Assembly: GCF_035920365.1 (NCBI RefSeq)
Contig: NZ_CP109150.1
Coordinates: 4,712,001 to 4,776,000, forward strand
Reading direction: 5' to 3'
Length of the DNA stretch: 64,000 nt
Source of the DNA: Micromonospora sp. NBC_01740
Lineage (GTDB): Bacteria; Actinomycetota; Actinomycetes; Mycobacteriales; Micromonosporaceae
Shown: positions 1 to 64,000 of the stretch, one piece after another
How the letters are laid out: each line of letters begins with the position of its first letter
Position numbering within the stretch: the stretch's first letter is position 1
Notes under the pieces: model-generated
What the model was told of the DNA's origin: nothing
Database searches by the model: none
Seen by the model: the letters and a program-made list of their open reading frames with translations, nothing else
Program-made: the position numbers and the translations under genes

Positions 1-43
1 TCGCCGGATCGCGTAAGCCGTGCTCGCCGTCCTCACGTCGAGA

Positions 44-90
44 TCTTGGACGGTTGTCGTCGGGTGCGAGCGGTAACTGTCCAAGATTTT
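44..90 (+). terminator. Hairpin with T-run, REP-like palindrome
   Basis: The arms TCTTGGACGGTT (44-55) and AACTGTCCAAGA (75-86) are complementary apart from one G-T pair, with a 19-base loop and TTTT directly after the right arm. This fits a rightward intrinsic terminator for a gene left of the window. The opening GAGATCTTGG is shared with the palindrome at 1361-1410, so it may also be a member of an interspersed repeat family. No gene is seen in 1-209. Confidence 0.55.
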
Positions 91-209
91 CAGGTGGAGA
101 TGCCGGCGCCCCTGTCGGGGTGCCGGCCGTGTCGTGTGGACGTGCCGCTGGCCGGCACCGATTGATCGGTGCCGGCCGGCGGTCCCCCTTGTGGTGGAAA
201 GTCTGTGTG

Positions 210-806
210 TCAGCTGTTCCAGTGCCCGGTGACGAGGTCGGCGGCCTGCTGCTCCCACTGGGCGTAGTGGTCGGGGTACGCCGACACCTGCACCGTCTGG
301 GCGGCCTTGGTCAGGGGCATGTCCTGCCACCCGTCGACCTGCTTCAGACCCTTCAGGAACGCCATGGTCGAGTACTCGGGGTCGGTGATCTGCTCGATCG
401 TGCCCCACCCGCTGGACGGGCGCTGCTGGAACAGGCCCTGCGAGTCGTGGTCGTTGCGGTCACCGAGGTGACCCAGGTTCTCCAGCTTCGACTCCTGCAG
501 TGCGGTGGCGATCGACACGACGGCGGCGCGCTCGTCCATGCCGGCCTTCTTCGTCGCGGCGATGATGGCCTTGACGTTGGCGACCTGCTCGTCCGAGAGG
601 TCGACGTGCGACTGGGCGCCCTGCACACCGTGCGGGATCAGCTTGGCCTTGTCGACCGACGGCTTGTCAGCCTGCATGGCCACAGCCGCCACGGGCGTGG
701 TGTCGACAGTCGTCGGGGTGCTGTCGGTCATCGGGCCGGCGGCCACACCACCGGCGAACGCGAGACCAGCAATACCGAGAACGCTGTTACGAATGAACGT
801 GTTCAT
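210..806 (-). CDS. Secreted lysozyme-like/transglycosylase-fold protein
   Basis: A 198-residue exported protein, probably a peptidoglycan-active or cell-wall-associated enzyme. The N-terminus MNTFIRNSVLGIAGLAF... is a signal peptide ending near residues 20-24. After a low-complexity Thr/Val/Asp spacer, residues 70-198 carry the hallmark of actinobacterial lysozyme-like domains: ATALQES with a candidate catalytic Glu, then SQGLFQQRPSSGWGT and a closing AYPDHYAQWE segment. The start at 806 is chosen because GGAG lies about 10 bases upstream and the signal peptide begins there; a longer reading to 1034 has no signal sequence. The domain resembles the module found beside NlpC/P60 domains in other secreted actinobacterial proteins, but no NlpC domain is present here. 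The leader contains two strong hairpins. Confidence 0.75.
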   Translation of the reverse strand: MNTFIRNSVLGIAGLAFAGGVAAGPMTDSTPTTVDTTPVAAVAMQADKPSVDKAKLIPHGVQGAQSHVDLSDEQVANVKAIIAATKKAGMDERAAVVSIATALQESKLENLGHLGDRNDHDSQGLFQQRPSSGWGTIEQITDPEYSTMAFLKGLKQVDGWQDMPLTKAAQTVQVSAYPDHYAQWEQQAADLVTGHWNS

Positions 807-834
807 GGGGGACGCTCCATTCGGGGGTTGGCAC

Positions 835-864
835 CACACACCGAAGGGGGATCGGCTCTGTGTG
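835..864 (-). promoter_or_regulatory. Leader hairpin 1 of the lysozyme-like gene
   Basis: On the minus strand CACACA / TGTGTG outer arms enclose a CCGA / TCGG inner pair around a C-rich loop. It lies about 30 bases upstream of the start codon at 806, in the presumed 5' untranslated region. Function unknown; it could set mRNA stability or access to the ribosome binding site. Confidence 0.4.
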
Positions 865-905
865 CGGGTGCAAGCACCGTCCGGCGCTCGATGAACAACG
901 GGGAA

Positions 906-926
906 CCTCCGGCGTCCTGCCGGAGG
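906..926 (-). promoter_or_regulatory. Leader hairpin 2 of the lysozyme-like gene
   Basis: CCTCCGGC and GCCGGAGG form a perfect 8-bp stem around a 5-base loop, 100 bases upstream of the start codon. There is no T-run directly after it on the minus strand, so a simple intrinsic terminator is not obvious. Together with the hairpin at 835-864 it makes the leader structured. I could not match the region to the c-di-AMP riboswitch that precedes many actinobacterial wall hydrolases. Confidence 0.4.
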
Positions 927-983
927 AAAGATCAGAGTCGGCCGCGTGGGGCGGAGGGGGATGCCCTGCACGTGGGCCGGGAC

Positions 984-1099
984 CATGTGTAACGACCGGC
1001 CGGCCGCCATCATTCCGGGGCCCGGGCTGACCACCTGCCCGGGAGGCGGGGCGTGCCCTTACTCGGTCGTACGCATGGTGTAACGACCCGGGGCCGGCC
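984..1099 (-). repeat. Two copies of a TGTAACGACC-containing element
   Basis: CATGTGTAACGACC followed by GGCCGGCC (984-1005) recurs about 90 bases away as CATGGTGTAACGACC followed by GGGGCCGGCC (1074-1099). Read on the minus strand both contain GGTCGTTACAC. The pair lies upstream of the lysozyme-like gene and may be a duplicated promoter or regulator site. No regulator can be named. Confidence 0.35.
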
Positions 1100-1360
1100 A
1101 CGATTCCGCCCCCACGATGCCCCCGGTCACACCCTGAAACCGGACAAAGCGTCTCGTCGTCGACTCGTTTCGGGCGGGTGTGGTGCGGGTCGTGGTGGGC
1201 GTTCCGGATTGGTGTCGGACAGGGCGATCGGTCGGGGTGGAGGGCTGCTGAAGCCGCGTGTGAGGGGATGAACCGGACATGCGGGCGTCGAGTGATGTCC
1301 GTTGGTGCCCCCGGGCATGGTCAACGGTTAGTCGAGCCTGTCGGGCCGGCCCCTGTTGCG

Positions 1361-1477
<117 letters not shown>

Positions 1478-1676
1478 TGGTGTGGCGCGGGGCCGGCAGA
1501 CGCGGGGGCGGTGCGGGATAAGTGCGGGCCGTGGGTGTTGCGCCTGGTGTGGGACTGCCATCGTCGATTGGGCGGTCAGCGCCGTCGAGGTGAGTCGGGC
1601 CCGGGGCCGTAGCGCAGATGGGGGAGCGCGGGTCATACCGCGCACCGGGGAGGCACCCGTGGCCGGACGCAGGTCA

Positions 1677-1682
1677 TAGGGT
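1677..1682 (+). promoter_or_regulatory. -10 element, leaderless start of the phosphatase gene
   Basis: TAGGGT ends six bases before the GTG at 1689, so transcription would begin at or next to the start codon. There is no Shine-Dalgarno sequence. The same arrangement precedes DUF3090 (2667) and mshC (4157). Confidence 0.5.
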
Positions 1683-1688
1683 GGTCCC

Positions 1689-2402
1689 GTGGCGACCCTT
1701 CTGCTTCTGCGACACGGCCGGACGACCGCGAACGCCGACGGCGGGCTGGCCGGCCGTCAGCCCGTGGAACTGGACGAGACGGGCCGGGCCCAGGCGAGCG
1801 CGGTCGGCGAGCGGCTGCGGACGGTGCCGCTCGCGGCGGTGGTGACCAGCCCGCTGATCCGGTGCCGGCAGACCCTGGAGCTGGCGTTGCCCGGGGCCGC
1901 CCCGGTGGTGGAGGAGGGGCTGATCGAGTGCGGCTACGGCGCCTGGGAGGGGCAGCCGCTGAAGAAGCTCGCCAAGGAGCCGCTCTGGCCGGTGGTCCAG
2001 CAGCACCCGAGCGCGGCGGTCTTCCCGGAGGGGGAGGCGATGGCGGCGATGGCGGCGCGGGCGGTCACCGCGGTGCGTACGTGGGACGCCCGGATCACGG
2101 CGGAGCACGGCCCCGAGGCGGTCTGGCTGGCGTGCAGCCACGGCGACGTGATCAAGGCGATCGTCGCCGACGCGCTCGGCGTACACCTGGATCTGTTCCA
2201 GCGGATCGTGGCCGACCCGGCCTCCGTGACGGCGATCCGCTACACGCCGCTGCGGCCGTTCCTGATGCGACTCAACGACACCGGCGGCGACCTGGCCGGG
2301 CTGGTGCCGCCGCCGCGTAAGCGGCGCCGACGGGCGACGCGGGCGGCCGGCGCGGCCGACTCCGACGCGCCGGTCGGCGGCGGCGCGGGGGCGGGCCGGT
2401 GA
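1689..2402 (+). CDS. Histidine phosphatase, MSMEG_4193-type putative phosphomutase
   Basis: A 237-residue cytoplasmic member of the histidine phosphatase (phosphoglycerate mutase-like) superfamily. The phospho-acceptor motif LLRHGRT places the catalytic His at residue 9, and a second catalytic His lies in CSHGDVIKA. The C-terminal 35 residues are an Arg/Ala-rich tail that looks disordered. Proteins of this type are regularly encoded next to mshC in actinobacteria, which is the case here, but their substrate is unknown. Leaderless translation from GTG 1689 is inferred from a -10 element six bases upstream. The next gene begins 277 bases later with its own promoter. Confidence 0.85.
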   Translation: MATLLLLRHGRTTANADGGLAGRQPVELDETGRAQASAVGERLRTVPLAAVVTSPLIRCRQTLELALPGAAPVVEEGLIECGYGAWEGQPLKKLAKEPLWPVVQQHPSAAVFPEGEAMAAMAARAVTAVRTWDARITAEHGPEAVWLACSHGDVIKAIVADALGVHLDLFQRIVADPASVTAIRYTPLRPFLMRLNDTGGDLAGLVPPPRKRRRRATRAAGAADSDAPVGGGAGAGR

Positions 2403-2666
2403 CGGGCCGACGGCGCCCCGACCCACGGCCTCGCGGCGGGGCGCCGCGTCCGGTGGGGCGCTCGGCCGTCCCGCTCGCGACGCTCGCCCCAGCCGACGAG
2501 GAGTCCGCGCGCCGCTGCGGGCCGAGAGTCCCGTCCGCGACCACGCTGCGGCGCGGGCCCGGGGCCTCGCCGGCCGCCACGCCCGGGCGCGGCGCACGGT
2601 GTGCCGGGCGCGGCGGGGGTACGGCGATTCGCGTCGGTGGGGTGCGCGGCGCTGTGGCGCGCCGGA

Positions 2667-2672
2667 TAGGGT
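2667..2672 (+). promoter_or_regulatory. -10 element, leaderless start of the DUF3090 gene
   Basis: TAGGGT lies seven bases before ATG 2680, with no ribosome binding site between. It supports starting the protein at 2680 rather than at the in-frame codon at 2599. Confidence 0.5.
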
Positions 2673-2679
2673 CGTGGGT

Positions 2680-3267
2680 ATGACCCACCAGGTGCACGCC
2701 TTCGAGCCGCCGGAGCGGTTCGTCGCCGGGACGGTCGGGCCGCCGGGGGAGCGCACGTTCTTCCTCCAGGCGCGCGGCGGTGGCCGGCTGGTCAGCGTCG
2801 CGCTGGAGAAGGTCCAGGTGTCGTTGCTGGCCGAGAAGCTCGAGGAGCTGCTCTCCGAGGCGCAGCGCCGCTTCGGGGTGGACCTGCCCGAGCCGGTGGC
2901 CGTCGTCGGCGACAACGACCCGCTGGACACGCCCGTCGACGAGGAGTTCCGGGTCGGCACGCTCGGGCTGGCGTTCGACGTCGACACCGCGACCGTGGTG
3001 ATCGAGGCCATCGCCGTGGGCGAGGCGGAGGTCGAGGTCGAGCTCGGCGAGCCCGACGACGACGATGAGGACGCCGAGGACGAGGACGAGGAGCCGGACG
3101 AGGACCTCGACCGGCTCCGGGTGCGGCTGACCCCCGAGGCGACCCGACAGTTCATCGAGCGGGCCCGGCGGGTGGTCAACGCCGGTCGTCCGCCCTGCCC
3201 GCTCTGCGGCCAGCCCCTCGACCCCGCCGGTCATCTCTGTCCGCGCCACAACGGTTATCACCGGTGA
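2680..3267 (+). CDS. DUF3090 family protein
   Basis: A 195-residue cytoplasmic protein of unknown biochemical function that is conserved in actinobacteria beside SCO1664-like genes and mshC. It opens with HQVHAFEPPERFVAGTVG, typical of the family. A run of about 25 mostly Asp/Glu residues lies near positions 122-145. The C-terminus has a Cys-rich CPLCGQPLDPAGHLC motif followed by a His, which probably binds zinc. The start at 2680 follows from the -10 element just upstream and the family's usual N-terminus. Its stop codon overlaps the start of the next gene by four bases (GTGA), so the two are translationally coupled. Confidence 0.85.
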   Translation: MTHQVHAFEPPERFVAGTVGPPGERTFFLQARGGGRLVSVALEKVQVSLLAEKLEELLSEAQRRFGVDLPEPVAVVGDNDPLDTPVDEEFRVGTLGLAFDVDTATVVIEAIAVGEAEVEVELGEPDDDDEDAEDEDEEPDEDLDRLRVRLTPEATRQFIERARRVVNAGRPPCPLCGQPLDPAGHLCPRHNGYHR

Positions 3268-4082
3268 CGTCGTCGGATCTCCAGCCCCGACAGGACGGCG
3301 AGGCCGCGCTCCGCTTGCTGCGTGACGGTCACCTCGACCTGGAGGGGCGGCTCGTCGACGCCTCCAACACCACCCTGCGCGGCATCCTGACCCTCGACGG
3401 GGTGACGGCCCGCTGCGTCTACAAGCCGGTGCGGGGCGAGCGCCCGCTGTGGGACTTTCCGGACGGCACGCTGGCCGGTCGGGAGGTCTCGGCGTACGTG
3501 GTCTCCCGGGCCACCGGCTGGGATCTGGTGCCGCCGACCGTGCTGCGCGACGGCCCGTTCGGCCCGGGATCGTGCCAGCTCTGGATCGACGAGCCGGAGG
3601 CGGCCGAGCCCCTGGTCGGGTTCGTGCCGGCCGACTCGCTACCGCCCCGGTGGTTCCCGATCGCGGCGGCCCGCGACGACGACGGCACACCGTACGCGCT
3701 GGCGCACGCCGACGATCCGCGGCTGGCCCGACTCGCGGTGCTCGACGCGGTGATCAACAACGCGGACCGCAAGGGCGGGCACGTGCTGGTCGGTCCGGAC
3801 GACCGGATCTACGGCGTCGACCACGGGGTGAGCTTCCACGTCGAGGAGAAGCTGCGCACGGTGCTCTGGGGCTGGGCCGGCCGGCAACTGCCGGCGGACG
3901 CCGTGGAGATGCTCGACGCCCTCGCCGGCCAGCTTTCCGGGGCACTCGGCGACGAGCTGGCCGACCACCTGACCCTCCGGGAGGTCGCCGAGCTGGCGGC
4001 CCGGGTCGACCGGCTGCGGCACACCGGCCTGTTCCCGCAGCCGTCGCAGGACTGGCCTGCGGTGCCCTGGCCCCCCATGTGA
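3264..4082 (+). CDS. SCO1664 family protein, kinase-like fold
   Basis: A 272-residue conserved actinobacterial protein, co-translated with DUF3090 through a GTGA overlap. The family has distant similarity to PI3/PI4-kinase-like folds. Visible candidates for catalytic positions are the NNADRKGGHVL segment around residue 165 and the GVDHGVSFH segment around residue 188, which resemble the catalytic and metal-binding loops of that fold. Substrate and biological role are not known to me. The pairing with DUF3090 and the position before mshC are the conserved genomic context. Nothing looks truncated. Confidence 0.8.
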   Translation: MTSSDLQPRQDGEAALRLLRDGHLDLEGRLVDASNTTLRGILTLDGVTARCVYKPVRGERPLWDFPDGTLAGREVSAYVVSRATGWDLVPPTVLRDGPFGPGSCQLWIDEPEAAEPLVGFVPADSLPPRWFPIAAARDDDGTPYALAHADDPRLARLAVLDAVINNADRKGGHVLVGPDDRIYGVDHGVSFHVEEKLRTVLWGWAGRQLPADAVEMLDALAGQLSGALGDELADHLTLREVAELAARVDRLRHTGLFPQPSQDWPAVPWPPM

Positions 4083-4156
4083 GCGCGCCCGGTCCGTCCC
4101 TCGGCGCTGTCATGTTGATCACTGTGGGCCGGGCCTGCCGCGCCGCGCCGGCTGGT

Positions 4157-4162
4157 TAGGCT
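4157..4162 (+). promoter_or_regulatory. -10 element, leaderless start of mshC
   Basis: TAGGCT lies seven bases before ATG 4170. No Shine-Dalgarno sequence is present, so mshC is probably a leaderless transcript. Confidence 0.5.
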
Positions 4163-4169
4163 GACGGTC

Positions 4170-5408
4170 ATGGACTCTTGGGCGGGACATGAGGTGCCGC
4201 GGCTGCCGGGCAGGGGCCAGCCGCTGTCGTTGTTCGACTCGGCGCGGCAGGGCGCCCACCCGAGCGACCCGGCCGGCACCGCGACCATGTACGTCTGCGG
4301 CATCACCCCGTACGACGCCACGCACCTGGGCCACGCCGCCACCATGATCGCGTTCGACCTGGTGCAGCGGGTGTGGCGGGACGCCGGCCGGGACGTGCAC
4401 TACGTGCAGAACGTCACCGACATCGACGACCCGCTGCTGGAGCGGGCCGAGCGGGACGGCGAGGACTGGAAGGTCCTGGCGATGCGGGAGACCGCGCTGT
4501 TCCGCGAGGACATGGAGGCGCTGCGGATCATCCCGCCGGCGCACTACGTCGGCGCGGTGGAGTCGATCCCCGACATCGCCGACAAGGTCCTCCTGCTGCT
4601 CAAGGACGGGGCCGCGTACCGCCTGGAGGACGGCACCGGCGACGTCTACTTCGACATCGCCGCCACCCCCCGCTTCGGCTACGAGTCGAACCTGACCCGG
4701 GAGCAGATGCTGGAGATCTTCCCCGAGCGCGGGGGCGACCCGGACCGGGCCGGCAAGCGCGACCCGCTCGACCCGCTGTTGTGGCGGGGCGCCCGCGAGG
4801 GTGAGCCGTCCTGGCCGGGTGGCGAGCTGGGCGCCGGCCGTCCCGGCTGGCACATCGAGTGCACGGTCATCGCGCTCAACCTGCTCGGCGACCGGATCGA
4901 CGTGCAGGGCGGCGGCAACGATCTGATCTTCCCCCACCACGAGTGCTCCGCCGCACACGCCGAGCGGCTCACCGGCGCCGCGCCCTTCGCGCAGCACTAC
5001 GTGCACGCCGGCATGATCGGCCTCGACGGCGAGAAGATGTCGAAGTCCCGGGGCAACCTGGTCTTCGTCTCCCGGCTGCGCGCCGACCAGGTCGACCCGA
5101 TGGCGGTCCGGCTGGCCCTGCTCTCGGGGCACTACCGCACCGACCGCGCCTGGACCGACGAGCTGCTCGCGACGTCGCTGGAGCGGCTGGCCCGCTGGCG
5201 GCGGGCCGCCGCCGCGCCCGCCGGTCCGTCGGGCGAGGAGTTCCTGGCCGGCGTACGCGCCCGCCTCGCCGACGACCTGGACTCGCCGGGCGCCCTGGCG
5301 CTGGCCGACGGATGGGCCGAGGCGACCCTCGCGGGCACCGCCGACGACCCGGCCGCCCCCGCCCTCTTCGCCGCCACCCTGGACGCCCTCCTCGGCATCC
5401 ACCTCTGA
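4170..5408 (+). CDS. mshC: Cysteine-glucosaminyl-inositol ligase, mycothiol synthesis
   Basis: A 412-residue cytoplasmic enzyme that joins L-cysteine to GlcN-inositol using ATP, the third step of mycothiol synthesis. It is a paralogue of cysteinyl-tRNA synthetase. Visible family signatures are [16 protein letters not shown] (Cys43 and the HIGH-like ATP motif), the GWHIEC segment, [12 protein letters not shown] and KMSKSRGN. Length matches the family (about 410). The upstream genes (MSMEG_4193-type phosphatase, DUF3090, SCO1664-like) are the usual actinobacterial neighbours. It ends 172 bases before a convergent GntR gene, with a long palindrome in the gap. It shows that the host makes mycothiol. 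Confidence 0.95.
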
Positions 5409-5485
5409 CAGTGATGATGTGGGAGCGGGTCACCCGGTCGGTCTGACTCAGCCTCTGACTGACCGTGGGCCCCGCCCCTCGCGAC

Positions 5486-5560
5486 GTCGATCATGCAGTT
5501 GTGGTGCCCCGCAAAAGGCGCATAACGGCGGTAGCCGCCCACCCCAAGTGCATGATCGAC
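5486..5560. repeat. REP-like palindrome between convergent genes
   Basis: GTCGATCATGCA (5486-5497) and TGCATGATCGAC (5549-5560) are perfect inverted repeats, and complementarity continues inward through TTG.GGTG with a few mismatches. It sits between the ends of mshC and the GntR gene and could terminate transcription from both sides. The GATCATGCA-type arms look like an interspersed repeat rather than a gene-specific terminator. Confidence 0.6.
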
Positions 5561-5580
5561 GGGGTGGGGTGGAGGGTTGG

Positions 5581-6372
5581 TTAGCCGAGGACGAGGCCCG
5601 GGTCCGGGGTGGGGTCGGGGGCCGGGGCGGGGATCTTGTACTCCTCGGTCAGCGTGGTGACCGGGCCGGGCCAGGTGGCCTGGGCGACCTCGATCGGCTT
5701 GCGGTGGCCGTCGTAGGCCACGTGCAGCAGGTGCAGCACGGGGGTGTCGGGGCGGATCTGGAGGATCTCGGCCTCCTCCCGGCTGGGCTGACGGGCGCTG
5801 ATGGTGTCGGTGGCGGAGACGTACCGCCGGCCGGTTGCCTCCTCGGCCTCCTGGTAGAGCGGCCGGCCGAACGCCTCGGCGCGCTCCAGCGAGGTGCCGG
5901 CGGTGTCGGCGGGCAGGAACCACGAGGCGCCCACCTCGACGGGGGAGTCCTCGGTGCGCACGAGGTGGCGGCGGCAGAGCAGGTCGGTGCCGTCGGCGAC
6001 GCCGAACGCGTCGGCCACCTCCGGCGGGGCGGGGGCCCTGCCGACGGAGACGAGCTGCTGCCGGTACCGCGCGGCCAGGTCGGTGTGGTAGCCGCGGAAG
6101 CCGCCGTAGCGGCCCCGGGAGAGCCGGTTGAGCCGCCGCCGGGTGCCTCGGACGTACGTCCCGGAGCCGGGCTTGGTGATCAGGATGCCCTCGACCCGCA
6201 GCTGGTCGACGGCGCGCTGCACGGTCTGCTTCGCCACGCCGAACATCTCGGCGATGGCCGGGATGGACGGCAGCCGCTCGCCCGGTGCCCAGTCGCCGCG
6301 GCGGATCTGGGCCTTGAGCTGCGCGGCGATCTGCCGGTGCGGGAACTCGGCCGCCCCCGGATTGATCTGCAT
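5581..6372 (-). CDS. GntR-family (HutC subfamily) transcriptional regulator
   Basis: A 263-residue DNA-binding regulator. Residues 10-75 form the winged helix-turn-helix, with RLPSIPAIAEMFGVAKQTVQRAVDQLR and the wing GSGTYV. Residues 100-245 fit a UTRA ligand-binding domain. The start at 6372 is supported by GAGGAGG placed six bases upstream. The ligand is unknown, and no adjacent enzyme suggests one. The region just upstream carries three CTAGG motifs, a likely autoregulatory operator. The last 20 residues are Pro/Asp-rich and probably unstructured. It converges on mshC. Confidence 0.85.
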   Translation of the reverse strand: MQINPGAAEFPHRQIAAQLKAQIRRGDWAPGERLPSIPAIAEMFGVAKQTVQRAVDQLRVEGILITKPGSGTYVRGTRRRLNRLSRGRYGGFRGYHTDLAARYRQQLVSVGRAPAPPEVADAFGVADGTDLLCRRHLVRTEDSPVEVGASWFLPADTAGTSLERAEAFGRPLYQEAEEATGRRYVSATDTISARQPSREEAEILQIRPDTPVLHLLHVAYDGHRKPIEVAQATWPGPVTTLTEEYKIPAPAPDPTPDPGLVLG

Positions 6373-6392
6373 GCCCGCCTCCTCGATGACAG

Positions 6393-6415
6393 CTAGGTTC
6401 CTAGGATGCCCTAGG
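6393..6415 (-). promoter_or_regulatory. Triple CTAGG operator candidate of the GntR gene
   Basis: CTAGG occurs at 6393, 6401 and 6411, giving the locally palindromic units CCTAGG and CCTAGGG, 20 bases upstream of the GntR start codon. GntR/HutC regulators often bind CTAG-centred palindromes, so autoregulation is a reasonable inference. Confidence 0.45.
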
Positions 6416-6449
6416 GGTGGTGACCGCGCCACCCCGGACACGCCAAAAG

Positions 6450-6482
6450 ACCGGCCCCGGACGACACGCGTCCGGGGCCGGT
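6450..6482 (-). terminator. Intrinsic terminator of the PAC2 gene
   Basis: ACCGGCCCCGGACG (6450-6463) and CGTCCGGGGCCGGT (6469-6482) form a perfect 14-bp stem with a 5-base loop. On the minus strand the stem is followed by TCTTTT. It lies 18 bases past the PAC2 stop codon. Confidence 0.85.
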
Positions 6483-6499
6483 GCGGCAGGGGATGGGTG

Positions 6500-7369
6500 C
6501 TACCAGGAGCCGGCCGTGGGGCCGGCGGAGCCGCCGCGACGGCGCAGGTACTTCTCGAACTCCTGGGCGATCTCGTCACCCGTCAGCGGGGTGATGCCCG
6601 CGTCGCCGACGCGTTCCTCCAGCTCGCGCACGTATTCGCCGAGCTCGGCGTCCTGCTCGGCGGCGCTGCGCACCCGCTGCTCCCACTCGGCGGCCTCCTC
6701 GGCCAGGTCGGCCATGGGCACCGGCAGGTCGAGCACCTCCTCGACCCGGTGCAGCAGGGCGAGGGTGGCCTTCGGGCAGGGCGGGTTGTTGGCGTAGTGC
6801 GGCACGTGCACCCAGAACGAGACGGCGTCGACCTCGGCCTTGTTGCAGGCGTCGTGCAGCACGCCGACGATCCCGGTCGGCCCGTCGTAGCGGGTGGGGG
6901 TGAGCTGGTAGCGCTGGGCGGCCTCCGCGTCGGAGGCGCTGCCGCTGATGGGCAGCGGCCGGGTGTACGGCACGTCGGCCAGCAGCGCGCCGAGCACGAC
7001 GACCCGCTCGACCTCCAGGCTGTGGCAGATCTCCAGCACCTGCTCGCAGAAGGTGCGCCACCGCATGCTCGGCTCGATGCCGCGGATCAGCACGACGTCC
7101 CGTTCGGTGCCCTCGGGGCTGGCCACCATGAAGCGCGTCGTCGGCCACTCCACCCGGCGGGTCTCGCCCTCGGCCATGGTGATCGTGGGGCGGCTGACCT
7201 GGAAGTCGTAGAAGTCCTCCGGGTCCAGCTCCGTGACCTGCCGGGCCTGCCACACCTGCTCCAGGTGCTCGACGGCGGCGGTGGAGGCATCGGCGGCGTC
7301 GTTCCAGCCCTCGAACGCGGCGATCGCCACGGGGGACCGCAGCACCGGCAGTCCGTCGAACTCGGTCAC
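6500..7369 (-). CDS. PAC2 family protein
   Basis: A 289-residue cytoplasmic PAC2 (proteasome assembly chaperone 2-like) protein. The family is conserved in actinobacteria, which have 20S proteasomes, but its function there is not established. The N-terminus shows the family's AAFEGWNDAADASTAAVEHL segment and later the VEWPTTRFM and VLIRGIEPSMRW motifs. The C-terminus is Gly/Ser-rich and unstructured. Start GTG 7369 is preceded by GAGGTGA. It is transcribed divergently from metH across a 261-base gap and ends at a strong intrinsic terminator. Confidence 0.85.
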   Translation of the reverse strand: MTEFDGLPVLRSPVAIAAFEGWNDAADASTAAVEHLEQVWQARQVTELDPEDFYDFQVSRPTITMAEGETRRVEWPTTRFMVASPEGTERDVVLIRGIEPSMRWRTFCEQVLEICHSLEVERVVVLGALLADVPYTRPLPISGSASDAEAAQRYQLTPTRYDGPTGIVGVLHDACNKAEVDAVSFWVHVPHYANNPPCPKATLALLHRVEEVLDLPVPMADLAEEAAEWEQRVRSAAEQDAELGEYVRELEERVGDAGITPLTGDEIAQEFEKYLRRRGGSAGPTAGSW

Positions 7370-7618
7370 GCCGTCACCTCACCCTGCTCGTCGGGGCCGG
7401 CGCCGGGACCGGACCCGGTCGTCCGCCCGCCGGGCGTGGTGCTGTCGCTGTAGTCCTTCACGTCCGTCAGCCTACGTGTCGGGGCGGGATGCGGCCCGCC
7501 GGCCGCGCCGGTCGAGCCCAGCGACGGTCGGCCATACCACGATGAACCGGACAGCGTGATCCCGCTGACACAATGTGGGAAGGCACGTGCGGGGGAATCC
7601 ATCGGCCGGCGACGGCAC

Positions 7619-7624
7619 TAACCT
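7619..7624 (+). promoter_or_regulatory. -10 element, leaderless start of metH
   Basis: TAACCT ends six bases before GTG 7631 and no ribosome binding site precedes the GTG. I see no cobalamin or SAM riboswitch in the 261-base divergent region between the PAC2 gene and metH. Confidence 0.45.
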
Positions 7625-7630
7625 GATCCT

Positions 7631-10600
7631 GTGCGGACCTCATTGCTCGACGTACTGGCAGACCGGATTCTCATCGCCGACGGCGCGATGGGCACGATGC
7701 TGCAGGCGGCCGACCTCACCCTGGACGACTTCGAGGGCTACGAGGGCTGCAACGAGGTCCTCAACGCCACCCGACCGGACGTCGTGCGCGGGGTGCACGA
7801 GGCGTACCTGGCCGCCGGCGCGGACTGCGTCGAGACCAACACCTTCGGCGCCAACCTGGCCAACCTGGGTGAGTACGACATCCAGCACCGCATCCGCGAG
7901 CTCTCCGAGGCCGGGGCCCGCCTCGCCCGGGAGGCCGCCGACGCGTACGCCACCCCCGAGCGGCCCCGCTTCGTGCTGGGCTCGATCGGCCCGGGCACCA
8001 AGCTGCCCACCCTGGGGCACGCCGACTACGCGACCCTGCGCGACGCGTACCAGGAGAACGCCGAGGGCCTGATCGAGGGCGGGTCGGACGCGCTGATCGT
8101 GGAGACCTGCCAGGACCTGCTCCAGGTCAAGGCCGCCGTCGTCGGCTCGAAGCGGGCGATGGCCCGGCTCGGCCGGACGGTGCCGATCATCTGCCACGTC
8201 GCCGTGGAGACCACCGGCACCATGCTGGTGGGCAGCGAGATCGGGGCGGCGCTGGCGGCCATCGAGCCGCTGGGGGTCGACCTGATCGGGCTGAACTGCT
8301 CGACCGGTCCGGCCGAGATGGGCGAGCACCTGCGCTACCTGTCCCGGCACTCCCGGATTCCGCTGTCGGTGATGCCGAACGCGGGCCTGCCGGTGCTGAC
8401 CGCCGACGGGGCGTACTTCCCGCTGACCCCCGTGGAGTTGGCCGACGCGCTGGAGCGGTTCGTCACCGAGTACGGCGTCTCGCTGGTGGGCGGCTGCTGC
8501 GGCACCACTCCCGAGCACATCCGGGTCCTCTCGGAGCGCCTGCACGGCACGCGCCCGGCACCCCGCGAGCCGCGGCACGAGGCCGGTGTCTCGTCGGTCT
8601 ACCACCCGGTTCCGTTCGCCCAGGACGCCTCCCTGCTGATGGTGGGGGAGCGCACCAACGCCAACGGCTCCAAGGCGTTCCGCGAGGCCATGCTCGCCGG
8701 CGACTGGCGGGCCTGCGTGGAGATCGCCCGCAGCCAGGCCCGCGACGGCTCGCACCTGCTGGACCTGTGCGTCGACTACGTCGGCCGCGACGGCACCCAG
8801 GACATGCGGGAACTCGCCGGCCGCTTCGCCACCGCCTCCACCCTGCCGATCATGCTCGACTCGACCGAGCCGCAGGTGGTCGAGGCGGGCCTGGAGATGC
8901 TCGGCGGCCGGTGCGTGGTCAACTCGGTCAACTTCGAGGACGGCGACGGGCCGGAGTCCCGCTACGCCCGGGTGATGCCCATCGTCAAGGAGCACGGCGC
9001 CGCCGTGGTGGCGCTGCTCATCGACGAGGAGGGACAGGCGCGTACCGCCGACTGGAAGGTGCGGGTCGCGGGGCGGCTCATCGACGACCTCACCGGGCGG
9101 TGGGGGATGGACCGCGCGGACATCCTGATCGACGCGCTGACCTTCCCGATCGCCACCGGCCAGGAGGAGACCCGGCGCGACGGCATCGAGACGATCGAGG
9201 CGATCCGGGAGATCGCCCGCCGCTGGCCGGGCGTCAACTTCACCCTCGGCATCTCCAACGTCTCGTTCGGGCTCAACCCGGCGGCCCGGCAGGTGCTCAA
9301 CTCGGTCTTCCTGCACGAGTGCCGCGAGGCCGGCCTGACCAGCGCCATCGTGCACGCCAGCAAGATCCTGCCGTTCAACAAGATCCCCGACGAGCAGCGG
9401 GAGGCGGCGCTGGACCTCGTCTACGACCGCCGCCGCGAGGGCTACGACCCGGTGCAGAGGTTCATCGAGATCTTCGAGGGCGTGGACGCCGCGTCGGCGC
9501 GGGCCGGGCGGGCGGAGGAGTTGGCCGCGCTGCCGCTGGAGGAGCGGCTCAAGCGGCGGATCATCGACGGCGAGCGCAACGGCCTGGAGGCCGACCTGGA
9601 CGCGGCGATGGCGCAGGGGCGCAGCCCGCTGTCCATCATCAACGACATCCTGCTCGACGGCATGAAGGTCGTCGGCGAGCTGTTCGGCTCCGGTCAGATG
9701 CAGCTGCCGTTCGTGCTCCAGTCCGCCGAGGTGATGAAGACCGCCGTGGCGTACCTGGAGCCGCACATGGAGACCGCCGAGGACGGCGGCAAGGGCCGCA
9801 TCGTGTTGGCCACGGTGCGTGGTGACGTGCACGACATCGGCAAGAACCTGGTGGACATCATCCTGTCCAACAACGGCTACGAGGTCGTCAACATCGGCAT
9901 CAAGCAGCCGATCAACGCGATCCTGGAGGCCGCCGAGCAGCACCGGGCCGACGCGATCGGCATGTCGGGCCTGCTGGTCAAGAGCACCGTGATCATGAAG
10001 GAGAACCTCGCCGAGATGGCGTCGCGCGGGGTCGCGGAGCGCTGGCCGGTGCTGCTGGGCGGGGCGGCGCTGACCCGGGCGTACGTCGAGGACGACCTGC
10101 GGGCGATGTTCCCCGGCCAGGTGCACTACGCCCGGGACGCCTTCGAGGGACTGTCCCTGATGGACCGGGTGATGACGGCCAAGCGCGGTGGGGCGCCCGT
10201 GATCGACGCGGAGCGGGAGGCGGCCCTGGCGGCCCGGCGGGCGCGCCGCGAGCGGCAGCGCGCCATCGTCAGCGAGTCGTTGCCGGAGCTGGACGACGCC
10301 TCGGTGCGCTCCGACGTGGCCACCGACGTGGAGGTGCCCGCCGCGCCGTTCCTGGGCACCCGGGTGGTCAAGGGCGTGCCGCTTGCCGACTACGCGGCGC
10401 TGCTCGACGAGCGGGCCACCTTCCTCGGGCAGTGGGGCCTGCGGGGCGCCCGCAGCGGGCAGGGACCGTCCTACGAGGAGCTGGTGGAGACGGAGGGCCG
10501 GCCCCGGCTGCGCTACTGGCTGGACCGGCTGATCGCCGACCAGGTGCTGGAGGCGGCCGTGGTGTACGGCTACTTCCCGGCGTACGCCGAGGGCAACGAC

Positions 10601-11146
10601 CTGGTGGTGCTGGACGAGAACGGACACTCCGAGCGGGCGCGGTTCTCCTTCCCCCGGCAGCGGCAGGAGCGGCGGCTCTGCCTGGCCGACTTCTTCCGTC
10701 CGCGCGGCGACGAGCTGGACGTGGTGGCGTTGCAGCTGGTCACCGTGGGGCAGCCGATCAGCGAGTACACGGCGAAGATGTTCGCCCGCAACGAGTACCG
10801 CGACTACCTGGAGGTGCACGGGCTGTCCGTACAGCTCACCGAGGCGCTCGCGGAGTACTGGCACCGGCGGATCCGCGCCGAGCTGACCCTGCCGGGCGGC
10901 CGTACGGTGGCCGACGACGACCCGGCGGATCTGGCGGGTCTGCTGCGCACCGACTACCGGGGCTGCCGGTACGCGTTCGGCTACCCGGCCTGCCCCGACC
11001 TGGAGGACCGGGCGAAGATCGTGGAGCTGCTGGGCGCGGAGCGGATCGGTGTGCAGCTGTCGGAGGAGTTCCAGCTGATGCCGGAGCAGGCGACGGACGC
11101 GATCGTGGTGCACCACCCGGAGGCGAGCTACTTCAACGCCAAGTGA
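7631..11146 (+). CDS. metH: Cobalamin-dependent methionine synthase
   Basis: A 1,171-residue cytoplasmic enzyme that transfers the methyl group of methyl-tetrahydrofolate via cobalamin to homocysteine. Domains run in the usual order: homocysteine-binding barrel (1-305) with the zinc ligands Cys223 in LNCSTGP and Cys289/Cys290 in GGCCGTTP; pterin-binding barrel (about 320-610); cobalamin domain (about 620-870) with the lower axial ligand His734 in GDVHDIGKN; and the AdoMet-dependent reactivation domain (about 890-1171) ending in YFNAK. Length fits the family. The start is a leaderless GTG at 7631. The long reading frames on the opposite strand are composition artefacts. Confidence 0.97.
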   Translation: MRTSLLDVLADRILIADGAMGTMLQAADLTLDDFEGYEGCNEVLNATRPDVVRGVHEAYLAAGADCVETNTFGANLANLGEYDIQHRIRELSEAGARLAREAADAYATPERPRFVLGSIGPGTKLPTLGHADYATLRDAYQENAEGLIEGGSDALIVETCQDLLQVKAAVVGSKRAMARLGRTVPIICHVAVETTGTMLVGSEIGAALAAIEPLGVDLIGLNCSTGPAEMGEHLRYLSRHSRIPLSVMPNAGLPVLTADGAYFPLTPVELADALERFVTEYGVSLVGGCCGTTPEHIRVLSERLHGTRPAPREPRHEAGVSSVYHPVPFAQDASLLMVGERTNANGSKAFREAMLAGDWRACVEIARSQARDGSHLLDLCVDYVGRDGTQDMRELAGRFATASTLPIMLDSTEPQVVEAGLEMLGGRCVVNSVNFEDGDGPESRYARVMPIVKEHGAAVVALLIDEEGQARTADWKVRVAGRLIDDLTGRWGMDRADILIDALTFPIATGQEETRRDGIETIEAIREIARRWPGVNFTLGISNVSFGLNPAARQVLNSVFLHECREAGLTSAIVHASKILPFNKIPDEQREAALDLVYDRRREGYDPVQRFIEIFEGVDAASARAGRAEELAALPLEERLKRRIIDGERNGLEADLDAAMAQGRSPLSIINDILLDGMKVVGELFGSGQMQLPFVLQSAEVMKTAVAYLEPHMETAEDGGKGRIVLATVRGDVHDIGKNLVDIILSNNGYEVVNIGIKQPINAILEAAEQHRADAIGMSGLLVKSTVIMKENLAEMASRGVAERWPVLLGGAALTRAYVEDDLRAMFPGQVHYARDAFEGLSLMDRVMTAKRGGAPVIDAEREAALAARRARRERQRAIVSESLPELDDASVRSDVATDVEVPAAPFLGTRVVKGVPLADYAALLDERATFLGQWGLRGARSGQGPSYEELVETEGRPRLRYWLDRLIADQVLEAAVVYGYFPAYAEGNDLVVLDENGHSERARFSFPRQRQERRLCLADFFRPRGDELDVVALQLVTVGQPISEYTAKMFARNEYRDYLEVHGLSVQLTEALAEYWHRRIRAELTLPGGRTVADDDPADLAGLLRTDYRGCRYAFGYPACPDLEDRAKIVELLGAERIGVQLSEEFQLMPEQATDAIVVHHPEASYFNAK

Positions 11147-11630
11147 CGCCGTCACCCTGTCCGAGCTGCGCGAACATCCCCTCGGGTCCTGCCGGGCGTC
11201 GAAGGCGCCCAGGCTGTGGCCGAAAGGCCGCATCGATTGCGGCGGTGCGGTCGTCGCTGCCGGCGTGCTGACCTAGCCCGTCACCCTGGTACTGCCGTGA
11301 GTGGGGACATCTTCCTGACCGGCGATCCTGCTCATCGGGGTTGAACGCGCGTGCGGGCCGCAGGGGCGGAGCGCACGCGCAGTTCCCTCGACGCCCTGTT
11401 CGGCGAACATCTGCACACCTCCTCGACCATCCGCACCGCTCGCTCCCGCAGCACTGAGGATTCGATTCCGTTTCTGCTGTCTGGCGGTTCCTCCGAATCC
11501 GGGAAGTCTCTCCAGGAGCCGGGACGGTACACAGCAGACAGCCCGCGCTCGGGTCGATCGTCGTGACGCGCCCTCGTGAAAGGGGTGGGCAGTCGGAGTG
11601 TTGACACCGGCGAGGAGGGTGCTCCAGAGT
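11147..11630. other. Gene-free stretch after metH
   Basis: No intact gene. The stretch holds an IS3-like coding scar on the minus strand (11398-11480) and, towards its right end, TTGACA (11601-11606), the likely -35 of the following LamG gene. Base composition is less extreme here than in neighbouring genes, consistent with non-coding or decayed sequence. Confidence 0.5.
11398..11480 (-). pseudogene. IS3-family OrfA N-terminal scar
   Basis: A minus-strand reading frame contains SRNGIESSVLRERAVRMVEEV, which resembles the start of IS3-family transposase subunit A (pattern PPELRERAVRMV). The similarity ends after about 25 residues and no helix-turn-helix or DDE catalytic domain follows, so only a fragment remains. 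It sits at the left edge of the accessory amino-sugar locus, compatible with past transposition there. The match is short and could be chance. Confidence 0.35.
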
Positions 11631-11648
11631 TACTGGACTAGTCCAGTA
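11631..11648. promoter_or_regulatory. DasR-type (dre-like) operator a
   Basis: TACTGGACTAGTCCAGTA is an 18-bp perfect palindrome, 30 bases upstream of the LamG gene start and 24 bases after a TTGACA box. It matches the Streptomyces DasR consensus A(C/G)TGGTCTAGACCA(C/G)T at most positions. Related sites lie at 18675, 18809 and 23256. Confidence 0.7.
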
Positions 11649-11678
11649 TTCGCAGTACTCCACACGAAGGTGGATCGA

Positions 11679-14600
11679 ATGGCCACAAGATCGAGATCGA
11701 GGGCCGCGCTGTCGCTGCTGACGGTGGTGACGTTGGCGGCCGGCCTGCTGGCGCAGGAATCCGAGGACGTCCAGGCGGCCGGCGTCCAGGCGGCCGGCGA
11801 GCGGGCGGCCGGCGAGCGGGCGGCCGGCGAGCAGAAGGCTCACGGCCAGTCCGGCCCCCGCGATGACCTGACCCTGCCCGACGGCTACGCCGATCGAGTG
11901 AACCACGCGCTGGAGCAGGGATCCGACCACTGGGGCGAGAAGTTGCTCGGCCTGCCCGACGGTCCGACCCTGACCAACGTCAAGCCGCTGCTGGTGCCGG
12001 CCAACCACGGTGGCACGACGGACGCCGCCTCGCCCTGGTACTACCTGCCCTTCACCTACCCGGCACCGGACCCCACCCGGTGGGCCGAGGAGCGGGACTT
12101 CTCGCTGCACGTCGCCGACGGCAGCGAGCTGATGTCGCAATGGTCGGACTCGCGGGCGACCCAGCGCGTCCGCTTCTTCGTCGGCGCGGACGGGGCCGAG
12201 CGCTACGGCCAGGCCGAGGCGAGGTCGGGTGCCCCCCGCCTGACCGGCGGATACCTGCCGATCCTCGCCAACACCTATCGTGACGCCGCCGGGGTCCGCT
12301 ACGAGCGCGAGTCGTTCGTCACCGAGCTCACCCCGGGTGGCCCGGCAGTCAGCATGCTCCGGTTCGTCGTCAGCGGGCCGGCGAAGGCGCGCCCGAGGCT
12401 GCGGCTGAACGTGAGCCGTGACAAGGTGGCGGACGTCGTCGCCACGCCCGGACGGCTGACCCTCGATGGGAAGACCGTGGTCGCGTACAGCGGTGCGGCG
12501 ACCTGGTCCGCGCCCGACCTGAGCTTCACGCCCGACCTGAGCCGCGGGAAGGCCGAGTTCTATCTGGTCGTGCCGAACGAGCCGGCCGAACTGCCCGCCG
12601 ACCGTCCGTCGGCCAAGCTCTACGACGCCGCGAAGTCCCGCACCGGCGCCTACTGGACGGCGCAGCTCAACGCCGGCGCCAAGGTCCGGCTTCCGGAGCG
12701 GTACGCCGCGGACGCCATGCGCAGCACGCTGCTGAACAACCTGGTGATGGGCTTCAACCTCACCGTCGGGAACGGCTACGAGTCGCTGGACAAGTCCTTC
12801 GCCTGGGTGCCGGAGATCGCGGCGACGGTCACCTCGCTCGGGGACTTCGGCTACCAGGACAAGGCGCGCGCGAACCTCACCGAGATGCTGCGACGCGGCC
12901 AGGGCAGCTTCTTCGTGTCCTGGGAGCGCGGGATCAAGCTGCAGACGGTGGCGACGTACTACCTGCAGAGCAACGACGGGTCGTTGCTGCTGGAGAACCT
13001 GCCGACGTTCCGTGACTGGCTCGCCGACTTCAAGCGGCAACGCGTCGCGGACCCGAACGGTCTGCTGGCCAAGACCCGCTACGCCTCCGACATTCCGGAG
13101 CCGGTCTACGGCCTGCACCACCAGTCGGAGGTCTGGCGCGGACTGCGCGACGTCGGTGTCGCGTTGCGGCTGATGGGCCGTGCCGACGAGGCGAAGCCGT
13201 TCCTCGACGAGGCGGCCGGCCTGCGCGCGTCACTGCTGGGCGCGGTGGAGAAGTCGAAGACGGTGCTGCCGGACGGTTCGGTGTTCGTGCCGATCGCGCT
13301 GCTGGATCCGGCGTCGTCGAAGCCGTACGACAAGGTCACCACCGACTTCCTCGGCAGCTACTGGAACCTGATCATGCCGTACGCACTCGCGACCGGGCTG
13401 TTCGAGCCGGGCAGCGCGACGGCGACCGGACTACGGGACTACCTCTACAAGCACGGGTCGCTGTTCCTTGGCCTGACCAGGTTCAACCTTTCGACCGCCG
13501 ATCCCGGCGTCTGCCAGAACATCCGGCACAACCAGTGGCCGGCGGTGCCTGGATACAAGTCCAGCGGCATCGACCAGCAGTACGGCTACTCGCTGATGCG
13601 GTTCCTGGCCGACAATGCCGAGTCCGATCGCCTCGACCTGAGCTTCTACGGGATGCTCGCGCACAACTTCACGCCGCACACCTACGTCGGCGGCGAGGGC
13701 GCCACGATCTCGCCGTGCCCGCAGTTCGGTGAGTACTACCGGTCGCAGTACTGGCCGCCGCTGTCGCCGAACAACGCCACCTATCTGGAGGCGGTGCGCG
13801 GCCTGCTGGTCAGCGAGGACCTGAACGCCGACGGCGTGCCGACCCGGCTGCACCTGGCGCCGGCCACGCCGCGCCCCTGGCTCGCGGACGGGGAGCGGAT
13901 CGAGGTCGCCGACCTGCCGACGTCCTTCGGCCCCGTGGGGTTCGCCTCCTCGTCGGAGCTGACGGACGGCCGGCTGACCGTGCGGGTCGACCCACCGCGC
14001 GCGGCCACCGGACGGGCGCCGCTGACGGACGTGGTGCTGCACCTGCGTGCGCCGCGCGGTCACCGGCTGACCGGGGTCACCGTCGACGGCCGTTCGGTGA
14101 CGTTTGACGCCGAGCGCGAGCTGGTCGACCTCGGCCGGCCGACGACGGCGGTCACGGTCCGGGCGACCTACCGGGCGGTGAAGGTGGCCACCGCGCCGAG
14201 CGCGGAGGCTACGAAGGTGACGACCCCGCGTATGTTGCTGGAGCCGGGTGAGACGTTTGCGCTGGACCTGGAGGTCGAGGCGCTCGGGCAGGGCACGGTC
14301 GGCGGCACCGTCGGTGTCGGTGTTCCGACCGGGTGGACGGTGCGCGACCCGAAGCTGCCGTTCCGCGTGAGCAGCAACCAGAGGCTGGCCTGGTCCGAGC
14401 TCGCGACCTCGGTCCGGATCCCCACCGATGCGGCGCCCGGGAGCTACCGGATCGACGTGGTCACCCGTCCGTCCGGTGGTACGGCGCGGACCACCTCGTT
14501 GTCGGTCCGGGTCGCCCGACCGGATCCGGCTGACTACGCCGCGCTGGTGAAGCGGGACGCGCCGGTGGGCTACTGGCGGCTCGGCGACGCCCAGGGCCAG

Positions 14601-15998
14601 CCGGTGGTCGATGCCTCCGGCAACGGAAACGCTGGTGCCTACCGTGGCAGCGTCGGTCGGTCCCAGCCAGGGGCGATCGCCGACTCCGCCGACACCGCGG
14701 TCCGGCTGGACGACGGCTACGCCGAGATTCCGGACAGCGCCTCGCTCAGTGTCACCGGGGCCTACACGCTGGAGGCGTGGGTCAAGGACGCGGCGGGTGG
14801 ACCGCAGGGCATCGTCGAGAAGTACGACGGCGGCGACTGCCTGCCGTCGCGCAACGGCTACGCCCTGCGCCTGGTCAACGGCAACAAGCTGCAGGCGCTC
14901 ACGATCGCCGACGAGGCGCAGTCCGGCGCGTCCAGCCCGCGCAGCGTGCAGCAGGTGCGATGGCACCACGTGGTGGCAGCGTATGACGGGACGACGCTGC
15001 GGACCTACCTCGACGGGCAGCTGCAGACGTCCACCCCGGTGGCCAAGGCGCCTACCGACGGCAGGAGCAGCCTCAAGCTTGGCGCCCGTGGAGACGACGC
15101 GGCGGACCGCTTCTTCGGCGACCTCGACGAGGTCGCGATCTACCACAAGGCCCTGACTCCGGGGCAGATCGACTCGCACTACGTCAAGGGTGTGCTCGGC
15201 AACCCCGGCCCCTCGCCCAGTGCGCAGCGCTCGGGTGGGAGTGCCGTGCAGGGCAGCTCAGCGCCGGCTCCGGCGGTTTCGGCAGCCGGGCAGACGCCGA
15301 CGAGCAGGCAGCCGGCGGCCATCGCCCAGTCCTCCTACGCGGCGCAGGTGCTGGCCGACAAGCCGGTCGGCTACTGGCGGCTGGGTGAGCGATCCGGCAC
15401 GAGCGCCGAGGACTCCTCCGGCACCGGCAACCGTGGCGCGTACGCGGACGCGGTGGCACTGGGCCGCCCGGGCGCGCTGACGGGCGATCCGGATACCGCC
15501 GCCGAGCTGACCGGCGGCTACGTCGCCGTACCGGACTCGGCCTCGGTGAGCGTCAGTGGCTCGTTCACCCTCGAGGCGTGGGTGAATCTCAACGACGTCT
15601 GCGGTCAGTACGGCGTGGTCGAGAAGTACGACGCGCCCGCCTACAACGGCTACGCGCTGCGCGTCCTGCCCGGAGGCAGGATCAGCGCCCTCACGTTGGG
15701 CGCAGCCGGGCAACTGGCGTCGGTCGAAGGGCAGACGGTGGTCACGCCGGACAAGTGGCATCACGTGGCCGTGGTCTACGACGGGTCGACCCTGACGGTC
15801 TACCTCGACGGACGACCCGACGGCTCGGCCGCCACGAAGGTGAGCCCGACCGACGGGGCCGGAAGCCTCAAGCTGGGGGCCCGTGGTGACGATGCCGGTG
15901 CCAGGCTCGCCGGGCTGCTCGACGAGGTTGCCGTCTACGACCATGCCCTCACCGCCGACGAGGTCGCGCGACACCACTCGGCCGGCACGACGGGCTGA
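11679..15998 (+). CDS. Secreted alpha-barrel glycosidase-like protein with two LamG domains
   Basis: A 1,439-residue exported protein. The signal peptide covers about residues 1-28, followed by an Ala/Gly/Glu-rich linker with repeated QAAGV/ERAAG units. Residues 60-800 resemble an (alpha/alpha)6-toroid glycoside hydrolase (tryptophan-rich PWYYLPFTYP, SFAWVPEIAATVTSLGDFGY, GSYWNLIMPYAL, GIDQQYGYSLMRF), but I cannot assign a family or catalytic residues. Residues 840-945 look like a NEW3-type beta-sandwich. Two LamG/concanavalin-like domains follow (about 950-1170 and 1218-1437), each beginning PVGYWRLG and ending in DLDEVA(I/V)Y-like motifs. The start ATG 11679 has GAAGGTGG upstream; a codon at 11598 would read through the operator. 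The promoter has a dre-like operator, so co-regulation with the amino-sugar importer is likely. Confidence 0.7.
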   Translation: MATRSRSRAALSLLTVVTLAAGLLAQESEDVQAAGVQAAGERAAGERAAGEQKAHGQSGPRDDLTLPDGYADRVNHALEQGSDHWGEKLLGLPDGPTLTNVKPLLVPANHGGTTDAASPWYYLPFTYPAPDPTRWAEERDFSLHVADGSELMSQWSDSRATQRVRFFVGADGAERYGQAEARSGAPRLTGGYLPILANTYRDAAGVRYERESFVTELTPGGPAVSMLRFVVSGPAKARPRLRLNVSRDKVADVVATPGRLTLDGKTVVAYSGAATWSAPDLSFTPDLSRGKAEFYLVVPNEPAELPADRPSAKLYDAAKSRTGAYWTAQLNAGAKVRLPERYAADAMRSTLLNNLVMGFNLTVGNGYESLDKSFAWVPEIAATVTSLGDFGYQDKARANLTEMLRRGQGSFFVSWERGIKLQTVATYYLQSNDGSLLLENLPTFRDWLADFKRQRVADPNGLLAKTRYASDIPEPVYGLHHQSEVWRGLRDVGVALRLMGRADEAKPFLDEAAGLRASLLGAVEKSKTVLPDGSVFVPIALLDPASSKPYDKVTTDFLGSYWNLIMPYALATGLFEPGSATATGLRDYLYKHGSLFLGLTRFNLSTADPGVCQNIRHNQWPAVPGYKSSGIDQQYGYSLMRFLADNAESDRLDLSFYGMLAHNFTPHTYVGGEGATISPCPQFGEYYRSQYWPPLSPNNATYLEAVRGLLVSEDLNADGVPTRLHLAPATPRPWLADGERIEVADLPTSFGPVGFASSSELTDGRLTVRVDPPRAATGRAPLTDVVLHLRAPRGHRLTGVTVDGRSVTFDAERELVDLGRPTTAVTVRATYRAVKVATAPSAEATKVTTPRMLLEPGETFALDLEVEALGQGTVGGTVGVGVPTGWTVRDPKLPFRVSSNQRLAWSELATSVRIPTDAAPGSYRIDVVTRPSGGTARTTSLSVRVARPDPADYAALVKRDAPVGYWRLGDAQGQPVVDASGNGNAGAYRGSVGRSQPGAIADSADTAVRLDDGYAEIPDSASLSVTGAYTLEAWVKDAAGGPQGIVEKYDGGDCLPSRNGYALRLVNGNKLQALTIADEAQSGASSPRSVQQVRWHHVVAAYDGTTLRTYLDGQLQTSTPVAKAPTDGRSSLKLGARGDDAADRFFGDLDEVAIYHKALTPGQIDSHYVKGVLGNPGPSPSAQRSGGSAVQGSSAPAPAVSAAGQTPTSRQPAAIAQSSYAAQVLADKPVGYWRLGERSGTSAEDSSGTGNRGAYADAVALGRPGALTGDPDTAAELTGGYVAVPDSASVSVSGSFTLEAWVNLNDVCGQYGVVEKYDAPAYNGYALRVLPGGRISALTLGAAGQLASVEGQTVVTPDKWHHVAVVYDGSTLTVYLDGRPDGSAATKVSPTDGAGSLKLGARGDDAGARLAGLLDEVAVYDHALTADEVARHHSAGTTG

Positions 15999-16037
15999 CC
16001 CCGGACGCCACGTGTGAGGCGTGGCGAGGGCATGAGG

Positions 16038-16097
16038 GCGGCCACCGCACGATCGTCGACAGTCCGTGAGGACCACCGGAGATCGTGCGGTGGCCGC
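16038..16097. terminator. Long hairpin after the LamG gene
   Basis: GCGGCCACCGCACGATC (16038-16054) and GATCGTGCGGTGGCCGC (16081-16097) form a perfect 17-bp stem with a 26-base loop, 40 bases past the stop codon. No T-run follows. It may be a terminator or a REP-type palindrome. Confidence 0.6.
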
Positions 16098-16846
16098 GGC
16101 GTAGACCCTGGCCGGTGGCACGTCATGCGCAACAAGGTGGCGTGTCACCGGCCGTCTCGTGCGTGCGCGTGGAGCCGGGCCGCACCGCGACGGCGTCCGT
16201 GCGGAGGCTGCTGTCGACGGGTGGAACGCACGACGTGTTGGTCCCTGGCCGACCGCGGGCCCGGCGACCCCGGCGGGCGCACGCGTCGCGGAGGCACCGC
16301 GATCCGCAGGCGATGCGGCGGCAGCACACCGGCACTGTCGGGCGCATCGAGAACGCCCAGGCCAGGCCGTTCCTGGGCCCCTGGACCGCGGACGGCCGAC
16401 CGCCGGCTCCACCTACCCGAGACGACCTGGTGCGCCCGGCCGGCCCCGAGCCGCGGAGCGGCCGGCGTCCACGACGGGGCGACCGCGGCCATGGCGATAT
16501 CACTGCGGCGCTGGCCTGCGGTGTCGCCGCACAGGGGATGACCGGCGACGACGTCCACGGCGCCGGGGCTGGGCTCCGGGCCGAGCAGGAGCGTCGCGGC
16601 CCGGGTCGGCTCCGTGCGGTCGGCTGCGGCCGGCGTCGTACCGTCGACGCCGGCCGCACCGCGCCGTACGAAGATCGACTGGGCGGCGGCGGCCTCCGTG
16701 CGAGTCGACGACCACGCCGGCTCACCGCTGAGGGTGGCCGCGCGGCTGCGGACCCGGCGGCGCGAAAGGACCGGCCCCGAGTTCACCGGACCGACGTAGC
16801 CGCGCCGAGCAGCGCCCTGCTCGTGGTGCTGGTGTCCGAGCCCGGA
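16098..16846. other. 750-base stretch with no recognisable gene
   Basis: Several open frames exist on both strands but none has a plausible start, signal or family motif, and their composition (Arg/Pro/Gly-rich) is that of chance frames in GC-rich DNA. A small hairpin CGAGCAG/CTGCTCG at 16806-16823 could terminate the GH43-like gene that ends at 16847. The stretch may be decayed coding sequence. Confidence 0.4.
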
Positions 16847-18628
16847 TCAGATGAAGATCGTGCGGGCCGGGTCGAGGAAGTCGGTCGCGATGACCTGGGC
16901 GGCGCCGTACGGCATGGTGTCGAAGCCCCTGTAGTTGTGCCAGGCCTTGATCTGCCCGTCGGTCTGTATCAGCGCGATCTCGGAGCGGCCGTCGTCGTTG
17001 AGATCCATGAACCGCACCCTCGCGGGGTCGGTGAACCCGGCCGCGATGACGACGGTGTAGCCGTACGGCGAGGCGGCGAAGCCGAGGTCGTTGTGCCAGG
17101 CCTTGATCTGGCCCTCGGTCTGGATCAGGGCGATCTCGGACCGGCCGTCATCGTCCAGGTCGGTGAACACGGTCCGGGTCGGGTCGGTGAATCCGGTCGC
17201 GATGACGACGGAGTTCCCGTACGGCGAGGCGGCGAAGCCGAGGTCGTTGTGCCAGGCCCTGATCTGGCCGTCGGCCTGGATCTGGATCAGCTCGGACCTC
17301 CCGTCGTTGTCCAGGTCGGCGAGGCGTACCCGGGTCGGGTCGGTGAATCCGGTCGCGATGACGACGGAGTTCCCGTACGGCGAGGCGGCGAAGCCGAGGT
17401 CGTTGTGCCAGGCCCTGATCTGGCCGTCGGCCTGGATCTGGATCAGCTCGGACCTCCCGTCGTCGTCGAGGTCGGCGAAGCGCACCCGGGCCGGGTCGGT
17501 GAAGGAGGTCCCGATGACCGCGGCGGCGCCGTACGGCATGTTGTCGAAGCCCTTGTAGTTGTGCCAGGCCTTGATCTGCCCGTCGGCCTGGACCAGGGCG
17601 ATCTCGGCGCGGCCGTTGCCGTCGAGCGAGGACTTGCGGCTGCCGCCCTGCACCGGGAGGCCGTTGACCCAGCGGAGGTTGATCGAGTACATGTGCCTGC
17701 TGCCGTCGGCGACCGCCGCGTGCATCACGACCTTGTCGCCGCCGCCCAGCCCGTCCTGGGCCGTCACGACGTCCGCGCCACCCGGACCGCAGAGTCCCGT
17801 GTCGGCCTGGGTCATGAAGGCGTTCGGCGCCGGCGTCCAGGGGCCGATGACCGTCGGCGCCGTGGCGTACGACGTGTAGTAGCCGCAGCTGGCGAAGGAC
17901 CCACCGGAGTAAAAGAGCACCATCTTGTCGTCACGCTGGACCAGGTCCGGCGCCTCGATGATCTGGCCTGCCGCGACGGTCAGCATTGCCGTCGTCGGAC
18001 CGACCAGGGCGGTGCCGTTGTTGGTGACCTGGCTGACCCAGAGCGTGGACGGCCGGTTGATGGCGTTGCCGTCGTTCTTCCAGGTGAGGTAGCGCGTTCC
18101 GTTCCGCGCGACGAAGGTGTTCGCGTCGATCGCGCCGCCCTGGCTGAGGGGGCAGATGAGCGGCCCCGATCCGTAGGGCACGAACCCACCGAGCGGCGAG
18201 GACGCGAGCGCCACACCGATGCACTGACGGCCAGAGGCGGCGTCCTGGGCCGTGTAGGTGAGGGTCAGACTGCCGTCAGGGTTGGGGTGCACGTCGGGTG
18301 CCCAGGTTCTGCCGGCGACGGCCCAGCTGCCGGGTCCGCCCGGCATCGCGTCACCGAGGACCTGCCACGGCCCGTCGATGGTGGGCGCGCTGGCCACCGG
18401 GAGGTGCCTGAAGTCGTTGGTGGCGTAGGCGTACCAGGTCTGGCCGATGCGGACCACGTCCGGGTCTGCGAACCCTTGTGCGATGAGCTTTCTGGGACCT
18501 TCGGCTACCGCGGTGACGGCACTCGGGCCCGCCGCGACCGGCGCGGCCGGCACGACGAGGGCGACGGAGGCAAGCGCTGCGAGCATGGCCGCGTGGGCCT
18601 GGCCGCGGCGGATGGGCGGGATACGCAT
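16847..18628 (-). CDS. Secreted GH43-like glycosidase with FG-GAP-type repeats
   Basis: A 593-residue exported protein. The signal peptide ends near residue 34. Residues 45-320 look like a five-bladed propeller glycosidase of the GH43 type, with the three expected acidic positions: Asp55 in FADPDVV (base), an Asp in GGAIDANTF, and Glu in IIEAPDL (acid). Family members act on arabinose- or xylose-containing glycans, but specificity cannot be read here. Residues 335-593 consist of five tandem repeats of about 52 residues, each with D(L/N)(D/N)(D/N)DGRSE and GQI(K/R)AWHN, an FG-GAP/VCBS-type calcium-binding propeller probably used for glycan binding. Start ATG 18628 has GGGAG upstream; a dre-like operator lies 47 bases further up. 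It is divergent from the GH84 gene. Confidence 0.75.
   Translation of the reverse strand: MRIPPIRRGQAHAAMLAALASVALVVPAAPVAAGPSAVTAVAEGPRKLIAQGFADPDVVRIGQTWYAYATNDFRHLPVASAPTIDGPWQVLGDAMPGGPGSWAVAGRTWAPDVHPNPDGSLTLTYTAQDAASGRQCIGVALASSPLGGFVPYGSGPLICPLSQGGAIDANTFVARNGTRYLTWKNDGNAINRPSTLWVSQVTNNGTALVGPTTAMLTVAAGQIIEAPDLVQRDDKMVLFYSGGSFASCGYYTSYATAPTVIGPWTPAPNAFMTQADTGLCGPGGADVVTAQDGLGGGDKVVMHAAVADGSRHMYSINLRWVNGLPVQGGSRKSSLDGNGRAEIALVQADGQIKAWHNYKGFDNMPYGAAAVIGTSFTDPARVRFADLDDDGRSELIQIQADGQIRAWHNDLGFAASPYGNSVVIATGFTDPTRVRLADLDNDGRSELIQIQADGQIRAWHNDLGFAASPYGNSVVIATGFTDPTRTVFTDLDDDGRSEIALIQTEGQIKAWHNDLGFAASPYGYTVVIAAGFTDPARVRFMDLNDDGRSEIALIQTDGQIKAWHNYRGFDTMPYGAAQVIATDFLDPARTIFI
17181..17492 (-). 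repeat. Two near-identical 156-bp units in the FG-GAP region
   Basis: The units 17181-17336 and 17337-17492 are identical over roughly their first 125 bases and differ only near the end. The other repeat units of the same gene are clearly more diverged. This indicates recent duplication or gene conversion inside the repeat domain. Confidence 0.8.
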
Positions 18629-18674
18629 GGCGATCTCCCTTCGGGGTCGGCCGTCGATGTCCACGGCACGACCA

Positions 18675-18696
18675 GATACCGGCCTAGGCCAGTATC
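18675..18696. promoter_or_regulatory. DasR-type (dre-like) operator b
   Basis: The core ACCGGCCTAGGCCAGT sits in a 22-bp palindrome broken only by one C/A pair on each side, 47 bases upstream of the GH43-like start codon (minus strand). It shares CnGGnCTAnnCCAGTAT with sites a and d. Confidence 0.65.
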
Positions 18697-18808
18697 GTGA
18701 AGTCCGACCGAGTTGATGTCAATGGCTCGCTACGCGCAGCGACCCGGACCAGCGCTGTCGTACGACGGTAGGGGGTTGACGTGACCGGGTGTGGCATGGA
18801 TCCTCGTC

Positions 18809-18824
18809 ATCGGTATAGACCGGT
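18809..18824. promoter_or_regulatory. DasR-type (dre-like) operator c
   Basis: ATCGGTATAGACCGGT; its reverse strand ACCGGTCTATACCGAT nearly equals site d. TTGACG (18776-18781) and GATCCT (18799-18804), 17 bases apart, form a possible promoter directed at the GH84 gene, placing the site at the transcription start. The resulting leader to ATG 19054 would be about 240 bases. Confidence 0.55.
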
Positions 18825-19053
18825 CGGCCACAACCGATCCCACGCGCGGATGCCAGCCCGGCCCGGACGATCCTCCGGGAGCCCCTTTCGCGCGGCCGTC
18901 GGCTCCGACCCCGACGGCCGGCCTCGTCCCTGCTGACTCGACCAGACCGGCGGTTGCCATGTCGGCCGGTCCTCGCGGTGGTCCGCTCACCGCACGCCAC
19001 GCCGGACCCTTTACGGAACCACGGCTGGCCCATATCGCATGAGTGGAGGTTCG

Positions 19054-22000
19054 ATGTTTCTGTTGCGCTCGTTTCGCGGCTGTCGCCGCACCGGCGTGTT
19101 GGCCGGATCGGTCGTGCTCGCCGTTGGCCTGGTGAACCCCGTGCCGGCTCGGGGGGAGGCCCAGGCCCCTGATCGGGTGGGCGTGGCGCGCGTCCTTCCG
19201 ACGCCGCAGCGCGTGCAGGCGCGTGCGGGATCGGTCGTCCTGCCCGACCACGTCGACGTCGTCGCGGGTGCGGCAGCCGATCCGGCCGCCCGGCAGTCTC
19301 TCGTGGACGTGCTCGACGCGCGCGGGGTCACCGCCAGGGTCGTCGGAAGCGCGGACATGTCGACATCGCGTCCGGTGATCCTCCTCGGCGGCCCGAACGA
19401 GACGTCGGCGAGCGTCGCCGCGCTGAGTGCCCTCGGGGTGCAGGGGCCAGCGGGACTGCCCGGTGAGGGGTACGTGCTGGCGGCCGGGCACGATCGGCTC
19501 GGGCGACCGCGGATCGTCCTCGCGGGGGTGGACGGCGCGGGCACCTTCTACGCGGTCCAGTCGTTGCGTCAGCTGCTCGTGTCGCGAGGCGCCCGGGTGG
19601 CCGTCGACGGCGTGGCGGTGCGCGACTGGCCGGGTTACCGGATCCGTGGGGGCATGGAGTCGTTCTACGGACCCGTGTGGTCGCAGGAGGACCGGCGCTC
19701 GCAGATCGAGTTCCTGGCCCGGCACAAGATGAACCAGTTCTTCTACGGGCCGGCGGACGACCTGCGTACCGGATCGCACTGGGACTCCCTGTACGACGAG
19801 GCGGAACTGGGCCGGTTGAAGGAGATCCTCGACCTGGCGACGTCCCGTCATGTCGATTTCGTGTACCGGATCTCGCCGGAGGCGCCCCTGGCGCCGGGCA
19901 GGGGGATCTGCCACGTACGCGACACCGATCGGGCCAAGTTGCTGGCGCGTCTGGCGCAGTTGTGGGAGATCGGGGTCCGCAGCTACGTCATCGCCTGGGA
20001 CGACGTGTCCGGAAACTTCGCGTGCCAGGAGGACCGGGACGCCTACCAGGGCGATCCGTCGCCGCTCGCGGCGGCCCAGGCCGGGGTCACCAACCTGGTC
20101 CAACGCGAGTTCATCGAGAAGCGCCCCGGCGCCAGCCGCATGGTGACGGTGCCGACGGAGTACTGGGGCATGACGCCCACGCCGTACAAGAACCGGTTCG
20201 ACGAGTTGCTCAGCACCGAGGTCGACCTCTACTGGACGGGCTCGGAGGTGGTCTCGCCGCGCATCACCGAGGACGACCTGCGGGCCGCTCAGGGCGTCTG
20301 GCCGCGGCACCGGATCATGATCTGGGACAACTACCCGGTCAACGACTACAGCCCCAACCGACTCCTGCTGGGCCCACTGGTGAACCGCGACGCCGGCATG
20401 GCGGACGACGTCCTGGGCATCTCGTTCAACGGACTCGTCCAGCACCAGGAGGCCTCGCAGATCCCACTCGGCACGCAGGCCGACTACGCCTGGAACCCCG
20501 GGGCCTACGACGCCGAGCGCTCATGGACGCGGACTCTCGAGATCATCGGCGGCGACGCGTACGCGCAGCTGCGACTCTTCGCGGAGAACAACAAGGCCAG
20601 CGCCCTGGACAACACCGCGCGGCCCCAGTTCGCCGCGCTCGTCAACCGGCTCATCGCCGACTACTCGGCGGGCCGAGCGGTGGACGCCCAGCTCGACCAG
20701 CTCGACCGCGAGCTGCGCCGTCTGGAGGAACTCCCCACCACGCTGCGGGCGCAGCTAGACAACCCTCTGCTGCTCAAGCAGATCGAGCCCTGGCTGGACC
20801 GGGTCGGCACGACCGGCCAGGCGGGCCGGGCGGCGCTGGCGATCCTGCGGGCGCAGGACCGGGGGAACGGCGAAGCCGCCTGGCTGGCCCGGCGGGAGCA
20901 GGCGCGTGCCCGCGGCATCCTCGACAGGACATCGCACCAGATCAGCCCCGGCCCGGTCGACGAACTGCTCAGCTTCGCGGCCGCGCAGAGCGACGGCTAC
21001 ATCGGCGACCGCTGGTACGGCGACCTCGGGGCCCCCACGGGCCTACCGGCTGCCGCCCAGGGGTCCGCGCTGGGCAACCTGACCGACCGGCGCGACGACA
21101 CGGCCTACGTCGCGGCCGGCAAGCCGCAGGACGGCGACGCGATCACGGTTGCGATCACCAAGCCGCACCGGCTGTCGGCGGTGACCGTGGTGCAGGACGC
21201 GACCGCTCCCGCCGACGGCGTGATCCAGGCGCTGGTCGACGGCGCCTGGGTGGATCTCGGACCGCTCGCTGACGGGTTCACCAAGGTGCCGGCGGCGGAC
21301 CTCTCGGCCGGCGCGGTGCGGATCCGGTGGGCGTCGGGCAGCGCGGCCCCGCGCGTCTACGAGATCGTCCCGCACTACTCCGACGTGTTCAGCGGTGCCG
21401 TCTCGGTCGATCCGCCCGGGTCGCTGATCGCGCCGGGGGAGACGAAGCGGTTCCAGGTCGCCGTCGAGGTGTTCGCGGATCACCGGCTCAGTGGACGGGT
21501 GACCGCCACCGGCCCGGACGGCTGGACCGTCGACCCGGCGACGCAGGTGTTCCGTGCCCGGCCGGATGGCCGGACCATCGTCGCGAGCGTGCCGGTGAAG
21601 GTGAGCGTACCGGCCGGCGCGGAGCCGGGGCGCCACCAGGTCACGGTGGCCTTCAACGAGGACGGCGCGCCCCCGGTGAAGGTGTCGCTGCCGATCCTGG
21701 TCGGGCAGCAGAGCTACCCGAACCTCGTGACCGGGGCGGACCCGGCCGGCTACTGGCGCCTCGGCGACCCGGCCGGCTCAAGCACCGCCGTGGACAGCTC
21801 CGCCAGCGGACGGAACGGGACCTACCTCGCCGGCGCCCAGCCGGTCGCCGAGGGCGCGATCACCGGTGACCGGGCGGCGGACCTCTCCGCCGGCTACATC
21901 GAGGCGCCGCGAGGCCCGCGGACCGACCTTCAGGGCGCCTTCACGTTGGAGGCGTGGGTGAAGCTCGACAGGCTCGCCCCGGCGCCGGGGCAGGCGGTCA

Positions 22001-22377
22001 TCGAGAGCTACTCCGGGCCGGCGGTCAACGGTTACGCCCTGCGGGTGACCGACGGCGTCCTGCAGGCGTGGTCGCTCGGCGCCGCCGGGAAGGGGCACGG
22101 CCTCGTGACCGGCCGTACCCGGCTGACGGTCGACGAGTGGCACCACGTCGCCGCCGTCTTCGACGGATCGCGACTGACCGTGTACCTCGACGGCGTCGCG
22201 GACAACAGCGTCGCGACGTCGGTGCCGCCCGGCAGCGGTACGGCGAGCGTCAAGCTCGGTGGCCGTGGGGACGACACGTCCCAGCGGTTGCAGGGTGACC
22301 TCGACGAGGCGGCGATCTACGACCGCGCCCTGACGGCAGCCGAAATCGAGGCGCACCATCTCACCGGTCTGCGCTGA
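19054..22377 (+). CDS. Secreted GH84 beta-N-acetylglucosaminidase with LamG domain
   Basis: A 1,107-residue exported enzyme that removes terminal beta-linked GlcNAc (the O-GlcNAcase/NagJ family). The signal peptide covers about residues 1-32. Residues 40-175 fit the GH20b-like N-terminal domain (VLPTPQRV). The catalytic barrel begins near residue 190 (YRIRGGMESFYGPVWS) and carries the paired catalytic aspartates Asp316-Asp317 in AWDDVSG, then WDNYPVND. A helical region and a galactose-binding-like region follow. Residues 780-890 are a NEW3-like sandwich and residues 890-1107 a LamG domain. Start 19054 is chosen because GGAGG lies five bases upstream; ATG 19039 lacks this. It is divergent from the GH43-like gene and its stop is 19 bases from that of the convergent regulator gene. 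Confidence 0.88.
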   Translation: MFLLRSFRGCRRTGVLAGSVVLAVGLVNPVPARGEAQAPDRVGVARVLPTPQRVQARAGSVVLPDHVDVVAGAAADPAARQSLVDVLDARGVTARVVGSADMSTSRPVILLGGPNETSASVAALSALGVQGPAGLPGEGYVLAAGHDRLGRPRIVLAGVDGAGTFYAVQSLRQLLVSRGARVAVDGVAVRDWPGYRIRGGMESFYGPVWSQEDRRSQIEFLARHKMNQFFYGPADDLRTGSHWDSLYDEAELGRLKEILDLATSRHVDFVYRISPEAPLAPGRGICHVRDTDRAKLLARLAQLWEIGVRSYVIAWDDVSGNFACQEDRDAYQGDPSPLAAAQAGVTNLVQREFIEKRPGASRMVTVPTEYWGMTPTPYKNRFDELLSTEVDLYWTGSEVVSPRITEDDLRAAQGVWPRHRIMIWDNYPVNDYSPNRLLLGPLVNRDAGMADDVLGISFNGLVQHQEASQIPLGTQADYAWNPGAYDAERSWTRTLEIIGGDAYAQLRLFAENNKASALDNTARPQFAALVNRLIADYSAGRAVDAQLDQLDRELRRLEELPTTLRAQLDNPLLLKQIEPWLDRVGTTGQAGRAALAILRAQDRGNGEAAWLARREQARARGILDRTSHQISPGPVDELLSFAAAQSDGYIGDRWYGDLGAPTGLPAAAQGSALGNLTDRRDDTAYVAAGKPQDGDAITVAITKPHRLSAVTVVQDATAPADGVIQALVDGAWVDLGPLADGFTKVPAADLSAGAVRIRWASGSAAPRVYEIVPHYSDVFSGAVSVDPPGSLIAPGETKRFQVAVEVFADHRLSGRVTATGPDGWTVDPATQVFRARPDGRTIVASVPVKVSVPAGAEPGRHQVTVAFNEDGAPPVKVSLPILVGQQSYPNLVTGADPAGYWRLGDPAGSSTAVDSSASGRNGTYLAGAQPVAEGAITGDRAADLSAGYIEAPRGPRTDLQGAFTLEAWVKLDRLAPAPGQAVIESYSGPAVNGYALRVTDGVLQAWSLGAAGKGHGLVTGRTRLTVDEWHHVAAVFDGSRLTVYLDGVADNSVATSVPPGSGTASVKLGGRGDDTSQRLQGDLDEAAIYDRALTAAEIEAHHLTGLR

Positions 22378-22396
22378 CCGGCCCTGCGGATGCGCG

Positions 22397-23170
22397 TCAG
22401 CCGCCCTGGGACGGGGGGCTGACGTGCATCTGGATGGCGTACCGGTCGCCGCGGTAGAGCGAGCGGCCGTACTCCACGACCTTGCCCATGTTGTCGACCG
22501 AGATGCGCTCTATCAGGAACGCCGGGGTGTCCTCGCCGACTTCGAGCCGTTTCGCCTCGGTGCCGGTCAGCCGGGCGATGGTGACGGTCTGCCGGGCCGA
22601 TTCGAGCCGCACCCCGAAGACACGGCCCAGAACCTCGTACAGCGAGTCGTCGCGCTCCATCACCTTCAGCAGGCTGGGGAACCGTGCCGCGGCGAGGTTC
22701 GTCCGCTCCAACGCCATCGGGATGCCGTCCGCCGTGCGGATCCGCTCGATGTAGTGGGTCGGGTCGCCCGGGGCGATGTCGAGGTTGGCGGCGACCTGGC
22801 GGGCGGCCGGGCGGGTGCGGGCGCGGTACGACTTGGCGCCCGGTGTCATGCCGCGCATCCGCATGTCCTCGCTGAACGAGCGGAAGATCTCCGAGTGGGT
22901 CAGCGTGGGGTGCTGCACGAAGGTCCCACGCCCGGGCACGCGCCGGACCATTCCCTTCGACTCCAGCGCGTCGATGGAGCCCCGGACGGTCATCCGGGCG
23001 ACTCCGAACCGTTCGGCGAGGACCCGCTCCGAGGGGAGCAGCGCACCGTCCCGCGAGTTCAGGACCATGGCGGTGAGGACGTCCCTGATGTGCTCGCCCT
23101 TGCCGCCGTTGCGCTCCGCCGGCAGGGACTCAAGGGCCCCGTCGCTCGGCTCATGTCGCGTCCTTGGCAC
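22397..23170 (-). CDS. DasR-like GntR-family repressor
   Basis: A 257-residue HutC-subfamily regulator, close in length to Streptomyces DasR (254). Residues 25-90 form the winged helix (LLPSERVLAERFGVARMTVRGSIDALESKGMVRRVPGRGTFV). Residues 100-255 form a UTRA domain, which in DasR binds GlcN-6-P or GlcNAc-6-P. GTG 23170 is preferred because GGAAGGAG precedes it; a TTG at 23215 would also be in frame. It is divergent from the sugar-importer operon, and the shared 160-base region carries a dre-like site inside the importer promoter. Four such sites in this locus make it the likely local repressor. Orthology to DasR itself is inference; a paralogue with a different amino-sugar effector is possible. 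Confidence 0.8.
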   Translation of the reverse strand: MPRTRHEPSDGALESLPAERNGGKGEHIRDVLTAMVLNSRDGALLPSERVLAERFGVARMTVRGSIDALESKGMVRRVPGRGTFVQHPTLTHSEIFRSFSEDMRMRGMTPGAKSYRARTRPAARQVAANLDIAPGDPTHYIERIRTADGIPMALERTNLAAARFPSLLKVMERDDSLYEVLGRVFGVRLESARQTVTIARLTGTEAKRLEVGEDTPAFLIERISVDNMGKVVEYGRSLYRGDRYAIQMHVSPPSQGG

Positions 23171-23248
23171 GAACCAGTTCTCCTTCCTACGCAATTCAAG
23201 CCATCGTACGGGCAAACGCCCGGACGGCTGGTGAGGTCGGCGTAACCG

Positions 23249-23278
23249 TTGACCTCCGGTCTATACCAGTATTAGCCT
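23249..23278 (+). promoter_or_regulatory. Importer promoter with DasR-type operator d
   Basis: TTGACC (23249-23254) and TAGCCT (23273-23278) are 18 bases apart, and the palindromic CCGGTCTATACCAGTATT (23256-23273) fills the space between them. A repressor bound there would block RNA polymerase. Transcription would start about 45 bases before the ATG at 23331. Confidence 0.65.
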
Positions 23279-23330
23279 CGGCTGGTCCGCCACGTCCAGC
23301 GGGGTGGCGGCCACGACGATCGGAGATGCG

Positions 23331-24602
23331 ATGCCCAGAAGACGCGGTGTGCTGGGGGCGGCAGCGCTGCTCGCCATCACCCTTACTGCGTGTGCGCCAG
23401 GCAGCGGGGACGGCGGCGACGACGCCGTCAACCTGAAGGTCTGGGGCTGGCGGCAGGAGGATGTCGCGGCATACAACAAGATCTTCCAGATCTACGAGAA
23501 GGCCCATCCGGGCGTGACGGTGGAGTACCTGCCCTACAAGAACACCGAGTACGACACGATCCTCAAGACCGGCCTCACCGACTCCAGCGGCCCCGACGTC
23601 GCGCAGCTGCGCTCCTACGGGCTGCTCCAGCCGCTGGTCGCCGCCGGCAGCCTGGTGCCCCTCGACGACCAGGTCGACAAGCTCGGCGGCTTCCCGAAGC
23701 CGGTCCTCGACGGCGCGAAGGGCGAGAAGGACGGGCGCGTCTACGGCGTTCCGTTCGCGCTCCAGACCCTGCACGTCATCTACAACAAGAAGATCTTCGC
23801 CGACAACGGCATCGCCGCCCCCACCACGTGGGCGGACATGATCGCGGGCTTCGACAAGCTCAAGAAGGCCGGCGTCACCCCGCTGGCGAACACCGTCACC
23901 GACAAGTGGATGCTCCCGATCGAGCAGGAGATCTTCGGCGCCACGACGTACGGCGGCCCCGACTACCTGACCAGGATGCTCGACGGCTCGGCGAAGTTCA
24001 CCGGCACGCCCTGGGTGAACTCCCTCGAGGCGTGGAAGAGCACCCAGAAGTACTGGCCGGCGCAGGCGTCCGGGGTGAGCTACGCGGACGCGCAGGCACT
24101 CTTCACCTCCGGCCGGGCCGCCGCGTTCCCCGGCGGCGTGTGGGAGATCGCCGGGTTCAAGAAGGCCAATCCGCAGCTGGACCTGGGCATCTTCAACGTG
24201 CCGCCCGCGCCCGGCGCGGCGGTCGACAAGACGCTGGTTCCCGGCTACGTCGACGGGTCGTTCGGCGTCTCGGCGAAGTCGCCCCGGCGGGACGCGGCTC
24301 TGGAACTCGTGCGGTGGATGGCGACCGAGGAGTTCGGCCGCGCCCTGGCCACCGAGCTCCACCAGATCTCCGCGGTGCCGGGCGTCCAGCCGCAGGACGA
24401 ACTGCTGGCCCAGGCACTCCGGGAATACCAGGCGAACCCGAGTCCGTACGTCACCTACGCGTACTTCTCCGGCGGCACACCCACCGGCTGGGACCTCGCC
24501 TCCGAGGCGTTCTCCGACTACGTCCTCGGTCGACGCAGCGCCGCTGACACGGCCGCCCACGTCCAACGAGGGGTCGATCAGTGGTTCCGGCCCAAGAACT
24601 GA
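23331..24602 (+). CDS. Sugar ABC transporter substrate-binding lipoprotein
   Basis: A 423-residue extracellular solute-binding protein of family 1, anchored to the membrane through a lipobox (ITLTAC, Cys about 22). The mature part has the family's VNLKVWGWRQEDVAAYNK opening, YNKKIFADNGIAAPTTWADM, and a Trp-rich C-terminal lobe. It would deliver an oligosaccharide or aminosugar to the two downstream permeases. Start ATG 23331 follows GGAG with six bases between. It is the first gene of a six-gene operon under dre-like site d. The gene overlaps the first permease by 22 bases. Substrate is inferred from neighbours as a GlcNAc-containing sugar. Confidence 0.85.
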   Translation: MPRRRGVLGAAALLAITLTACAPGSGDGGDDAVNLKVWGWRQEDVAAYNKIFQIYEKAHPGVTVEYLPYKNTEYDTILKTGLTDSSGPDVAQLRSYGLLQPLVAAGSLVPLDDQVDKLGGFPKPVLDGAKGEKDGRVYGVPFALQTLHVIYNKKIFADNGIAAPTTWADMIAGFDKLKKAGVTPLANTVTDKWMLPIEQEIFGATTYGGPDYLTRMLDGSAKFTGTPWVNSLEAWKSTQKYWPAQASGVSYADAQALFTSGRAAAFPGGVWEIAGFKKANPQLDLGIFNVPPAPGAAVDKTLVPGYVDGSFGVSAKSPRRDAALELVRWMATEEFGRALATELHQISAVPGVQPQDELLAQALREYQANPSPYVTYAYFSGGTPTGWDLASEAFSDYVLGRRSAADTAAHVQRGVDQWFRPKN

Positions 24603-25531
24603 CGGTCCGTCCTGCCCGGCGGTCACGCCGCCGGGCGGGACGGGTCTCGGCAGGGTGGATCACGACCTTCTGCCTGCCGGCCCTCGCGCTCTACGGCCTC
24701 TTCGTCGTGGTGCCGCTCGTCACCGCCTTCTACTACGGGCTGTTCCACTGGGACGGCACCCGGCAGGGGGAGTTCGTCGGGATCGGCAACTACCAGGAGG
24801 TTCTCGCCCGCTATCCGTTACGCGACGAGATCCCCGCCGCGCTGGGGCACAACGTCCTCTTCTTCGTCGGCACCATGGCGATCCAGAACACCGTCGGACT
24901 GGGCCTGGCGGTGCTCCTGCACCGCAATCCCTGGGGCAAGCGGCTGTTCCAGACGCTCTTCTCGCTTCCCTACCTGATCAGCCCGCTGATCGTCGGGTAC
25001 ATCTGGTCGCTCCTGCTGAGCCCCACCTTCGGCCCGATCAACTTCGCGCTCCGCGCGGTCGGCCTGGACGCATGGGCGCGTCCCTGGCTCGGTGAGCCGG
25101 ACCTCGCCCTGCCCGTACTGATCCTGGTCAACGCCTGGCAGTGGATCGGCGGACCGATGCTCATCTTCGGCGCCGCCCTGGGCGGCATCCCCCAGGAGCT
25201 GGAGGAGGCGGCCGCGATGGACGGCGCGTCCGCGACCCGGGCGTTCTGGAGCATCCGGTTCCCGCTCCTGATGCCGGCGGTCGGCGTCATCACCGTGCTG
25301 ACGTTCATCGGGTGCTTCAACATCTTCGACCTCGTCTACGCGCTGGGCGGCTCCGACGGCGGACCCGGCGGCGCGATGGACGTGCTCGGCCTGCTCTACT
25401 ACCGGACTGCCTTCCAGGGCGGCAGCAACGCGATCGGAGAGTCCTCGGCGTTGGCCATGCTCATCTTCGTGTTCATCTTCGGGGTCTCCCTAGGCCTGGA
25501 GCGGGTGCTGCGCCGCCGGGAGGTCCACTAG
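24581..25531 (+). CDS. Sugar ABC transporter permease 1
   Basis: A 316-residue inner-membrane permease of the MalF/UgpA type with about six transmembrane helices. The cytoplasmic EAA loop EEAAAMDGASATRAFW (about residues 207-222) would contact the ATPase. The N-terminal 25 residues are Arg-rich and cytoplasmic. GTG 24581 has GAGGGG upstream and overlaps the lipoprotein gene. The next permease starts directly after the TAG stop. The operon has no ATPase; actinobacterial sugar importers commonly share one MsiK-type ATPase encoded elsewhere. Confidence 0.85.
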   Translation: MVPAQELTVRPARRSRRRAGRVSAGWITTFCLPALALYGLFVVVPLVTAFYYGLFHWDGTRQGEFVGIGNYQEVLARYPLRDEIPAALGHNVLFFVGTMAIQNTVGLGLAVLLHRNPWGKRLFQTLFSLPYLISPLIVGYIWSLLLSPTFGPINFALRAVGLDAWARPWLGEPDLALPVLILVNAWQWIGGPMLIFGAALGGIPQELEEAAAMDGASATRAFWSIRFPLLMPAVGVITVLTFIGCFNIFDLVYALGGSDGGPGGAMDVLGLLYYRTAFQGGSNAIGESSALAMLIFVFIFGVSLGLERVLRRREVH

Positions 25532-26424
<893 letters not shown>

Positions 26425-26428
<4 letters not shown>

Positions 26429-27354
26429 CGACGACGATCACCATCGACGGCGGCAAGTCGGAGCTTCGGCTGCTGCTACGCGCGGCGGCGGGCCGCCAGC
26501 TCGGCGTCGGCCCGGGCTTCTCCTACCAGCCCCACGAGGACGGCGTCGACCGGATCCTGGCCGCGGTTCGTGGCGCCGCGGCGACGATCTCCCTTCCCGA
26601 ACAGGTGGCGGGCGTGGTGGCCGGCCTGACCGGCGTGCCAGGGGAGTCGGCGGAACGCCGGCGCCTCGCCCTCGCCCTCGAACGGCAGTTCGGCGGTCCG
26701 GCCGTGGTCGTGGAGGACAGCATCCTCGCGCACGCCGGCGCTCTCGGCGGCCCCGGCGTACTGCTGTGTGTCGGGACCGGAACGACCGTGCTCGCCGTGG
26801 ACGCCGACGGCGACCACGCCCGGCTCGACGGATGGGGTCCCCACCTCGGTGACCGGGGCAGCGCGCACGCCATCGGGCTGGCCGGAATGCGCGCCGCGAC
26901 CGCGTCGTACGACCGGGTGGGGCCGGCCACCGGGCTGGCCGACCGCCTCGTCGCGGCGCTCGGCGGCGTGGACCTGGCCGCGCTGCAGCGGTACTACCGG
27001 GACCCGGCCATGATCTCGCGTACGGCGGCCTTCGCCCGCGAGGTGCTCGACGCGGCCGCCGGGGCCGACCCGGTGGCGGGCCGGATCTGCGCCGGGGCCG
27101 CGGCCGACCTCGCCGACGCGGCACAGGCGGCAACCGAACGGCTCAATCTCGGCGGGCCAGCCCGCCGGGTGTCCTTCAGCGGACGGCTGCTGACGCCGGG
27201 TAACCCTCTTCACCAGGCGCTGTCGGCCGAACTCGAGGCCAGAGGGCTGCCCCTGGTGACGCCCAGAGCGGAGCCGCTCGACGGCGGTCCGGCGCTCCTG
27301 AGCGGTGCCGCCCCCTACGCGCGCCTGCTGGCGCGCCAGGGCGGCGACGCGTGA
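26425..27354 (+). CDS. BadF/BadG-type ATPase, probable amino-sugar kinase
   Basis: A 309-residue member of the ASKHA kinase superfamily, BadF/BadG/BcrA/BcrD group, to which N-acetylglucosamine kinases belong. Phosphate-loop motifs are TIDGGKSE at the N-terminus and LCVGTGTTVL near residue 115; GWGPHLGDRGSAHAIG near residue 138 is typical of GlcNAc kinases. It would phosphorylate the imported sugar, plausibly at O6. The TTG start at 26425 overlaps the permease stop as TTGA. The next gene overlaps its stop by four bases. Sugar specificity is inference from the DasR-type control and the GH84 neighbour. Confidence 0.75.
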
Positions 27355-28595
27355 GGGCCGGGCACGGGGTGGCGCGACTCGAGGTCGTGCCGGGGGAACC
27401 CATGGGTGGGTACGCCGACCGCTCGGACGGCGTGCGGAACGTGCTCGACCCGCTGGAGGTCCATGTCGTGACCTTCGCCGACGAGGGCCACCGCTTCGCC
27501 CTGGTGGTCGCGGACCTGATCTGCGTCAACGTCGACGTCGTCGACCGGATCCGGGCCGCCATGCGAGACGTCGGCGTGCAGTCCTGCTGGGTCGCCGCCA
27601 CCCACACCCACGCGAGCCCCGAGGCGGGCTGCAGCCCTGGCGGCGACGCCACGCCACGGCACGTCGCCGACCGGCTCGAAGCCGCGTCCCTCGTGGCCGC
27701 GCGGTCTGCCGTGGCGTCCGAGCGTGCCGCCCGACTCGGCTCCGCCCGCACGCTGGTTCCCCAACTGGCCGGTCACCGTAACGTCGCTGATCCGGCTCCC
27801 CTGGACATTCCCGTCGACACCATCGTGGTCACCGCGGGCACCGAAGTGGTGGGGCTGGTCGTGGTCTCACCGGTCCACCCGACCATCCTTCCCGCCGACA
27901 ACAACCATGTGAGCGCGGACCTCAACGGCGGCATCCGCCGGGCGCTGGCCACGCCGGACCGGTGGGTGGTCGTCGCCACCGGTGCGGCCGGCGACATCAG
28001 CACCCGGCACACCCGTCAGGGGCGGGGGCTCGACGAGGCGGACCGGCTCGGCGCCTGGCTGGCCGACCGGGTCGAACCGGTGTCGCCGCGCGTCGGCGAG
28101 GGTGCGGCGCCGCCGGTACGCCCGCCGGTCGTGCGGACGGTGACGCTCGCGCCGAAGCAGCCGGCGGAACTCGACGTCGCCGTGCGTCAGACCCCGCCGC
28201 CGGGGGGCGGGAACGAACGCATCCACCGGGTCATGCAGCAGGGGCTGCGGATCGCGGCGGAACAGGCTGCCCGGCAGCGCACGGAACCGTACGTGATCGA
28301 CGTGGAGGCGGTGGACCTCGACGGCGTCACGGTCGTGGCCGTTCCCGGCGAACTGTTCCTGGAACTGGGCGAGACGATCCGGGCCGCGGCGCCGGACCAG
28401 GCACGGGACGTCGTGGTCCTCGGCTACACGAACGGCTACCTCGGCTACCTACCCGCCCGTGACACGCAGCCCTGCTACGAAACCTATGCCAGTCCGGTCA
28501 CCTCGGGCAGCAGCGAGATCGTCGTCGAGGCCGCAGTGGCGGCCGTCGCGGCGGCCGTCGGCAACCGGGACCACTCCAGGAGGATCAATGCCTGA
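27351..28595 (+). CDS. Neutral/alkaline ceramidase-like metalloamidase
   Basis: A 414-residue protein related to the catalytic domain of neutral ceramidases, zinc amidases that cleave an N-acyl bond. Candidate zinc ligands are His85/His87 in ATHTHASP, the His in VSPVHPTILPADNNH, the Glu in VPGELFLELG and the Tyr in NGYLGYLP, in the family order. It lacks a signal peptide and the C-terminal domain of true secreted ceramidases, so it should act in the cytoplasm. Many sugar operons carry such short homologues of unknown role. Sitting between a kinase and a SIS protein, it could deacetylate an amino-sugar phosphate (hypothesis). Start GTG overlaps the kinase stop; its end overlaps the next gene by eight bases. 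Confidence 0.7.
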   Translation: MRAGHGVARLEVVPGEPMGGYADRSDGVRNVLDPLEVHVVTFADEGHRFALVVADLICVNVDVVDRIRAAMRDVGVQSCWVAATHTHASPEAGCSPGGDATPRHVADRLEAASLVAARSAVASERAARLGSARTLVPQLAGHRNVADPAPLDIPVDTIVVTAGTEVVGLVVVSPVHPTILPADNNHVSADLNGGIRRALATPDRWVVVATGAAGDISTRHTRQGRGLDEADRLGAWLADRVEPVSPRVGEGAAPPVRPPVVRTVTLAPKQPAELDVAVRQTPPPGGGNERIHRVMQQGLRIAAEQAARQRTEPYVIDVEAVDLDGVTVVAVPGELFLELGETIRAAAPDQARDVVVLGYTNGYLGYLPARDTQPCYETYASPVTSGSSEIVVEAAVAAVAAAVGNRDHSRRINA

Positions 28596-29337
28596 GCCTG
28601 CCTACGCCAACATCGCCCGGACCGCACTCGAACAGGTCCTGTCAACGCAGCTCGACGCCATCGAGGCAGCGGCCGGGCTCGTCGCCGACGCCATCGCCGC
28701 CGGTGGTGTCCTGCAGGCGTTCGGGACCGGCCACTCGCGGATCGTCACCCTCGAACTCGCGGGGCGTGCCGGCGGGCTCGCCGCCGTCAGCATGCTGGCG
28801 GTCAAGGATCTCGTGATGTTCGGTGGCGCCGAGCCGGGGCCGATCCTCGATCCGACGTACGAGCGCGAGCCCGGCCTCGCCGAGCGGATCTACCAGCTCG
28901 CCGCACCCTCCGCGCACGATGCCTTCCTGATCGTCTCGAACTCCGGAATCAACGCCGCCGTCACCGAGATGGCGGTGCTGGCCCGCGAGCGCTCCCATCC
29001 GATCGTGGCGGTCACCTCACTGGCACACACTCGCTCGGCCGGTGCCCGTGCGACCCAGGGACCGCATCTCGCCGACCTGGCGGATGTGGTGATCGACAAC
29101 CAGGCGCCGGCGGGGGACGCGGCGCTGGAGATCACCCCAGGAGTTCGGATCGGGGCGGTCTCGTCGTTCACCGGAGTCCTCATCGCGCAGCTACTCACCG
29201 AACTGGTCTGCCGCCGGTTGCTGGGCCGCGACATCGACCCGCCCGTGCACGTATCCGCGAATCTCGCGCAGGGCGACGCGCACAACCGCGTCCTCTACGA
29301 GCGGTACCGCGATCAGGTCCGCCCGATCGAACCCTGA
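28588..29337 (+). CDS. SIS-domain sugar isomerase/deaminase-like protein
   Basis: A 249-residue cytoplasmic protein with a sugar isomerase (SIS) fold that binds phospho-sugars. Visible features are an N-terminal helix, the phosphate-binding FGTGHSRIV near residue 47, a SNSGINAAVTEMA loop near residue 114, and HTRSAGARATQG. It belongs to the uncharacterised group of SIS proteins near sugar transporters rather than to GlmS or MurQ. AGGAGG sits five bases before ATG 28588, and the gene is the last of the importer operon. As nagB is absent here, it may isomerise or deaminate an amino-sugar phosphate; this is untested. Confidence 0.75.
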   Translation: MPEPAYANIARTALEQVLSTQLDAIEAAAGLVADAIAAGGVLQAFGTGHSRIVTLELAGRAGGLAAVSMLAVKDLVMFGGAEPGPILDPTYEREPGLAERIYQLAAPSAHDAFLIVSNSGINAAVTEMAVLARERSHPIVAVTSLAHTRSAGARATQGPHLADLADVVIDNQAPAGDAALEITPGVRIGAVSSFTGVLIAQLLTELVCRRLLGRDIDPPVHVSANLAQGDAHNRVLYERYRDQVRPIEP

Positions 29338-29649
29338 TCGGCCGGGACGAAGGCTCCGGGGGCGTGAGCCTCCCGGTCGAGTTGGCCCTTCAAGCGGGCC
29401 GTCGACCGGCTCGGTGGGCCGGCGGATCGGTGTGAGTGGGTGCTCGCCTGGGCGTGGGATGCGGTCGCGGCACGACGGCCGTGCGACCGCACCCACGCTC
29501 AGCCGGCCAGCGGTCGGGCTCGGCGGTCCGGCGGGCCGTAGGAGGAAACCTTCAGATCTCAGATCAAGGGACGTAGACATCTTTCATGTTGTATCGATGT
29601 CCCGCTATATTGCCGAGCAGTGTCGATCTCTCCCGATGACGAGGTGCAC
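29338..29649 (+). promoter_or_regulatory. Promoter region of the secreted amidase gene
   Basis: This 312-base gap has no gene. Its last 85 bases are unusually AT-rich: TATATT at 29606-29611 is a good -10, and GACATC (29576-29581) / GATGTC (29596-29601) is an inverted repeat just upstream, a possible operator. A weak GGCTC/GAGCC stem near 29351 could end the importer operon. Confidence 0.4.
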
Positions 29650-30714
29650 ATGTTCGACAACCCGACGCTTCGGCGGCGTACCCTGTTGGCGGCCGTCGCT
29701 GGCGCCGCGGCCGTCCCCATCATCGCCGGCCCCGCGTGGGCGGCGTTGCCGAAGGTCTACATCGACCCGGGCCACGGCGGCACCGACCCCGGCGCGGTCG
29801 GCAACGGGCTGCAGGAGAAGGCCCTGACGCTCGACATCTCCCTGCAACTGCGCAACATCCTGCTGGCCAACTGGGCCGTGGACGTCCGGATGTCCCGCAC
29901 GACCGACATCACCCGCAGCCTGGCGTACCGCACCGACGACGCCAACGCGTGGGGCGCGAACCTGCTGGTGAGCGTGCACATCAACTCCGGCGGTGGCACC
30001 GGCTTCGAGAGCTACCGTTACCCGACGTCGGACGCCGCCACCGTCAATCTGCACAACGCCCTGCACCCGAGGGTGATCGGCGGCATGCGGACGATCGGTG
30101 GGGTCACCGATCGGGGGCTGAAGACCGCGAACTTCCACATGCTGCGCGAGTCGGCCATGCCCGCGGTGCTGACCGAGAACCTCTTCATCGACTCCGTCGC
30201 CGACTCGAACCTGCTCAGGCGCGCCGACTTCATCACCGCCACCGCCCGTGGCCACGCCGAGGGCATCGCCGCCTACCTCGGCCTGAGCGCCCCCAACCCG
30301 CCCACGTTCAGCACCATCGTGGACAACACCACGGCGGGACGGTTCACGGCGAGCACCAACTGGGGGACCTCCTCGTACTCCGCCCAGCGCTACGGCGCCG
30401 ACTACCGCTTCGCCAACCCCACGCTGGCCAGCGACTCCGCCTGGTTCAAGGTGAACATCCCGGCGGCCGGCAACTACCGCGTCGAGGTGCGGCACCCGGC
30501 CGACCCCGGCTACAACAGCTCGGCCCCGCACGTCGTCGTCACCGCCTCGGGCAACCGCACCGTCAACGTGGACCAGCGCTCCAGCGGCGGCGTCTGGCGC
30601 TCGCTGGGCACCTTCGGGCTGGCCGCCGGCGACCGTAACCTGGTCGCGGTCAGCCGCTGGACCAGCAGCACCGGCTACGTGGTGGCCGACGCCGTCCGGG
30701 TCACCCGGGTCTAG
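29650..30714 (+). CDS. Secreted N-acetylmuramoyl-L-alanine amidase with golvesin-type C-domain
   Basis: A 354-residue exported enzyme that cleaves the bond between MurNAc and the stem peptide. Residues 1-32 form a signal with consecutive arginines (LRRRTLL), compatible with Tat export. The Amidase_3 domain (35-215) shows the zinc site: His42 in IDPGHGG, Glu in LQEKAL, His in VSVHINSGG, and the catalytic Glu in VLTENLF. Residues 220-354 fit the golvesin C-terminal-like domain (ending YVVADAVRV), a probable binding module. ATG 29650 is preferred because GAGG precedes it and the signal begins there; GTG 29620 is also in frame. A palindromic repeat follows. Confidence 0.85.
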   Translation: MFDNPTLRRRTLLAAVAGAAAVPIIAGPAWAALPKVYIDPGHGGTDPGAVGNGLQEKALTLDISLQLRNILLANWAVDVRMSRTTDITRSLAYRTDDANAWGANLLVSVHINSGGGTGFESYRYPTSDAATVNLHNALHPRVIGGMRTIGGVTDRGLKTANFHMLRESAMPAVLTENLFIDSVADSNLLRRADFITATARGHAEGIAAYLGLSAPNPPTFSTIVDNTTAGRFTASTNWGTSSYSAQRYGADYRFANPTLASDSAWFKVNIPAAGNYRVEVRHPADPGYNSSAPHVVVTASGNRTVNVDQRSSGGVWRSLGTFGLAAGDRNLVAVSRWTSSTGYVVADAVRVTRV

Positions 30715-30815
30715 GAACGCTGCCGGGCTGAGGCCGGGCGTTCGGCAGGCGTCGCCGCGCCACGCCTCGCGGCCCTCCTCCACCGCCACCAGCGCGCCGA
30801 CAGACCCACCCGAAC

Positions 30816-30874
30816 GTGATCAGGACGCCATGGACGTGACCCGGCGGCTTTAGGGTCCATGGCGTCCTGATCAC
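30816..30874. repeat. REP-like palindrome with 20-bp perfect arms
   Basis: The arms at 30816-30835 and 30855-30874 are perfect inverted repeats (left arm begins GTGATCAGGACGCC and ends ATGGAC), separated by 19 bases. It lies 100 bases past the amidase stop and 230 bases before the nrd leader. It could terminate amidase transcription, but the long arms and GATC motif suggest an interspersed repeat. Confidence 0.65.
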
Positions 30875-31017
30875 CGTTTGCGGGGCGCGGCCGGCAGAGA
30901 GCTGCGGCAGAGAGCGGCACCGCGTCGCGGTGCGCCGGTGCGCGGGGTCGGTGCATCGACGCGGGCTTCTGGCCGGCGATCGACGGGCGTGACCCGCGCC
31001 GCCGACGACACGCCCGG

Positions 31018-31064
31018 GACCGACATGTGGGGTGTGACAACGGCGCCAACCCTATATATGGTGT
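31018..31064 (+). promoter_or_regulatory. nrdAB promoter with NrdR box pair
   Basis: ACCCTATATATGGTGT (31049-31064) fits the NrdR box consensus. A weaker copy, GACCGACATGTGGGGT (31018-31033), lies exactly 31 bases upstream, the spacing known for NrdR box pairs. GTGACA (31034-31039) and TATGGT (31057-31062), 17 bases apart, form the promoter, so the strong box covers the -10. Repression by NrdR with dATP/ATP is the expected control. Confidence 0.75.
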
Positions 31065-31074
31065 CGGCGCAGCT

Positions 31075-31260
31075 GGTTCGGCCGCTCATCCGGAGTGGTC
31101 GAGGCAAGAGGGAACCCGGTGGGAATCCGGGACTGCCCCGCAGCGGTGAGTGGGAACGACCGCCGTCATCAGCACTGGGCCGCCAGCGGCCTGGGAAGCG
31201 ACGGCCAGTAGGAGACCGGCGAGTCCGGTCGCGCCCGCGAGTCCGAAGACCTGCCAGTGC
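31075..31260 (+). promoter_or_regulatory. Cobalamin riboswitch upstream of nrdAB
   Basis: The conserved parts appear in order: AAGAGGGAACCCGGTG with GGAATCCGGGACTG (31106-31134), the CCCCGCAGCGGTGAG segment, CTGGGAAGCGACGGCC, and the B12 box GAGTCCGAAGACCTGCC (31239-31255). A 150-base expression platform with a GACGCG/CGCGTC stem precedes the nrdA start. In Streptomyces coelicolor a B12 riboswitch switches off the class Ia nrdABS operon when cobalamin allows the class II enzyme to work; the same logic is expected here. Confidence 0.92.
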
Positions 31261-31411
31261 GCCGTACGCCCGCTTCCGGGTGTGTGGCGGTCCGAGGCCG
31301 CGTGGGACGGCCGACGCCATCCCGACGCGTTGCCCTGCGGCGCGTCGTCGTCGGTGTCCGCTCCCCGCGTGCCCAGGAAATCCGTCTGGGATCAAGGCTC
31401 GCGAGGAGTGA

Positions 31412-33823
31412 GTGGTGACAGTCACCGAGGTTTTTCCGGCCGACGATGCGGTCGTGGTGGGCCAGCGGCGGCCGCAGATGCGGGTCCGCAAGCGCGACGG
31501 CGGCACCGAGGCGGTCGACGTCAACCGGATCGTCCGCGCGGTCGAGCGGTGGGCCGACGACCTCGCCGACGTCGACCCGCTGCGGGTGGCGACCCGGACG
31601 ATCAGCGGCCTGTACGACGGGGCGACGACTGCCGAACTGGACCGGCTGTCCATCCAGACCGCCGCGGAGATGATCGGTGAGGAGCCGCAGTACTCGCGGC
31701 TGGCCGCCCGCCTGCTGGCCGGGTACGTCGACAAGGAGGTCCGCCGGCAGGGCATCGGCTCCTTCAGCGAGGCGATCCGGCACGGCCACGCCGAGGGCCT
31801 GATCGGCGACGACACCGCGGCCTTCGTCGCCGCCCACGCCGGCGCCCTCGACGCCGCCGTCGACCCGCGCGGCGACCTGCGCTTCGAGTACTTCGGGCTG
31901 CGTACGGTCTACGACCGGTACCTGCTGCGCCACCCGACGAGCCGGCTGGTGCTGGAGACCCCGCAGTACTGGCTGCTGCGCGTGTCCTGCGGCCTGTCGC
32001 AGGCACCGGACGAGGCGATCGGGTTCTACCGGTTGATGTCGAGCCTGGCGTACCTGCCGAGTTCGCCGACGCTGTTCAACTCCGGCACCCGGCACACCCA
32101 GATGTCCTCCTGCTACCTGGTCGACTCCCCGCGCGACGAGCTCGACTCGATCTACCAGCGGTACGCGCAGGTGGCGAACCTGTCGAAGTTCGCCGGGGGC
32201 ATCGGCATCGCATTCTCCCGGGTCCGCTCCCGGGGCGCGCTGATCAGGGGCACCAACGGGCAGTCCAACGGGATCGTGCCGTGGCTGCGGACGCTGGACG
32301 CCTCGGTGGCGGCGGTCAACCAGGGCGGCCGGCGCAAGGGCGCGGCCTGCGTCTACCTGGAGCCGTGGCACCCGGACGTCGAGGAGTTCCTCCAACTGCG
32401 CGACAACACCGGCGAGGACGCCCGGCGCACCCACAACCTGAACCTGGCCAACTGGATCCCGGACGAGTTCATGCGGCGGGTCGAGTCCGACGGGGTGTGG
32501 TCGCTGTTCGACCCGGATGTGGTGCCGGAACTGCCGGATCTGTGGGGCGCGGAGTTCGACGCGGCGTACCGGGCCGCCGAGGAGCAGGGCCGCTACGTGC
32601 GGCAGGTCCCGGCGCGGGAGCTGTACGGGCGGATGATGCGTACCCTCGCCCAGACCGGCAACGGGTGGATGACGTTCAAGGATGCCGCGAACCGGCTGTG
32701 CAACCAGACCGCCGAGGCGGGCAACGTGGTGCACCTGTCCAACCTGTGCACCGAGATCGTCGAGGTCTCCAGCGACGCCGAGACCGCCGTGTGCAACCTC
32801 GGTTCGGTCAACCTCGCCGCCCACCTGGGCGCGGACGGCATCGACTGGGAGCGGCTGCGCGCCACCGTCCGGACCGCCGTGACGTACCTCGACCGGGTCA
32901 TCGACATCAACTACTACCCGACGGCGCAGGCGGCGGCGAGCAACCCCCGCTGGCGACCCGTCGGGCTCGGGCTGATGGGCCTTCAGGACGTGTTCTTCGC
33001 GCTGCGGCTGCCGTTCGACTCGCCGGCCGCCCGGGAGCTGTCCACCCGGATCAGCGAGGAGCTGTACCTGACGGCCCTGGAGACCTCCGCCGACCTGGCG
33101 CGACGCTCGGGCGCCCACCCGGCGTACGGGCAGACCCGGGCGGCGCGCGGGCAGCTGCAACCCGACCTGTGGGGCGTCACGGGCACCCAGACGGCGCGGT
33201 GGAGCGCGCTGCGGGAGCGCGTCGCCGCGTACGGGCTGCGCAACTCGCTGCTGGTGGCGATCGCGCCGACGGCCACCATCGCCTCGATCGCCGGCTGTTA
33301 CGAGTGCATCGAGCCGCAGGTGTCCAACCTGTTCAAGCGCGAGACCCTGTCGGGGGAGTTCCTCCAGGTCAACACCGCCCTCGTGCGGGAGTTGAAGGCG
33401 CGTGGCCTGTGGACGGAGCGGATCCGCTCGGCGATCAAGCGCGCCGAGGGCTCCGTGCAGGACGTCGCGGAACTGCCGGCCGAGGTGCGGGAGCTGTTCC
33501 GTACCGCGTGGGAGCTGCCGCAGCGGGCGCTGATCGACCTGGCCGCGGCCCGCGCCCCGTACATCGACCAGTCGCAGTCGCTGAACCTGTTCCTGGCCGC
33601 GCCGACGATCGGCAAGCTCTCCTCGATGTACCTGTACGCCTGGAAGGCCGGGCTGAAGACGACGTACTACCTGCGGTCGCGGCCGGCCACCCGGATCCAG
33701 CAGGCCACCGTCGCGCCGGTCGGACCGGCCCGTGCCGCCGGTGTCGTCGCGCCGGTGGCGACCGTGGACGAGGCGCTGGCCTGCTCCCTGGAGAACCCCG
33801 AGTCGTGCGAGGCCTGCCAGTGA
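31412..33823 (+). CDS. nrdA: Class Ia ribonucleotide reductase, large subunit
   Basis: An 803-residue enzyme that reduces ribonucleoside diphosphates. An ATP-cone domain at about residues 20-115 (MRVRKRDGGTEAVDVNRIV) gives dATP control. The barrel shows NLCTEIVEV (catalytic Cys and Glu), CNLGSVNL, and APTATIASIAGC. The C-terminus ends SCEACQ, the flexible CxxC that passes electrons from thioredoxin. GTG 31412 and GTG 31415 are both possible starts; GAGGAG fits 31415 slightly better. It is controlled by NrdR boxes and a B12 riboswitch, and its stop overlaps nrdB as GTGA. Confidence 0.95.
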   Translation: MVTVTEVFPADDAVVVGQRRPQMRVRKRDGGTEAVDVNRIVRAVERWADDLADVDPLRVATRTISGLYDGATTAELDRLSIQTAAEMIGEEPQYSRLAARLLAGYVDKEVRRQGIGSFSEAIRHGHAEGLIGDDTAAFVAAHAGALDAAVDPRGDLRFEYFGLRTVYDRYLLRHPTSRLVLETPQYWLLRVSCGLSQAPDEAIGFYRLMSSLAYLPSSPTLFNSGTRHTQMSSCYLVDSPRDELDSIYQRYAQVANLSKFAGGIGIAFSRVRSRGALIRGTNGQSNGIVPWLRTLDASVAAVNQGGRRKGAACVYLEPWHPDVEEFLQLRDNTGEDARRTHNLNLANWIPDEFMRRVESDGVWSLFDPDVVPELPDLWGAEFDAAYRAAEEQGRYVRQVPARELYGRMMRTLAQTGNGWMTFKDAANRLCNQTAEAGNVVHLSNLCTEIVEVSSDAETAVCNLGSVNLAAHLGADGIDWERLRATVRTAVTYLDRVIDINYYPTAQAAASNPRWRPVGLGLMGLQDVFFALRLPFDSPAARELSTRISEELYLTALETSADLARRSGAHPAYGQTRAARGQLQPDLWGVTGTQTARWSALRERVAAYGLRNSLLVAIAPTATIASIAGCYECIEPQVSNLFKRETLSGEFLQVNTALVRELKARGLWTERIRSAIKRAEGSVQDVAELPAEVRELFRTAWELPQRALIDLAAARAPYIDQSQSLNLFLAAPTIGKLSSMYLYAWKAGLKTTYYLRSRPATRIQQATVAPVGPARAAGVVAPVATVDEALACSLENPESCEACQ

Positions 33824-34854
33824 CCACCCCGACCACCAGCGAACCGAGGACCACACACATGCTGCTCGACCCGGGGATGGATCTCACCCTGCGCCCGATG
33901 CGCTACCCGCACTTCTTCGATCGCTTCCGCGACGCCATCCGCAACACGTGGACGGTGGAGGAGGTCGACCTGCACGCCGACCTCGCCGACCTCGACCGGC
34001 TCTCCCCGGCCGAGCGGCACCTGGTCAGCCGCCTCGTCGCGTTCTTCGCCACCGGCGACACCATCGTCGCCAACAACCTCGTGCTCAACCTGTACCAGCA
34101 CGTCAACTCGCCGGAGGGCCGGCTCTACCTGTCGCGGCAGCTGTTCGAGGAGGCCGTGCACGTCCAGTTCTACCTGAACCTGCTCGACACCTACGTGCCC
34201 GACGAGGCCGAACGCTTCGCCGCGTTCGCGGCCATCGAGAACATCCCGTCGATCCGGCGCAAGGCCGAGTTCTGCTTCCGCTGGATCGACTCGCTGGGCG
34301 AGCTGCGCCAGCTGCGTACCCGGGAGGACCGGCGGGCCTTCCTGCTCAACCTGATCTGCTTCGCCGCCTGCATCGAGGGGCTGTTCTTCTACGGCGCCTT
34401 CGCCTACGTCTACTTCCTGCGCTCCCGGGGGCTGCTGCACGGCCTGGCGTCCGGCACCAACTGGGTGTTCCGCGACGAGTCCATGCACATGGCCTTCGCC
34501 TTCGACGTGGTGGAGACGGTACGGGGGGAGGAGCCGGACCTGTTCGACGACGAGCTGGCCGCTCAGGTGCGGCAGATGCTCGCCGAGGCCGTCGAGTGCG
34601 AGGTCCAGTTCGCCGAGGACCTGCTCGGCCAGGGCGTGCCCGGGCTGTCCCTGGTCGACATGCGCGAGTACCTGCAACACGTCGCCGACCGGCGGCTCGC
34701 GCAGCTCGGCATCCCCGCCCACTACGGGTCGACCAACCCGTTCGCGTTCATGGAGTTGCAGGACGTCCAGGAGCTGTCGAACTTCTTCGAGCGACGCGTG
34801 TCGGCGTACCAGGTCGGGGTGAGCGGCACGGTGGCCTTCGACGACGACTTCTGA
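33820..34854 (+). CDS. nrdB: Class Ia ribonucleotide reductase, small subunit
   Basis: A 344-residue di-iron subunit that generates the tyrosyl radical. Metal ligands and radical Tyr are visible in order: Asp in FFATGDTIV, Glu and His in EEAVHVQFY with the radical Tyr four residues after the His, Glu in CIEGLFFYG, and Glu/His in RDESMHMAF. The C-terminal tail, which docks into NrdA, is rich in Asp/Phe. GTG 33820 overlaps the nrdA stop; ATG 33859 with GAGGA upstream is an alternative that would remove 13 residues. A strong hairpin follows the gene. Confidence 0.95.
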   Translation: MTTPTTSEPRTTHMLLDPGMDLTLRPMRYPHFFDRFRDAIRNTWTVEEVDLHADLADLDRLSPAERHLVSRLVAFFATGDTIVANNLVLNLYQHVNSPEGRLYLSRQLFEEAVHVQFYLNLLDTYVPDEAERFAAFAAIENIPSIRRKAEFCFRWIDSLGELRQLRTREDRRAFLLNLICFAACIEGLFFYGAFAYVYFLRSRGLLHGLASGTNWVFRDESMHMAFAFDVVETVRGEEPDLFDDELAAQVRQMLAEAVECEVQFAEDLLGQGVPGLSLVDMREYLQHVADRRLAQLGIPAHYGSTNPFAFMELQDVQELSNFFERRVSAYQVGVSGTVAFDDDF

Positions 34855-34912
34855 GCACGGGGGCCGCGCAGGCCGTGCGGCCGTCGCGCCGGGACCGGAC
34901 GGGCGTGGGCGC

Positions 34913-34947
34913 CCCCCGTTCGCGGCCCCCGTGGCCGCGAACGGGGG
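34913..34947 (+). terminator. Hairpin terminator after nrdB
   Basis: CCCCCGTTCGCGGCC (34913-34927) and GGCCGCGAACGGGGG (34933-34947) form a perfect 15-bp stem with the loop CCCGT, 59 bases past the nrdB stop. There is no T-run, as often in actinobacteria. Confidence 0.75.
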
Positions 34948-35016
34948 CAGGCCCGATCTATGCTCCTGGTGCCTCGCCGCCGTCGGTGGCGCGGCCTGGG
35001 CGGGGGGACGGGTCAA

Positions 35017-37473
35017 GTGGGTGTGCCGACGCTGCTGGTCTCGCTGAGCAGGGCGAACGCCTACCGGGACATCGGGGCGGCGGTGGCGGCGGCACCGCAC
35101 GGCGCGGTCGTCGTCGTGGAGCCGGGCCGCTACGACGGGCAGGTCGTCGTACGGGCCAAGGCGGTCACGATCCGCGCGGCCGTACCGGGCGGGCCACCGG
35201 TGCTGGTGGAGAGCGGCGCCGCCGCCCCCGCCGTGTACTGCGAGGACGCTCAGGTCGTCCTCCAGGGGCTGACCCTGCGCACGTGGAGCGCGGACGCGCC
35301 GGCGACGGTGTCGGCGCTCCGCGCCAGCCTGACGATCGAGTCCTGCGTCGTCACCGGGCAGGCCTTCAACGCCGTGCTCTGCGAGCGGAGCACCGCGCAC
35401 GTGCGGATGTGCGACGTCAGCGGGATGCGTCGGGGCGTGGCGTTCGTCGACGGCAGCGGGGTCGTCGAGAACTGCCGGCTGTGGGACCTCGACGAGTACG
35501 CCGTGCTGTCCAAACGGGACAGTCAGCCCACCGTGCGGCACTGCCATGTCCGGGACACCGACCGGGGCTTCGATGCCTTCGAGGGCGGTGGCGGCACCGT
35601 CGAGGACTGCCACTTCACGGGCGTACGCATCGGGGCCGTCACGGCAGGCGGGCGCTCCCGGCCGACGGTGCGGCGGTGCCGGGTCTCCGGCGGACGCGGC
35701 AGCGGGCTGGTGTTCAGCGGGTCCGCCGGCGGGCTGGTCGAGGAGTGCGAGCTGACGGACCTGGAGGGCTGCGGCGTCGAGGTCTCCGGCGGCGCCGAGC
35801 CCGACGTGCGTCGCTGCCGGATCGAGGGCGTCGGCCGCAACGGCATCTACGTCAGCGGTGCGCGCGGCACGTTCACCGACTGCGACGTGACGGCCAGCCG
35901 GCTGCCCGCGATCGCCGTGGTCGACGGGGCGGCGCCGCTGGTGCGCGGCGGCGTCCTGCGCCGGGCGCGGGAGGACGCCCTGCTGGTCCGGGCCGCCGCC
36001 GGCCGGTACACCGGCGTGCGGATCGAGGCTCCGGGCCGCTACGGGGTGATCGTGCAGGGCGGCGACCCGACCCTGACGGACCTGACGGTCGACGGTGGCG
36101 AGGCGGGAGTGGTGCTCGACGGCGCCGTCGAGGCCGACGTCCGCCTCGACGGCGCCACCATCCGGGGCGCGACGAGCAGCGGGATCGCCGCCGGGGGAGC
36201 GGGCCGGCTCACCGGTACGAACGTCCGGGTGGAGAACGCCCCGGTGGGGCTGGTCGGCACCGACGCGATCGCGGTCACCCTCACCGACGCGGTGTTCTCC
36301 GGCGGCACCGTCGGTGTGACCGGGGCGGGCGAGGCCGCCCTGCACCTCACCGCCAGCACGGTCACCGGGACCACCGGTTCCGGGATGCTGCTGCGGGAGC
36401 AGTCCCGGCTGACCCTGCGGGCCAGCACGCTGCGCGCCTGCGGCGGCGACGGCGTGCAGGTGGAGACCGACGCCCCGGTGCTGGTCGACCGGTGCGAGTT
36501 CGTCGACGTGGCCGGCGAGTCCGTCCGGGGCGCCGACCGTGCGCGGGTGTCGGTGACCGCCCCGGAACAGCCGGCCGCCCCGGTCGTACCGGCTCCCGGG
36601 GACCGGGCCGGCTCCGCCGACGAGGCAGGCGTGCCCGCCCGTCCGACGTCGGCCAACGTCGACGTCGACGCCGTGCTGGCGGAGTTGGACGGCATGATCG
36701 GCCTGGCCGCGGTCAAGCGGGACGTGCGGACGCTGGTCCAGCTCATCCGGGTCGGCGAACAGCGCCGCAGGGCCAACCTGCCGGTGCCGCCGGTGAGCCG
36801 GCACCTCGTCTTCGCCGGCTCACCGGGCACCGGGAAGACGACCGTCGCGCGGATCTACGGGCGGCTGCTCGCGCAGCTCGGCGTCCTCACCAAGGGGCAG
36901 GTCGTCGAGGTGGCGCGGGTCGACCTGGTGGGCGAGTACCTGGGCAGCACCTCGCTGAAGACCGCCGCGGCCTTCGAGCGGGCCCTCGGCGGGGTGCTCT
37001 TCGTCGACGAGGCGTACGCGCTGGCCCGCACGTTCGGCACCAACTCGGACTTCGGGCTGGAGGCCATCGACACGCTGGTGAAGCTGATGGAGGACCACCG
37101 GGACGAGACGGTCGTCATCGTCGCCGGCTACTCCGACGAGATGGTGCAGTTCCTGGCCACCAACCCCGGCCTCGCGTCCCGGTTCACCAAGACCATCGAG
37201 TTCGTCGACTACGCCCCCGACGAGCTGCTCGCCATCATCTCCGCGCTGGCCGGGCAGCACGGCTACGACCTGACCGGGCCGACCGCCGACGCCCTGCTGG
37301 ACCGGCTCGTCGAGGCCGTCCGCGACCCGGTGTTCGGCAACGGCCGGGGCGCGCGGAAGCTGTTCAACGCGATGATCGAACGGCAGGCGGGACGGCTCGG
37401 GGACGTACCGGCGCCGACCGCCGAGCAGCTGCGGACGCTGCTGCCGCAGGACATCCCCGCCGCCGACGACTGA
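35017..37473 (+). CDS. Right-handed beta-helix protein fused to a CbbX/EccA-type AAA+ ATPase
   Basis: An 818-residue cytoplasmic protein with no signal peptide or membrane segment. Residues 1-530 are a parallel beta-helix of about 23-residue turns (PTVRHCHVRDTDRGF, PDVRRCRIEGVGRNGIYV, PTLTDLTVDGGEAGVVL), similar to NosD/pectate-lyase-type repeats. After a Pro/Ala linker (about 530-555), residues 556-818 are an AAA+ ATPase of the CbbX/EccA/SpoVK group: Walker A AGSPGTGKTT, Walker B LFVDEAYAL, sensor region VIVAGYSDEM, and an Arg finger candidate in LASRFTKTIEF. In EccA the N-domain is TPR, so a beta-helix there is unusual. GTG 35017 is chosen because GGGGGGACG precedes it; ATG 34960 gives an Arg-rich extension without a ribosome binding site. 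Role and substrate unknown. Confidence 0.8.
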   Translation: MGVPTLLVSLSRANAYRDIGAAVAAAPHGAVVVVEPGRYDGQVVVRAKAVTIRAAVPGGPPVLVESGAAAPAVYCEDAQVVLQGLTLRTWSADAPATVSALRASLTIESCVVTGQAFNAVLCERSTAHVRMCDVSGMRRGVAFVDGSGVVENCRLWDLDEYAVLSKRDSQPTVRHCHVRDTDRGFDAFEGGGGTVEDCHFTGVRIGAVTAGGRSRPTVRRCRVSGGRGSGLVFSGSAGGLVEECELTDLEGCGVEVSGGAEPDVRRCRIEGVGRNGIYVSGARGTFTDCDVTASRLPAIAVVDGAAPLVRGGVLRRAREDALLVRAAAGRYTGVRIEAPGRYGVIVQGGDPTLTDLTVDGGEAGVVLDGAVEADVRLDGATIRGATSSGIAAGGAGRLTGTNVRVENAPVGLVGTDAIAVTLTDAVFSGGTVGVTGAGEAALHLTASTVTGTTGSGMLLREQSRLTLRASTLRACGGDGVQVETDAPVLVDRCEFVDVAGESVRGADRARVSVTAPEQPAAPVVPAPGDRAGSADEAGVPARPTSANVDVDAVLAELDGMIGLAAVKRDVRTLVQLIRVGEQRRRANLPVPPVSRHLVFAGSPGTGKTTVARIYGRLLAQLGVLTKGQVVEVARVDLVGEYLGSTSLKTAAAFERALGGVLFVDEAYALARTFGTNSDFGLEAIDTLVKLMEDHRDETVVIVAGYSDEMVQFLATNPGLASRFTKTIEFVDYAPDELLAIISALAGQHGYDLTGPTADALLDRLVEAVRDPVFGNGRGARKLFNAMIERQAGRLGDVPAPTAEQLRTLLPQDIPAADD

Positions 37474-37519
37474 CCGCGAACCGCCGCTGACCCGCGCCAT
37501 CGGTGCGGTCCGGCCTGGA

Positions 37520-40500
37520 TCACGCCTGCATCGAGATGTCGAAGGCGGCGTCGCGGACATCGGCGACCGGGTGCCCGCGCAGCAGGTGGAGCACGTCGCG
37601 CCAGGGAGCGGACCAACCGAACGCCCTGCCGCCGGCGGCCAGTGCCACCGCGAACAGGCCGGTGGCGGCCTCACCCCGGGCGGCGAGCGTACGAGCCGTG
37701 TCGAGTATCGGCTCGGCGTCCAGGGCCGTCGGGGAGGCGGTGCGCTGGGCGAGGAGGTGGGCGAGCCGGGCGGCGAGCGCCGGCCGGCCCGCCACCAGCT
37801 CCGCGATCGTGAGGATCTCGGCGGTGAGCCGCGCCGACGTCGTGTCCCTCAACGGCAGCGCGCTGGTCAGCAGGGTGCCCGCCTGGGCAACGTATGCGCG
37901 GTGCCGGCCCAACTCCGCCGCCGCCCGCCGGACCGGCGCCGGGTCGGCCAGTGGCCCGAGCGTCCAGGACGCCGTGGCCACGATGTCGTCGATCCGCCGA
38001 CGGGCGAGGCGGTCCCCGGCGGGGCCACCGAGGTCCGCGTCGGCGCCGTCGATCCGGACGAGGGCGTCCAGCGCGGCGACGGGCACCTCCCGTTCGGCGC
38101 GGTCCGGGTGACGGAGCACCGCGGTCAGCATCGGGCGCACCGACTGCCAGTCGTACTGCCCGCCCAGGTCGGTGAGCGCCGCCGTGAGCAGGCCGGTGAG
38201 GTCGGGCGCCCAGGGCAGCCAGTGCACGAGCCGGGGCCAGGCCAGCCGGCTGAGCTCCCGGTCGGGGCTCGCGCAGGCCCGGGCGACGAGGGCGGCGTAG
38301 CGGGGGCGATCCGGTGCGGCGATTCCGCCGGGCGGGGTCGCCAGCACGGCCAGCGACTCCTCCCGGCTCCCGACGATCGCCTCCTCGAGGATCGGCCAGC
38401 TCTCCGGCGCGTGCAGCCGCTGCCGGGCGGCGTCGACGATCGCGGCCCGTACGTCGCGGTGCTGGCCGGGCTGGCGCCACGCCGACACCAGTACCGCCAT
38501 CGCCTCCGGGGGACCGAAGCGGCCGAGCAGCCGGACCGCCTGCTTGCGGCTGGTCACCTTGCCCCGCCCCAGGGCGACGCCGGACAGCGGGGCCACCAGG
38601 TCGGCCGGGCGGGTGAAGCGGACGGCGCGGGTGGCGGCGTACAGGGCGACCCTGGCCCGATCGTCGTCGGCGTGCGACAGCAGCAGCGGCAGCGCCTCGG
38701 CGGGCCGGTCGGTCCACGGCAGCGCCTCCAGGGCCGCCTCGGCCAGGGTCACGTTCGGCGAGCCGACGTGACGCAGCACCAGCTCCCGCCCGGCGTCGGG
38801 CACCCGCGCGGCGGCCCGTACGGCGGCGGCCCGGTGGTGCAGCGGGGTGCCGGCGTCGGCGGCGAGGCGCGCCTGCAGCCGCACGAACGCCTCCTGCTGG
38901 CGGGGCAGCCACCGCTCGACGCGCACCGGTCGGCCCGGAATCCAGCGGGTGCCGGCGGTGAGGAAGGCCCCCTTCGGCGGGTGACGCAGCACCCGGTCGA
39001 GCAGGTCGGTACGTCGGGCGCTGACGGTCCGCCACACCGTGGGGAGGGTGACGGTGGAGCTGTCGGAGTCCAGCACGTACGCCACGCGCTGCGCCCGGGT
39101 CCTCGGGTCGGCCAGCCACAGCTCGACGGCCTCCCGCACGACGGCGGCCACGGTGCCGGGGGTCGTCGCGCGGCGCAGCAGCTCCTGGAGTTCGGGCAGC
39201 TGCCACGCCCGCCGCCCCAGGGCCCGGGTCACCGCGAACAACGCGGTGAACTGCCCCCGGGCCACACCGGCTTCGATCCATCCGCGGAGCCGGGCGAAGA
39301 CCAGCGTCTCCTGGCCGCGGCGCAGCGTCTCGTCGAACCGCCCGAGCGGCGGCAGCCGGTGCCCGCCGAAGAGCCGGTCGAGCGTGTCCAACGCCCACCG
39401 CAGCAGGGCCGGCTCGTCGACGTGCCGACCCAGCACCCGGGCGGCGAGGGTGCCGAGCGCGGCGAGGGTGCGTGTCGACGCGTCGCGGGTGGTCGTGGCG
39501 TCGACGGTGATCCGGGTCAGCGCCTCGACGGCGTCCGCGCGCAGCAACGGGGCCAGGTCCGCCAGCTCCGTCAGCGCCACGGCCCGGACCGGGTCCTGCT
39601 CGTTGCGCAGCCGATCCAGCCTGGTCAGGGCCTCGGCCGCCGCCGCGGGGTGGCGGCTGCGCCGGGCGGCGGCCAGGAGCAGCTGGTACGCGACGGCCCG
39701 GTCGTGCGCGTCGGCGGCGCGCAGGGCGGGGGTGAGCGCCGCCGACGCCGCCGGCCAGGGCAGCAGGGCGCTCCACGACCGCACCTGCGCCTCGTCGTGG
39801 CGGACGTCGTCGAGGGCGAGCACCCGACGTGCCTCCCGCTCCCGCCAGTCGTGCGGCAGCACCTCCATCAGCGACGCGTCGGGGATCCGGGTGGCCGTCT
39901 CGACGTCGGCGAACACGGCGTCGTACAGGTCGCCCCGGCGCGCCGGGGGTAGCGCCCCCAACAGCCGGTCCAGGGCGTTGTTGTGGCCGCGTACCCGCCG
40001 GCCCAGCGCGACCAGGTCCGCCTGCGGCAGCCGGGCGATCCGGCGCAGCAGCGCCGGGGGCAGCCACTGGTAAGCCACCCAGTCCGCGCGGGACGGCGCG
40101 GTCAGCAGGGCCAGCACCCGTCGTGGCGCGGACGCGGCGAGCGGGCCGTAGTACGCGAGGTCGCCGGGGAGGTGCCCGGTGGGCGCGTACCGTTCGAGCA
40201 GCGTCAGCGCGCGTTCCGGTCGGCGCCGGCCGGCGACCAGGACCCTCTTGCCGTGCGCCGTCCACCAGCGGTCCCGTTCGTCGGGTTGGAGGTGGGGCAG
40301 CGTCGACTCGGCGTGGTCGAGCACCACGTCGCCGTGGCGACGGGCCAGGCAGACCGAGCCCGGCAACGCGTGTTCGACGACCGGCAGCAGCCGGCGGACG
40401 GTGTCCGCCCTGCAGGCGGGCAGCAGGGCGACCGCCTCGACGGCCCCGAAGCGCCCCAGCACGCCGTCGACCAGGTCGTCGGCGACCGCCGGCCGGCGCA

Positions 40501-40870
40501 GGTGCCGCAGCGACCGGTAGACCAGGTGCCGCAGGTCGGCCGGCGCGTCCCGGACGAGTGCGCGCAGGTCGTCGCCGGCGAGCCAGCCGGCGCGCAGGCC
40601 CGCCTTCACGGCGACCGCGCGGATCGTGCCGTGCCGGTCGCCCAGCGCCGCCCGCACCGCCGCGTGGTCGCCGACGATCTCGGCGGCGGTGACGGCCAGG
40701 AACCGGTGGTACGACGACGCCTCGGCGCGCAGGTCCGCCAGGGTCTCCGGCAGCTCCCCCGTGGCGGCCGCCTCGCGGGCGCGACGGGCGAGCGTCGCCA
40801 TCCGCTCCGGGTGGGCCAGCGCGTCCAGTTCGCCGAGCAGCCGTCGTGTCGATCTCCGCACGCCGACCAT
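37520..40870 (-). CDS. Large HEAT-repeat-like helical protein of unknown function
   Basis: A 1,116-residue protein made almost wholly of Ala/Leu/Arg-rich helical pairs of 30-40 residues, typical of HEAT/ARM solenoids, for example SPNVTLAEAALEALPWTDRP, EALPLLLSHADDDRARVALYAA and HRDVRAAIVDAARQRL. No signal peptide, membrane segment or catalytic motif is visible, so it probably acts as a scaffold. ATG 40870 begins MVGVRRSTRRLLGELDAL. The reading frame stays open far upstream by composition alone, so 40870 is chosen by the first helix and the junction with the next gene. It converges on the beta-helix/AAA+ gene with 46 bases between stops. Confidence 0.7.
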   Translation of the reverse strand: MVGVRRSTRRLLGELDALAHPERMATLARRAREAAATGELPETLADLRAEASSYHRFLAVTAAEIVGDHAAVRAALGDRHGTIRAVAVKAGLRAGWLAGDDLRALVRDAPADLRHLVYRSLRHLRRPAVADDLVDGVLGRFGAVEAVALLPACRADTVRRLLPVVEHALPGSVCLARRHGDVVLDHAESTLPHLQPDERDRWWTAHGKRVLVAGRRRPERALTLLERYAPTGHLPGDLAYYGPLAASAPRRVLALLTAPSRADWVAYQWLPPALLRRIARLPQADLVALGRRVRGHNNALDRLLGALPPARRGDLYDAVFADVETATRIPDASLMEVLPHDWREREARRVLALDDVRHDEAQVRSWSALLPWPAASAALTPALRAADAHDRAVAYQLLLAAARRSRHPAAAAEALTRLDRLRNEQDPVRAVALTELADLAPLLRADAVEALTRITVDATTTRDASTRTLAALGTLAARVLGRHVDEPALLRWALDTLDRLFGGHRLPPLGRFDETLRRGQETLVFARLRGWIEAGVARGQFTALFAVTRALGRRAWQLPELQELLRRATTPGTVAAVVREAVELWLADPRTRAQRVAYVLDSDSSTVTLPTVWRTVSARRTDLLDRVLRHPPKGAFLTAGTRWIPGRPVRVERWLPRQQEAFVRLQARLAADAGTPLHHRAAAVRAAARVPDAGRELVLRHVGSPNVTLAEAALEALPWTDRPAEALPLLLSHADDDRARVALYAATRAVRFTRPADLVAPLSGVALGRGKVTSRKQAVRLLGRFGPPEAMAVLVSAWRQPGQHRDVRAAIVDAARQRLHAPESWPILEEAIVGSREESLAVLATPPGGIAAPDRPRYAALVARACASPDRELSRLAWPRLVHWLPWAPDLTGLLTAALTDLGGQYDWQSVRPMLTAVLRHPDRAEREVPVAALDALVRIDGADADLGGPAGDRLARRRIDDIVATASWTLGPLADPAPVRRAAAELGRHRAYVAQAGTLLTSALPLRDTTSARLTAEILTIAELVAGRPALAARLAHLLAQRTASPTALDAEPILDTARTLAARGEAATGLFAVALAAGGRAFGWSAPWRDVLHLLRGHPVADVRDAAFDISMQA

Positions 40871-40950
40871 TGTGGCGGTCGGGGGGCCGCCCCGCCGACC
40901 CGTTATCCGCCCGGCGCCTGGCGACGACCACCGTCCTGCCGGTCCACCGG

Positions 40951-43374
40951 TCAAGGGCCGCCGGGCGGCGCGACGGCGGGCAGCGAGGTGGTGGTGGCGA
41001 CCGCGACGCCGACCGCCGCGAGCAGCACCAGCGACGCGAGGCTGGGCAGCGCGGCGGTCGCCGGAGCCGCGAGCGCCACCACCAGCAGCCCGAGCATCCG
41101 TCGCCGGCAGAACCGGCCCGTCGCGCGTCGCCAGATCAGCTGGTCGGCGGCGAGGAAGACGAGCACGCCGCCGTGCAGGGCGGCGTGTCCCAGCGACGCC
41201 AGCGGCGCGCCCGGCCGCTGGGCCGCCTGGGCCAGCGCCGTCGTCAGGCCGAGGGCGACCAGGACCAGACCGGCGACGGTCAACAGGTGCAGGTAGGTGT
41301 AGACGTCCCGGGCCAGGGCCGCGCCGCGAGGGCCGGTCGACACCTGCGACAGCCGCCGGTCGAGGACACGGTCGGTGCCGACGTACGTCCACCACAGGGC
41401 GGCGAGCAGGGTGACGATCAACGCGACGGTGACCAGGGAAGCCGCTGAGATCGACGTGTCGGCCAGTGCGACGCCGGTGGAGATGAATCCCTCTCCGAGG
41501 GCGACGAGCACGACGAGGTTGTACCGGTGCGGCCACTGCCCGATGGAGCGGATCCCCTGGTCGCGGGCGCTGGTCAGGTAGCCGCCCGCCAGGTCCACCA
41601 CCACCGCGGCCGTCCAGCACACGGCGGTGGCCGGGGGGATCGGCCGACCGAGCGGGGGAAAGGTCAGCGTCGCGCCCACCAGCAGCGCCAGCGCCGCCGC
41701 GGTGGGTACGGCGGCCCGGGCCGCCTGGGCCCGCAGCACCGGATCGCCCCTCGCGACCCGGAAGAGCGCGGCGAGGTGCAGCGCCCGCAGCGCCACGTAG
41801 CAGGCCACCACGATCAGCGGGCCGGGAAGCCCACCGGGAACGCGGCTGAACGCCTGCGGGATGGCGACGCCGAGCACGAAGGTCAACGCGCCCGCCGCCA
41901 GCACCGTCGCCCGCACCAGGGTGCTGACGCGGGGCGCCACGCTCTCCAGCCAGGCGTACATGCACCAGGACCACCAGAGCAGGGCCAGGACACCGAGGCC
42001 CTGCGCCAGCCCCGCCGGGGACGGCTGACGGGTCACCAGGACGGTGATCTGGATGAACGCGTACACGACGATCAGGTCGAGGAAGAGTTGGTGGGGGCGG
42101 ACCGCCGTCACCCGCCGCACCGTGCCGGCGACCGCCTCGTGCAGCCGGCGGTGCCGCCCGGCGAAGACGGTACGGTCGGCGATCACGGCGGTGCCGAGGC
42201 AGGCGGCGAGGATCGCCAGCGATCCCAGCGCCGGCGCATTCAGGGCCACCGGTGCGGCGGCGAGCAGCAGCCCGATGCCGAGCGCGACACTGCGCCCCAC
42301 CAGGTCGAACCCGCGCTTCTCGAAGGCCAGCAGCCCGAGCAGGTAGAGCAGCGCCCCGCCGTGCAGGGCGAGCACGCTGCCCGTGCCCCAGCGGCCGGCG
42401 GTGCTCACCTCCGTCGCGCTCAGGGCGTGTTTGAGGCCGAGCGCGAGCAGGATCAGGCCGCCGACCATCGGCAGGTGCAGCAGCGCGTAGGCGTCGCGGC
42501 CGACCAGCGACGTGGCGCCGCCGGGCAGACGCCGCAGCGACTGTTCGGCGGCGAACCGGGCGAGGTCGAAGTAGGTCCACCACAGCATGATCACCACGAG
42601 GACGCCGAGGGCAGAGCCGCCGAGCACCGACCAGGTGATCGGCGGGTCGCCCACCAGTCCCCGGCTGGTGCCGATCGAGATGATCGTCTCGCCCAGGGCG
42701 ACGAGCACGATCAGGCTGTGCCGTTCCGCCCAGTGCCCGACGGACCCGATCCGCCAGTCGCCCGAGCCGAGCCCCGCCAGGCCGGCGTAGTCGACGGCGG
42801 TGGCCACGGTGAACAGCACCACCTGCGCGAGGCGCACCGGCGGCCGGTCCGGCAGCAGCGCCGGCAGGGACGCGGCGGCCAGCAGCAGCGGCGAGGTGAC
42901 GCACAGCGGCAACCACGCGCGTCGGGCGAACAGGGGCCGGTCGCCGGCGTTCAGCCCGGCGAGGGTGGTGACCGCCACCGGCACGAGGCGCACCAGGACG
43001 AACGCGACGGCGAAGACGAGGGGCCCCCACCGGCCACCCGGCCGGTCCGCGTACGCCACCGGCAGGGTGACAGCGACCACGAAGATGCCGGCCGCCGCCC
43101 CGAAGACGACCAGCGGCATGATCCCCCGGTCGAAGCGCACCGTGTTGCCGAACCAGGCGTACGACGCCCAGCACCGCCACAGCAGCGCGACCACCAGGAA
43201 CCCCTCGAACAGCCCGACGGGGTGGAAGTTCGCCGACATCAGCGCGGTGACGTTGAAGAACGCGTAGACGAAGACCAGGTCGAGGAACAGTTCCAGGCGT
43301 GTCACCCCGCCCGGACCGGGCTGGATCCGCCCGGACACCGCGGCGCGGATCCGCCCGGCCCCCGACGCGCTCAT
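40951..43374 (-). CDS. Tandem LtrA membrane protein
   Basis: An 807-residue integral membrane protein with two complete LtrA (low temperature requirement A) domains. The first (about 15-400) has RLELFLDLVFVYAFFNVTALM, then SVGHWAERHSLIVLVALGETIISIG; the second (about 425-800) has RPHQLFLDLIVVYAFIQITVLV, then SIGQWPHRYNLVVLVALGEGFISTG. Each half has about 10-12 membrane helices and the hallmark HxxR...ALGE segment. Single-domain members are about 380-420 residues, so this is an internal duplication or fusion. LtrA was named from Listeria growth in the cold, but its activity is unknown. Start ATG 43374 is chosen by the first domain; upstream is a weak GGGTGG. Confidence 0.8.
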   Translation of the reverse strand: MSASGAGRIRAAVSGRIQPGPGGVTRLELFLDLVFVYAFFNVTALMSANFHPVGLFEGFLVVALLWRCWASYAWFGNTVRFDRGIMPLVVFGAAAGIFVVAVTLPVAYADRPGGRWGPLVFAVAFVLVRLVPVAVTTLAGLNAGDRPLFARRAWLPLCVTSPLLLAAASLPALLPDRPPVRLAQVVLFTVATAVDYAGLAGLGSGDWRIGSVGHWAERHSLIVLVALGETIISIGTSRGLVGDPPITWSVLGGSALGVLVVIMLWWTYFDLARFAAEQSLRRLPGGATSLVGRDAYALLHLPMVGGLILLALGLKHALSATEVSTAGRWGTGSVLALHGGALLYLLGLLAFEKRGFDLVGRSVALGIGLLLAAAPVALNAPALGSLAILAACLGTAVIADRTVFAGRHRRLHEAVAGTVRRVTAVRPHQLFLDLIVVYAFIQITVLVTRQPSPAGLAQGLGVLALLWWSWCMYAWLESVAPRVSTLVRATVLAAGALTFVLGVAIPQAFSRVPGGLPGPLIVVACYVALRALHLAALFRVARGDPVLRAQAARAAVPTAAALALLVGATLTFPPLGRPIPPATAVCWTAAVVVDLAGGYLTSARDQGIRSIGQWPHRYNLVVLVALGEGFISTGVALADTSISAASLVTVALIVTLLAALWWTYVGTDRVLDRRLSQVSTGPRGAALARDVYTYLHLLTVAGLVLVALGLTTALAQAAQRPGAPLASLGHAALHGGVLVFLAADQLIWRRATGRFCRRRMLGLLVVALAAPATAALPSLASLVLLAAVGVAVATTTSLPAVAPPGGP

Positions 43375-43558
43375 CGCCACCCGCCCACTCTGCCAACCGG
43401 CGGGCGGGCGCCACGCGGGATCCCCGAAGCCGCGCCTGGTGCGTCCGGGGAGCCGTCGGGCGTGCGGGTCGTCGACCGCCGCGTTGGTCCGCCATACCGT
43501 CGAAGGGCCTGCGGGTGACGCCGGCCGCCCGGGGAGGGGCGCCTTGCCGGTGTCTGCC

Positions 43559-44227
43559 ATGCTCGGGCCGGTGACGACCGGTCGCCCCACCACCCCCCGC
43601 ACCCACCGCCGCGTCCGCAGCCGCCGCACCCGGATCGCGCTCGTCTCCGGCGCGGCCGCGGTGGTCCTCGCCGTCGCCGTCCTCGTCGCCGCGGTGGTGG
43701 TGCCGCTGGTGCGGCCGGCGGGCCCGCGCCCGCTGTTCCAGCTTCCCGTCGCGTGCGGGGAGACGTGGCAACTGGGCACCTATCCCGGTCACGACGACTA
43801 CGACGTGGACCTGTTCCCGACCGAGGGCAGGGCGTGGGGGCGGCCGGTGCTCGCGTCCTACGCGGGGGAGGTCACCGTGGCGGGGATCAACGGATCGCTC
43901 GGTGGCCGTACGCCCGACGACCCGGACGGGCCGCGTGGCCGCGGCGGCGGCTACTGGGTGAAGATCGACCACGGCGGCAAGTGGGAGACGCAGTACCTGC
44001 ACCTGCTCGAACCGCCGCTGGTCCGGGTCGGTCAGCGGGTCGCCCAGGGTGAGCAGATCGGGCGGGTCGGCAGCACCGGCAACTCCGGGGCGCCGCACCT
44101 GCACTACGAGCAGCGCCGGGGCTGGGAGAAGGTCGAGGCCTACTTCGACGGGGCGCCGTCGGGCATCACCCACGACGACACCGAGTACACGGTCAGGCGC
44201 AAGAGCAACAACTGCGTGCCCGAATGA
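43559..44227 (+). CDS. Membrane-anchored M23 (LytM-type) peptidase
   Basis: A 222-residue protein with one N-terminal membrane anchor (about residues 28-50) and an extracellular LytM-like domain. Zinc-site motifs are HDDYDVDLF (H-x3-D) and HLHYEQ (HxH), with the catalytic His-containing YLHLLEP between them. It would cleave peptidoglycan cross-bridges or be a regulatory relative. ATG 43559 and GTG 43571 are both possible starts; neither has a clear ribosome binding site. It is divergent from the tandem LtrA gene. Confidence 0.8.
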   Translation: MLGPVTTGRPTTPRTHRRVRSRRTRIALVSGAAAVVLAVAVLVAAVVVPLVRPAGPRPLFQLPVACGETWQLGTYPGHDDYDVDLFPTEGRAWGRPVLASYAGEVTVAGINGSLGGRTPDDPDGPRGRGGGYWVKIDHGGKWETQYLHLLEPPLVRVGQRVAQGEQIGRVGSTGNSGAPHLHYEQRRGWEKVEAYFDGAPSGITHDDTEYTVRRKSNNCVPE

Positions 44228-44254
44228 CCGACGCCGCCGGTCGGCGGCGGGTGG

Positions 44255-44983
44255 TCAGTGGCTGTGGCTGCCGGCCGCGTCCGTGTCGTAGGTGTCGTGG
44301 TGGGGGAACTCGTTGACGTAGCGCTGCCGGCCCAGCGGCGTGAGGTCGAGATAGTTGTACGTGTTCAGCAGCGGGTCGAGGCCGCGGCCGTACACGGAGT
44401 AGGTGTGCAGGACCCGTTCGCCGTCGCGGACGAAGACGCTCAGGCCGTGGGCCTCGCCCTGCAGGTGGTGGGTGAGGCCCTGGGCCGCCAGGGTCTCGGC
44501 GTCCTTGTAGTTGTATTCCACCGGGGCGATGGCCGGGTCCATGGTGACGTGGAAGTCGTAGTTGAAGTCGCTGCCGTGCGAGGAATACCAGGGAAAGCGC
44601 CAGCCCATCCGGCTCCTGAAGGCCGCGAGGGTCGTGAACGGCGCGCGGGAGACCACGGCGAGTGTCGTGTCACTGGCGTGCAGGTGCGTGAGGTGCCCGA
44701 AGTTGTCGACCAGCAGGGAGCAGCTCGTGCATCCCTCGGCCCATTCCGGATCGAACATGAAATGGTAGACGATCAACTGTCGTCGTCCCTCGAACATGTC
44801 GGGCAGCCGGACGGCGCCGGCGGGACCGGTGAAGGAGTAGTCCTTCTCGACGGCGACCGCCGGCAGTTCGCGCCGGAGTGCGGTGACCCTGTCCCGCAGG
44901 CGGGTGATCTCCTTTTCGCGGTCGAGCAGTTCCTTTCGGGCGTCGACCCACTCGTCCCGGGACACGACCTTCGGTGCAATCAT
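44255..44983 (-). CDS. DUF899 family thioredoxin-like protein
   Basis: A 242-residue protein of the DUF899/AAE1 family, which has a thioredoxin-like fold. Family signatures are VSRDEWVDARKELLDREKE at the N-terminus, LIVYHFMFDPEWAEGCTSCS (a CxxC that could be redox-active), DTTLAVVSRAPF, GWRFPWYSSHGSDFNYDF and the closing YNYLDLTPLGR. ATG 44983 is chosen by the family start; no strong ribosome binding site precedes it. It converges on the M23 gene with 27 bases between stops. Physiological role unknown. Confidence 0.85.
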   Translation of the reverse strand: MIAPKVVSRDEWVDARKELLDREKEITRLRDRVTALRRELPAVAVEKDYSFTGPAGAVRLPDMFEGRRQLIVYHFMFDPEWAEGCTSCSLLVDNFGHLTHLHASDTTLAVVSRAPFTTLAAFRSRMGWRFPWYSSHGSDFNYDFHVTMDPAIAPVEYNYKDAETLAAQGLTHHLQGEAHGLSVFVRDGERVLHTYSVYGRGLDPLLNTYNYLDLTPLGRQRYVNEFPHHDTYDTDAAGSHSH

Positions 44984-45324
44984 GGACGACACGCCTTTCC
45001 GCTGGAGCGCCTGGCCCATTCTTGTCGGGCCGTACGCGATCACACCAGCCTCACCCGGTGTCGTGGGATTCCCATTTCCGGATACCGTTCCGGCGATTCG
45101 CGCCGGCCGGTGGAGCAAATTCGCAGGTCGGCTTGTTCGCCCTCGACGCCCGGCCGGTCCGCGTGCCGGAAAACGGCACCGGCGTGAGTCGGTGAAGTGC
45201 GCACTATCGAATAAGGCCGCGCGTCGCGTTCGTCGCCCACGCTCGACGACGGGGAGCCGCCCGCACCCGGCCCTCCAGCGGTCGGGGGCGACGCCTCGCC
45301 GGCCCCGGCGATACGGTGTGGCGC
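44984..45324. other. Divergent promoter region
   Basis: A 341-base region between DUF899 (minus) and the alpha/beta hydrolase (plus). It holds no gene. TGGGATTCCCA (45064-45074) is an 11-bp palindrome about 80 bases upstream of the DUF899 start. TACGGT (45312-45317) ends seven bases before GTG 45325 and is the likely -10 of a leaderless hydrolase transcript. Confidence 0.45.
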
Positions 45325-46041
45325 GTGGACGAGTCGAACATCGGGGCGTTGCGGGCCGTCACGGTCGACGGAGTGGCCCTGGCCTATCGCGTCGCCGGCG
45401 ACTCGACCGACCCACCCATGGTGCTGCTGCACGGCCTCGGCGAGGACGAACGCGACTGGCACGGCGTCCTGGCCGCGCTCGCCGCCAGGCACCGGGTGTA
45501 CGCGCTGGACCTGCGCGGCCACGGCCGCAGCGACCACCCCGGCCGGTACTCGCTCGAGTCGATGCGCGACGACCTCGTCGGGTTCCTCGACGCGGTGGGG
45601 GTCGAGCGGTGCGTGGTGATCGGCCACTCCATGGGTGGGGCCGTGGCGATCCTGCTCGCCGAGGCCGCCCCGCACCGACTCACCCACCTGATCCTGGAGG
45701 ACGTGGCAGCACCCCGACCGGGCGCTTTCGAACGGCCGCCCCTGCCCCCGCCGGACGCGCCCACGCCGTTCGACTTCGCCGCCGTCAACGCCATCCGCGC
45801 CCAGCTCAACGACCCCGACCCGGCCTGGTGGGACCGTACCGACGCCGTCGACGTGCCGACCCTGGTGGTCGGCGGCGGCCCGGACAGCCCCATCCCGCAG
45901 CAGCTGCTCGCCGAGATGGTCGACCGGATGCCCGACGCCACCCTCGTCACGATCCCGGCCGGGCACGACGTGCACGCCAGCCGGCCGGCGGAGTTCCTGG
46001 CCGCGGTCGACGGCTTCCTCGCCGCCCGCGCCCAGCACTGA
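45325..46041 (+). CDS. Alpha/beta hydrolase
   Basis: A 238-residue cytoplasmic alpha/beta-fold hydrolase of the enol-lactonase/esterase type. It shows the oxyanion motif LLHGLGEDERDWH, the nucleophile elbow GHSMGGA and the catalytic His in PAGHDVHASRP. The start is taken as GTG 45325 because a -10 element (TACGGT) lies seven bases upstream, suggesting a leaderless mRNA; GTG 45316 is also in frame but overlaps that element. Substrate unknown. The sirtuin gene follows after 129 bases with its own TAGTCT element. Confidence 0.8.
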   Translation: MDESNIGALRAVTVDGVALAYRVAGDSTDPPMVLLHGLGEDERDWHGVLAALAARHRVYALDLRGHGRSDHPGRYSLESMRDDLVGFLDAVGVERCVVIGHSMGGAVAILLAEAAPHRLTHLILEDVAAPRPGAFERPPLPPPDAPTPFDFAAVNAIRAQLNDPDPAWWDRTDAVDVPTLVVGGGPDSPIPQQLLAEMVDRMPDATLVTIPAGHDVHASRPAEFLAAVDGFLAARAQH

Positions 46042-46170
46042 ACCGCCCGACCCGTGGCGTCCGCCCGCCGGGGCCCGCAGCCGGCGAGCGGTCCGGCGCT
46101 GCCCCGCTGAACCGGCACGGAGACCGCACTAGTCTTGCCCAGCGGGACCGGGTCGAAGGGAGCAGGTCAG

Positions 46171-46947
46171 ATGGGGGAGCGGTCGATGCGGGAGGCCGCA
46201 GCGCTGTTGGCGCAGGCGCGGCGCGTCGTGATCTTCACCGGCGCGGGCGTCTCCGCGGAGAGTGGTGTGCCGACCTTCCGCGACGCCCTCACCGGCCTGT
46301 GGCGCAGCTTCGACGCGCAGCGGCTCGCCACGCCGGAGGCGTTCCGCGAGGATCCCGCGCTGGTCTGGGGCTGGTACGAGTGGCGACGCGCCACAGTGCG
46401 GCGGGCCCGCCCGAACGCCGGTCACGTGGCCGTGGCCGCGATCGAGGCACGCGTACCCGGCGCGGTCGTCGTCACGCAGAACGTCGACGACCTGCACGAG
46501 CGCGCCGGCTCGGTCGCGCCGATCCACCTGCACGGCAGCCTCTTCGCGCCGCGCTGCTCGGCCTGCGCCCGTCCGGCGCCGATGCCGGACGAGGCTGTTG
46601 AGGAACCGGACGACGGCCGGCGCGTGCCTCCGCCCCGGTGCGCGCACTGCGCGGGCCCCGTCCGGCCCGGGGTGGTGTGGTTCGGTGAGGCGTTGCCGAC
46701 CGCCGCGTTGGAGGCCGCCGTGGAGGCGGCGTCCACGTGCGACCTGCTGGTGACCGTGGGCACCTCGGGCCTGGTGTATCCCGCCGCCGAGATCCCCCAG
46801 GTGGCTGCCCGCTTCGGCGCCACCGTGCTGCAGGTCAACCCGCAGGAGACGCCCCTGGACGCCGTGTCCGACGTGAACCTGCGCGGTCCGGCCGCCCAGG
46901 TGCTTCCCGCCCTCGTGCACGCCGCCTGGGGTGCCGATCCGGCGTGA
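46171..46947 (+). CDS. Sir2-family NAD-dependent protein deacylase
   Basis: A 258-residue sirtuin that removes acyl groups from lysines using NAD. Motifs run in order: TGAGVSAESGVPTFRD (NAD site), TQNVDDLHERAG, the catalytic His in IHLHGSL, a zinc site formed by CSAC and CAHC, GVVWFGE and GTSGLVYPAAE. The region between the two Cys pairs is longer than usual and acidic. ATG 46171 has AGGGAG about nine bases upstream; ATG 46186 is an alternative. Targets unknown; actinobacterial relatives deacylate acyl-CoA synthetases. Confidence 0.9.
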   Translation: MGERSMREAAALLAQARRVVIFTGAGVSAESGVPTFRDALTGLWRSFDAQRLATPEAFREDPALVWGWYEWRRATVRRARPNAGHVAVAAIEARVPGAVVVTQNVDDLHERAGSVAPIHLHGSLFAPRCSACARPAPMPDEAVEEPDDGRRVPPPRCAHCAGPVRPGVVWFGEALPTAALEAAVEAASTCDLLVTVGTSGLVYPAAEIPQVAARFGATVLQVNPQETPLDAVSDVNLRGPAAQVLPALVHAAWGADPA

Positions 46948-47184
46948 CGACGCGCGGGAGCATCCGGTGCGGGACGGCCGGCCGGGCCATGTCGTGGGCA
47001 GGCGCCTCGGTTGCCGGTTCAGCCCCACCAGGGCCGGCGTACCGCTGACGTAGACTGTCGGCGGTCCAGCCCCGGCCGTCCGACACGCGCCGGCTGGCGG
47101 CGGAGTGTGTTTCCGTGTCACTGAGGCGCTCCGTCGAGGTCGGACGTGGCGCAGTCGCCGGACGGGGCGGGCGGGAGAGGTGAG

Positions 47185-48195
47185 GTGGCCGTGCGCGGTC
47201 CTGCGATGACGGACGTGGCTCGCCTCGCCGGCGTCTCGCACCAGACGGTGTCCCGGGTCCTCAACGGGCACCCGAACGTACGCGAGCAGACCCGGCTGCG
47301 GGTCCAGGCGGCCATCGCGGAACTCGGCTACCGGCCCAACCGCGCGGCGCGGGCGCTGGTCACCGGCCGGTCCCAGGTGATCGGCGTGGTCGCGCAGAAC
47401 ACCACTCTCTACGGCCCGGCCTCGCTGCTGGCGGCCCTGGACCAGGCGGCCGCCGAGGCGGGGTTCGCGGTCAGCGTCGGCAGCGTGAGCGACCTCGACG
47501 ACCAGTCCATCTCGGCGGCGGTGGAGCGGCACCTCGCGCACCGGGTCGCCGGCATCGTGGTGATCGCGCCGGTCGAGTCGGCGGGGGAGGCCCTCGAACG
47601 GCTCCCCAAGGACGTTCCGCTGGTCACCGTCGACGGCGACCCGCGCCGTCCGGTGCCCCTGGTCACGGTCGACCAGGTCGCCGGTGCCCGCGCCGCCACG
47701 CAGCACCTCCTCGACGCCGGGCACCGGACGGTCTGGCATGTCTCCGGGCCGGCGGACTGGTTCGACAGCGCCGGCCGGATCGACGGATGGCGGGAGACGT
47801 TGCAGGCGGCGGGCGCCGAGTTGCCGCCGCTGCTGCCGGCGGACTGGTCGGCGGCAGCGGGGTACCGGTGCGGACAGATGCTGGCCCGGATGCCCGAGGT
47901 CACCGCGGTCTTCACCGCCAACGACCATCTGGCGCTGGGCGTGCTGCGGGCGTTGCACGAGCACGGCCGGCGGGTGCCGGACGACATCAGCCTGGTGGGC
48001 TTCGACGACGTGCCCGAGGCGGCGTACTTCATCCCGCCGCTGACCACCGTGCGGCCCGACTTCGCCGCGGTCGCCCGGGCGAGCCTGGACCTGCTGCTGG
48101 CACAGATGGAATCCGACATCACCGGCCCGCTGCGGCAGACGGTCGCGCCCTCCCTGGTCTCCCGTCGCAGCGTCGCCGCCCCGCCACGGCGCTGA
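47185..48195 (+). CDS. LacI-family transcriptional regulator
   Basis: A 336-residue sugar-responsive repressor. The helix-turn-helix is at residues 8-30 (MTDVARLAGVSHQTVSRVLNG) with the hinge helix ending NRAARALVTGRS. Residues 65-330 form the periplasmic-binding-protein-like sensor (IGVVAQNTT, FTANDHLALGVLRAL, SLVGFDDVPEA). GTG 47185 and GTG 47191 both follow GGAGAGG; a third codon at 47146 lacks it. A LacI-type palindrome 200 bases downstream, before the GH64 gene, suggests that it controls that gene. Confidence 0.85.
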   Translation: MAVRGPAMTDVARLAGVSHQTVSRVLNGHPNVREQTRLRVQAAIAELGYRPNRAARALVTGRSQVIGVVAQNTTLYGPASLLAALDQAAAEAGFAVSVGSVSDLDDQSISAAVERHLAHRVAGIVVIAPVESAGEALERLPKDVPLVTVDGDPRRPVPLVTVDQVAGARAATQHLLDAGHRTVWHVSGPADWFDSAGRIDGWRETLQAAGAELPPLLPADWSAAAGYRCGQMLARMPEVTAVFTANDHLALGVLRALHEHGRRVPDDISLVGFDDVPEAAYFIPPLTTVRPDFAAVARASLDLLLAQMESDITGPLRQTVAPSLVSRRSVAAPPRR

Positions 48196-48325
48196 TCCCG
48201 CCGGAGATCCACTTCATCACCACCTGCGCCACCGCGACGTCGCCCTGTGCGTCGAGCGCGACGACGGCTCGACGCTCTTCCGCGGCGACGCCGACCGCGC
48301 CTCCGCCACCTTCCACCCGGAGTAG
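48196..48325 (+). pseudogene. Possible decayed C-terminal gene remnant
   Basis: After the LacI stop, one frame reads through HRDVALCVERDDGSTLFRG and ends FHPE before a TAG at 48323-48325. It looks like the end of a normal protein (mixed composition, good codon use) but has no start or ribosome binding site. Sugar-catabolic enzymes often follow LacI genes, so it may be what is left of one. I cannot name the family. Confidence 0.25.
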
Positions 48326-48399
48326 ACGGTCCGCGAGCCTGGTGCGGGGGTCGCATTGGTCTGTGTCTATTGACAGGAGAGCCGCCTCGGCCCGACGCT

Positions 48400-48415
48400 G
48401 AGAGAGCGCTCTCTC
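48400..48415. promoter_or_regulatory. LacI-type operator and promoter of the GH64 gene
   Basis: GAGAGAGCGCTCTCTC is a perfect 16-bp palindrome with the central GCGC typical of actinobacterial LacI operators such as that of CebR. TTGACA at 48370-48375 would be the -35, so the palindrome overlaps the transcription start. It lies 31 bases before the GH64 start codon. Confidence 0.75.
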
Positions 48416-48446
48416 GCGCCGCCCACCACCCCGAGGAGGACCTTTC

Positions 48447-50045
48447 GTGAAGCTTCGAAGAAGGCTGCTCGCCGCCGTGTCCGCGCTGGTCGCCGCCGTC
48501 CCGGTGACCCTCGCCGCAGCCCCCGCCCACGCCGTCGGCCCCGCGCTGCTGCCCGTCACGGTCACCAACAGCACCGGCCGGGGTGAGGCCGTCCACCTCT
48601 ACGTGATCGGCGTGCAGCTCTCCAGCGGCCGCCTCGGCTACGTCAACCAGGGCGGCACCTTCGTCCCGTGGTCGGGCGGGCAGCTCCCGCCGTCGCCCGC
48701 GCCGGACGCGTCCATCCCGGGGCCCGGAAACGGCGGCAGCACGACCATCCGTTTCCCGCGCGGGTTCTCCGGCCGCGTCTACTTCTCCTTCGGCGAGAAG
48801 CTCAAGTTCTTCCTCACCCCGGACGGCCTCGTGCAACCCGCCCCATGGGCGGCCGGCGACGCCAACCGCGACATCCTGTTCGACTGGAGCGAGTTCACCT
48901 ACAACGACGCCGGACTGTGGCTCAACAGCTCACAGGTCGACATGTTCGCGGTGCCGCACGCGGTCACGGTGACCGGAGCCACCGGCGTCACCAAGCGCAC
49001 CGGTGACGTCGTCGCCGGGGGCCGCAACGCGATCATCGAGGGCATCCGGTCCCAGTCGGGCTGGGCCAACACGGTCCACACCCGCTCCGACGGGACCGTG
49101 TTGCGGGTCCTCGCGCCCGGCAAGGCGGCCGGCGCCGGCCTGTTCAGCGCCACCTACCTGGACTCCTACATCGCGTCGGCCTGGAACGCGTACACGACCA
49201 GGACGCTGACCGTGGTGCCGTTCGCCGACCAGCCGAACACCCGCTACTTCGGGCGGACCTCGGGCAACGTCATGACCTTCACCAACAGCGCCGGCCAGCG
49301 GGTCGCCTCCTTCAACCGGCCCTCCTCGGCGAGCGTCTGGGGCTGCGACGGGGACCTGCCCGCACCCAACGACCCGGTCGTCGGCCCGATCTCCCGGACG
49401 CTCTGCGCCGCGCTGAACCGGGGCACGCTCGGCACCATCGACACCCAGCCCAGCACCGACGCCGCCCAGTTCTACCGCAACAACCCGACGAACCACTACG
49501 CCCGCGTCATCCACGCCAACATGACCGACGGCAGGGCGTACGCCTTCGCCTTCGACGACGTCGGCGCGTTCGAGTCGCTGGTCCACGACGGCGACCCCCG
49601 CGCGGCCGGACTCGTCCTGAGCCCGTTCGGCGCCGGGAGCGGCGGACCGGGGAACCCCGGCAGCGCGGTGCCCGTGCTGAGCAACTGGAACAACAAGTGC
49701 ATCGACGTGCCGAACTCGAACTTCGTCGACCGCGCGCAGTTGCAGATGTGGAACTGCAACGGCACCGCCGCGCAGAAGTGGACGTTCACCGGCGACACCC
49801 TGCGCAGCCAGAACAACAAGTGCATGGACGTCGACGGCGGCGCCACCGGCAACGGCGCGGTCGTCCAGCTCTACACGTGCAACGGCACGGGCGCACAGCG
49901 GTTCACCCTGACCGCGACCGGTGACCTGGTCAACATCCAGGCCGGCAGGTGCGTCGACATCCGGGAGTGGAACAGCGCCGACGGCGCGAAGCTCCAGCTC
50001 TGGGACTGCGCCGGCACCGCCAACCAGAAGTGGCGCAAGGGCTGA
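48447..50045 (+). CDS. Secreted GH64 endo-1,3-beta-glucanase with ricin-type lectin domain
   Basis: A 532-residue exported enzyme that degrades beta-1,3-glucan (laminarin, fungal walls), usually releasing laminaripentaose. Residues 1-29 are a signal peptide ending APAHA. The GH64 domain (31-395) opens LPVTVTNSTGRGEAVHLYVIG and carries FDWSEFTYND, where Glu149 is a candidate catalytic residue. Residues 405-532 form a ricin B-type beta-trefoil (CBM13) with repeated Q.W motifs (AAQKWTF, GAQRFTL, NQKW), for polysaccharide binding. GTG 48447 has GAGGAGG upstream. The promoter has a LacI-type operator, and the LacI gene is just upstream, so induction by glucan-derived sugars is likely. Confidence 0.9.
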   Translation: MKLRRRLLAAVSALVAAVPVTLAAAPAHAVGPALLPVTVTNSTGRGEAVHLYVIGVQLSSGRLGYVNQGGTFVPWSGGQLPPSPAPDASIPGPGNGGSTTIRFPRGFSGRVYFSFGEKLKFFLTPDGLVQPAPWAAGDANRDILFDWSEFTYNDAGLWLNSSQVDMFAVPHAVTVTGATGVTKRTGDVVAGGRNAIIEGIRSQSGWANTVHTRSDGTVLRVLAPGKAAGAGLFSATYLDSYIASAWNAYTTRTLTVVPFADQPNTRYFGRTSGNVMTFTNSAGQRVASFNRPSSASVWGCDGDLPAPNDPVVGPISRTLCAALNRGTLGTIDTQPSTDAAQFYRNNPTNHYARVIHANMTDGRAYAFAFDDVGAFESLVHDGDPRAAGLVLSPFGAGSGGPGNPGSAVPVLSNWNNKCIDVPNSNFVDRAQLQMWNCNGTAAQKWTFTGDTLRSQNNKCMDVDGGATGNGAVVQLYTCNGTGAQRFTLTATGDLVNIQAGRCVDIREWNSADGAKLQLWDCAGTANQKWRKG

Positions 50046-50219
50046 CCCGCTCGGCGGATGGCGACGACCCGTCGCCATCCGCCCCCGGCCCGGACCGTCG
50101 GGGCGACCGACGTCCGTCTCGCCCGCTGTGCCATCGTGGTCCTGCCATCGCCACGCGCCCCCGGCAGGTGCCACGACGCCGCCGCGCCGGCCGTGGCGTC
50201 GACGGGAGGGGGAGCGGCG

Positions 50220-51356
50220 ATGGGGGAGCAAGGGTCCGGGCCGCTCAGCGGCATCCTCGTGGCCGACTTCTCCCGGATCCTCGCCGGACCGTACGCGACC
50301 ATGCTCCTCGCCGACCTCGGCGCCGAGGTGGTCAAGGTCGAGGGGCCCGGCGGGGACGACACCCGGACCTGGCTGCCGCCCGTGCGGGAGGGCACCTCCA
50401 CCTACTACCTCGGTGTCAACCGCAACAAGCGGTCCATCGCCCTCGACCTCGCCGACCCCGACGACCTGGCCGTCGCCCGGGAACTGGCCCGCCGCGCCGA
50501 CGTCATGATCCAGAACTTCCGGCCCGGCGGCCTGCGGCGCTTCGGCCTCGACTACGACAGCGTCGCCGCCGTCAACGAGCGGATCGTCTACGCCTCGATC
50601 AGCGGGTTCGGCGCCGGTGCCGGCGCCAACCTGCCCGGCTACGACCTCGTGGTCCAGGCCGCGTCCGGCCTGATGAGCCTCACCGGCGAGCCGGACGGCC
50701 CGCCCTACAAGGCCGGGGTCGCCGTGTTCGACGTGATCGCGGGCCTGCACGCTGCCGTCGGCATCCTCGCCGCCCTGCACCACCGCGACCGCTGCGGCAC
50801 CGGCCAGCACGTCGAGGTGGACCTGCTCTCCTCCGCGCTGTCCGGCCTGGTCAACCAGACCAGCGGCCACGTCGCCGGCGGCGCGACGCCGTTCCGGATG
50901 GGCAACGGGCACCCGAGCCTGTTCCCGTACGAACCGCTGCCCACCGCCGACGGCGACCTCGTCGTCATCGCCGGCAACGACGGCCAGTTCCGCAAGCTGT
51001 GCCAGGTCCTCGGCCTGCCCGAACTGCCCGACGACCCCCGGTTCGGGCGCAACCAGGACCGCACGGTCAACCGGGAGACCCTGCGGCCCCTCCTGGTCGC
51101 GCGACTGGTCCTGCGCAGCCGCGACGAGTGGTTCCGGGACCTGCGCGCGGCGGGCGTGCCGTGCGCCCCGATCAACACGGTCGCCGGGGGCGTCGACCTG
51201 GCGCGGGAACTCGGGCTGGACCCGGTCGTCACCACCGGCGGCGTGCCCGGCATCCGCCACCCGATCGGCCTGAGCGCCACCCCGGCGCGCTACGACCTGC
51301 CGCCGCCGGGCCTCGACGAGCACGGCGACGAGATCCGGAACTGGCTGGCCGGCTGA
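50220..51356 (+). CDS. Class III acyl-CoA transferase (CaiB/BaiF type)
   Basis: A 378-residue cytoplasmic enzyme that moves CoA between carboxylic acids. Family motifs: VADFSRILAGPYATMLLADLGAEVVKVE at the N-terminus, NRNKRSIALDL, the catalytic Asp171 in AVFDVIAG, and GQHVEVDLL. ATG 50220 is preceded by GGGGGAG. Acyl substrates cannot be deduced, and no partner dehydrogenase or hydratase lies nearby. A tandem repeat begins at its last codons and fills the following gap. Confidence 0.88.
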   Translation: MGEQGSGPLSGILVADFSRILAGPYATMLLADLGAEVVKVEGPGGDDTRTWLPPVREGTSTYYLGVNRNKRSIALDLADPDDLAVARELARRADVMIQNFRPGGLRRFGLDYDSVAAVNERIVYASISGFGAGAGANLPGYDLVVQAASGLMSLTGEPDGPPYKAGVAVFDVIAGLHAAVGILAALHHRDRCGTGQHVEVDLLSSALSGLVNQTSGHVAGGATPFRMGNGHPSLFPYEPLPTADGDLVVIAGNDGQFRKLCQVLGLPELPDDPRFGRNQDRTVNRETLRPLLVARLVLRSRDEWFRDLRAAGVPCAPINTVAGGVDLARELGLDPVVTTGGVPGIRHPIGLSATPARYDLPPPGLDEHGDEIRNWLAG

Positions 51357-51460
51357 CGCCCGCCCGAGTGACCCACGCCTGCACGCCCGGCTGACGCCCG
51401 CCCGAGTGACCCACGCCTGCACGCCTGGCTGACGTCCGCCCGCCTGGCTGACGCCCGTCC
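51351..51460. repeat. 38-bp tandem repeat after the CoA-transferase gene
   Basis: A unit beginning GGCTGACGCCCGCCCGAGTG occupies 51351-51388 and recurs at 51389-51426 with one change; two truncated copies follow at 51427 and 51446. The first copy includes the TGA stop of the CoA-transferase gene. The copies are head-to-tail with no spacers, so this is not a CRISPR array. The rest of the 344-base gap up to 51700 holds the kdp promoter region. Confidence 0.75.
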
Positions 51461-51560
51461 CCGTCCGGCCGGTTGTCGGACCTCGCCCGGCTGCCGCGTC
51501 CCGTCCGCGTGCTCCGGCGGAGGGGGCGCCGGTGAGCGGCGTCACCGCCGCAACCCGGCC

Positions 51561-51580
51561 GCGTGAAGAGCGCGTCAAGA
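51561..51580 (+). promoter_or_regulatory. Candidate KdpE-binding direct repeat
   Basis: GCGTGAAGA (51561-51569) and GCGTCAAGA (51572-51580) are direct repeats with an 11-bp period, the geometry bound by OmpR-type response regulators. They lie 121 bases upstream of the first kdp gene. GTCATGATCGCGTGATGAC at 51595-51613 is a partial palindrome just after. Binding by KdpE is inference. Confidence 0.45.
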
Positions 51581-51700
51581 AACGCGCCGCCGCCGTCATG
51601 ATCGCGTGATGACCCCTGTCCCTCGCGCGGGCACGGAGTTTCGATTGCCCGGCACGGCCGGAAGGCGGTCGTGACGAGCGGTTCCGGCAGAGGAGTCAGT

Positions 51701-51784
51701 GTGTCCGACGTGGTGTTCGTCCTGGTGACGGTGGGGCTGTTCGCCGCACTCGCCCTCGTGGTGAGGGGCGTGGAGAAGCTGTGA
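51701..51784 (+). CDS. 27-residue membrane peptide at the head of the kdp operon
   Basis: A tiny single-helix membrane protein: [14 protein letters not shown] at the start and VRGVEKL at the end around one hydrophobic segment. GTG 51701 is preceded by AGAGGAG. Its TGA overlaps the GTG start of kdpF (GTGA), so the two are translationally coupled. Peptides of this kind precede kdpF in other actinobacteria, as far as I recall. It may be a second KdpF-like stabilising peptide of the Kdp complex. Confidence 0.65.
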
Positions 51785-51870
51785 ACGTCGTCGATGCCGT
51801 CGGCCTGGTGCTGGCGCTGGGACTGGGTGTGTTCATGGTGGTCGCGCTGCTGTTCCCGGAGCGCTTCTGA
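51781..51870 (+). CDS. kdpF: Kdp complex small subunit KdpF
   Basis: A 29-residue single-span membrane peptide, with [20 protein letters not shown] forming the helix and ERF at the end. It stabilises the KdpFABC potassium pump in other bacteria. The start overlaps the stop of the preceding 27-residue peptide, and its TGA overlaps the ATG of kdpA (TGATG). Confidence 0.75.
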
Positions 51871-53525
51871 TGTCCGCCACGACAGCCGGCGCCCTCTTCG
51901 TCCTGTCCCTGGTGGCGGCCCTGGTCGTCGTCCACCGCCCGTTCGGTGACCACCTGCACCGGGTGGTCGCCGGAACCCGGCACTCGCGCGTCGAGCGGGG
52001 GATCTACCGCCTGGTCGGGGTCGACCCGGCCGCCGGGCAGACCTGGGGCGTGTACGCCCGCGCCGTACTGGCCTTCTCCGCCGTGTCGATCCTGTTCCTG
52101 TACGCGTTCCAGCGCTGGCAGGACCACCTGTGGCTGTCGCTCGGCCTCGACCCGGTCGTCGCCCACGGCGCCTGGAACACCGCCGTGTCGTTCGTGACCA
52201 ACACGAACTGGCAGTGGTACTCGGGCGAGTCGACGATGGGCCACCTGGTGCAGATGGCCGGCCTGGCGGTGCAGAACTTCGTCTCCGCCGCCGTCGGCAT
52301 CGCCGTGGCGGTGGCCCTGGTCCGCGGCTTCGCCCGCAGCCGCACCGGTGAGCTGGGCAACTTCTGGGTCGACCTGACCCGGATCACGCTGCGGGTCCTG
52401 CTGCCCGTCGCGGTCCTCGGCGCGCTGGTGCTGATGGCCGGCGGGGTGGTGCAGAACCTCTCCGGCGGCACCGAGGTCGCCACCCTGACCGGCGGGACCC
52501 AGACGGTCACCGGCGGGCCCGTGGCCAGCCAGGAAGTGATCAAGGAACTCGGCACCAACGGCGGCGGCTTCTACAACGCCAACAGCGCGCACCCCTTCGA
52601 GAACCCGAGCCCCTGGACGAACTGGATCGAGATCTTCCTGATCCTGCTGATCCCGTTCAGCCTGCCGCGCGTGTTCGGCCGGATGGTCGGCCAGACCCGG
52701 CAGGGCCACGCGATCGTCGCGGTCATGGCCGTCCTCGCGCTCGCGAGCGTCGCGCTGACAAACGTCTTCGAGCTCGCGGCGGGCGGCACCGTCCCGCAGG
52801 CCGTCGGCGCCGCCATGGAGGGCAAGGAGGTGCGCTTCGACGTGTCGAACTCGGCCACCTTCGCCGCCGCGACGACGCTGACGTCGACCGGGGCGGTGAA
52901 CTCGTTCCACGACTCGTACACCGCGCTGGGCGGCATGATGACGCTGGGCAACATGATGCTCGGCGAGGTCGCGCCGGGCGGCGTCGGCGCCGGCCTCTAC
53001 GGGATGCTGGTGCTCGCCGTGATCACGGTGTTCGTGGCCGGGCTGATGGTCGGCCGCAGCCCCGAGTACGTGGGCAAGCGGATCGGCTCCCGCGAGATCC
53101 GCTTCGCCTCGCTGTACTTCCTGGTCACCCCCGCCCTCGTGCTGATCGGCACGGCCACCGCCTTCGCCACCGGCAACCACGCGACCGCGCTGAACGTCGG
53201 CCCGCACGCCCTCACCGAGGTGCTGTACGCGTTCACCTCCGCCAGCAACAACAACGGCTCGGCCTTCGCCGGCATCACCGTGAGCACGCCCTGGTGGAAC
53301 ACCGCGCTGGGCCTGTGCATGCTGCTCGGCCGGTTCCTGCCGATCATCTTCGTGCTCGCCCTGGCCGGGTCGCTGGCCCGCCAGCGACCCGTACCCGCCT
53401 CCGAGGGCACCCTGCCGACCCACCGGCCCCTGTTCGTCGCGATGGTCGCCGGCGTCACGGTGATCCTCGTGGCGCTGACCTTCCTGCCCGCGCTCGCCCT
53501 CGGCCCGCTGGCCGAAGGGCTGTGA
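51870..53525 (+). CDS. kdpA: Potassium-transporting ATPase subunit A
   Basis: A 551-residue integral membrane subunit that binds and selects K+. About ten membrane helices are visible. Selectivity-filter-type segments include [32 protein letters not shown] and [16 protein letters not shown] 51870 shares bases with the kdpF stop. Length is typical of the family (about 550-560). It belongs to the operon 51701-59937. Confidence 0.96.
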
Positions 53526-53545
53526 CCCCGATGAGGAAAGAGACC

Positions 53546-55731
<2,186 letters not shown>

Positions 55732-55732
<1 letters not shown>

Positions 55733-56613
55733 TGCGTCTGCCCACCTGGCTCTCCGCACACGTGGCCGCGCTGCGCGCGCTGCTGGTCTTCACGGTGCTG
55801 CTCGGCCTGGCCTACCCGCTCGCCCTGGTCGGCGCCGGTCGGCTGCCCGGCCTGCGCGACAGGACGGACGGGTCCCTGCTCGCCGCCGACGGCCGGCCGG
55901 TCGGCAGCGCCCTGATCGGCCAGGCGTTCACCGATGCCGACGGTGCGCCCGTGCCCCGGTACTTCCAGTCCCGGCCGTCGGCCGCCGGCGACGGCTACGA
56001 CCCGACGGCCACCGCGGCGTCCAACCTCGGCCCGGAGAGCGTGGTCGACACGCTCGCCGTGGACCCGCGCGCGTCGAGCCGGAGCCTGCTCAGCCAGGTC
56101 TGCGCCCGCAGTCGCGCCGTCGGCGAACTCGACGGCGTCGACGGCCGGCGTCCCTACTGCACCCCCGACGGCGTGGGGGCGGTGCTGGCGGTGTTCCGCG
56201 CCGACGGGCTGACCGGCACCGTCACCCGGGTCGTCAGCGTCAACCAGAGCGCGCCGGCCACCCCGTTCCTCGCCGCGTACGAGGGGGTGGCCGTGGAGCT
56301 GGCCCGGCCCGGCGAGGACCTCGTGGCCGCCGGCGCTCTGATCGTGCCGGTGCGGGGCGACGCGCCACAGACCCCCGCCGTGCCCGCCGACGCGGTCACC
56401 GCCAGCGGCAGCGGCCTCGACCCGCACATCAGTCCGGCGTACGCCGACATCCAGGTGGCCCGGGTGGCCCGTGAGCGGGGCGCGGACTCGGCGGCGGTCC
56501 GGCGCCTCGTCGCCGCGCACACCCGGGGCCGGGTGCTCGGGTTCATGGGCGCCCCCGCCGTCGACGTGCTCGCCCTCAACCTCGCCCTCGACGAGGCGCT
56601 GCCCGTCGCGTGA
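55732..56613 (+). CDS. kdpC: Potassium-transporting ATPase subunit C, enlarged
   Basis: A 293-residue single-span membrane subunit of the Kdp pump. It begins with a helix (LRALLVFTVLLGLAYPLAL) and ends with the family core GSGLDPHISPAYADIQVARVA and VLALNLALD. Typical KdpC proteins are about 190-200 residues; here roughly 90 extra residues lie in the middle (about 115-205), including a Cys-containing CARSRAV...PYCTPDG stretch. This may be an actinobacterial form. A hairpin separates it from kdpD. Confidence 0.92.
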
Positions 56614-56624
56614 GGGCCGGCGTG

Positions 56625-56652
56625 GGGTGGGGCCGGGCGTCCCGCCCCACCC
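56625..56652 (+). terminator. Hairpin between kdpC and kdpD
   Basis: GGGTGGGGC (56625-56633) and GCCCCACCC (56644-56652) form a perfect 9-bp stem, 12 bases past the kdpC stop. It may reduce transcription into kdpDE relative to kdpFABC. Confidence 0.5.
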
Positions 56653-56704
56653 GTGGTCCGTGGTCCGACGACCGGCCGTGCCGGTGATCAGGGAGGATGG
56701 CTGC

Positions 56705-59253
56705 GTGCCCAGGGGAGAACTGCGCATCTACCTCGGGGCCGCGCCCGGCGTCGGCAAGACGTACGCGATGCTGGAGGAGGCCCGGCGGCGCGCCGAGCGC
56801 GGCACCGACGTGGTGGTCGGCCTGGTCGAGACCCACGGTCGCGCCCAGACCGCCGCGATGGTCGGCGACCTGGAGGTGCTGCCGCGTCGGGTGGTGACCT
56901 ACCGCGGCGCCGCGTTCACCGAGATGGACCTCGACGCGGTGCTGGCCCGGCGGCCCGAGGTCGCCGTGGTCGACGAACTGGCCCACACCAACGTGCCCGG
57001 CTCGCGTCACGAGAAGCGCTGGCAGGACGTGCGGGAGCTGCTCGACGCCGGCATCACCGTCCTGTCGACCGTCAACGTCCAGCACCTCGAATCGGTCAAC
57101 GACGTCGTCGCGCGCATCACCGGCACCACCCAGCGCGAGACGGTGCCCGACGCGGTGGTCCGCGCCGCCGAACAGGTCGAGCTGGTCGACATGACCCCGG
57201 AGGCGCTGCGCCGCCGGATGGCGCACGGCAACATCTACCGGCCGGACCGGATCGACGCGGCCCTGGGCAACTACTTCCGCGTCGGCAACCTCACGGCCCT
57301 GCGCGAGCTGGCCCTGCTGTGGCTGGCCGACAAGGTCGACGAGCAGCTCGGCGCCTACCGCGCCCAGCAGGGCATCTCCGAGACCTGGGAGGCCCGCGAG
57401 CGGGTGGTGGTGGCGCTCACGGGCGGACCGGAGGGTGCGCCGCTCATCCGCCGCGCCGCGCGGGTCGCGGCCCGCAGCAAGGGCGCGGACCTGCTGGCCG
57501 TACACGTCGCCCGCAGCGACGGGCTGGCCGGCGCCGATCCGGCGCAGCTCGCCCGGCAGCGCGTGCTGGTGGAGAGCCTCGGCGGCACGTACCACCAGGT
57601 GCTCGGCGCCGACATCCCGGCGGCGCTGCTCGACTTCGCCCGGGGCGTGAACGCCACCCAGCTGGTGCTCGGCGCGAGCCGGCGCGGCCGGTTCGCGCAG
57701 CTCTTCTCCCGTGGCGTGGGGGTGACCACCACGGCGCTGTCCGGGCCGATCGACGTGCACCTGGTCACCCACCCGGAGATGGGCCGGGGGCGGCGCGGCG
57801 CGGGCGTGCCGGCCGCGCTGTCGCGGCGGCGCCGGCTGCTCGGCCTCGGCCTTGCCGGGCTCGGCATGCCGCTGCTGACGGTGCTGCTGCGGGCCCTGCC
57901 GGACCTCAGCCTCACCAACGACATCCTGCTCTTCCTCACCGGCGTCGTCGGGGTCGCGCTCGTCGGCGGGCTGTGGCCGGCGCTGGTCGCCGCGCTGGGC
58001 GGTTCCCTGCTGCTCAACTGGTTCTTCACGCCCCCGTTCCGCACGCTGACCATCGCCGAGGCCGACAACCTGCTCGCCCTGGGCGTCTTCGTCGCCGTCG
58101 CCGTCGCCGTCAGCGGGGTCGTCGACGTCGCGGCGCGGCGCACCAGGGAGGCGGCGCGCGCCTCCGCCGACGCGCAGACGCTGGCCACGGTGGCCGGTGG
58201 CGTCCTGCGCGGCGAGCGGCCGCTGCCGGCGCTGCTGGACCGGCTGCGCGAGACGTTCGGGCTGCGCGCGGTCAGCGTCCTCGAACTCGTCGCCGACGCC
58301 GGGGGACGGCCCGGGCACGCCAGCGAGGACGGGGCGTGGCGGATCGTGGCCAGCGTCGGCGAGGACCCGGCGGGCAACCCGGGCGCGGGCGAGACGGCCG
58401 TGCCGGTGGACGACGGGCTCACCGTGGTGCTTTCCGGCCGGCGGCTGGAGGCGGCGGACCGGCGCGTCGTGGAGGCGTTCGCCGCGCAGGCAGCGGTCGC
58501 GCTGCGGCAGGAACGCCTCGCCGAGGAGGCGGCCAGCGCCCGGCCGCTCGCCGAGGCCGACCGGATGCGTACGGCGCTGCTCGCCGCGGTCAGCCACGAC
58601 CTGCGTACGCCGCTGGCCTCGGCGAAGGCCGCGGTGAGCAGCCTGCGCAGCCACGACATCGAGTTCGACGCGGACGACCGGGACGAGCTGCTGGCCACCG
58701 CCGACGAGTCCCTGGACCGGCTCGGGCGGCTCGTGGCGAACCTGCTGGACATGAGCCGCCTGCAGGCCGGTGCCCTCGGCGTGACCCGCGTGCCGATCGG
58801 GCTGGAGGACGCGGTGCCGAGGGCCCTGGACGAGCTGGGTCCGCAGGCCGCCGACGTCGGCACCGACATCCCCGCCGACCTGCCCGCCGCCGTCGCCGAC
58901 CCGGGGCTGCTGGAGCGGGTGCTGGTCAACATCGTCGCCAACGCCCTGCGGCACAGCCCGCCCGGGCGGCCCCCGGCCATCACCGCCAGCGCCCACGCCG
59001 GCCAGGTGGAGCTGCGCGTCATCGATGTCGGTCCCGGCATCCCGCAGGACCAGTGGGAGCACGTCTTCCTGCCGTTCCAGCGCCTGGGCGACCGGGACAA
59101 CGCCACCGGCGTCGGCCTCGGCCTGGCCCTCTCCCGCGGCCTCGCCGAGGCGATGGGTGGCAGCATCACTCCCGAGACCACCCCCGGGGGCGGCCTCACC
59201 ATGGTGCTGCGGTTGCCCGCCGCCACCTCGAGCGCCGCGGAGGGGCAGCAGGA

Positions 59254-59257
<4 letters not shown>
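56705..59257 (+). CDS. kdpD: Osmosensitive K+ channel sensor histidine kinase KdpD
   Basis: An 850-residue membrane histidine kinase that senses low potassium and turgor. The N-terminal KdpD domain (1-210) has the Walker A GAAPGVGKT and VDELAHTNVPGSRHEKRWQD. A USP-like domain follows (about 230-355), then four membrane helices (about 375-475), a GAF-like region, the phospho-acceptor His631 in AAVSHDLRTPLA, and the ATPase domain (NIVANALRHSP, GPGIP, GVGLGLA). GTG 56705 is preceded by GGGAGG with eight bases between. It overlaps kdpE by four bases (ATGA). Confidence 0.95.
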
Positions 59258-59937
<680 letters not shown>

Positions 59938-59971
59938 ACGCGACGGAGGCGCCGCGCGTTCCGGGGCGCCG

Positions 59972-60001
59972 ACCGCCGGCCGCGGGGGTGCGGCCGGCGG
60001 T
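59972..60001. terminator. Bidirectional hairpin between kdpE and the chitinase
   Basis: ACCGCCGGCCGC (59972-59983) and GCGGCCGGCGGT (59990-60001) form a perfect 12-bp stem around GGGGGT, in the gap between two convergent genes. Confidence 0.7.
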
Positions 60002-60024
60002 TGACGCGCGGGGTGCGCGGCGGC

Positions 60025-61368
60025 TCAGCGGCCCTGGAGGGTCCGCACGTTGTCGCCGAAGGTCCAGCCCTTCGACCCGTCCCAGTTCAGCGACCAGGTC
60101 ATCAGGCCCTTCAGGCCACCCCGGTAGGTGTTCCACGCCTGGGCCACCGTCGCCGGGGCCATGTGGCCGCCCCCGGCGCCGGGCTGCGCCGGCAGTCCGG
60201 GGACCTGCTTGTCGTACGGGACCCGGATGGTGGTGCCCTGCACGACCAGCCCGGCGTTGAGGCAGTCGGTCTGGGCGGTGAAGCCCTGCACGGTCCCGGC
60301 CGGGTAGGAGTCGCCGGAGCAGCCGTACATGCTGCCGTTGTAGTACTGCATGTTCAGCCACCAGAGCCGGCCGTTGTCGGCGTACCGCTTGATGATCGGC
60401 AGGTACGCGCCCCAGATGGAGCCGTAGGTGACGCTGCCGCCGGTGACGTACGCGGTCTCCGGCGCCATGGTGAGGCCGAAGCCGGCGGGCATCCGCGCCA
60501 GCACCCCGTCGATGATGCGGATCAGGTTCGCCTGCGACGGGGAGAGCTGGGAGATGTTCCCGCTGCCGGTGAGCCCGGTCTCGATGTCGATGTCGATGCC
60601 GTCGAAGTTGTACCGCTGGAGGATCGGTACGACGGTCGCGACGAACCGGTCGGCGACGGCGGCCGAGCTGAGGTCGATTCCGGCGGTCGCGCCACCGATC
60701 GACAGGAGGATGGTCAGGCCGGCCGCCTTGGCGCGGCACATCTCGGCGGGAGTGGGCACCTTGACGGTGGCGTCCATGCCGTCCTCCCAGAGCACGGTGC
60801 CGTCGGCGCGGATGACGGGGAACGCCGCGTTGATCACGTTGTACCCGTGCGCGGGGATCCGGGCGTCGGTGATCGGGATCCAGCCCAGCGGCGGGTGGAC
60901 GCCGTTGGCCGCGCCGTCCCAGTTCTCCCAGTAGCCCTGGAGCACCTTGCCGGCCGGCTTCGGCTTGCCGGCGCAGGTGCCCGGGCCGGGCGGGGTCGGC
61001 GTCGCGGTGGGCGTCGGCGTCGGGGTGGGGGAGGGCCCCGACGTGGCGGTCGGGGTGGGGGAGGGTGTGCCGCCGCCGGCGCAGGCGCCGAGGTCGGTCC
61101 AGAGTGAGGGCGTCGCGGCGGGGTTCCAGCCGGCGCCCGGCGGGGGCGTGTGCGTCACCAGCGCCTGGTAGGAGCGCCCCGCATAGCTGACCCGGCTGCC
61201 GGCGGCGTACGTGGTCCCCTCGGCCCAGGCCGGCGCGGTGCAGGCCGCGGCGGCGACGTCGGGGGCGGTCTTCGCGGCGGCGCGGCCGTGCACGGCGGGC
61301 ATGGCCGCCAGGGTGGCGGTGAGCGCCGCGCCGGCCAGCAGGGCGGGCATCGTACGTCGAAGTCGCAT
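60025..61368 (-). CDS. Secreted GH18 chitinase with chitin-binding domain
   Basis: A 447-residue exported enzyme that hydrolyses chitin. Residues 1-33 are a signal peptide. Residues 43-95 form a CBM5/12-type chitin-binding domain (APAWAEGTTYAAGSRVSYAG, then PGAGWNPAATPSLWTDLG). A Thr/Pro linker (100-130) leads to the GH18 barrel (138-447), with the catalytic DGIDIDIE and the LSIGGATAG strand, and closing MTWSLNWD. ATG 61368 is preceded by AGGAGG. It would release GlcNAc oligomers that fit the importer locus at 23-29 kb, but no dre-like site is seen upstream; an AT-rich element lies there instead. Confidence 0.95.
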   Translation of the reverse strand: MRLRRTMPALLAGAALTATLAAMPAVHGRAAAKTAPDVAAAACTAPAWAEGTTYAAGSRVSYAGRSYQALVTHTPPPGAGWNPAATPSLWTDLGACAGGGTPSPTPTATSGPSPTPTPTPTATPTPPGPGTCAGKPKPAGKVLQGYWENWDGAANGVHPPLGWIPITDARIPAHGYNVINAAFPVIRADGTVLWEDGMDATVKVPTPAEMCRAKAAGLTILLSIGGATAGIDLSSAAVADRFVATVVPILQRYNFDGIDIDIETGLTGSGNISQLSPSQANLIRIIDGVLARMPAGFGLTMAPETAYVTGGSVTYGSIWGAYLPIIKRYADNGRLWWLNMQYYNGSMYGCSGDSYPAGTVQGFTAQTDCLNAGLVVQGTTIRVPYDKQVPGLPAQPGAGGGHMAPATVAQAWNTYRGGLKGLMTWSLNWDGSKGWTFGDNVRTLQGR

Positions 61369-61402
61369 GGCATTCCTCCTCGTCGATGGCGGGAGGCTAT
61401 CA

Positions 61403-61418
61403 ATTAACTTTGTTTAAT
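61403..61418 (-). promoter_or_regulatory. AT-rich operator candidate of the chitinase gene
   Basis: ATTAACTTTGTTTAAT has inverted ATTAA/TTAAT arms six bases apart, in a 25-base AT-rich island within very GC-rich DNA, 35 bases upstream of the chitinase start. ROK-family and similar sugar regulators of actinobacteria use TTAA-rich sites, but the binding protein is unknown. Confidence 0.4.
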
Positions 61419-61589
61419 GTAAACGGTGGGCGGGGGTGGCGTGCCGGCGAGGCCGTAGCGGGGCGGCCGACGCCTGCCGGAGGAGGCCGGTAAAACTTTT
61501 CGCCAATATCGACGATGGCCGTGGAGCTAATCTCCGGAACGGGATACCCTCCGGTGGACACCTGCCGTCCATCGTGGAGGAGATCGAGC

Positions 61590-61949
61590 ATGCGTAAGTT
61601 GATGTCGGCGGTCGGAGCCGGAGCGATGCTGACCGTGGGCCTGCTCGCCGGCGCGAGCCCGGCGCAGGCGGCGAGCTGCACGCTCGTGCAGTCCGAGATC
61701 TACAACGGGGCCAACATCATCGCCTGGTCGCAGGGCCTGCAGGGCTGCTCCGGCGACGTCTACTGGGAGATCCAGTCGGGGGACGCCGGCGGCTGGCAGG
61801 TCGCGCAGAGCGGCACCACGCACTACGCCAACGAGGTACAGAGCTACTACGGCGACGTCGAGCTGCCGTGTTACCTGCGGGTCTACGCGAAGTTCGGCAG
61901 CCAGGAGAAGCTGACCCAGCCCGCGCGCAACAACAACTGCGCCGGCTGA
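61590..61949 (+). CDS. Small secreted cysteine-containing protein
   Basis: A 119-residue exported protein of unknown function. A signal peptide (1-27, ending SPAQA) precedes a mature part of about 92 residues with four cysteines (SCTL, GCSG, PCYL, NCAG), likely forming two disulfides, and many aromatic residues. ATG 61590 follows GGAGGAG closely. It is divergent from the chitinase gene across 221 bases and ends in a strong hairpin. I do not recognise the family; it could be a small carbohydrate-binding or structural wall protein. Confidence 0.7.
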   Translation: MRKLMSAVGAGAMLTVGLLAGASPAQAASCTLVQSEIYNGANIIAWSQGLQGCSGDVYWEIQSGDAGGWQVAQSGTTHYANEVQSYYGDVELPCYLRVYAKFGSQEKLTQPARNNNCAG

Positions 61950-61952
61950 CGA

Positions 61953-61993
61953 CCGGGTCGGACGGGGCGGGGTGCGCGCCCCGTCCGACCCGG
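61953..61993. terminator. Bidirectional hairpin
   Basis: CCGGGTCGGACGGGGC (61953-61968) and GCCCCGTCCGACCCGG (61978-61993) are perfect 16-bp arms around a 9-base loop, located between the convergent small secreted gene and the pectate-lyase-like gene. Confidence 0.8.
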
Positions 61994-62006
61994 ACTCCCG
62001 CAGGGG

Positions 62007-63881
62007 TTACGCGGCGGGATACCGCGTGACGTAGACGGGCTCGCCGACCCGCGTCGTGTCGGCCGCCGCGCCCACGCCGTTGACCACGTGGTCGATCGTG
62101 CCGGCGCTCAGGTTCACGGTCATGACGTGGTGCAGCCTGACGCCCGGGGCGGCGGGGACCTCGAAGCCGTTCTCCGTGCGGATCGACGGGTTGTTCTGGT
62201 TGAACACGTAGACCCCGCCGCCGTGCAGCGTGTGGTGCCGCACCCGGTCGCCGACCTTGTAGCCGGCCCAACCCCTGGTCTTGCCGTTCATCCAGTCGGC
62301 CTGCGTCGGCGGGTCGTACGGCAGCTCGTTCTGGTAGAGGACCGTCGTGCCGTGCTCACCGTTCCAGACCGTGTTGTACCGCTGGAAGTGCTCGACGAAC
62401 AGGCCGGTGGCCGTCACGTGGTCGCCGTTGATGACGGCGCCGTAGCGACCGGTGTTGGTCCGCCAGCGGTCGGTGTCGCCGTTGACGCCCTCGGTGAAGC
62501 CCTCGACGCCGTGGTCCCCGCGCCACACCCAGGTGTGGTCGATCAGGACGTGGTCGGCGTTGACCTCCAGCGCGGTGTGCGTCCTGCCGATGTGCGGCCC
62601 GCCGACGCGGAAGTACACGTCGGAGAGCGTGATCGGGTTGCGCGGGGTGCTGGCGTTGCGGCCGTGCTCGCGCCCCACCCGCAGCAGCACCGGCGACTCG
62701 GTCGGGCCGGCGTCGATGGTCACCCCGGCGACGACGACGCCGGGCACGCCGGCGACGTCCAGCGGTACGGCGCCGTTCACGGCGGTGAGCGTGGCGTGAC
62801 CGATGCCGAGCACCACGGTGTCGGGCCGTCGGACCTCGATGCTGCGGGCGATGTCGTACACGCCGGGGGTGAGCAGCAGGTGCTTGCCGCGGGCGAGCTG
62901 GGCGTTGATGACGTGCACCGGATCGGACGGCTTGGCGATGAAGAAGTCCCGGATGCCGATGGTGCGCCCCGGCGTCATGCCGTCGCCCCAGGAGATGCCC
63001 CGGCTGTCACGCCGGACGGCGGGGACGCGGACCTGGTAGCGGCCCCGGTCGTCGACGAACAGGTACGGCTTCTCCCTGCTCAGGGGCGTGGTGTCCAGCG
63101 TGGTGTACGGCGGGTCGGGAAAGTCGGCGTCGTCGGGGGCGCCCACGGTGCCCGCGAAGACCTGGTTCCACACCGCGTTGGACCAGCTCTCGACCTCGCT
63201 GTTGCGGGTGAGCCACTGCTGCTGGGAGCCGTTGGTGGTGGCGGGCAGCCGGGAGTCGGCGATGAAGCCGCCGCTGGCGTACTGCGGGCCGGCGGTGCAG
63301 TAGTCCATCAGGGACAGGCCGCCGCCGCTGATGTCGAGACGGCGCATGGACACCGCCTGGGAGACCGCCCAGAAGTTCGCCGAGGAGCGGCAGCCGTCCT
63401 GGCCTGTGGCGTTGACGGACAGCGACAGGTTGGACAGGGTGCGCCAGAAGTTGACCAGGGCGATGCAGTTGCCGGTCCCGCCGCCTTCGAGGCAGCGGTT
63501 GTAGGTCTCGATCTTGCCGTTGACGGTGACGTCGGTGGGGGAGGCGCCCAGGCCGGAGACCTCGGTGTAGTAGCCGACCTTCACGTGCAGGGGCTGCGTG
63601 TCCGTACCGTAGCTGCCGGGCTTGAAGAGGTACGCGTGCCGCGCGGTGCCCATCTCGGCGTCGACCTGCCGGGCGTGCGCCCCGTCGAGGGTCGCCTGGA
63701 TCTCGGCGACCGGTGTGTCGGGGTCGAAGATCGTCACGTTGGGCCCGAAGTCCGGGGCGCCGTGCCGGGCCGGTCCGGCGGCGGCGGCCGTGCCGGTGGT
63801 GCTGGCGACGGCCGTCAGCACCAGGCCGAGGGCGAGCGTCCGGCGGAGCCGCCGTCGCGGGTCGGGGGACTGCATTCTCAT
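62007..63881 (-). CDS. Secreted pectate-lyase-fold protein (GH55-like)
   Basis: A 624-residue exported protein. A signal peptide covers about residues 1-35. The rest is a parallel beta-helix of the Pectate_lyase_3/GH55-like type with two helical lobes. Typical segments are FGPNVTIFDP, VGYYTEVSGLGASPTDVTVNG, ALVNFWRTLSNLS, SREKPYLFVDD, HTWVWRGDHG and GAVINGDHVTATGLFVEHFQ. Close homologues are common in actinobacteria and often misnamed adenylyl cyclase. GH55 members cleave beta-1,3-glucan, so a role beside the GH64 enzyme is possible, but catalytic residues are not assigned. ATG 63881 has GAGAGGA upstream. The 119 bases beyond it to the window end show no gene. Confidence 0.75.
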   Translation of the reverse strand: MRMQSPDPRRRLRRTLALGLVLTAVASTTGTAAAAGPARHGAPDFGPNVTIFDPDTPVAEIQATLDGAHARQVDAEMGTARHAYLFKPGSYGTDTQPLHVKVGYYTEVSGLGASPTDVTVNGKIETYNRCLEGGGTGNCIALVNFWRTLSNLSLSVNATGQDGCRSSANFWAVSQAVSMRRLDISGGGLSLMDYCTAGPQYASGGFIADSRLPATTNGSQQQWLTRNSEVESWSNAVWNQVFAGTVGAPDDADFPDPPYTTLDTTPLSREKPYLFVDDRGRYQVRVPAVRRDSRGISWGDGMTPGRTIGIRDFFIAKPSDPVHVINAQLARGKHLLLTPGVYDIARSIEVRRPDTVVLGIGHATLTAVNGAVPLDVAGVPGVVVAGVTIDAGPTESPVLLRVGREHGRNASTPRNPITLSDVYFRVGGPHIGRTHTALEVNADHVLIDHTWVWRGDHGVEGFTEGVNGDTDRWRTNTGRYGAVINGDHVTATGLFVEHFQRYNTVWNGEHGTTVLYQNELPYDPPTQADWMNGKTRGWAGYKVGDRVRHHTLHGGGVYVFNQNNPSIRTENGFEVPAAPGVRLHHVMTVNLSAGTIDHVVNGVGAAADTTRVGEPVYVTRYPAA

Positions 63882-64000
63882 CGTTCGTCCTCTCCGCCGG
63901 CCGGGGCGGGTGCCGGGCTCGGCGACGTGGTGGGGGAGGTGTTCCGGCGCGGCCCGGGTGGGCGCGCCGGTGGCCGGACCGCGGTCGTCGTCGACCTGCC

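Follow-up and report, generated by a model that had tools for sequence, protein, structure and literature searches.

The kinase, ceramidase-like and SIS genes at the 3' end of a GntR-linked sugar ABC operon in Micromonospora sp. NBC_01740 point to an additional, undescribed step of amino-sugar breakdown that is no substitute for a textbook step. Judged from sequence, the ceramidase-like protein is probably a zinc amidase whose substrate is a phosphorylated N-acyl amino sugar and whose partner is the SIS enzyme. Our leading explanation of how the pair works, a NagS-like elimination followed by deacylation by the ceramidase-fold enzyme, in that order and with that chemistry, is put forward tentatively. 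The open-licence PMC literature yielded no paper on the ceramidase-like and SIS pair among the matches listed.

The operon and its last three genes

The window, the whole 64,000-nucleotide stretch that was analysed, contains the operon, its divergent regulator and two glycosidase genes (Table 1). The last genes overlap by 4 bp (permease and kinase), 4 bp (kinase and ceramidase-like gene) and 8 bp (ceramidase-like and SIS genes), confirming the tightly overlapping three-gene end described in a sequence-only reading of this DNA, and the codon bias of all three is as expected of real genes. The SIS gene is neighboured by the ceramidase-like gene and a muramoyl-alanine amidase gene. The solute-binding protein has NgcE-type similarity at a score far under the cut-off, and the large apparently secreted protein has no Pfam match in its N-terminal part. 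A site profile was built from 15 related loci in which a site before the operon could be aligned; operator-like sites are present in the regulator/importer gap, at 18676 and 18807 upstream of the GH84 gene, and also in L017, L033 and L126. L032 has such a site upstream of GH84, as in the window, and in Terrabacter L034 a homologue of the large secreted protein lies 3' of the operon with an operator-like site before the gene. The putative regulon includes GH84 and GH43 here and phosphoesterases in other loci.

Table 1. Features of the window surrounding the kinase, ceramidase-like and SIS genes
Feature	Coordinates	Strand	Basis
Large apparently secreted protein, LamG and NEW3 domains	11679..15998	+	Operator-like site at 11630
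GH43 glycosidase, divergent from GH84 across operator-like sites	16847..18664	-	PF04616, 112 bits
GH84 beta-N-acetylglucosaminidase, secreted, GH20b and LamG domains	19039..22377	+	PF07555, 272.8 bits
GntR/UTRA regulator, divergent from importer	22397..23215	-	PF00392 and PF07702
Operator-like site CCTCCGGTCTATACCAGTAT, regulator/importer gap	23253..23272	+	15-locus profile
Sugar ABC transporter solute-binding protein	23304..24602	+	PF01547
Two ABC permeases (24581-25531 and 25532-26428)	24581..26428	+	PF00528 in each
BadF/NAGK-type sugar kinase	26425..27354	+	PF01869, 66.9 bits (cut-off 31.5); TTG start
Short ceramidase-fold hydrolase (predicted), 414 aa	27351..28595	+	PF04734, 26.2 bits, and predicted structure
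SIS protein, UPF0309/NagS family	28588..29337	+	PF13580, 123 bits; NCBIfam NF002805, 252 bits

The best PDB match of the kinase is the MurNAc/GlcNAc kinase 8zo3 (E 5.4e-14). The earlier statement that this gene is not nagK agrees with its score against the NCBIfam NagK equivalog NF046058 (51.8, far under the cut-off of 370), but sits less well with its nearest solved relatives, which include GlcNAc/MurNAc kinases.

The PF04734 score of the ceramidase-like protein is under the gathering cut-off of 32.1, and its predicted structure has the neutral-ceramidase fold. Residues H85/H87, H176, E334 and Y363, which we take to correspond to the two His, Glu and Tyr zinc ligands of solved neutral ceramidases, are invariant across 67 aligned ceramidase-like sequences, with position 363 differing in 21 of 108 rows of a wider set, mostly distant homologues. 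Fold and zinc-site residues together uphold the proposed ceramidase-like zinc enzyme. The protein has no NCBIfam match at E 0.001, so the NagA profile (TIGR00221) is unmatched and the middle gene is indeed not nagA. Compared with the neutral ceramidases of P. aeruginosa (2zws) and human (4wgk) it shares the fold and zinc-site residues, but is 18% identical, lacks the C-terminal domain and, by eye, any secretion signal, carries an additional STRxxR motif and is encoded in an operon of phosphosugar genes. It is thus very unlikely to be a lipid amidase or a lactone/ester hydrolase placed in a sugar operon by chance: the match of fold and zinc site favours such an activity, whereas these differences, the repeated linkage to phosphosugar genes across unrelated lineages and a fusion to the SIS domain speak against it.

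PDB matches of the SIS protein are 3cvj and 9eol, the latter being NagS (SCO4393), to which it is 33% identical. NagS residues H53, R64, E94, D179 and N228 are kept as H49, R60, E92, D177 and N225, and the four residues essential in NagS are all present; Ser91 of NagS is changed. PF13580 is its only Pfam match and NF002805 its only NCBIfam match, with none to NagB or NagB-II (TIGR00502/PF01182, NF046059), and the UPF0309 assignment accords with the claim that the last gene is not nagB. MurQ (TIGR00274) matches seven places in the genome at E <=0.001, none of them the window SIS gene. A role for the SIS protein as MurNAc etherase is weakened by a MurQ-like gene elsewhere in the genome, whose 301.4 bits are at threshold (cut-off 302).

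nagA, nagB and the proposed route to fructose-6-phosphate

The sequence-only reading suggested that the trio could be a kinase, a GlcNAc-6P deacetylase of ceramidase fold and a GlcN-6P deaminase/isomerase of SIS type, leading to fructose-6-P and replacing nagA and nagB. A search for these two genes elsewhere in the genome found nagA (277.7 bits), which closely follows a GlmS/GlmD-like SIS gene (L125), and no PF01182-type NagB. The NagB result says little, since PF01182 NagB is over cut-off in only 5 of the 101 genomes searched. Two candidates were set aside: the PF01182 match in the genome is a 6-phosphogluconolactonase (TIGR01198, 233 bits), and the amidohydrolase L002 is not NagA.

Of the 32 ceramidase-bearing genomes examined, 28 have NagA over cut-off, and at L046, L055, L057, L058, L061, L077 and L191 it shares a cluster with the ceramidase-like and SIS genes. 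The L055 cluster also has NagB over cut-off (310 bits), and three alphaproteobacterial plasmids carry NagA-like and NagB-like genes in the ceramidase-like/SIS cluster (two pairs were tested and are under the cut-offs). In Planococcus a UPF0309 gene adjoins nagA-nagB. We therefore reject the trio as a general non-orthologous replacement of nagA and nagB, and consider the fructose-6-P route quite unlikely. The missing NagB fits that route, as does a gene order, kinase-(NanE)-ceramidase-like-SIS, that parallels NanK-NanE-NagA-NagB; so does Terrabacter L034, whose locus has no gene labelled nagA and, after the trio, one that resembles GlmS/NagB-II (198.7 bits, cut-off 430). However, NagA in the same genome and NagA and NagB in the same clusters argue against it, as does the lack of significant GlcN-6P binding by NagS in the accessible part of PMC12680351. 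What survives of the earlier interpretation is the phosphorylated amino-sugar setting, the zinc hydrolase and the linkage of the genes.

Recurrence of the gene pair and the STRxxR motif

Because gene calls are unreliable in GC-rich DNA, with antisense ORFs, loci were rescored by homology and then with profiles on stop-to-stop frames. The trio arrangement is also seen in other Micromonospora and further lineages, and in many lineages ceramidase-like homologues adjoin members of this SIS family. The two domains are joined in 5 of 120 homologues listed, all Nonomuraea (three sequences were read), and the fusion is one reading frame in the DNA at L021 and L029. Of the 35 homologues with STRxxR, 30 have a SIS-family gene no more than 4 kb away, against 5 of the 32 without the motif (Fisher p 5.6e-9 over 67 loci, kinship ignored), the 67 loci being left from 108 after removal of 23 with >75% identity and then of 18 of the remaining 85 with flanks <2.5 kb. 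For a wider gene set (SIS, NanE, NagA, PTS, kinase) the counts are 33 of 35 and 8 of 32.

Exceptions run both ways, with STRxxR and no SIS gene at L045, L059, L066, L067 and L075, and a SIS gene and no STRxxR at L057, L133, L134, L135 and L191. The alphaproteobacterial relatives, L057 and L191 have SIS and NagA alongside and lack STRxxR, and L179 and L180 have PTS genes with both SIS and STRxxR absent; these loci, and those with STRxxR and no SIS gene, count against elimination followed by deacylation.

Kinase and mannose-family PTS genes occur together in none of 108 rows at a 70-bit label cut that undercounts weaker kinases, such as those of L035-L038. NanE is near 6 of 30 loci, L191 contains an N-acylglucosamine 2-epimerase-family gene, and a putative GH84 label is also found at L085. 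The domain fusion, the alternation of PTS and kinase, NanE and the GH84 context are our grounds for an amino-sugar setting with tight gene linkage. Among UPF0309 clusters, that of L077 has deoC (239.5 bits, over cut-off) and that of Listeria a KDGP-aldolase-family gene (166.8, under the cut-off of 300). Ceramidase-like matches are present in 7 of 101 genomes in the search of relatives and 6 of 396 across the phylum (own genome counted in both), and in 22 of 397 in the family of G516, where a SIS gene is near the homologue in 2 of 20 regions, one being the L065 region again.

Proposed role and comparison with known systems

The accessible part of PMC12680351 describes NagS (SCO4393) as a GlcNAc-6P dehydratase of Streptomycetaceae, related to MurQ, whose dehydrated product is deacetylated by NagA; orthologues, at >=58.7% identity, are confined there to Streptomycetaceae and neighbour dmdR1, and three UPF0309 proteins of 25.7-35.7% identity have nil or negligible dehydratase activity. 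A plausible scenario for the window is that the kinase would convert the imported sugar to an N-acyl-hexosamine 6-phosphate of the GlcNAc/ManNAc type, which the SIS protein would open and, with the NagS catalytic residues, subject to C2-C3 elimination. The ceramidase-fold zinc enzyme, its STRxxR arginines gripping the phosphate, would hydrolyse the amide at C2 of this unsaturated compound, and the resulting enamine/imine would shed ammonia to give a 3-deoxy-2-keto sugar 6-phosphate. Such a side branch would run alongside NagA-NagB and be equivalent to Streptomyces NagS then NagA with a deacylase of its own.

We favour elimination followed by deacylation because of the chemistry of NagS and NagA and the NagS residues kept, the Nonomuraea fusions, the mutual exclusion of kinase and mannose-family PTS, the following of SIS context by STRxxR, the deoC and KDGP-aldolase-family genes, NanE and the L191 epimerase-family gene, and the operator-like site upstream of GH84. 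Against it stand the 33% identity of the window SIS protein, which is in the range of the near-inactive NagS relatives, and the Ser91 change; a branch that bypasses NagA does not sit easily with NagA in the same clusters, the window operon encodes no enzyme to process the predicted 3-deoxy product, and no operator-like site turned up in L048, L050 or L052, or before the operon of L043. An analogy with GlcNAc-asparagine was dropped, since in the accessible part of PMC6960285 AsnA2 acts ahead of SugK, the kinase, and a SIS gene is not mentioned for the cluster.

Alternatively, and rather doubtfully, the pair may act upstream, turning a modified amino sugar phosphate X-6P into GlcNAc-6P or ManNAc-6P that feeds NagA-NagB. 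X would be substituted at C3 or bear an unusual acyl group; the ceramidase-fold enzyme would cut an amide in X, the SIS enzyme strip the C3 group in a MurQ-like reaction, and NanE correct C2. The frequency of NagA in genomes and clusters, the NagB and NagB-like genes of L055 and the plasmids, the kinship of NagS with MurQ and the best match of the kinase are consistent with this. However, no natural X is evident, the genome already has a MurQ-like gene, and the putative regulon is unlike peptidoglycan degradation.

Returning to elimination followed by deacylation, its widest form is unlikely: a deaminating second exit of N-acetylhexosamine catabolism that would skip glucosamine-6-phosphate and be spread over actinobacteria, Ktedonobacteria, Bacillota and perhaps archaea. 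In it a NagS-like lyase would form a 2,3-unsaturated HexNAc 6-phosphate, and a metalloenzyme of ceramidase fold, whose substrates would have shifted from lipid to phosphosugar amides, would deacylate it to a 3-deoxy sugar phosphate. The analysis provides a testable role for the short ceramidase-family proteins of sugar operons and for the UPF0309 SIS family; NagS, the branch of that family that has been characterised, governs GlcNAc sensing and development in Streptomyces. Should the role of the pair be confirmed, the ceramidase fold would acquire a phosphosugar function, and models of amino-sugar metabolism in many soil and gut bacteria would need an extra step.

The nanK-nanE-nagA-nagB genes form an amino-sugar catabolic pathway, with which the window-type module has kinase, C2-epimerase and import logic in common; NagA is also present, hence the ceramidase-like/SIS pair is additional. 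With GntR/DasR-type GlcNAc regulons the window shares a GntR/UTRA regulator, GH84 downstream of the sites and a GGTCTANACC-like palindrome, as compared with what we take to be the DasR site consensus, but its half-site is extended (ACCAGTAT) and its target operon is other than the canonical nag genes. The window SIS protein belongs to the same SIS family as NagS with the catalytic residues kept, but is below the orthologue level of identity, has Ser91 changed and comes from a Micromonospora-type genome, outside Streptomycetaceae, where dmdR1 is not adjacent. Whereas the NagS product passes to the amide hydrolase NagA, the window system perhaps uses the ceramidase-fold enzyme instead.

Importer operon and putative regulon

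The sequence-only reading placed and identified correctly the BadF-type kinase, ceramidase-like and SIS genes that end the importer operon, whose final junctions overlap by 4, 4 and 8 bp; the window is the segment G000:C1:4712001-4776000 of a host genome that forms one contig of 7.3 Mb and whose nearest relatives with names are Micromonospora. What we rate as new is an enzyme pair without an assigned role within an amino-sugar catabolic operon, itself of a known type. Among the matches listed in open-licence PMC literature, none links a ceramidase-family protein to amino-sugar operons.

Features of the window discussed in the text
Feature	Position	Context
Operator-like site (profile)	11630	before large LamG protein
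LamG/NEW3 protein	11679-15998	1439 aa, apparently secreted
Operator-like sites (profile)	18676, 18807	between GH43 and GH84
GntR/UTRA regulator	22397-23215	divergent from importer operon
Operator-like site	23253	regulator/importer gap, importer-kinase-ceramidase-SIS operon
Solute-binding protein, two permeases, BadF-type kinase, ceramidase-like protein, SIS protein	23304-29337	importer operon
N-acetylmuramoyl-L-alanine amidase, golvesin C-terminal domain	29620-30714	starts 283 bp downstream of SIS gene

The site in the regulator/importer gap also precedes the operon in 15 related loci (the profile set) and in L017, L033 and L126. Five base-shuffled windows gave 0, 0, 0, 1 and 0 profile matches, and a simpler 12-base search found four sites against a mean of 1.17 in dinucleotide shuffles, with 2 of 100 shuffles reaching four. 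The four sites outline a putative GntR regulon of the LamG protein, GH43, GH84 and the importer-kinase-ceramidase-SIS operon. The profile search did not find the site in L048, L050 or L052, nor before the L043 operon, and the putative regulon thus belongs to one group of loci. The LamG/NEW3 protein, the initial ~850 residues of which match no Pfam family, has a homolog in Terrabacter locus L034 and is possibly a new glycan-active enzyme.

In L019, L021, L022 and L024 another operator-like site stands in front of an Exo_endo_phos-type gene whose product is apparently secreted; in L019 and L024 the gene for a calcineurin-like phosphoesterase comes next (families from a Pfam run on L019, L022, L024 and L026). 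This gives a hint of a polymer with phosphodiester bonds in those hosts. Apparently secreted Exo_endo_phos proteins and calcineurin-like phosphoesterases adjoin the regulator in L019 (999-4901), L024 (2040-4914) and L026 (883-1878), in the slot held by GH84 in Micromonospora and Microbacterium loci.

Pairing of the ceramidase-like and SIS proteins

Most ceramidase-like homologs adjoining SIS genes carry the motif S217-T218-R219-x-x-R222 (STRxxR), whereas those lacking a SIS neighbour mostly have other residues there, such as N-A-K. From 108 loci, less 23 that are >75% identical and 18 with short flanks, a SIS-family gene lies within 4 kb of 30 of the 35 motif-bearing homologs versus 5 of 32 others (counts uncorrected for relatedness). 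The motif arginines may bind phosphate. Both domains form one protein in 5 of 120 listed homologs (307 found), all from Nonomuraea; three sequences were read, and two (L021, L029) were confirmed as single DNA reading frames.

Of the 30 motif-plus-SIS loci, 20 have a kinase gene no more than 6 kb away. Mannose-family PTS labels occur in L046, L055, L058, L071, L077, L087, L096, L179 and L180 (backed by Pfam in L055 and L058 only), the last two loci having neither SIS nor STRxxR, and kinase and PTS occur together in none of the 108 rows. Six of the 30 have NanE nearby (over cut-off in L056) and 4 a GH84 label (that of L085 unchecked); L191 has an N-acylglucosamine-2-epimerase-family gene (PF07221). 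The fusions, these neighbours and the operator-like sites are evidence for joint action on a phosphosugar. Judged from sequence and gene context, the ceramidase-like and SIS proteins most probably form an accessory branch in the metabolism of N-acyl-hexosamine 6-phosphates.

In the metagenomic protein P0064 a PTS HPr domain replaces the ceramidase-like C-terminus, perhaps through a frameshift or assembly join. A Bacillota MAG operon (L055, 7329-17987) encodes PTS EIIABCD, a ceramidase-like protein, two SIS proteins, a HAD phosphatase, NagA, NagB and, as judged by eye, HPr and EI, and is a good candidate for pathway reconstitution. The Desulfurococcales archaeal MAG contig L061 carries a GH84-like fragment (similarity label) with ceramidase-like, Gfo/Idh, UPF0309, GlmS and NagA genes.

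Presence of nagA and nagB

The three genes had been proposed to replace nagA and nagB, with kinase, deacetylase and SIS protein leading to fructose-6-P. Operons with NanE fit this route best, as does Terrabacter, whose trio is followed by a NagB-II/GlmS-like gene (199 bits versus 430), but it is improbable, and replacement is not supported, given nagA in the host genome, in 28 of 32 ceramidase-bearing genomes and inside several loci. Of the two genes to be sought elsewhere in the host genome, nagA is present (G000:C1:991950-993023, 277.7 bits), downstream of a GlmS/GlmD-like SIS gene (L125:7093-8022; 79, 76 and 70 bits, all below cut-offs), and PF01182 NagB is not. The sole PF01182 match was rejected as a 6-phosphogluconolactonase and TIGR00502 gave none, yet NagB exceeds its cut-off in just 5 of 101 genomes searched.

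The 28 genomes exceed the curated NagA cut-off, a count that covers ceramidase-bearing genomes alone; three others reach 206-221 bits, and in the last the sole match is a 23-bit fragment. The control was over cut-off in 7 of 14 genomes. NagA over cut-off lies inside L046, L055, L057, L058, L061 (opposite strand), L072 and L077; L191 holds a 256.9-bit NagA match and L066 fragments of the gene. Neither L066 nor L072 has a SIS gene. Three plasmids (Devosia, Ponticoccus, Nitratireductor) share the order NagB-like, UPF0309, NagA-like, ceramidase-like, ABC; two pairs tested score 179 and 193 bits for NagA (cut-off 225.65) and 112 and 114 for NagB (cut-off 236.9), and of the three NagB-like genes, two carry a 6-phosphogluconolactonase annotation. 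Where the pair stands in line with NagA-NagB, as in some clusters, it could instead act upstream of GlcNAc-6P, a reading that we consider somewhat less likely than the NagS-type route given below.

The SIS protein and NagS

The SIS protein belongs to UPF0309 (NF002805, 252 bits). Without a ceramidase-like gene, UPF0309 follows nagE-nagA-nagB in Planococcus, a SIS gene and nagA in Rhizobium, and, in Listeria (L128, 2452-7732), an ascorbate-type PTS, phosphotriesterase, creatininase-family and KDGP-aldolase-family genes, a candidate sugar-acid or amino-sugar route; on Vibrio and Enterococcus plasmids no nag neighbour was found beside it. The host genome encodes two more such SIS proteins (L123, 46% and L124, 45% identical to ours), that of L123 flanked by regulator and ABC genes (both by eye) with a divergent BadF kinase.

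Structure-database matches are PDB 3cvj and NagS SCO4393. According to PMC12680351, NagS dehydrates GlcNAc-6P to 6P-chromogen I, which NagA deacetylates to an enamine/imine, and mutating H53, R64, E94 or D179 abolishes NagS activity. Our SIS protein, 33% identical to NagS, keeps these four residues and N228 but not Ser91. The same paper reports no or negligible GlcNAc-6P activity for UPF0309 proteins 25.7-35.7% identical to NagS, so the substrate here may differ from GlcNAc-6P. By analogy with this closest precedent in biochemistry, in which an amide hydrolase acts after NagS, the SIS protein would act first by elimination and the ceramidase-fold enzyme second by deacylation, our tentative first choice among the readings.
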